23,035 bases of DNA from a virus: IMG/VR virus record IMGVR_UViG_3300042474_001468, positions 1-23,035 of that record; one strand, 5' to 3'. The translations under genes and the position numbers were made by a program. Below the pieces are notes generated by a model. It ran no database searches. It was not told the DNA's origin and worked only from the letters and a program-made list of their open reading frames with translations. This document shows, piece after piece, positions 1 to 23,035 of this stretch. The stretch's first letter is position 1. Every line of letters starts with the position of its first letter.

Positions 1-1426
1 GGTCAAATCCTACCGATGTTAATGTAGTAGAACCTTCTTTAATGTCAATCGTTGGGAACATTTGAGATAAATAACCTCTGTTCTCAATTTGTTTATCATA
101 CGATACAATTAAGTTATTGTATAATGTGTTTGAAATCTTAGAGTTTAATTCTAATACTGCTGAACGAGTGTTATCCTGAATAGTATATCCACTATTTTGG
201 AAAGACATTGCGTTGATGTTTTGTGTTCTATTACCAAAACCTGCAGATTGTGAATTTGAAATACCAATTTGTGCTTCTGAATTGTGGAACACATAACGAG
301 CAGTTAATTTGTTCTTATCGTTAATATTCCAATCAACACGAACTAAAAATTTGTTAGATGTGTTTGTGTTAGAATAACCTTCAAATGGGCCTGTTTCATA
401 ATCAAACTTCTCTTTCATAAATTTAGAAAGGTCAGTTAATTGTTGGAAAGTTGGTCTACTTACTTGTGAACCTGTCAATGGAGAACCTGTTGAAATCCAA
501 GTTGTACCTGGTTCAGTTTTCTCAATTGATTCGTAGTTACCAAAGATAAATAATTTGTTCTTAATGATTGGTGCTCCTAAACGGAAACCTTGTACCTTCT
601 CATCAAATTTAGATGCAGTTACTTTTGTTCCTCTTGCATTATCACCAACATAACGAGAACTATTATCTCTTTGTGTTTGATATACCGAACCTTCAATTTC
701 GTTTGTACCACTTCTTGTTACTGCGTTGATACCTGCACCAGTAAACCCAGACTGACGGATATCGAATGGAGCAACATTCACTTGTAATTGGTCAATCGCA
801 TCTAATGAAATAGCACTTGCACCGGTTCTACCACCCGCTTGTGCAGATGAACCTAATCCAAAGTTGTTATTAAATTGAGAACCATCGATTGTGAAGTTGT
901 TCAAACGAGAATCTTGTGCTCCAAATGAAGAACCATCACCGAATGGATTGTATTTAGTAATACCATTGATTGTTCTAGCTCCTGTAATTGGAATAGTTTG
1001 TAACTCTCTACGAGTAAATTGTTGTGCTGCACCTGTCTTTTCTTTTGAAAATAATCCAGATTTTGTTCCAGTCACAACTACTTCTTTAAGAGTAGTCTTC
1101 TCATCAACTAATGTAAAGTTCACGTTTGTAGTTACACCTAATTGAGTGTTTACATCCGTTTCTTCACCTTTTCTAAATCCGACAAATGAAGCATGTAATG
1201 TGTATGGGCCACCAACTCTAACAGCAGGTAATGCATAAACACCATTCTTATTTGTTACGGTCTTGTAACTCGTACCTGTTGGGGTGTGAACTACATGTAT
1301 TGTAGCACCTACCAACACTTCTTGTTTTTCGTTCTTAACTACACCAGAAATGGAGGATGTGGTAACTTGACCGAATCCCATTAAAACTGATACTGAAAGG
1401 AACAACGATAGAATCGTTTTTTTCAT
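1..1426 (-). CDS. TonB-dependent receptor, Oar-like (N-terminal part; runs off the window)
   Basis: The first 475 residues are present; receptors of this class are usually about 1000 residues, so the C-terminal barrel is outside the window. Residues 1-20 form a signal peptide (basic start, hydrophobic core, ending GFGQ). Residues 24-107 look like a carboxypeptidase-regulatory-like beta-sandwich (SISGVV, GATIHV, NKNGVYALPAV). A KEVVVTG segment at 114-120, typical of Bacteroidota receptors, leads into a plug domain at about 130-240 (NNFTIDGSQFNNNFG, GAGINAVTRSGTNEIEG). The start of the barrel follows. In bacteria such proteins import substrates across the outer membrane using TonB energy. The ATG has an A-rich leader and no Shine-Dalgarno. 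A terminator lies directly upstream, so the gene is probably its own unit. It is unexpected beside phage genes: it could be a phage-captured receptor, or host sequence beyond a junction. Family assignment is firm; origin is open. Confidence 0.9.
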   Translation of the reverse strand, partial: MKKTILSLFLSVSVLMGFGQVTTSSISGVVKNEKQEVLVGATIHVVHTPTGTSYKTVTNKNGVYALPAVRVGGPYTLHASFVGFRKGEETDVNTQLGVTTNVNFTLVDEKTTLKEVVVTGTKSGLFSKEKTGAAQQFTRRELQTIPITGARTINGITKYNPFGDGSSFGAQDSRLNNFTIDGSQFNNNFGLGSSAQAGGRTGASAISLDAIDQLQVNVAPFDIRQSGFTGAGINAVTRSGTNEIEGSVYQTQRDNSSRYVGDNARGTKVTASKFDEKVQGFRLGAPIIKNKLFIFGNYESIEKTEPGTTWISTGSPLTGSQVSRPTFQQLTDLSKFMKEKFDYETGPFEGYSNTNTSNKFLVRVDWNINDKNKLTARYVFHNSEAQIGISNSQSAGFGNRTQNINAMSFQNSGYTIQDNTRSAVLELNSKISNTLYNNLIVSYDKQIENRGYLSQMFPTIDIKEGSTTLTSVGFD

Positions 1427-1445
1427 GTTTGTTTTGTTTTTTGTT

Positions 1446-1480
1446 AAAAAATAAAGGGTGGAGATATTACTTTCCACCCC
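1446..1480 (-). terminator. Rho-independent terminator after the histone-like gene
   Basis: On the minus strand a 7-bp GC-rich stem (GGGTGGA pairing with TCCACCC, 10-nt loop) is followed at once by TTTATTTTTT. It starts a few bases after the stop codon of the 60-residue gene and about 20 bases before the receptor ATG, so it separates the Fe-S/histone region from the receptor gene. Confidence 0.8.
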
Positions 1481-1487
1481 GTTGGGT

Positions 1488-1670
1488 TTAATTTGATGTT
1501 TTAGTTTCTTCTACTGAGGCCTGACGGTAGTCCGTAACCAATTTCTTTAAGTCACCGATATGCGTTCTTGCATTCTTTTGAGATACTTTTGTTGTCTTGT
1601 TGTGCTCTTCTTCAAATTTTACGAACAATGATTTCATTGTTTCAAAAATTTCTTGCTTCTTACTAGCCAT
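1488..1670 (-). CDS. Small histone-H1-like (Hc1-type) protein
   Basis: A 60-residue charged, helical protein without cysteines. The pattern NKTTKVSQKNARTHIGDLKK followed by a YRQASVEE ending resembles small H1-like proteins of Bacteroidota, in which a lysine/arginine-rich helix is followed by an FRKVSVEE-type end. Those proteins are thought to bind DNA or nucleoid. A phage copy could help pack or protect phage DNA or alter the host nucleoid; that role is inference. It follows a strong promoter-like element and is closed by an intrinsic terminator, so it can be a monocistronic, possibly highly expressed transcript. The family call is from remembered sequence pattern over a short length, so it is moderate. 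Confidence 0.6.
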   Translation of the reverse strand: MASKKQEIFETMKSLFVKFEEEHNKTTKVSQKNARTHIGDLKKLVTDYRQASVEETKTSN

Positions 1671-1692
1671 AATTCTGTTTTTTGTTTGTTAA

Positions 1693-1725
1693 CTAAATAT
1701 AAGAAAGATTTTTGATATTACCAAA
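1693..1725 (-). promoter_or_regulatory. Bacteroidota-type promoter upstream of the histone-like gene
   Basis: Minus strand: TTTG, 20-nt spacer, TATATTTAG. This fits the Bacteroidota -33/-7 pattern (TTTG and TAnnTTTG). The spacer begins GTAATATCAA, a feature shared with the elements at 3020-3054 and 19600-19633. It lies directly after the stop of the preceding gene and 22 bases before the ATG. Confidence 0.65.
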
Positions 1726-1926
1726 TTATCTTCCTCTTTTTTGACGAATTGCCAATTCTTTAAGGTAGTGTGCCTTCCAATGATATTCAACCGAAACGGG
1801 CCCATTCGGGAATTTCTTCAAGTCATACTTCCAAATTGATTTTGACTCATCATCTTCAAATATGTATTCAAATTTTTGTGGTTTTTCCACTTTACTAAGG
1901 TTTTCTTTAGAACTCTTTATACTCAT
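1726..1926 (-). CDS. Hypothetical protein, 66 aa
   Basis: A short, highly charged protein that I do not recognise. The N-terminal 20 residues are lysine/serine-rich and probably disordered; residues 18-57 alternate aromatic and charged residues (FEYIFEDDESKSIWKYDLKK, VEYHWKAHYLKEL), as in a small alpha/beta domain; the end is basic (RQKRGR). It starts with ATG 27 bases after the IscA stop and shares its direction, so it may be read from the Fe-S operon. The opening frame matches gene spacing around it and no better gene is visible on either strand. Function unknown. Confidence 0.65.
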   Translation of the reverse strand: MSIKSSKENLSKVEKPQKFEYIFEDDESKSIWKYDLKKFPNGPVSVEYHWKAHYLKELAIRQKRGR

Positions 1927-1953
1927 AACCTAATTGTTAATAATTTGTTAACA

Positions 1954-2277
1954 CTAAAGTGCAAAACTCTCACCACATCCACAGGTTCGGGATGCATTGG
2001 GGTTTATAAATTGGAAACCCTTACCATTAAGTCCGTCTGAAAAATCTAATTCAGTACCGAATAGGTATAGTAACGATTTATTGTCTATTAGTATTTTTAC
2101 TCCCCTATTTTCTGCAAGAGTATCTGCCGGTTGTTGTTCAGTATCAAATGAAAGGTCATATGACAATCCACTGCACCCACCACCTTTAACCGCTACTCTA
2201 ACGAATGGAGTTTTGAATCCACTTTCTTCAATAAGTGAATTTAGTTTTTTTGCTGCACCTTCTGATACTGTTACCAT
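1954..2277 (-). CDS. iscA: A-type iron-sulfur carrier protein (IscA/ErpA family)
   Basis: Accepts Fe-S clusters from a scaffold and passes them to target enzymes in the cytoplasm. At 107 residues it has the normal family length, and the three cluster-binding cysteines are in place: Cys35 in GGGCSGLSY and Cys99/Cys101 in the terminal RTCGCGESF. The ATG overlaps the ferredoxin stop by one base (TAATG), so the two are translationally coupled. With IscU and ferredoxin it forms a three-gene Fe-S module; no cysteine desulfurase, HscA/HscB or IscR is in the window, so sulfur would have to come from the host or from genes elsewhere. Intact and probably functional. SufA or ErpA would look much the same, so the exact subtype is uncertain. 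Confidence 0.93.
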   Translation of the reverse strand: MVTVSEGAAKKLNSLIEESGFKTPFVRVAVKGGGCSGLSYDLSFDTEQQPADTLAENRGVKILIDNKSLLYLFGTELDFSDGLNGKGFQFINPNASRTCGCGESFAL

Positions 2278-2585
2278 TATGCGTATTTTAGTCCGAAAAA
2301 TTCGTAGTTCTTATGAACCGATACTTCATCACCCGCTTTTATTGCAATGTCCTCATCTTCATAAATTGCAGAAACGGGACATTCTGGAACACATGCTCCA
2401 CAATTGATACAACTATCTGGATTGATATACATTTGTCCACCTGGAAATGCTGCTCTACCATCTCTTTCAATTTCACCACCTGAACCTTCCATATCGATAG
2501 GTCCGTGAATACAATCTACCGGACATACACTTGCACATGCAGTATCCATACAATCAACACAACTCTTTCCAATAATATAAGCCAT
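2277..2585 (-). CDS. fdxA: Ferredoxin, 7Fe/8Fe (FdxA-like) dicluster type
   Basis: A 102-residue soluble electron carrier. Cysteines at 9, 12, 17, 21 and 25 give C-X2-C-X4-C-X3-CPVDC, the FdxA-type first site that holds a [3Fe-4S] or [4Fe-4S] cluster; Cys59, 62, 65 and 69 (CINCGACVPECP) give a classical [4Fe-4S] site. A glycine-rich insert (about 33-50) separates them. It lies between iscU and iscA, replacing the [2Fe-2S] Fdx of standard isc operons, so it may supply electrons for cluster assembly. It could equally serve a reductive enzyme such as the RfbH-like dehydrase encoded elsewhere in this window; that is inference. ATG start, A-rich leader, no Shine-Dalgarno. Confidence 0.9.
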   Translation of the reverse strand: MAYIIGKSCVDCMDTACASVCPVDCIHGPIDMEGSGGEIERDGRAAFPGGQMYINPDSCINCGACVPECPVSAIYEDEDIAIKAGDEVSVHKNYEFFGLKYA

Positions 2586-2595
2586 AATTTATTTT

Positions 2596-3006
2596 TTATA
2601 TATGTGATTCTTCAAAGACTAATTGTTCTAATCCTTGTTTTTGTCTATAATCGTTTATTGCAGATTTGATAGCATCTTCTGCTAATACTGAACAGTGGAT
2701 TTTAACTGGTGGTAGATTTAATTCCTCTACCAATTCCATATTGTCCATTTTAACTGCTTCTTCTAATGTCATACCTTTCAACCACTCCGTTGCTAATGAG
2801 GATGCTGCTATTGCACTTCCACATCCAAAGGTTTTAAATTTTGCGTCAGTTATAATATTATCGTTAACTTCTATTTGTAATCTCATTACATCACCACATT
2901 CCGGTGCTCCTACTAGACCTGTGCCTACATTAGATTTTGATTTGTCCAAAGTTCCTACATTTTTTGGGTTTTGGTAATGGTCAATTACTTTTTCACTATA
3001 TGCCAT
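2596..3006 (-). CDS. iscU: Iron-sulfur cluster scaffold IscU
   Basis: Scaffold on which [2Fe-2S]/[4Fe-4S] clusters are built from sulfur given by a cysteine desulfurase. It has full length (136 residues) and all hallmarks: Cys37 with Asp39 in GAPECGDVM, Cys62 in KTFGCGSAIA, Cys105 in VKIHCSVLAED, and the LPPVK motif (98-102) recognised by the HscA chaperone. There is no C-terminal NifU thioredoxin-like extension, so this is IscU rather than NifU. First gene of the Fe-S module, with a promoter-like element ending 14 bases before its ATG. No degradation is visible. Phage Fe-S genes occur in some aquatic phages, but a scaffold, ferredoxin and carrier together are unusual. Confidence 0.95.
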   Translation of the reverse strand: MAYSEKVIDHYQNPKNVGTLDKSKSNVGTGLVGAPECGDVMRLQIEVNDNIITDAKFKTFGCGSAIAASSLATEWLKGMTLEEAVKMDNMELVEELNLPPVKIHCSVLAEDAIKSAINDYRQKQGLEQLVFEESHI

Positions 3007-3019
3007 ATTATCTTATTTA

Positions 3020-3054
3020 CTATAAATATACAACAAATATTTGAAATTACCAAC
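3020..3054 (-). promoter_or_regulatory. Promoter of the Fe-S module
   Basis: Minus strand: GTTG, 20-nt spacer starting GTAATTTCAA, then TATATTTATAG. It is nearly identical in layout to the elements at 1693-1725 and 19600-19633. It overlaps the last codons of the upstream gene (the TGG-TAA at its end is part of the -33 region) and lies just before iscU. Confidence 0.6.
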
Positions 3055-3448
3055 TAATTTCCCAATCTTTAAAATCTGCAGCAATACAATCGATTTTATA
3101 ATCTTTTCTACCACCCACTACTTCTTGTATTTTATTTTTTGCAGTATTTCTAATACCATTCAAACCATGTGTCAATGCCAAATTAGCAGGGCCAGCGGTT
3201 CCTTTTCTAACCGCAGATTCGTTATGCCAAATATGTAAATTCATTTGTGCACATACAATCACAGCTCTTAACATCTCACCGGTAATAACAACATTTTCTT
3301 CTTCAAGTATTAATTGAATGTCATGTGTGATATCCGCAATTTCTTGTGCATATTCTGTTTTGTGGTCGGGTATAAAAACTTCTTTTAATTGTACAATAGA
3401 TAATCTATCTATTAATTCCGATAGTGTTGGTAAAAATTTTCTTTCCAT
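3047..3448 (-). CDS. Conserved phage-type hypothetical protein, 133 aa
   Basis: I recognise the opening (LPTLSELIDRLSIVQLKEVF) as a pattern seen in hypothetical proteins of large phages, but know no function for it. It appears all-helical with an amphipathic, acidic middle (about 30-55) and a conserved-looking core, AQMNLHIWHNESAVRKG, rich in His/Trp/Asn that could be a binding site. The C-terminal part (about 95-133) is basic then acidic, ending in Trp. No signal peptide or membrane segment. One base separates it from the stop of the upstream HTH/zinc-ribbon gene, so they share a transcript. Its last codons carry the promoter for the Fe-S module. Confidence 0.75.
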   Translation of the reverse strand: MERKFLPTLSELIDRLSIVQLKEVFIPDHKTEYAQEIADITHDIQLILEEENVVITGEMLRAVIVCAQMNLHIWHNESAVRKGTAGPANLALTHGLNGIRNTAKNKIQEVVGGRKDYKIDCIAADFKDWEISW

Positions 3449-3449
3449 T

Positions 3450-4055
3450 TTATTGATTGTTTTGATTTTGTTGTTCTAATAATTTTTCTTCGGCTTCTGT
3501 TATTTGTCCACCATTTTCTGCATACCAATTTTTTACATTTCTATCTCCAACCAATAAAAAGAAACAATTATAACACAAAGGTCTAATGTTATCTAATTTA
3601 CGATTGTTCAAATTTCCATCTAAAAAATCTATAAGTAATGGCATCTTACCATCCGTAATTCTTTCTTCACTAAATCCACAACTACTACATACTTTAGGAA
3701 CATATCCACTTAAAAACAATTTATTTTTGAATTTGTGTAATGGATAATGTACATGTTTTCCTTCTATAATATCATCTATATTATACTTTTTGTTTTTAAT
3801 TGCCTTTGCTTTTTCAATACCAATACCATATGGGTTTTTAAGGTTTTCAAAAATACCATAAAGTTGTGCATATTTTTTGTAAGTGTTATAAGAAACACCT
3901 AAGCTTCTTGCAGCTTCAAATGCCGAACGTGATTTTTCTTGTGCAGCTTTAATTTCCGATTCTAATAAAGGTCTTGCACCAATTCCTCTTTTACCTCTTG
4001 GTCTTTGTTCTAAATTTGGGAAAAAACTTTCTTGTTGAATTTCTTCATTTTCCAT
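3450..4055 (-). CDS. Helix-turn-helix plus HNH-like zinc-ribbon protein
   Basis: A 201-residue protein, probably DNA-binding. Residues about 44-62 (AFEAARSLGVSYNTYKKYAQ) resemble a helix-turn-helix. Residues 123-164 hold two CxxC pairs (Cys123/Cys126 and Cys161/Cys164) around DFLDGNLNNRKLDNIRPLCY, the spacing of an HNH nuclease zinc fold with the N-rich loop kept. The usual catalytic histidine before the loop is Asp/Phe here and the His after the second CxxC is Phe, so it is probably a non-cutting zinc module or a degenerate homing endonuclease. The ends are polar and disordered (EEKLLEQQNQNNQ). ATG start, A/T-rich leader. A role as phage regulator is a guess from domain layout. Confidence 0.75.
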   Translation of the reverse strand: MENEEIQQESFFPNLEQRPRGKRGIGARPLLESEIKAAQEKSRSAFEAARSLGVSYNTYKKYAQLYGIFENLKNPYGIGIEKAKAIKNKKYNIDDIIEGKHVHYPLHKFKNKLFLSGYVPKVCSSCGFSEERITDGKMPLLIDFLDGNLNNRKLDNIRPLCYNCFFLLVGDRNVKNWYAENGGQITEAEEKLLEQQNQNNQ

Positions 4056-4088
4056 ACTAATAACTATTTAATTATAACTATAAGTATA

Positions 4089-4535
4089 TCAAACAATTAT
4101 TTTTATTAATTTTTTAAAAGTATCATCTGATGCATCGGATGTGTCTAAATCTATAAAATATTCCGTAGGTGGTTCATAATCTAATGCAAACTTATCTTCT
4201 CTACCTCTAATCTTCTTAGTATGACAATATATCTCTTGTACTTTGCATTGAGACTTAAATTCGTCTCTTAAATGTTTATACGGACTAACTAAACTAATTA
4301 CAACATCGTTTCCAGAATCGTCTAAAAACCTTGCAATATCAAATGCTTTTTGGATATTCTTTTCTCTACCTTCTTTTGAATAATCTTTGTTTGGAAACAA
4401 TTCTCTCAATTGGTCACCATCAATATGAAATACGGATTTTCTCCAATTTGCTTTATCTGTCTGTAACCACATTTGTAACTTCTTAGCCAGAGTAGTTTTA
4501 CCACTTCCCGGCTGACCTGTGAAAAGGTATATCAT
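4089..4535 (-). CDS. P-loop kinase, adenylylsulfate-kinase-like
   Basis: A 148-residue nucleotide-binding kinase. Walker A is GQPGSGKTT (7-15). It is followed by HIDGDQLRELF (38-47), GREKNI (56-61) and VVISLVSPYKHLRDEF (78-93), which together match the signature of APS kinase (CysC): the DGD, the R-E-N helix and the SPF-like strand. APS kinase phosphorylates adenylylsulfate to PAPS, but phage homologues may act on another small molecule or nucleic-acid end, and the protein is shorter than CysC at both ends. It starts with ATG three bases after the stop of the HAD phosphatase gene, so the pair is co-expressed; the combination recalls the two halves of T4 polynucleotide kinase/phosphatase. Confidence 0.85.
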   Translation of the reverse strand: MIYLFTGQPGSGKTTLAKKLQMWLQTDKANWRKSVFHIDGDQLRELFPNKDYSKEGREKNIQKAFDIARFLDDSGNDVVISLVSPYKHLRDEFKSQCKVQEIYCHTKKIRGREDKFALDYEPPTEYFIDLDTSDASDDTFKKLIKIIV

Positions 4536-4538
4536 AAC

Positions 4539-5399
4539 TTATTTCTTTTTTAATGCAAATTCTGCTGCTTTAAATGCCTTTGTGTCTTTATCGTATTTTA
4601 ATGCTGAACTAACTTTAATCATTTTACCTGTATCTGGATTTTTAACTTTCTTGTCCAAATCTTTTGGTAGTAATGATTTCAAACTCATGTCATTTTTTTT
4701 AGGTTCAACTCGTTTGGTCACTTCCTTATCTTTTTGGGATTTCATATCGGATTGTTTTGGGGGTGCAGGTATATCGTGTTTGACATGACTAACCTTCATT
4801 TTGATATTAGGATATTTGTCTTTAAGTTTATTTACTGCGGTAATGTTTTTATGAGAATCATCTATAAAAAATACATCATTATATCCTGCTTTAATTTTAT
4901 CTTCAATCCAATCTGCTTTGTCTTGTGGGTTATTTGATGCCAATGCAACTACATAAATTCCTTCCAATCCAATATCTTGTAAGTAATCCTTAACAGGTTT
5001 GTATGCAGCTCTTGCGGTTAATATCACCACCTTTCTTTCACCCTCTGCTCTTACAACTGTTTTTAATAATTTAGTAACACCTTTAATTTCTTGTGGTTGT
5101 TTAACTTGTTCGAAATCTGAAAAATCATAATTGTCTCCGTCTTTTGGTTCATATATTGCATATTCTCCAGGAGTTAATTTTGATTTTTTTCCGTCTTTAC
5201 CTGTAATGTATATATGAGATTTTGTTTTAACCAATGTATCGTCAAAATCAAATATTCTTAATTTTTTGGTTTCTTCTTCTTGCAATGGTGTAAATGCGTT
5301 TGCCATTGGGTTTCCGTAAATTTTACCCAACTCAATATTACGGCCGTCTAATTTTGCAAATCGTTGGCCAAAAAAGAATTCTTTAAGTAGATTAACCAT
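4539..5399 (-). CDS. HAD-superfamily phosphatase with phage-type N- and C-terminal extensions
   Basis: A 286-residue protein. HAD motif I is FDFDDTLV (Asp51, Asp53), motif II is VVILTAR (Thr128), the motif III lysine is probably Lys161, and motif IV is FFIDDSHKN (Asp180, Asp181). All catalytic residues are present, so a phosphohydrolase acting through an aspartyl-phosphate is expected; the substrate is unknown. An N-terminal segment of about 45 residues and a Lys-rich C-terminal region (about 205-286, with KVKNPDTGKMIKVSSALKYD) are not part of the fold; the latter resembles short tails I recall in proteins of T4-like phages. It overlaps the upstream coiled-coil gene by 8 bp and is followed by the kinase gene after 3 bp. 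Confidence 0.85.
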   Translation of the reverse strand: MVNLLKEFFFGQRFAKLDGRNIELGKIYGNPMANAFTPLQEEETKKLRIFDFDDTLVKTKSHIYITGKDGKKSKLTPGEYAIYEPKDGDNYDFSDFEQVKQPQEIKGVTKLLKTVVRAEGERKVVILTARAAYKPVKDYLQDIGLEGIYVVALASNNPQDKADWIEDKIKAGYNDVFFIDDSHKNITAVNKLKDKYPNIKMKVSHVKHDIPAPPKQSDMKSQKDKEVTKRVEPKKNDMSLKSLLPKDLDKKVKNPDTGKMIKVSSALKYDKDTKAFKAAEFALKKK

Positions 5400-5706
5400 T
5401 TAATTGTTTCTTAATAGGTTTTGCCTTTTTATGTAGTTCTTCGTTTTCTTTAGTAAGATATTCGACTTTAACACTCAATGCAGCCACTTCTCTAGTTAGA
5501 GTTAAAATCATATTACGAAGTTCATCCTTCTCTTTACCAGCTGCTTCTAATAATCCTTCTAATTTAGAAATTCTATCCTTACAATCGTGCCTGATAAACT
5601 CATCATCTCTTTCCTTACTTAGTGCTCTCTTTTCGTAGTATCTCCAAGCTCCAGTTCCACCCAATACGGTTATTGCCGTAATTAATACTGAATAAATGTT
5701 TTCCAT
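5392..5706 (-). CDS. Membrane-anchored coiled-coil protein
   Basis: A 104-residue protein. Residues about 4-20 form one hydrophobic segment (VLITAITVLGGTGAW) followed by positive residues, which predicts an N-terminal membrane anchor with the rest facing one side. Residues about 24-98 are a long heptad-patterned charged helix (ISKLEGLLEAAGKEKDEL, LTREVAALSVKVEYLTKENE). Small proteins of this build in phages include i-spanins and holin-associated proteins, but no lysis gene is nearby, so I leave the role open. The start ATG overlaps the upstream stop by one base (TAATG), and the end overlaps the HAD gene by 8 bp, indicating translational coupling in one operon. Confidence 0.75.
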   Translation of the reverse strand: MENIYSVLITAITVLGGTGAWRYYEKRALSKERDDEFIRHDCKDRISKLEGLLEAAGKEKDELRNMILTLTREVAALSVKVEYLTKENEELHKKAKPIKKQLNG

Positions 5707-6080
5707 TATTTTTCGTCTAATTTATGATAGCCGGTATTGGCTTGGTTAATAAATTGCATTGCCTGTGAGATATGGTCTTGTATCCAACCTGGTAAATTCA
5801 TTTCTTGTTCTCCTATTTTACCTTTAAGTTCAGTTGCATTTCTAATAATATCATCCAATTGACCACCTGCCATAGAAACTTCATGGTCTTGTGATTCAGG
5901 ACCTTCATTTATTTTACTTTTAAGTAGTTCGGTCATCTTATTGTAAACCTGTTCACCACCATCTTGACCATATCGATATGCTCCACCCAATTTTTCGTAA
6001 ACTTTGATTTTATGTGCCATTGGCATATTTTTTTCATTTACGGCTTTCCACGCTTTTGGATTAGTTACTTCAAATTTCAT
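5706..6080 (-). CDS. Phage-type hypothetical protein with an LPGWIQDHI helix
   Basis: A 124-residue acidic, mainly helical protein. The C-terminal half (about 68-118) contains SMAGGQLDDIIRNATELKGK and LPGWIQDHISQAMQFINQA. This pairing of a SMA-x-Q-L/I-x-x-I helix with an LP-x-W-hydrophobic-Q helix is one I recall from short proteins and protein tails of T4-like phages of aquatic bacteria, some linked to virion or head genes. The N-terminal half has KLGGAYRYGQDGGEQVYNKM. No membrane segment or known enzyme motif. It is the first gene after the glycosyltransferase cluster, preceded by a 64-bp gap, so it may start a new transcript. Function not known. Confidence 0.75.
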   Translation of the reverse strand: MKFEVTNPKAWKAVNEKNMPMAHKIKVYEKLGGAYRYGQDGGEQVYNKMTELLKSKINEGPESQDHEVSMAGGQLDDIIRNATELKGKIGEQEMNLPGWIQDHISQAMQFINQANTGYHKLDEK

Positions 6081-6131
6081 ATTTTATAATTGTTGTATAT
6101 ACGGATATAAATATTGAAAAAATTTATAAGT

Positions 6132-6159
6132 AATAAAATATATATTATATTATTTTATT
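6132..6159 (-). repeat. AT-only inverted repeat at the end of the glycosyltransferase cluster
   Basis: A perfect 9-bp stem (AATAAAATA and TATTTTATT) with a 10-nt loop spans the stop codon of the last glycosyltransferase gene. On the minus strand a run of six T follows about 14 bases downstream. It could be a weak terminator, but the stem has no G or C, so chance in AT-rich DNA is quite possible. Confidence 0.3.
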
Positions 6160-7047
6160 CAATTCTTCTTCAAACATAGAGTAAGATTGTTTTTTAAATT
6201 CTTCTTTTCTATCAATTCTTTTTATTAAAGTATCATAGTGTTTTCTATCTCTGTAAATATAATTCTCACAAACAATATAATTTTTCAATTTAAATTGGTA
6301 TATTTGTTCTCCTGATTGATTTAGTTTTTCTATTGACCACATTAAAAATGTATCATCTGGTCCATATGCACCCATTGATTCCGGTAAGGGTATTCTATCC
6401 AATAGTGGTTTTGATAATAAAGTAAACCAACCTGCACCGAATTTTGTTTTAGGTTGACCCGGAACATTGTTCAATACAGTTTCCAATTCAACATCACCAA
6501 CTTCTCCACTATCTGCAAATGGATTGTTTGTTTTACAATAGTCCAATGGTTTGTCTAAATAATTTTTATTAACTAAACAATCCCACGTAGTATCCCAATA
6601 TTTAACTATTTCGGGTGTAATAAAATATTTGTCAACATCAGTATCAGTTTCTTTTAATCTATCTATACTTGCTTCCATATAATAAAGAATTTTATCATCG
6701 AAACAAATATCTGTATCTAACCAAATAAAGTGTGTTGCATCAATAGACTCCATATGTGCATATCTTTTACATTGAAATGCTCCCATAATTTCTGGACGGA
6801 TTTGGTATGTAGATTTACCGGCCCAATTAGTCAATGGTTTTAAAGAATTAAATCTATCGATAAAAAATTGTTTATCTACTTTTGAATTTTCCCAATCAAA
6901 TAAATAATCATCAACTGAAAGTGAAATGTAAAATTCATAATTCTTTCCATCTACGAATTTAGATGCTTTGTTCAAATCTACCAATACTCTTTCCAAATCA
7001 TCCAACTCATGTGGCATTACGAATGATGTAATAACTATTTTTTTCAT
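6145..7047 (-). CDS. GT-A-type glycosyltransferase
   Basis: A 300-residue cytoplasmic protein. The opening (KKIVITSFVMPHELDDLERV) and the strand FIWLDTDICFDD with DTD at 111-113 fit a GT-A nucleotide-sugar-binding fold, the DxD binding the metal-sugar-nucleotide. A later segment, FGAGWFTLLSKPLLDRI and YGPDDTFLMW (about 227-236), matches the acceptor side and catalytic acid region of GT2-like enzymes. Sugar donor and acceptor cannot be read from sequence. Last gene of the large glycan cluster; its ATG overlaps the preceding stop (ATGA), showing tight coupling. Confidence 0.8.
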   Translation of the reverse strand: MKKIVITSFVMPHELDDLERVLVDLNKASKFVDGKNYEFYISLSVDDYLFDWENSKVDKQFFIDRFNSLKPLTNWAGKSTYQIRPEIMGAFQCKRYAHMESIDATHFIWLDTDICFDDKILYYMEASIDRLKETDTDVDKYFITPEIVKYWDTTWDCLVNKNYLDKPLDYCKTNNPFADSGEVGDVELETVLNNVPGQPKTKFGAGWFTLLSKPLLDRIPLPESMGAYGPDDTFLMWSIEKLNQSGEQIYQFKLKNYIVCENYIYRDRKHYDTLIKRIDRKEEFKKQSYSMFEEELNKII

Positions 7048-7826
7048 TTATATTTGTTTTCTATTAAATTATTCAATTGTTCTATTCTATCATACTGATG
7101 AACCAATACATATGGTGTTTCATCTTTTGTATTTATAACCAATCCCTCCTTTATAGTTAGTTGTTGTTTTTCAAATCTTTTATTGGATTTCAAAGTATCC
7201 ACTTGCATTGCAAAATCGGAATTTATTTCAATCTTATCTTTTAATAAAATATTATTAATGATTAGATTTAATGCACTTTGGTCGGTAAAATGTCTCGTAT
7301 CACCGGCCTGTGATACCAACCAATTCAACATCAATAAATCTTTAACCGATTTATGTTTACCTGCGATTACACCAACATTTGCTATTGTATTTGTTTTTAT
7401 TGATTCCCAAAAAATAGGGCCGAAACCTTCATGAATATTTTTGTGGGCCCATGGTTCATCTTCATTTTTGATACATTCGGATGCAACTATGATTTCGGTT
7501 TTAAGATTTATATTCAACCAATCTGATGGATTTGTCTGCCAAAAAATATCTCTTACATCCGTTGTAATAATATGATTCCATTGTCTATCGGTTGTATCTA
7601 AAAAATACCACATATCAATCAATCGTTTCATATGTGGATGACCTATCAGTTCTGCACCCAAGCACTCCCAACCTTTTAATGATAGATACTCAATTGTTTT
7701 ATTTGGTAGATTATAACATATCATTATTTTATCACCAGCAAATCCACAATCGTTTAAGGATTCTACATATATTTTAATCTTTTCTGGCATATAGTTTGCT
7801 ATTGCCGATATAACTAAGTCTTTCAT
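7044..7826 (-). CDS. Putative glycosyltransferase (GT-A fold, DVRD motif)
   Basis: A 260-residue protein without signal peptide. HIITTDVRDIFWQTNP (85-100) contains the D-x-x-D that in GT34/GT77-like enzymes replaces the DxD; later ANVGVIAGKHKSV and TDQSALNLIINN match the GT-A acceptor loop and the D-Q-S helix of those families. I infer transfer of one sugar onto a glycan or protein. Overlaps the next gene by 4 bp and follows the FkbM methyltransferase gene after one base, placing it in the same operon. Family placement is by motif only. Confidence 0.7.
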   Translation of the reverse strand: MKDLVISAIANYMPEKIKIYVESLNDCGFAGDKIMICYNLPNKTIEYLSLKGWECLGAELIGHPHMKRLIDMWYFLDTTDRQWNHIITTDVRDIFWQTNPSDWLNINLKTEIIVASECIKNEDEPWAHKNIHEGFGPIFWESIKTNTIANVGVIAGKHKSVKDLLMLNWLVSQAGDTRHFTDQSALNLIINNILLKDKIEINSDFAMQVDTLKSNKRFEKQQLTIKEGLVINTKDETPYVLVHQYDRIEQLNNLIENKYK

Positions 7827-7827
7827 A

Positions 7828-8454
7828 TTATGGAATTAATAGTACATCTCTACCACAATCAATGGAACTATAATCAAACATAATTTCCATATCTCGTATT
7901 AATTGCTGTTCCGTATCTTTGTACCAATTGGTTTCAAATAATATATATGGTCTTTGATTTGTGTTACACATCCAATCAAGCATTCCACGTATCACATTAA
8001 CATCATGTCCTTCGGTATCTATTTTTACAAAATTAACCTTTTCAATTTTATTTTCGTTCATCCATTCTGAAAATGTTACACAATTTATAGTATACTTTTC
8101 GTGTGAGTGTATTTCCATTCCCTCTTTATAAATCTTATTGTAACCAAAATTTTCATTAGATGCTAATATTGTAACTTCGGAAGTTTCGTTACCCAATGCT
8201 TTATCAACTACTTTTATATTTGAATATTTTTCAAATTTATTTTTACATTCACTTACTAAATATGGTACAGGTTCAAATAATATGATATTTTCTAAAAAAT
8301 CATATCCCAAATCATCTAATATCATTTTACTAAATAATCCCGTATTTGCACCCACATCTACGAATGTATCACCCTTATTTAGATATGGTTTTATCAAATC
8401 AACATTGGTTTGTATTTCGGGTCTTAGCCAATTTTCCCATTCATTTAAATCCAT
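7828..8454 (-). CDS. FkbM-family SAM-dependent methyltransferase
   Basis: About 208 residues. The SAM-binding motif FVDVGANTGLFS lies at 31-42, the acidic end of strand 2 at ILFEPVP (about 58-64), and the FkbM hallmark VNFVKIDTEGHDVNVIRGM at about 142-160. Such enzymes O-methylate sugars in glycans, so capping or decorating the glycan made by the neighbouring transferases is likely. I place the start at ATG 8454, 12 bases downstream of the preceding stop; a TTG start at 8490 would add 12 lysine-rich residues and overlap the upstream gene by 25 bp, which seems less likely. Confidence 0.88.
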   Translation of the reverse strand: MDLNEWENWLRPEIQTNVDLIKPYLNKGDTFVDVGANTGLFSKMILDDLGYDFLENIILFEPVPYLVSECKNKFEKYSNIKVVDKALGNETSEVTILASNENFGYNKIYKEGMEIHSHEKYTINCVTFSEWMNENKIEKVNFVKIDTEGHDVNVIRGMLDWMCNTNQRPYILFETNWYKDTEQQLIRDMEIMFDYSSIDCGRDVLLIP

Positions 8455-8465
8455 ATTATATAATT

Positions 8466-9218
8466 TTATTTTTTTCCGTATTTTTGCCAATCGTTATGCA
8501 TAAATAATCCTTCACCATGTGCTACTTTAAAATTTTGATTTGCCCACCAAATGGCAACTTCACCTTCCGATGTGATGTGTCCATTATTTATAAATGGTGT
8601 AACACATTCTATATAAAATTTAGTATTAAACAAACACGGATTGTTTGTCCAATTACCATATCTACTCGATGCTATATAATAATCACCATCTTTTTGTATA
8701 AATTCAGGAAATCTTTCTTCTGGATTTTCAATCCAATGAATTGTATCCAATAAGTGTGGGTATTTCATTTTATAATACGCATCAACATATTCCAATTCTT
8801 TACCATTATACATATTATAACTAAACAATGGTGCACCCGGATGTTTTCTATGCCTATATCTAACACATTTAAAATCTTTACTTAAAAAATCCAAACCATC
8901 TTTTAATCTATTGTATGTTGTTTCTTTATCTTCAATTAAATTCCAATCATGTTCTAATATTAGAAAATTTTCAGTTTCGGCATTTTGTGCTAATTTCAAA
9001 ATACCCATTCCAATTCCAATATTTTTTTGTAAACCAATAAAATTTAAACCAAAGTGAGTTGCTATTTGAATATCTTGTGTAGTTACTTCCTGAAATAAAA
9101 TAGTAACATCATTTACCATATCAAATAAACCATTATTATGATATGTTGTTAATGTATCCACTAATACCTGTCCACTATGCCAAGATAATATACCTATACT
9201 AATTGGTAATTTTTCCAT
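8466..9218 (-). CDS. Putative glycosyltransferase, GT2-like
   Basis: A 250-residue protein. The first strand and helix (ISIGILSWHSGQVLVDTL) and the second strand (DVTILFQE) are those of GT2 enzymes. At about 86-93, FLILEHDW takes the place of the usual DxD strand, with Glu-His-Asp instead. C-terminal GEVAIWWANQNFKVAHGEGLFMHND gives a conserved-looking acidic/His-rich end. The missing DxD suggests either a metal-independent or modified active site, or a non-catalytic relative. Between two methyltransferase genes in the same operon. Confidence 0.65.
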   Translation of the reverse strand: MEKLPISIGILSWHSGQVLVDTLTTYHNNGLFDMVNDVTILFQEVTTQDIQIATHFGLNFIGLQKNIGIGMGILKLAQNAETENFLILEHDWNLIEDKETTYNRLKDGLDFLSKDFKCVRYRHRKHPGAPLFSYNMYNGKELEYVDAYYKMKYPHLLDTIHWIENPEERFPEFIQKDGDYYIASSRYGNWTNNPCLFNTKFYIECVTPFINNGHITSEGEVAIWWANQNFKVAHGEGLFMHNDWQKYGKK

Positions 9219-9221
9219 ATA

Positions 9222-9899
9222 TTATTTTTTAATATAACTTCCCCATATAAAGAAGTTTGCATTTTTGTTATTAAATTCTTCCAAACCATTTTCAGCAATA
9301 GCATCTTTAATTACATCATATTCAGTTTCAAATCCATAAGGCCATTGCCAATATTCAGTTGCAATTTTCCAACTTTGTTCATCTTGTTTATAATCATGTA
9401 AAATAACAATGTCATCCTTTTTAAGATATTTAGAAAACTCATTAAATTCTTTTGTTTTATTTCCACCATCACATATTAATAATGTTCTGCCAGGTTGTTT
9501 TATTAAATCTACAATTTCATTATAATATTTTTCTTCAAAACAATCTCCAATTCTAAAATCAATATCACTTCTTTGTTGTTTTGCCATATTAATTGATGGT
9601 TCAATATCATATGATGTAAAGTTTGCACCTTCTTTTTTAGATTCAAAAATATAACTAGATAATCCACCATTATAAGAGCCAATTTCAACTATATTATCAA
9701 AGTTACTTAAAAAATCTCTATTAAAAAATAAATAAATTCCCAATACTTGTGATATTTGAATACCATTGTAATAATTTAATCTATAAAATGGATGTGATGC
9801 ATGCCAATTTGTAATTTCTGAAAATTGTATTTTATTACTTATATGATTGTTCATTAAGTAATTTAACATTTGTGAATAAAAGTCAAAGTTTTCTTTCAT
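9222..9899 (-). CDS. Class I SAM-dependent methyltransferase (CmcI-like)
   Basis: A 225-residue protein. NIVEIGSYNGGLSSYI (69-84) is motif I of a Rossmann-like methyltransferase; FTSYDIEPS (94-102) is the acidic strand-2 end; IDFRIGDCFE (113-122) and TLLICDGGNKTKEF (139-152) are motifs II/III. The DGG-x-K arrangement resembles cephalosporin-hydroxylase-like (CmcI) methyltransferases, often found in polysaccharide clusters. It would methylate a sugar or small molecule; substrate unknown. The N-terminal 65 residues are helical and likely a lid. Confidence 0.75.
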   Translation of the reverse strand: MKENFDFYSQMLNYLMNNHISNKIQFSEITNWHASHPFYRLNYYNGIQISQVLGIYLFFNRDFLSNFDNIVEIGSYNGGLSSYIFESKKEGANFTSYDIEPSINMAKQQRSDIDFRIGDCFEEKYYNEIVDLIKQPGRTLLICDGGNKTKEFNEFSKYLKKDDIVILHDYKQDEQSWKIATEYWQWPYGFETEYDVIKDAIAENGLEEFNNKNANFFIWGSYIKK

Positions 9900-9900
9900 A

Positions 9901-10527
9901 TTATTTATTTTTATTTTTTATTTTTTCCCATTCAATTCTATCATTCTCTTTTATTGCATTAAATTCTACAAGGTCGGAAGTTGTTGACATTTCGGTTACT
10001 ATTGTAAAGTTATGCAATACCCATTTTGGATATGGATTAATTTCAGTCATAAAATCATCATTATACCAAACTTTTAATTCCTCCGGTATAGGAATCCAAT
10101 ATTTTTTTTGTGTTAATATAAATGAACCCCAACCCCACGGACGAATTCCTTCTAGTTTTGATAAACCAGGTATTTCATCGTAAGGTTTATTATAGTTATC
10201 GGATGCCTGGCCAACTATACCTTCTATTTGATTTACTAAAAATAAACCCAATATGTTTGGATTGAAATTGATATCATCGTTACAAATTGCAATATGTTCA
10301 TTTTTTGCAATCTCTACACCCAAATTCCAAGCTGGACTAACATATATGTTTTCTTTAACCTGTATTAATTTTACTTTATCCAATGCTTCATAGTATTCAA
10401 AATATTTACTGGCATTATCTATTAAAATAATTTCATCTACAAATTCGGAACTAATTAAATCCTTCAATAATTGATGAATTCTATTTGATTTCCAAAGAGT
10501 TGGTATTATTACTGAAAATTTATTCAT
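9901..10527 (-). CDS. Glycosyltransferase family 2
   Basis: A 208-residue GT2 core. KFSVIIPTLWKSNRIHQLLKD (3-23) and DEIILIDNAS (31-40) form the nucleotide-binding half; the metal motif is ICNDDINF with NDD at 83-85; GWGSFILTQKKYW and WYNDDFMTEI (about 164-173) match the acceptor loop and catalytic acid (ED/DD) region. No membrane helix, so it works in the cytoplasm on a soluble or peripheral acceptor. It overlaps the preceding gene by 8 bp. Confidence 0.85.
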   Translation of the reverse strand: MNKFSVIIPTLWKSNRIHQLLKDLISSEFVDEIILIDNASKYFEYYEALDKVKLIQVKENIYVSPAWNLGVEIAKNEHIAICNDDINFNPNILGLFLVNQIEGIVGQASDNYNKPYDEIPGLSKLEGIRPWGWGSFILTQKKYWIPIPEELKVWYNDDFMTEINPYPKWVLHNFTIVTEMSTTSDLVEFNAIKENDRIEWEKIKNKNK

Positions 10528-11131
10528 TTATATCATAATTTAAATCAAAAATATATGGTTCCAATCTTTCAATTACCCAAGGGGCTTGTTCATTTGTTTC
10601 TAATATATTCAAAACTTTTTTATAAAAGTTAAGTGGTCTTTTTTGTATATGTTGTTTTGTTGCACAAAAATGACCAGTTGGAGTAAATGTTATCGTATCA
10701 GGACAATCCGATTTAAATAATTGATTCCAAATAGTTGGAATATCTAAACCCTCATGATGTGGTGCACCATTTTTATCACAGGTTAATTTTCCACCATATT
10801 GAGTACAATAAAACCAACATTCTTCAAAATCTTGTACCGCGTTTTGCTTTAAAGTTTGAATATTACCATTCATAATATCAATATAATTGTGAACATGGTC
10901 TTGAAAATAATCCTGTGAGGTGAACGTATAGTTTGCCAAGTTATTGTAATTATTAACAATATGATAAAAGAATGTATGAACATCTCTACCAACATTATTT
11001 TCTAAATAGATTTCATCAGCTAAATCATAATTAGTACCTTTTCTATAAACTGTTACTTTTATGTCTTTATTTAAATTATTTATCCAATAGTGATAATCTC
11101 TATCATATGCCGATATAACTACTTCTTTCAT
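10520..11131 (-). CDS. DUF3431-like protein, probable glycosyltransferase relative
   Basis: A 203-residue protein. The string LENNVGRDVHTFFYHIVNNY (about 43-62), then NYTFTSQDYFQDH and the closing APWVIERLEPYIF, resemble the DUF3431 pattern (N-x-GRE/D-x-H-T, F-x-Q-x-x-x-D-H, W-x-x-E-R). Proteins of this type occur in glycan gene clusters and are suspected of transferase function, but no reaction has been established that I know of. Its ATG overlaps the stop of the reductase gene (ATGA) and its end overlaps the GT2 gene by 8 bp. Confidence 0.65.
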   Translation of the reverse strand: MKEVVISAYDRDYHYWINNLNKDIKVTVYRKGTNYDLADEIYLENNVGRDVHTFFYHIVNNYNNLANYTFTSQDYFQDHVHNYIDIMNGNIQTLKQNAVQDFEECWFYCTQYGGKLTCDKNGAPHHEGLDIPTIWNQLFKSDCPDTITFTPTGHFCATKQHIQKRPLNFYKKVLNILETNEQAPWVIERLEPYIFDLNYDINE

Positions 11132-11802
11132 TGTATTGATTTTTTTAATTTTGAAACATCCATAGATGTATTGTTTGGTACATACTCCGGCTTTCCAGCT
11201 GGCTTTACATTTTTATTAGTTTGTTTTGCCAAATCAAACATAGATTTGAATTCGGTTCCTACATTAAATATACCAAAATTATTTGACATAACCAAATTAA
11301 TTATTAAAGATGATATAACATCTACATAATCAAAATTTCCCCATTGGTCATCCCATGCCCTTTCATATGGAAATGGATTTGGTTTATGAGTACCTTTACA
11401 AATTAAATAATTATTTGATTTTAATTCAATATACGCGTCTGCCAAAAGTTTGGTATATGAGTACCAATTATTACCATGAACCGGTATATCATTTTCCGAA
11501 ACTTCTGAATTAGAATTTGTATAAACATAATCGGTTGATATGTGGACTAATTTAATATTTTGATTATTACAATAATCGACCAAATCAGCTACCGCTTTAT
11601 AATTTACATTCCAATTATTTTCTTTATCGTTTGAATATGTGTTAGTAAATGCTATACAATTAATAATAACATCATACCCATGAAAATTAAAATCATTTTT
11701 AGTTATATCGAACCCATCTTTTTTACGAGATATATAATCCCAATTAGTTTGCTTAACTATTTCGGAACCAAGTAACCCATCTCCCAGAACCAATACCTTC
11801 AT
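11128..11802 (-). CDS. RmlD-like NAD(P)-dependent sugar reductase (extended SDR)
   Basis: Predicted to reduce the 4-keto group of a nucleotide-linked deoxysugar. The Rossmann motif is VLGDGLLGSEIV (GDGLLG at 7-12), followed by VIINCIAFT, VHISTDYVY (87-94) and the catalytic Y-x-x-x-K in NWYSYTKLL (Tyr114, Lys118). HISTDYV is characteristic of RmlD/dTDP-4-dehydrorhamnose reductase relatives. At 224 residues it is shorter than RmlD (about 290), lacking part of the substrate domain. Its ATG overlaps the stop of the RfbH-like gene by one base (TAATG), which strongly suggests that it acts on the 3-deoxy-4-keto sugar made by that enzyme. Confidence 0.8.
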   Translation of the reverse strand: MKVLVLGDGLLGSEIVKQTNWDYISRKKDGFDITKNDFNFHGYDVIINCIAFTNTYSNDKENNWNVNYKAVADLVDYCNNQNIKLVHISTDYVYTNSNSEVSENDIPVHGNNWYSYTKLLADAYIELKSNNYLICKGTHKPNPFPYERAWDDQWGNFDYVDVISSLIINLVMSNNFGIFNVGTEFKSMFDLAKQTNKNVKPAGKPEYVPNNTSMDVSKLKKSIQ

Positions 11803-13088
11803 TATTTGAACTTTTTAATAACTTCTTCAATATAATCAAATACCAAATCGGTATAATGTGGTGCTGCCCCAATAAAGAACACTTTATCTAATACTTTATT
11901 TGCTTCTGGGTAGTTTTTAAAATCATCTAAAAATGAATATCCTGGATGTAATAAAATATTTCCTGCAAAGTAGTTTCTTGTTTGGATTTTGTTTTTTTCC
12001 AAAAATTCAACTAATCTGTGTTTTAATCCTGGTTCATCACAAATGAATGGAGTTCCAAACCAACATGGGTCAGCTTTATCCAATTTAGATGGTGCTCTCA
12101 ATCCAGGTATGTTATCAACAAATATTTGAGTAAGTCTTTCTTTACTTCTCTTTCTATTTACTTCAATCTCATCCAATTTTTCTAATTGAACAATTCCAAT
12201 TGCTCCTTGTAAATCCAATGGTTTTAAGTTGTAACCCATATGGCTGAAAACATATTTATGGTCAATTACACCATCGTAATTTTCTAACCATTTGTCAAAT
12301 CTATTTCCACAAGTTCCACATGATAATAAGTTTGCAGAACCAATACAATAACAATCTCTACCCCACCATGAATAACTTACAAACAATGCCTTTAATTCAT
12401 CATCATTCGTGCAAATCATTCCACCTTCTCCTGTCGAAATATGGTGTGCAGGATAGAATGAATTTGAAAAGGCAACATAGTAGTCAGTTAATGGTTTATC
12501 GTTCCATTTTGTACCCAAAGAATCACAATTATCACCAATTATCTTCAAATCATACTTATCAGCAATCTCTTGCAATCTATCCATATCTGGAGGATTACCC
12601 AAAACAGGTGATACGAATATACCCTTTGTTTTTTCAGTAATTTTTGATTCTATTTGGTTTAAGTCAAAGTTTAATGTATCCCATTCAATATCTAAAAATA
12701 TTGGTTTCAATCTATGTTGATATAATACTGAAATTGTAGTTGCAAATCCAACTGGAGATACGATAATTTCATCATCATCTGCCCAATTAAATCTTTTCTT
12801 TAATGCAGCAATCAATACCAAGTTAGCAGAACTACCTGAGTTTACCATATGAGAATGTTTAACATTAACTCTCGTACTGAATAGGTTTTCAAATTTATAA
12901 ACTCTTTCTCCTGCAGTAATCCACTTTCCATTTAAGAATGTGTCAATTGCTGTTTCTATTTCTCTGTTATCCCAATAAGGACCAGAATAGTAAATTGGTG
13001 TTTTACCCGCTTCAAAACTTTTAGCGTTGTAAATGTATGGAGCTACGTGATTTCCTACCAATCCACGTATATTACTTAAATCTATCAT
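11802..13088 (-). CDS. rfbH: NDP-4-keto-6-deoxyglucose 3-dehydrase, RfbH/E1 type, [2Fe-2S] and PMP dependent
   Basis: A 428-residue member of the DegT/DnrJ aminotransferase fold. In the usual PLP-lysine position it has histidine: SNSFYPAHHISTGEGGM, with His215 where aminotransferases have Lys. This marks the dehydrases of the RfbH/AscC(E1)/ColD type. It also has the iron-sulfur cysteines of E1: Cys188-X57-Cys246-X-Cys248, then Cys257 and Cys260 in SCGTCGNRF; the 57-residue spacing equals that of E1, while the last loop is 4 residues longer. E1 removes the C3 hydroxyl of CDP-4-keto-6-deoxyglucose using electrons passed through its [2Fe-2S] cluster, leading to 3,6-dideoxyhexoses (abequose, tyvelose, ascarylose). 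HKYVFSHMGYNLKPLDLQGA (277-296) is also typical. No E3 reductase is in the window. Start overlaps the upstream gene by 17 bp. Confidence 0.9.
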   Translation of the reverse strand: MIDLSNIRGLVGNHVAPYIYNAKSFEAGKTPIYYSGPYWDNREIETAIDTFLNGKWITAGERVYKFENLFSTRVNVKHSHMVNSGSSANLVLIAALKKRFNWADDDEIIVSPVGFATTISVLYQHRLKPIFLDIEWDTLNFDLNQIESKITEKTKGIFVSPVLGNPPDMDRLQEIADKYDLKIIGDNCDSLGTKWNDKPLTDYYVAFSNSFYPAHHISTGEGGMICTNDDELKALFVSYSWWGRDCYCIGSANLLSCGTCGNRFDKWLENYDGVIDHKYVFSHMGYNLKPLDLQGAIGIVQLEKLDEIEVNRKRSKERLTQIFVDNIPGLRAPSKLDKADPCWFGTPFICDEPGLKHRLVEFLEKNKIQTRNYFAGNILLHPGYSFLDDFKNYPEANKVLDKVFFIGAAPHYTDLVFDYIEEVIKKFK

Positions 13089-13947
13089 ATGCTGTTATTA
13101 ATCTATCTACTACTTGTACTTGTGTATAATTATGTAATACTTTCATCATTCCATTGTGTGCAATTCGTTCTCTCTCCTCTTCGTTTTCGTTATAGTAATT
13201 CATCTTCTCAATACAATCAAACATATCATTGTATAAAATAATATCTTCACCATCTATAAATAATTCTTCCAAACCTCTACTGATATCCAACTTATCCGTC
13301 AATACCATTTTACCACAAGCCATACCTTCAAATATTCTACGGGTTATTTCACCCCATCTACTATTTTGAATCACTATCAATCCTTTATTCAAAAATTCAG
13401 TATGTTGTTTTGCATCCATACCATTTTGATTTCCAATTGCACCTTCTGCCCAATGTGTAAGATAATCTAAAAATTCAGAACCACCTCTACCTCTACTTGT
13501 TACACCCACATATTCAGGTTCTAAATTCATTGGAAACTGTACCATTGTATCTGCCCAATGTGGAACCCAATCACAATCAATACCTCTACTTCTATATTCG
13601 TATGCCGATACTCTATCCGGAGTAATTGTATAATGAAAACGATTTGCTTTTGGATAATTTCTTTCAAAGTTTTGTGGGTCATCTCCACTTTCTTGTATCC
13701 AACATGCACTTGGTTTTAAATCTTTATCTAAATATGGTGAATCAATTCTACCCCAATCCATAAACAACACAATATCCGTTGGAATGTCTTGTTGAATCCA
13801 CAATTGTAATGCAGAATCATCGGTTGCCGTAATCGATACTATTTCAGTTTCCCAACCTCTCTCCTTAAACTCATTGAGTAAAGACAAAGGTGTTGACCAG
13901 GTTTCATTTGGAGTATGATTATATATGAATGTTATTTTATTTCGCAT
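13072..13947 (-). CDS. GT-B-type glycosyltransferase (GT4/CgeB-like)
   Basis: A 291-residue protein. The N-terminal half (KITFIYNHTP, SLLNEFKERGWETEIVSI) is a Rossmann-like acceptor domain; the C-terminal half contains the donor site NSRWGEITRRIFEGMACGKMVLTDKL, with the E-x-x-x-R-x-F-E-x-x-A-x-G pattern of CgeB/glycos_transf_1_2 enzymes. It closes with a helical wrap-around typical of GT-B folds (RIAHNGMMKVLHNYTQ). It is shorter than most GT4 enzymes (350-400 residues). Overlaps its neighbours by 11 and 17 bp, so it belongs to the operon. Confidence 0.8.
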   Translation of the reverse strand: MRNKITFIYNHTPNETWSTPLSLLNEFKERGWETEIVSITATDDSALQLWIQQDIPTDIVLFMDWGRIDSPYLDKDLKPSACWIQESGDDPQNFERNYPKANRFHYTITPDRVSAYEYRSRGIDCDWVPHWADTMVQFPMNLEPEYVGVTSRGRGGSEFLDYLTHWAEGAIGNQNGMDAKQHTEFLNKGLIVIQNSRWGEITRRIFEGMACGKMVLTDKLDISRGLEELFIDGEDIILYNDMFDCIEKMNYYNENEEERERIAHNGMMKVLHNYTQVQVVDRLITAYDRFK

Positions 13948-14566
13948 ATTCTTCTCTTTTAAATAAAATTGAATAATGGTTTTCTCCCTCTCTATTATAC
14001 GATGAGTATGGTTTCCAATCTATTCCGTTTTGAATATAATCAACTTCGGCATTAAATCTATTTTTCCTTACTCCGTCCATTTTTATTGTTTTTAAATATG
14101 ATGATTTTGCCCACCAAAAATTACCAGAATACAATTTCCATTTTCCGGCAGTTCCTAATAAAACACCATATGTATTATAATCGGTTTTTTCAAAAATTTT
14201 AAATATATTTTTTACTTTTTCAATATTAAAATAATTCATAAGATGTCTCCAACTTACTACATTTTCTAAGTTTTGTTTTGATGCACCCTTTGTATGAATA
14301 TACAAAATATAATCGGAATCACCAAACTTTTCTTTATCTTTTTCTATTAAATCTAATGTTACAAATTCATTACCTCTAGACCTCACATCTCTAATTTTTT
14401 CAAATTTATTAATAATATAATCTATTGAAGTATTATCCTCTGCAATAGAAATCCCCACATTTAATATGTAAGGAAAATCAAAATGTTTTTTTATTAGATT
14501 TAATTGTTCATCTATTATAGATTCAACACCATCAATTGCATATATGTGATAGTATATGTGAACCAT
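13937..14566 (-). CDS. Glycan-cluster protein with YIHTKGAS motif
   Basis: A 209-residue protein. The central segment DYILYIHTKGASKQN (about 91-105), then SWRHLMNYF and YSGNFWWAKSSYLKTI (about 146-161), is a pattern I have seen in uncharacterised proteins of polysaccharide loci in Bacteroidota and in some phages; the opening MVHIYYHIYAIDGVESII recalls a GT-A first strand. HTKG replaces the DxD, so it may be a divergent transferase. Both ends overlap neighbouring genes (TAATG on the downstream side of the preceding gene). Function not established. Confidence 0.6.
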   Translation of the reverse strand: MVHIYYHIYAIDGVESIIDEQLNLIKKHFDFPYILNVGISIAEDNTSIDYIINKFEKIRDVRSRGNEFVTLDLIEKDKEKFGDSDYILYIHTKGASKQNLENVVSWRHLMNYFNIEKVKNIFKIFEKTDYNTYGVLLGTAGKWKLYSGNFWWAKSSYLKTIKMDGVRKNRFNAEVDYIQNGIDWKPYSSYNREGENHYSILFKREEYAK

Positions 14567-15189
14567 TATAAAGTATCGTAATAATTATTCTGTCTTTCTT
14601 GTCTTTCGATTGTCTTTGGATGTTTGATACAATATATCTCTTCAGCTGGAAAATTTGTATAAGATTCAAATCCTACTATTCTTTCATGTACTTTACCACT
14701 CCAACCGATTTTGTCAGAGTTTTTATAGATACGAGTCTGAACATCGGGAAAGTTTACCCATCCTTTCTCATTTACATTCCATCCCCATTTTTGAATATGA
14801 GATTGAGTTAAACCTTCAACAGTATTAATTCTAGGAACAACAATCATATCCTTATCGGTATTTACATCCAATAATGCTTCCATATTTACAATCAAATCAG
14901 GCATAAGATATTCATCAGCATCCAATTGAAATATCCACTCACCTTTACATTGTGAGTTTAATAAATTTTTCCATTGTGCAAAATCATTATCAAATTCCGA
15001 TTCGATAAGTGTAATGTGGTCTGCATTAGCTTGTAGTTCTAAATACTCTACTAATTCTATTGGAGCTTTCGGTGTATCTAATAGGACTACTATTTCCGAA
15101 TTTTCTTCTTTATAGTTTAATAATTGTCCTACCAATCTAATCGTTTCTTCGACTTCATTACAAGCCGTTATTGCGTAACTTAATTTCAT
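14566..15189 (-). CDS. Glycosyltransferase family 2
   Basis: About 207 residues. LSYAITACNEVEETIRLVGQ (3-22) and EIVVLLDTP (32-40) are the GT2 nucleotide half; WIFQLDADEYLMPDLI has DAD at 90-92 as metal site; GKVHERIVGF is near the acceptor end. It ends soon after the core, so it is a minimal GT2 enzyme. I choose ATG 15189, whose A overlaps the stop of the preceding gene (TAATG), the junction used repeatedly here; an ATG at 15225 would add 12 residues and a 37-bp overlap. Confidence 0.87.
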   Translation of the reverse strand: MKLSYAITACNEVEETIRLVGQLLNYKEENSEIVVLLDTPKAPIELVEYLELQANADHITLIESEFDNDFAQWKNLLNSQCKGEWIFQLDADEYLMPDLIVNMEALLDVNTDKDMIVVPRINTVEGLTQSHIQKWGWNVNEKGWVNFPDVQTRIYKNSDKIGWSGKVHERIVGFESYTNFPAEEIYCIKHPKTIERQERQNNYYDTL

Positions 15190-15557
15190 TAAAATACTTT
15201 TTCGTTTGATGTTGTATAACTCCATGCAGAACCACTCGGATATCCATATGCAGTTGATGTTGTTCCAAATCCAAATGATGGATTAGCAATTGTAATTGAA
15301 CCAACACCTGGTGTTGTTGTTATTGTTGTTCCAGATGAACCACTACCACAAGTTATCTTAAATGGATTGTATGGGTCTGTTGGTGGTGGTGTAATAAATG
15401 TATTTGGTGTTCCCCATCCACCTATACCGATTGGAGTTCCATCGTTAACTTTTGATAACTTTTCTTTTAATAAATCCCACTGCTTTGGAGTAATATTAAA
15501 TTCATGTACTCCTTCTGTAAATCCTTTTAACCAAAGGACAAATTCTTTTGATGTCAT
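15189..15557 (-). CDS. Small phage-type protein with Gly/Thr/Ser-rich C-terminus
   Basis: A 122-residue protein in two parts. Residues 1-40 (SKEFVLWLKGFTEGVHEFNI, PKQWDLLKEKLSKV) are a helical domain of a kind I recall from hypothetical proteins of tailed phages. Residues 41-122 are low-complexity Gly/Ser/Thr/Pro with scattered aromatic residues (TTITTTPGVG, FGFGTTSTAYGYPSG), which looks like an extended or beta-structured surface segment. No enzyme motif. Placed among glycosyltransferase genes; a Thr/Ser-rich tail could be a glycosylation acceptor or a virion decoration, but that is a guess. Two bases after the upstream stop. Confidence 0.65.
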   Translation of the reverse strand: MTSKEFVLWLKGFTEGVHEFNITPKQWDLLKEKLSKVNDGTPIGIGGWGTPNTFITPPPTDPYNPFKITCGSGSSGTTITTTPGVGSITIANPSFGFGTTSTAYGYPSGSAWSYTTSNEKVF

Positions 15558-15559
15558 AA

Positions 15560-16033
15560 CTATTTATTTTTTAATTGAGATTTTTTATCTATACCTATTA
15601 CATTTTTATTTTTTGGTGTAAGTTGATTTACATCCATATCCAATTCTATAATTTGGCCAAATCCACTAATCTTATAAGTTCTATATGAATCATTTGAAAC
15701 AACTGGAACTTTTGATACAACAGAAGAGTAAAACTTTTTTGCACCTCCTTTCATTTCCAATAATTCGGTATCTTCATTTATAAATTTACCAAAAAATCTT
15801 TTTATAATTTGTGGATTTACATTTGAAACTTTTACAGCATGAACTATATCTTTTGATGCTGATGCAAATAATGTGTAGATTATTGGTGCATTTGTTTCTG
15901 TATATTTGCCTTTCGTTCCATCAATATATTCGTATTCCTTAATTAAATAAAATCTACCCCTTGTTATTTTTTTAGGATTTATATAATTTCTTTCGTCTAT
16001 GAATTTACGATATATTGGATTATAATTTGGCAT
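15560..16033 (-). CDS. Conserved phage-type hypothetical protein, 157 aa
   Basis: A basic, soluble protein of alternating beta-strands and helices: GRFYLIKEYEYIDG (about 26-39), APIIYTLFASASKDIVHAVKV (about 49-69), IIKRFFGKFINEDTEL, then SDYRTYKISGF-like strands and IELDMDVNQLTPKNKNVIG, ending in Lys-rich SQLKNK. The sequence pattern seems familiar from hypothetical proteins of T4-like phages of aquatic bacteria, but I cannot name a function. Start overlaps the preceding transferase stop by one base (TAATG). Its position splits the glycosyltransferase cluster, so it is probably co-expressed with it. Confidence 0.7.
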   Translation of the reverse strand: MPNYNPIYRKFIDERNYINPKKITRGRFYLIKEYEYIDGTKGKYTETNAPIIYTLFASASKDIVHAVKVSNVNPQIIKRFFGKFINEDTELLEMKGGAKKFYSSVVSKVPVVSNDSYRTYKISGFGQIIELDMDVNQLTPKNKNVIGIDKKSQLKNK

Positions 16034-17301
16034 TATTTATTTAACGTTTTCAATTTTGGTAATTGTAATTGTTGAAATTTTGGTTGTATCTTAGTATAAA
16101 TACCATACTGATTTAAAATACTATCAAATCCTTCAGTCATTTTTGTTAGACTAAAATTTGCTAAATTATATTTTTTTAATTTAGATGATTCGGTTTTGTA
16201 TTTATCATAATTCTTATAAACATCTTTGATTGAAAGTAATGCTTTTGAAATATTCACATTAAACCATTGTGATTCTTTTAATAAGAATTGGTCAGCTGCA
16301 GATTCATGTACCGGTTTCAATTCACCTTCTAATAATACTGCACCTTGTTTTAAAAAATCAATATGGCCACTCCAATTAGAAACAATTACAGGCTTTCCTG
16401 TCAAACTAAATTCTAATAGTGGTCTACCAAATCCTTCACCTTTTGTAAAATTTAACATTGCTTTTACTTTTTTATGTTCGTATAACCCATTCATTTCCGA
16501 TGGAGTTAAATCACCATGTAAAAGATAAATTGGAACTGACTTATAATCTTTACCCAATACCTCTTTGATTTTTTTAATTGTAGTTTCTCTATCCATCACA
16601 CTAAATCCCGCGGAACTGGTTTTAAGAACTAATGCTGGTTTTACTTTTTCATTTTTGAAAGCCATTGCAAATGTTTTAATCATCATTCCAACATTTTTTC
16701 TATCTTCACCTAAATCACCTCTTAACCAATGTCCTACAAATAAGAATGCAAAATCTTCTTTGATTGAATCCAATTCCGTAATATTTACAACATCTTCCGT
16801 TCCAAAATCCATCTCATCAAATCCTTCAAAAAGAATTTCAACAGGCTTTTGGATTTTATGTTGTGCAATCAATTGACCACTATTTTTGTCTTGTTCATTG
16901 TAAATTGTATCTACCAAACTTTTCTTTGAATGTTCAGATGGTACTATAATTAAGTCCATTCTATTACAACCATGTAGCCAATCTAATGGTGAATGTGTTG
17001 TTTCGATAGCTGCAGTAATACCGATATTATAATGTCCTACTGGTTGGAATTCGTTTGGTACAGTAACCTGAATATAAATGTCAGGTTTTTGTTCAATACC
17101 CGGAATGATATTATCTACTATCCACTTATGAAATGGATTGTCATAATTAAGTGAATCCATTGGAGTATTACCCCAACGTGTACTAATTACTTTAATTTCA
17201 AATTTATCTAATTTATAAAGAGAGTGTAATAAATCTCTCGCGTGGTCACCATACCCACTTCTTGTTGCTACTGGTGCTTGAAATACTAATGTTGGTTTCA
17301 T
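16033..17301 (-). CDS. GT-B glycosyltransferase, GT4-like
   Basis: A 422-residue protein. The N-terminal domain opens with LVFQAPVATRSGYGDHARDL, the SG-x-G loop that contacts the acceptor or donor phosphate in GT4 enzymes; ITAAIETTHSPLDWL and LIIVPSEHSKKSLV follow. The C-terminal domain has FLFVGHWLRGDLGEDRKN and the donor motif FTKGEGFGRPLLEFSLTGKPVIVS (E-x-x-x-x-x-x-x-E at 289-297). Transfers a sugar from an NDP-sugar; donor unknown. One base separates it from the preceding GT-B gene, and the two may act in sequence. Confidence 0.88.
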   Translation of the reverse strand: MKPTLVFQAPVATRSGYGDHARDLLHSLYKLDKFEIKVISTRWGNTPMDSLNYDNPFHKWIVDNIIPGIEQKPDIYIQVTVPNEFQPVGHYNIGITAAIETTHSPLDWLHGCNRMDLIIVPSEHSKKSLVDTIYNEQDKNSGQLIAQHKIQKPVEILFEGFDEMDFGTEDVVNITELDSIKEDFAFLFVGHWLRGDLGEDRKNVGMMIKTFAMAFKNEKVKPALVLKTSSAGFSVMDRETTIKKIKEVLGKDYKSVPIYLLHGDLTPSEMNGLYEHKKVKAMLNFTKGEGFGRPLLEFSLTGKPVIVSNWSGHIDFLKQGAVLLEGELKPVHESAADQFLLKESQWFNVNISKALLSIKDVYKNYDKYKTESSKLKKYNLANFSLTKMTEGFDSILNQYGIYTKIQPKFQQLQLPKLKTLNK

Positions 17302-17302
17302 A

Positions 17303-18685
17303 TTATAACTCTATTAACTTAAATTTTTGTTTTGGTTTCCAATTTTCGAATGCACCTTCCATACCATCTACTAATGATTGACACATTGCTTCTCTACTTA
17401 ATTTACCTTCTCCTAAGAAATGTTTTCTACCTTTCAATCCGGCAGCTTCTCTATCTTCTTTTGGCATTTTATACCAATCCATAATTAAAGGAGTGATATC
17501 TTCAAAGTCAACTCTATCATCAAAAATATATGGAGTAGGTACTGAACCCGTTGTTGAACGAACTGGCCAAATTGGTTTAACCCAATCTCCCCACACTACA
17601 CCTGCTTTTCTGTGCCTATCGTGTAAAGAACCAATTTCAACATAATCTTCGGCAATTAGTAATTTACCCGTTCCTCTTTCTCTAAATCCACATTGGTCTT
17701 GTAATCCACCTGTAACCGTTACTATGATTGGAGTTCCTGCCATTACTGATTCTGCGGTTGCTAAACCAAATCCTTCATTAGATGCCACATTAATTGTCAC
17801 ATCTCCCATATTGTAAAGATAGTTCAATTGTTCTTCGGAATATCTATTTGGTGCAAATACGACATTTGTTTCAGGTGAACAACATTCTGCAATTGTTCTT
17901 GGTAAATCTGTTCCATGTTCTTCGACAGGTTGAGTATGCATTAATAAACATACTTTACTTCTTTCTTCAGGTCGTAATGCTTCAACAAATTTATCGAATG
18001 CTAAAATAACATCAATAGGTTGTTTTCTACGAATATTTCTATTATTCCAATATAAAACAAAATCGTATTCCTTATCACCAAATATTTCTTTTTTAAATTC
18101 TTGTGGAACTTCTACTGGTTTGTATAAGTCGGAATTGATACCATGTGGTACATAACTTACTTGCCAGTCTGCGGGTGGTGTCCAATGTTTTTCTTTATCC
18201 CAACTCCAAACTCTTTTAGTAATACCATAAGTTTGTTTTGAAATACATCCAATCCAATCACAACTTTCGTAGTAATCTCTATTGTATTTTGGGTCTGGTA
18301 AATCATCCCAGATATGATAGAAAAATAATGGTACCGATTGACGAACTTCGTGCTCCATCTCATATAACCAAATCCAATATCTCGGGTCTGTAAAGTGTAA
18401 GATAGCGTCAGGTTTTTCAATCATCAATAATCGTCTAATTATATCGGCATTACCATAACCATCGGACGGGTAAATTTTTACATTTGCATCTTTTACACCT
18501 GTTTGTTCTCTAACACTTTCATTTAGGTCTAAAACTTTACCAGCTTCTGGATGTTTGATTGCAGCTCCTAATTGAACCCAATCATACTTATCAACAGTTC
18601 CCAACACTAATTGTTTGGAAACATTGGCAATACCACTTGCCATTCTTAAATCATCCGATAATAACAGAATCTTCTTTTTTGTCAT
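17303..18685 (-). CDS. GT-B glycosyltransferase, GT4 family (phage type, 460 aa)
   Basis: The N-terminal domain (1-200) has LLLSDDLRMASGIANVSKQL, with an SG-I-A loop typical of this group, and FFYHIWDDLPDPKYN. The C-terminal domain begins near DFVLYWNNRNIRRKQPID, where a phosphate-binding N-R-x-x-R-K loop is visible, and contains the donor motif ASNEGFGLATAESVMAGTPI (301-320) with Glu304 and Glu312. Long GT4-like proteins of this type are known from large aquatic phages. It is the first gene of the glycan cluster, 24 bases after the nuclease gene; a TATATTTA box lies in this gap but without a clear -33 element. Confidence 0.88.
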   Translation of the reverse strand: MTKKKILLLSDDLRMASGIANVSKQLVLGTVDKYDWVQLGAAIKHPEAGKVLDLNESVREQTGVKDANVKIYPSDGYGNADIIRRLLMIEKPDAILHFTDPRYWIWLYEMEHEVRQSVPLFFYHIWDDLPDPKYNRDYYESCDWIGCISKQTYGITKRVWSWDKEKHWTPPADWQVSYVPHGINSDLYKPVEVPQEFKKEIFGDKEYDFVLYWNNRNIRRKQPIDVILAFDKFVEALRPEERSKVCLLMHTQPVEEHGTDLPRTIAECCSPETNVVFAPNRYSEEQLNYLYNMGDVTINVASNEGFGLATAESVMAGTPIIVTVTGGLQDQCGFRERGTGKLLIAEDYVEIGSLHDRHRKAGVVWGDWVKPIWPVRSTTGSVPTPYIFDDRVDFEDITPLIMDWYKMPKEDREAAGLKGRKHFLGEGKLSREAMCQSLVDGMEGAFENWKPKQKFKLIEL

Positions 18686-18709
18686 AACTTATTTTTAAAT
18701 ATATATTGT

Positions 18710-19594
18710 TTAATTTAGATTTTTTAACCCCCTATCACATATTCCTCTATCAAAAAACTCACACCATTCACATAGTTTAGTTGCGTTCTTTGGGAATTCT
18801 ATGTCAGTTCTATAATTACCATCTTTGTCAAATACACTCTCTACAAACTCCGTAAAACCCTTCCAGGCTTTGTTTACCGATACCTTACCATTTGCAGGAA
18901 TGTGTTTACTGATTCTATGTGTTGGGATGTCTTCTCTTACTTCAACTTTTCTTTTCAATATGATAAATTCAACATCAATCACATCTTCGGAAATACCAAT
19001 CAATTCAGCATAGAATTTTTTGTATAATAGGATTTGTGCACTTTTAACTGGGTCTGATTTTTGATATTTACTCCAACCTCTTGTAGAAGTTTTAAAATCA
19101 ATGATTCTATATCTACCTGTAAAGGTATCTCTGATAATCAAATCTATGAAACCCATGAAGTTTACATTCTCCGAAATCTTTGTGTTTATAGGTTGTTCAA
19201 TTGCTACCAACTCATCGTGTTTTAACGAAAAGAATTTGTTAAAGTTTTTGGGTTTTTGAAACCAATCTAATAAGACATTTCCATCTTCTAAAAACTCCAC
19301 CATTTCTTCTTTGGTGCATATTGTAGTATTACCTATTTCACCTTCGGTTTCTTTAAGATATGCATCTCTCATTCTTTCTTTAAGATATTCCTTTAAGTCA
19401 ATCATTTTGTCAGCTTGTGACTTTGATATTCTTAAACACTTCTCCAAATAATTTTGTAGTGTCTCATGCATTGCAGTTCCAAAGATTGAATGAATGTTTG
19501 ATGATGATTCACCTAACTTATCTATGTATGCTAATTTATATTGTTGTGGGCAACTATGCCACATACTATATTGTGAAAATGATACTCTTGCCAT
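18710..19594 (-). CDS. PD-(D/E)XK nuclease, RecB/Cas4-like, probable [4Fe-4S] protein
   Basis: A 294-residue nuclease. SFSQYSMWHSCPQQYKLAYI (5-24) is the usual start of AddB/Cas4/RecB-type nucleases; FGTAMHETLQ gives His43; FMGFIDLII gives Asp151; IIDFKTS gives Asp166 and Lys168, completing the metal site. Cys15 together with Cys275, Cys278 and Cys286 (LCEWCEFFDRGICDR) forms the one-plus-three cysteine pattern that holds a [4Fe-4S] cluster in Cas4 and AddB. A role in phage recombination or DNA end processing is likely from the neighbouring replisome. I choose ATG 19594; a TTG at 19615 would overlap the promoter-like element. It is read from its own promoter, right after the gp62-like gene. 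Confidence 0.88.
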   Translation of the reverse strand: MARVSFSQYSMWHSCPQQYKLAYIDKLGESSSNIHSIFGTAMHETLQNYLEKCLRISKSQADKMIDLKEYLKERMRDAYLKETEGEIGNTTICTKEEMVEFLEDGNVLLDWFQKPKNFNKFFSLKHDELVAIEQPINTKISENVNFMGFIDLIIRDTFTGRYRIIDFKTSTRGWSKYQKSDPVKSAQILLYKKFYAELIGISEDVIDVEFIILKRKVEVREDIPTHRISKHIPANGKVSVNKAWKGFTEFVESVFDKDGNYRTDIEFPKNATKLCEWCEFFDRGICDRGLKNLN

Positions 19595-19599
19595 AATAA

Positions 19600-19633
19600 C
19601 TGTAATATAAGACAAATAATTGGATTTACCAAA
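19600..19633 (-). promoter_or_regulatory. Bacteroidota-type promoter upstream of the nuclease
   Basis: Minus strand: TTTG, 20-nt spacer starting GTAAATCCAA, TATATTACAG. Same layout and spacer start as the elements at 1693-1725 and 3020-3054. It begins directly at the stop codon of the gp62-like gene and ends 5 bases before the nuclease ATG, implying a very short leader. Confidence 0.62.
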
Positions 19634-20083
19634 TTATATCTTAAGTTTCAATTTAGTTATTTGCTTTTTATCTATACCATATTTTTCACAAACATATTTC
19701 ATATATTCTCTACCTTCTCTAGTTGAATAAAGAACTTCCAAATATTCAATTGCTTGATTTTCTGAACAATCATATTCTTTCTTTAGTAAGTCAACTATGA
19801 ATTGTTCGTATTTATCCTCTGATTTTCCTTTTATATATTTCAAAAAGTATTTACCTTTTGGAATAACACTAATATACAACTTATACATTTCTTTTGGTTG
19901 TAATGTTTGTGTTAAAGGCAACAGAGATGCTACCAACTCAACCCATTCAGGTTTCATTGATAGAAATCTATTTATCATAAAATTACTCCAAGTCTTAACA
20001 TCTTCGTCAGATAATTTGTCAAAATACTTAGGGTCTTGTATGGTAGTTATTGCATTGATATGGTCAAACAATTTTGCTGCCAC
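19634..20083 (-). CDS. 62: Clamp-loader small subunit, gp62-like
   Basis: A 149-residue partner of gp44, completing the pentameric clamp loader that opens the gp45 ring. The best-matching part to T4 gp62 is SVIPKGKYFLKYIKGKSEDK and the following DLLKKEYDCSENQAIEYLEV, which lines up with the P-R-G-K-R-x-x-K-W and L-L-x-x-x-Y-x-x-x-x-x-x-A-I-x-Y segments of gp62. SNFMINRFLSMKPEWVEL (33-50) is typical of relatives in other T4-like phages. It starts with GTG, whose G overlaps the upstream TAG (TAGTG). It is shorter than T4 gp62 (187 residues). Context next to gp44 and gp45 supports the call. Confidence 0.85.
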   Translation of the reverse strand: MAAKLFDHINAITTIQDPKYFDKLSDEDVKTWSNFMINRFLSMKPEWVELVASLLPLTQTLQPKEMYKLYISVIPKGKYFLKYIKGKSEDKYEQFIVDLLKKEYDCSENQAIEYLEVLYSTREGREYMKYVCEKYGIDKKQITKLKLKI

Positions 20084-20322
20084 TATTCTGTGATTTTTGT
20101 TTCTTGTAATTCTTGTGGCAATAATTCGTTTAATGCTTTACCACAACTTGCACATACATACAATTCAATAGGCATAACCGAATCTTTTGGTTGACCTGTT
20201 AATAAACGAGATATCTTTTTAAATCTATATGCTGGTAAAAATATCTTTCCACCACATTCACAATCCATATCTCTTGCATCGTTTAAGTTAAAATTCGTTG
20301 GTAATTGTTGTCCTTGTTCCAT
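20083..20322 (-). CDS. Zinc-ribbon phage protein
   Basis: A 79-residue protein with two cysteine pairs, CECGGKIF (Cys20, Cys22) and YVCASCGKAL (Cys56, Cys59), around a basic stretch FLPAYRFKKISRLLTG. This layout (CxC/CxxC, F-x-x-x-x-x-F-K-K-I-S, V-P/M-P-x-x-x-Y-x-C-x-x-C) is seen in small conserved proteins of T4-like phages; function is not known to me. It probably binds one zinc and possibly nucleic acid. It lies between the gp44 and gp62 genes, which are adjacent in T4, and is coupled to gp62 by the TAGTG overlap. Confidence 0.75.
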   Translation of the reverse strand: MEQGQQLPTNFNLNDARDMDCECGGKIFLPAYRFKKISRLLTGQPKDSVMPIELYVCASCGKALNELLPQELQETKITE

Positions 20323-20327
20323 TTTGT

Positions 20328-21275
20328 TTATTTTATAATGTTTAATATTTGTATAATTGTAGACATAAATACGATTTCTTTATCTACTACTAATGCATCT
20401 TTTGAAAGACCATCAGCAATAGTTAAAATCACATTTGCTACATTTCCTGTTGCATATTCGTCCACTTTGTCGTATAACATTGTATACATTTCGGAATAGT
20501 CGTTTAATTTGTTATCAGCTACTGACTGTCTAATTTTCATAAACATATTTCGTTTGTCATCAGATTCCTTTAACAATTCAATAAGCTTAGTTGCAAAGTT
20601 TGCTTCAACCATTACTCTATGGTCTACTTTCAATTCACCTTTTGCAGATTGTAATTGACAAGTATTAAGTATTCTTCTAATATCTGGGTAATATGAATTA
20701 ATCACATCAGCCATATTCTTTGGTTCATACTTAATCTTTTCTGCATCTAATATCTTTGCTACCTGAATTGCTACATCCTTTTTAGTCGGAGGAGTAATTG
20801 CGAAAGACTGACATCTACTTTGAATAGGGTCAATAATTTTCTCAATGTAATTACAAGTTAAGATAAATCTACAATGTTTGCTGAATGTTTCCATTAAGTT
20901 TCTCAAAATAGCTTGTGCTCCGGGTGTCATATAATCAAACTCATCTAATATGATTACTTTGAAACCTGCAAACCCAACCGATGATGCAAAGTTCTTAACT
21001 TTTGTTCTTACGGTATCCACATTGTTTTCATCCGATGCGTTGATAATCATAAAGTCACATTTAATTGTGTTTACGATTAACTTTGCAAGTGTGGTCTTAC
21101 CAGTACCCGCTTTTCCGTATAACAACAAATGTGGTATATCGTTTGCATCCAAATATTGCTGAATTGTTTCTTTGATGGTTTCATTACCAACATAATCAGC
21201 AAGACTTTGTGGGCGGTATTTCTCCACCCACAAACTATGTTCTCTTTTGTTTATATCGTTTGCGAAAAAACTCAT
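20328..21275 (-). CDS. 44: Clamp-loader large subunit, gp44-like AAA+ ATPase
   Basis: A 315-residue AAA+ protein (T4 gp44 has 319). VEKYRPQSLADYVGNE (17-32) is the RFC box; Walker A is GKAGTGKTT (54-62), Walker B is VIILDEFDYM (107-116), sensor 1 is ILTCN (138-142), the SRC arginine-finger motif is SRC at 153-155, and sensor 2 lies near DIRRIL. With gp62 it loads the sliding clamp onto primer ends using ATP. Two bases of overlap-free spacing from dut and tight spacing to the zinc-ribbon gene indicate one replication operon. No missing catalytic residue. Confidence 0.95.
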   Translation of the reverse strand: MSFFANDINKREHSLWVEKYRPQSLADYVGNETIKETIQQYLDANDIPHLLLYGKAGTGKTTLAKLIVNTIKCDFMIINASDENNVDTVRTKVKNFASSVGFAGFKVIILDEFDYMTPGAQAILRNLMETFSKHCRFILTCNYIEKIIDPIQSRCQSFAITPPTKKDVAIQVAKILDAEKIKYEPKNMADVINSYYPDIRRILNTCQLQSAKGELKVDHRVMVEANFATKLIELLKESDDKRNMFMKIRQSVADNKLNDYSEMYTMLYDKVDEYATGNVANVILTIADGLSKDALVVDKEIVFMSTIIQILNIIK

Positions 21276-21276
21276 A

Positions 21277-21708
21277 TTATTTTCCAGTTGAACCGAATCC
21301 GCCTTCGCCTCTTTCGGTGTTTGTTAATTCATCTACTTCTTTAAATTCAATTGGTGGGTGTGGGATAATTATAATTTGCATAATCCTATCACCAACACCA
21401 TATACAAAACTACCACTTTGAGATGATAATGACCTTTGATTAAATGTTGCCTGTATTTCACCTCTATATCCACTATCAATTACACCTACCGAATTACTCA
21501 ATGATAAATCGGTTTTACGAATAGATGAACGAGGGAATACTAATCCTACAAATCCTTCGGGTATTTCCATTGCTAATCCTGTTCCGTATGTAATTTGTGT
21601 ACCATCAAACTTCATTGATGTTGCCACTAAATCCATACCGGCATCACCATCTTTTGCATAAGTGGGGATAACTGCTTGTGGACTAAGCTTCTTTATTTTG
21701 ACTTGCAT
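21277..21708 (-). CDS. dut: dUTP diphosphatase (trimeric dUTPase)
   Basis: Hydrolyses dUTP to dUMP and PPi, keeping uracil out of phage DNA and feeding dTMP synthesis. The 143-residue protein has all five motifs: DAGMDL (22-27), PRSS (59-62), GVIDSGYRGEI (75-85), GDRIMQ (106-111) and the C-terminal RGEGGFGSTG (133-142) that closes over the active site. I choose the ATG at 21708 giving MQVKIKKLSPQAVIPTYA, the normal length for the family; an upstream GTG would add nine lysine-rich residues. The start lies inside the last codons of the preceding gene (26-bp overlap). Confidence 0.96.
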   Translation of the reverse strand: MQVKIKKLSPQAVIPTYAKDGDAGMDLVATSMKFDGTQITYGTGLAMEIPEGFVGLVFPRSSIRKTDLSLSNSVGVIDSGYRGEIQATFNQRSLSSQSGSFVYGVGDRIMQIIIIPHPPIEFKEVDELTNTERGEGGFGSTGK

Positions 21709-21994
21709 TCTCTCTTTCTTTTTTTGTTTCTTCACTAATTTCTCTTGGGAAAATTCTAAATGTCATTCCGTTTTGTTGAAAATTTAATCCCTCATTTTCA
21801 ATTGGTTTTAATTCTATAACTAATGGTGTAGGTTTTTCATTTTCATTTGACCATGCAAACACAATTGCTTCATTATTAAAGAATTGAAAACACCATTCAA
21901 CATCTTTAATTGGTTGTGCTTCGGTTGTATCAATACTACCCGCATCTTGTTGTTGTAATTCTTCTTGTGGGAATAATTCTAATTGTTCTTTCAT
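21683..21994 (-). CDS. Hypothetical protein with an N-terminal QLELF clamp-binding-like motif
   Basis: A 103-residue acidic protein that I do not recognise. Residues 4-8 are QLELF, which fits the bacterial beta-clamp-binding pentapeptide (QLxLF), followed by a polar linker (PQEELQQQDAGSIDTTEA) and a small beta-rich domain, DVEWCFQFFNNEAIVFAWSN and PLVIELKPIENEGLNFQQNG, ending in a Lys/Glu-rich tail. It lies between the phage clamp gene (4-bp gap) and dut, so a role at the replication clamp, phage or host, is a reasonable inference. The motif is short and could be chance. Confidence 0.7.
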   Translation of the reverse strand: MKEQLELFPQEELQQQDAGSIDTTEAQPIKDVEWCFQFFNNEAIVFAWSNENEKPTPLVIELKPIENEGLNFQQNGMTFRIFPREISEETKKERENASQNKEA

Positions 21995-21998
21995 TTTA

Positions 21999-22712
21999 TT
22001 AATTTGAGATTTCTACTAAATAATATTTACATACAAAATCATCAATTTGGAATTCAACATTCGATAATCCGTCAGTTGAAACTTTTAATTTTGCTGATGT
22101 TGCTTCTTTGTTTGCTGTTAAGATTTCTTTCAAATATTTTGCTGAGAAAGAAATTGGTTTTACTGTTTCTGCGTAATCTTTTTGTGCAGTAAATGTAACT
22201 CGGTTTGTAGAGATAGAAGAATAACCAATTGCCATCTTTAAATCACCACCTTCGGTAAAGATTGTGAAAGTATCTACATCACTCAATGCACCTTTTGCTT
22301 TGATAAATTTGTCAATCATATTAGATGCCATTTCAATTGAAATACCAAAATCAGGTAATGTTTTCAAATCCGGTACAGGTGGAATAACTCCTAAGTCTGC
22401 CAATTGATAAGATGTTTCAGTTTCGTCAGACGATACCTTTAATGATACCGATTTATCACCTGCTTTATCAACTTTTAATGTTAAGTCGTTATCTAATACA
22501 CCAATCATATTTTTCAATAATGATGTTGTATAAATACCAACATTCATTTGAGTAGAAGTATAAGCATTATACTCAACCTCACCTAATAATGTTTTGTCAT
22601 CTGAAATAAATCTAACTGATAATTTCGTTCCTTCGGCGTTCCACGCTACTGATTCAATAAGTCCACCTAGTGAATACTTTTGAATGAATTTTAATAAATT
22701 GTTTTTGTTCAT
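21999..22712 (-). CDS. 45: Sliding clamp, gp45-like
   Basis: A 237-residue protein (T4 gp45 has 228) expected to form the trimeric ring that tethers the phage polymerase and, in T4, also activates late transcription. LLKFIQKYSLGGLIESVAWN (6-25), VEYNAYTSTQMNVGIYTTSLLKNMIGVLD, and the second-domain ISTNRVTFTAQKDY and CKYYLVEIS end follow the gp45 layout of two repeated clamp domains. Gene context (polymerase, gp44, gp62) makes this firm, although sequence identity to T4 is low. ATG start with leader ACATAAAAC; a Bacteroidota-type promoter lies upstream. Confidence 0.92.
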   Translation of the reverse strand: MNKNNLLKFIQKYSLGGLIESVAWNAEGTKLSVRFISDDKTLLGEVEYNAYTSTQMNVGIYTTSLLKNMIGVLDNDLTLKVDKAGDKSVSLKVSSDETETSYQLADLGVIPPVPDLKTLPDFGISIEMASNMIDKFIKAKGALSDVDTFTIFTEGGDLKMAIGYSSISTNRVTFTAQKDYAETVKPISFSAKYLKEILTANKEATSAKLKVSTDGLSNVEFQIDDFVCKYYLVEISN

Positions 22713-22729
22713 GTTTTATGTTTGTTTTA

Positions 22730-22760
22730 CTAATATACGAATAATTTTTTAAAATGCAAA
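22730..22760 (-). promoter_or_regulatory. Bacteroidota-type promoter upstream of the sliding clamp
   Basis: Minus strand: TTTG, 19-nt spacer, TATATTAG. The TTTG lies in the final codons of the polymerase gene and the -7 element 18 bases before the clamp ATG. It lacks the GTAA start of the spacer found in the other three sites, so it may be a different promoter class. Confidence 0.5.
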
Positions 22761-23035
22761 GAATTTCTTTGCTGTTTTTGTGTCTGCGGTAACTTTATCC
22801 CACTTTAATGCGTTATAAAAGTCATCTAATTTGTTTTCTAATTCTGCTTCAAATATTTTGTTTCTATCCACATAGGTTTCCACAAAATCCATAATTTCCT
22901 TTGGGTCATTATAATCTTTGAATGCAACTGTTTCTAATCCTAATGGGTTGTCTTTAAGATATACCCACTTTACTTTATCACCATCTCTAATTGGTTCATG
23001 CTTATATGGACAATTAAAGAATTTTAATAATCTAT
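22749..23035 (-). CDS. 43: Family B DNA polymerase, gp43-like (C-terminal 94 residues; runs off the window)
   Basis: Reading leftward from the right edge, the open frame gives 94 residues, beginning RLLKFFNCPYKHEPIRDGDK and ending TAKKFFAF before TAA. The stretch RDGDKVKWVYLKDNPLGLET, then EIMDFVETYVDRNKIFEAEL and LDDFYNALKWD, follows the thumb-domain end of T4 gp43 (DGEKV...NPFG...W..Y...LEK.F..PL). The last residues KKFFAF correspond to the gp43 C-terminal peptide (SLFDMFDF) that binds gp45. Its place directly upstream of the clamp gene supports this. The catalytic domains are beyond the edge, so activity cannot be judged. Confidence 0.85.
   Translation of the reverse strand, partial: RLLKFFNCPYKHEPIRDGDKVKWVYLKDNPLGLETVAFKDYNDPKEIMDFVETYVDRNKIFEAELENKLDDFYNALKWDKVTADTKTAKKFFAF

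Follow-up and report, generated by a model that had tools for sequence, protein, structure and literature searches.

A large freshwater phage, represented by an IMG/VR virus record, carries a gene for a putative sugar 3-dehydrase, which raises the question of what chemistry this enzyme performs, on which nucleotide sugar, and with which partner genes. We analyzed the whole stretch of 23,035 nucleotides (hereafter the window), in which the initial annotation had placed an RfbH/E1-type 3-dehydrase for 3,6-dideoxy sugars; the reading frame lies where it was placed, on the minus strand and with 428 codons followed by a stop codon. The frame and the positions that bear on its assignment are:

11802..13088, minus strand: predicted E1/RfbH-type [2Fe-2S] nucleotide-sugar 3-dehydrase, 428 aa, ATG to TAA
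12525..12527, minus strand: codon of Cys188, first [2Fe-2S] ligand position (E1 and viral alignments)
12444..12446, minus strand: codon of His215, replacing the aminotransferase PLP lysine (aligned to 3bcx H220 and 3bb8 K220)
12345..12353, minus strand: codons of Cys246-Tyr-Cys248, second and third ligand positions (E1 and viral alignments)
12312..12344, minus strand: 11-residue loop preceding the fourth ligand, the E1 loop plus four residues, with the non-conserved Cys257
12309..12311, minus strand: codon of Cys260, fourth ligand position (aligned with the final E1 cysteine)

Among solved structures, the top phmmer match of the dehydrase was 3bcx (E=2.6e-74), which is E1, the CDP-6-deoxy-L-threo-D-glycero-4-hexulose-3-dehydrase, and a Foldseek search with an AlphaFold2 model gave E1 as the top hit (E=3.1e-32), followed by ColD. 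The pLDDT of this model is below 50 at residues 213-220 and 242-288, comprising the His and Cys loops; since the cluster loop is poorly modeled, we used the model for the fold alone and left cysteine geometry aside. At the Pfam level the protein belongs to the DegT/DnrJ/EryC1 family, and its best NCBIfam model is RfbH, where a score of 348.9 bits falls below the equivalog cut-off of 423.

The residues singled out by the initial annotation (His215 and Cys188, Cys246, Cys248, Cys257, and Cys260) were all found at the positions claimed, and the spacing match to E1 is exact. His215 falls in the column of E1 His220, which is a lysine in the engineered H220K mutant 3bb8 (phmmer alignment; SFYPAHHISTGEGG in the dehydrase versus SFYPAHHITMGEGG in E1), hence the PLP-binding lysine that marks DegT aminotransferases is replaced by His215, and the presence of cysteines distinguishes the protein from ColD, which is marked by the His without cluster cysteines. 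The arrangement Cys188-X57-Cys246-X-Cys248 has identical spacing in E1 and, together with X11-Cys260, matches all four E1 cluster cysteines. In the cluster loop, the dehydrase reads CYCIGSANLLSCGTC and E1 reads CYCAPGCDNTC, and the X11 versus X7 spacing makes the proposed 4-residue insertion real relative to E1. No variation was seen at H215, C188, C246, C248, or C260 in an 18-member viral alignment, whereas Cys257 is replaced by Gln in four relatives (L052, L054, L055, and L067) and by Asn or Lys in a cyanophage group, with Cys260 retained even in these proteins. Because Cys260 is invariant and Cys257 variable, we assign Cys260 to the fourth ligand position and regard Cys257 as a lineage-specific residue, so that Cys188, Cys246, Cys248, and Cys260 are the predicted [2Fe-2S] ligands. 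Of 80 viral Fe-S members, 75 have C-X11-C as the last spacing and five have X12 or X13 there; C-X7-C is found in 73 of 77 cellular homologs among the cellular matches listed. Thus, the suggestion that the Cys257/Cys260 pair marks a subclass did not hold, but the longer C-X11-C spacing does mark the viral clade.

Relatives of the dehydrase are encoded by 84 IMG/VR stretches, of which the best 80 were kept from one scan, and at least 70 phage contigs bear intact close relatives; with more than 80 related viral loci, chance is excluded. Among annotated phages, the closest relatives are found at 64% identity in a metagenomic phage of 642 kb and at 57% identity in the cyanophages S-H68, S-B05, RB11-B, S-B43, and RN05-S. 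A tree was built with the loop columns omitted and with 20 dereplicated cellular RfbH proteins from among the matches listed, including E1, as well as ColD types. Here, 29 viral rows grouped into a single clade with an SH-aLRT of 99 and a stem of length 1.05; it lies outside the 20 cellular RfbH proteins, on the Fe-S side of the tree and separate from the ColD types. Of the phylogeny proposed as a check in the initial annotation, the part covering cellular RfbH and ColD sets the dehydrase in a viral clade apart from both; as the root lies on long ColD branches, this separation is firm and the depth of the "outside" position less firm. Four viral Fe-S proteins (L070, L071, L073, and L076) were nearer to the cellular group, and together with L069 they make up another viral lineage of Fe-S 3-dehydrases, closer to cellular RfbH and with a C-X12-C or C-X13-C loop. 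Proteins of L078, L079, ACG-2014f, and S-CAM7, with the His and no cluster cysteines, clustered with ColD. A search for a close cellular donor in 395 Bacteroidota genomes gave a best homolog of just 39% identity, and therefore no recent bacterial donor was found among the genomes sampled. Viral-type dehydrases at 54-57% identity are also encoded by L093, L094, and L095, three records classified as Nitrosomonadaceae, Prochlorococcus, and Bacteriovoracales genomes, respectively, which could be viral contigs that ended up in MAGs or SAGs.

Judged from its sequence, the protein is an E1/RfbH-type [2Fe-2S], PMP-dependent nucleotide-sugar 3-dehydrase, and more precisely a predicted variant of the E1-type 3-dehydrases rather than RfbH sensu stricto. 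The E1 homology, the viral clade, and the fold match agree on an Fe-S, PMP-type C3 deoxygenase class in a phage, as had been proposed. The label "RfbH" is borne out for this E1-like class but not for the CDP substrate it carries with it, given the missed cut-off, the position outside cellular RfbH, and the absence of CDP-glucose genes described below.

Two genes follow the dehydrase on the same strand:

11128..11802, minus strand: short RmlD-like SDR, 224 aa, probable 4-keto reductase (PF04321, 61.9 bits)
10520..11131, minus strand: DUF3431 protein, 203 aa, possible transferase (PF11913)

The TAATG coupling reported earlier is present at 11800-11804, where the dehydrase stop overlaps the RmlD-like start. 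A GxGxLG-type glycine-rich motif and YxxxK are kept in 19 RmlD-like relatives, and an RmlD-like gene is the next gene after the dehydrase in 27 viral loci, most commonly with overlaps of 1 or 4 bases. Within the viral clade, the reductase linked to the dehydrase is RmlD-like in 31 loci and another SDR in 30, with both in none; parsimony on the dehydrase tree gives six switches, of which well-supported branches alone force one. Since two unrelated reductases swap in one slot, we read both as the C4 reduction step, which the exchange suggests, and they perhaps differ in the stereochemistry of that reduction. DUF3431 occurs in more than 30 viral loci, and in 25 of them its gene lies directly upstream of that for the dehydrase. 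Fusions join it to the RmlD-like reductase in L047 (11284-12555), L048, and L075, and in L031 (10767-12809) and L032 its fusion partner is a GT2-like protein. These fusions tie an uncharacterized domain to sugar transfer. The AlphaFold2 model of DUF3431 (pLDDT 90) gave weak Foldseek matches to GT-A folds (best E 5e-3), and from adjacency and these matches our guess is that it may be a transferase. We read the dehydrase, the reductase, and DUF3431 as a mobile three-gene module that would build and attach a 3,6-dideoxyhexose.

The module lies among genes for glycan synthesis, and elsewhere the window holds a block of iron-sulfur and receptor genes:

13072..13947, minus strand: glycosyltransferase (PF13524), with a 17-base overlap with the dehydrase start
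6145..10527, minus strand: remaining variable glycan island, between conserved backbone genes in relatives
9901-10527, minus strand: GT2, in the glycan island
9222-9899, minus strand: methyltransferase, in the glycan island
7828-8490, minus strand: FkbM methyltransferase, in the glycan island
14566..18685, minus strand: conserved backbone side of the island (families 3, 4, and 5 in about 40 loci)
14566-15225, minus strand: GT2, on the conserved backbone side
16033-17301 and 17303-18685, minus strand: two GT1-like proteins, on the conserved backbone side
2596-3006: IscU
2277-2585: 4Fe-4S ferredoxin
1954-2277: IscA
2-1477: TonB-dependent-receptor-like protein with a CarboxypepD_reg domain

The 6145..10527 segment also holds three proteins without a family. 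Positions 6145-10527 and 13072-15225 together form a hypervariable glycan island, the content of which differs even among close relatives and which is bordered by backbone families 14, 6, 5, 4, and 3 on one side and 15, 19, 18, and 17 on the other. The dehydrase sits beside conserved phage genes, one of which encodes a clamp loader. The Isc/TonB block (2-3006) is itself phage-borne, being syntenic in L200 (78 kb), L201, L226 (209 kb), L230, and L237; it is odd to find a TonB-receptor-like gene as part of a phage backbone. A role of the phage IscU, ferredoxin, and IscA in loading the dehydrase cluster was considered and rejected as coincidence: IscU was found in 1 of 24 other dehydrase-bearing records and no dehydrase within the flanks of 80 IscU viral loci, and with such rare co-occurrence no functional link is seen.

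The name RfbH implies CDP-4-keto-6-deoxyglucose as the substrate. We searched for its supply genes with the profiles TIGR02623 (RfbF) and TIGR02622 (RfbG), and with TIGR01472 for the GDP-mannose 4,6-dehydratase GMD. Neither RfbF nor RfbG exceeded its cut-off in any of 23 long related viral contigs searched over the whole record, and neither was present in the 23 kb window. Of 10 control genomes with cellular RfbH, nine had an RfbF match over cut-off and five an RfbG match over cut-off; RfbG scored 203-240 bits in the remaining five, and the search was therefore sensitive enough for the viral records. In the flanks of the dehydrase genes, RfbF and RfbG were each found at 0 of 72 viral loci versus 49 and 51, respectively, of 77 cellular loci among the matches listed (Fisher p ~1e-19 for RfbF and ~1e-20 for RfbG, from loci that are not independent). 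Thus, the CDP-glucose genes that the initial annotation had proposed to look for elsewhere in the genome were over cut-off in no related viral record searched.

GMD, on the other hand, reached more than 345 bits in 15 of the 37 related viral records searched (~40%), with three of them over cut-off; in these records it often directly adjoins an Fcl-like gene and shares its island with a GT11 gene. In flanks, GMD was found at 13 of 72 viral versus 6 of 77 cellular RfbH loci among the matches listed, a difference that is not significant (p=0.08), and GMD may serve GDP-fucose alone. No 4,6-dehydratase of any kind was found in the 23 kb window, which is a fragment, and no strong GMD in L016 (162 kb) or L027 (169 kb), two long relatives with the same RmlD-like arrangement; we therefore assume that the host supplies the substrate in these phages. 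The TonB-receptor-like protein with its CarboxypepD_reg domain suggests a Bacteroidota host, and among 198 Bacteroidota genomes GMD was present in 124 and RfbG in 26. On balance, we give GDP about even odds of being the nucleotide of the dehydrase substrate, and consider CDP and dTDP each an unlikely but serious candidate.

Enzymes that combine the His with a [2Fe-2S] motif carry out C3 deoxygenation with electrons from a reductase, whereas the cluster-free ColD uses glutamate and hydrolysis instead (PMC8987622). The homology, the His, the four Cys positions, and the viral clade are direct observations, and because the dehydrase is an E1 homolog we infer a corresponding chemistry. PMP and an NDP-4-keto-6-deoxyhexose would form a Schiff base on the enzyme, His215 would take a proton from the cofactor with expulsion of the C3 hydroxyl, and the enzyme's own [2Fe-2S] cluster would pass electrons, turning a glucoseen-type intermediate into an NDP-4-keto-3,6-dideoxyhexose. 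A phage-encoded E3 was considered and rejected, as a search of the window and 23 related phage records for a Fer2-domain (E3-like) protein found none, the one such protein being a ferredoxin of cyanophage RB11-B; the electron donor is thus probably of host origin. SpnQ takes electrons from ferredoxin or flavodoxin systems and has no dedicated E3 (PMC8987622), and a host ferredoxin or flavodoxin would have to serve the phage enzyme likewise. The adjacent SDR, RmlD-like here and of the other type in other phages, would then reduce the 4-keto group. The substrate would come from the host or, in some relatives, from the phage's own GDP-mannose 4,6-dehydratase, and the island transferases, perhaps DUF3431 or GT11, would attach the sugar to an acceptor, most likely a glycan of the host surface or of the virion.

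The same gene might instead encode an ordinary RfbH that completes a host CDP-glucose pathway to abequose, paratose, tyvelose, or ascarylose. RfbH is indeed the best NCBIfam model at 348.9 bits, E1 is the closest characterized enzyme, and the 26 of 198 Bacteroidota genomes with RfbG could supply CDP-4-keto-6-deoxyglucose. However, the score is under the 423-bit equivalog cut-off, the viral clade lies outside cellular RfbH, and RfbF and RfbG were over cut-off in no related viral record searched, against strong matches in 10 of 10 cellular controls; we regard this explanation as unlikely. Membership of the DegT/DnrJ/EryC1 family would also accommodate a lysine-free PLP aminotransferase, or an SpnQ-like enzyme transaminating without its reductase to give a 4-amino sugar, as SpnQ is reported to do when the reductase is absent (PMC8987622). 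Against this very improbable reading, E1 and ColD showed no transamination under those conditions (PMC8987622), the relatives keep the His and four cluster cysteines that a transaminase does not need, and a reductase gene is coupled to the dehydrase.

We consider it scarcely credible that the dehydrase gene is without function in the phage, either as a relic or as host sequence brought in by misassembly. The IscU, ferredoxin, IscA, and TonB-receptor-like proteins of the window do look bacterial, but their block is syntenic in independent phage contigs of up to 209 kb, which also led us to reject the window as a chimera. Moreover, more than 70 viral contigs encode an intact dehydrase in which the catalytic residues do not vary, the gene adjoins conserved phage genes including the clamp loader, and it is also present in sequenced cyanophages. 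The reading we prefer, with a probability of about 0.72, is that of an E1-like 3-dehydrase, fed by the host or by a GMD, which with an SDR and transferases would make a 3,6-dideoxyhexose. A narrower version, which we put forward tentatively and hold to be less than probable, is that the viral clade is an enzyme type in its own right, an Fe-S, reductase-dependent 3-dehydrase acting on GDP-4-keto-6-deoxymannose, with exchangeable C4 reductases leading to varied 3,6-dideoxysugars, including colitose, on a glycan.

Compared with known systems, the dehydrase shares with E1/RfbH (DdhC, AscC; 3bcx) the fold, the catalytic His, the four-Cys motif with C-X57-C-X-C, an FEAGK N-terminal motif, and a sequence identity of ~33-36%, but differs in having C-X11-C instead of C-X7-C, a separate clade, and no RfbF, RfbG, or E3 gene alongside. 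With ColD, the GDP-4-keto-6-deoxymannose 3-dehydrase (2gms), it has in common C3 deoxygenation and the replacement of Lys by His, and in some related phages its gene is grouped with those for GMD, an Fcl-like protein, and GT11, like a colitose pathway; in contrast, ColD lacks the cluster cysteines, uses no reductase, and belongs to a separate clade. SpnQ, the dTDP-4-keto-2,6-dideoxyglucose 3-dehydrase, is by its published description also a [2Fe-2S] 3-dehydrase (PMC8987622), but its substrate comes from an antibiotic pathway. The genes rfbH, ascC, and ddhC are already named in viral auxiliary metabolic gene lists (PMC10653327, PMC11295528), which are annotation counts, and in the excerpted literature we found no description of the viral clade, the longer loop, the missing CDP-glucose genes, or the reductase exchange.

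Cyanophages S-H68 and S-CAM7 already carry this enzyme annotation. The S-CAM7 protein, named "CDP-4-keto-6-deoxy-D-glucose-3-dehydrase", has no cluster cysteines and is of the ColD type, and its annotation as a CDP-glucose enzyme looks wrong from the sequence. The ColD-type viral 3-dehydrases (L078-L081, L176 of ACG-2014f, and L177 of S-CAM7) are accompanied by GMD in 6 of 6 cases and by an Fcl-like gene in 5 of 6, and these loci are probable phage colitose cassettes.

If the substrate of the viral clade is GDP-linked, E1-type chemistry would be joined to the colitose route, a combination that to our knowledge is not known from characterized enzymes, and the name RfbH in viral gene catalogs would be misleading. 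In some bacterial O-antigens, 3,6-dideoxyhexoses are immunodominant sugars that define receptors; the change in receptor recognition or immunity proposed in the initial annotation is a conjecture. The existence of a large viral clade that has a 3-dehydrase of its own and two reductase options suggests that phages of aquatic bacteria make 3,6-dideoxyhexoses themselves.
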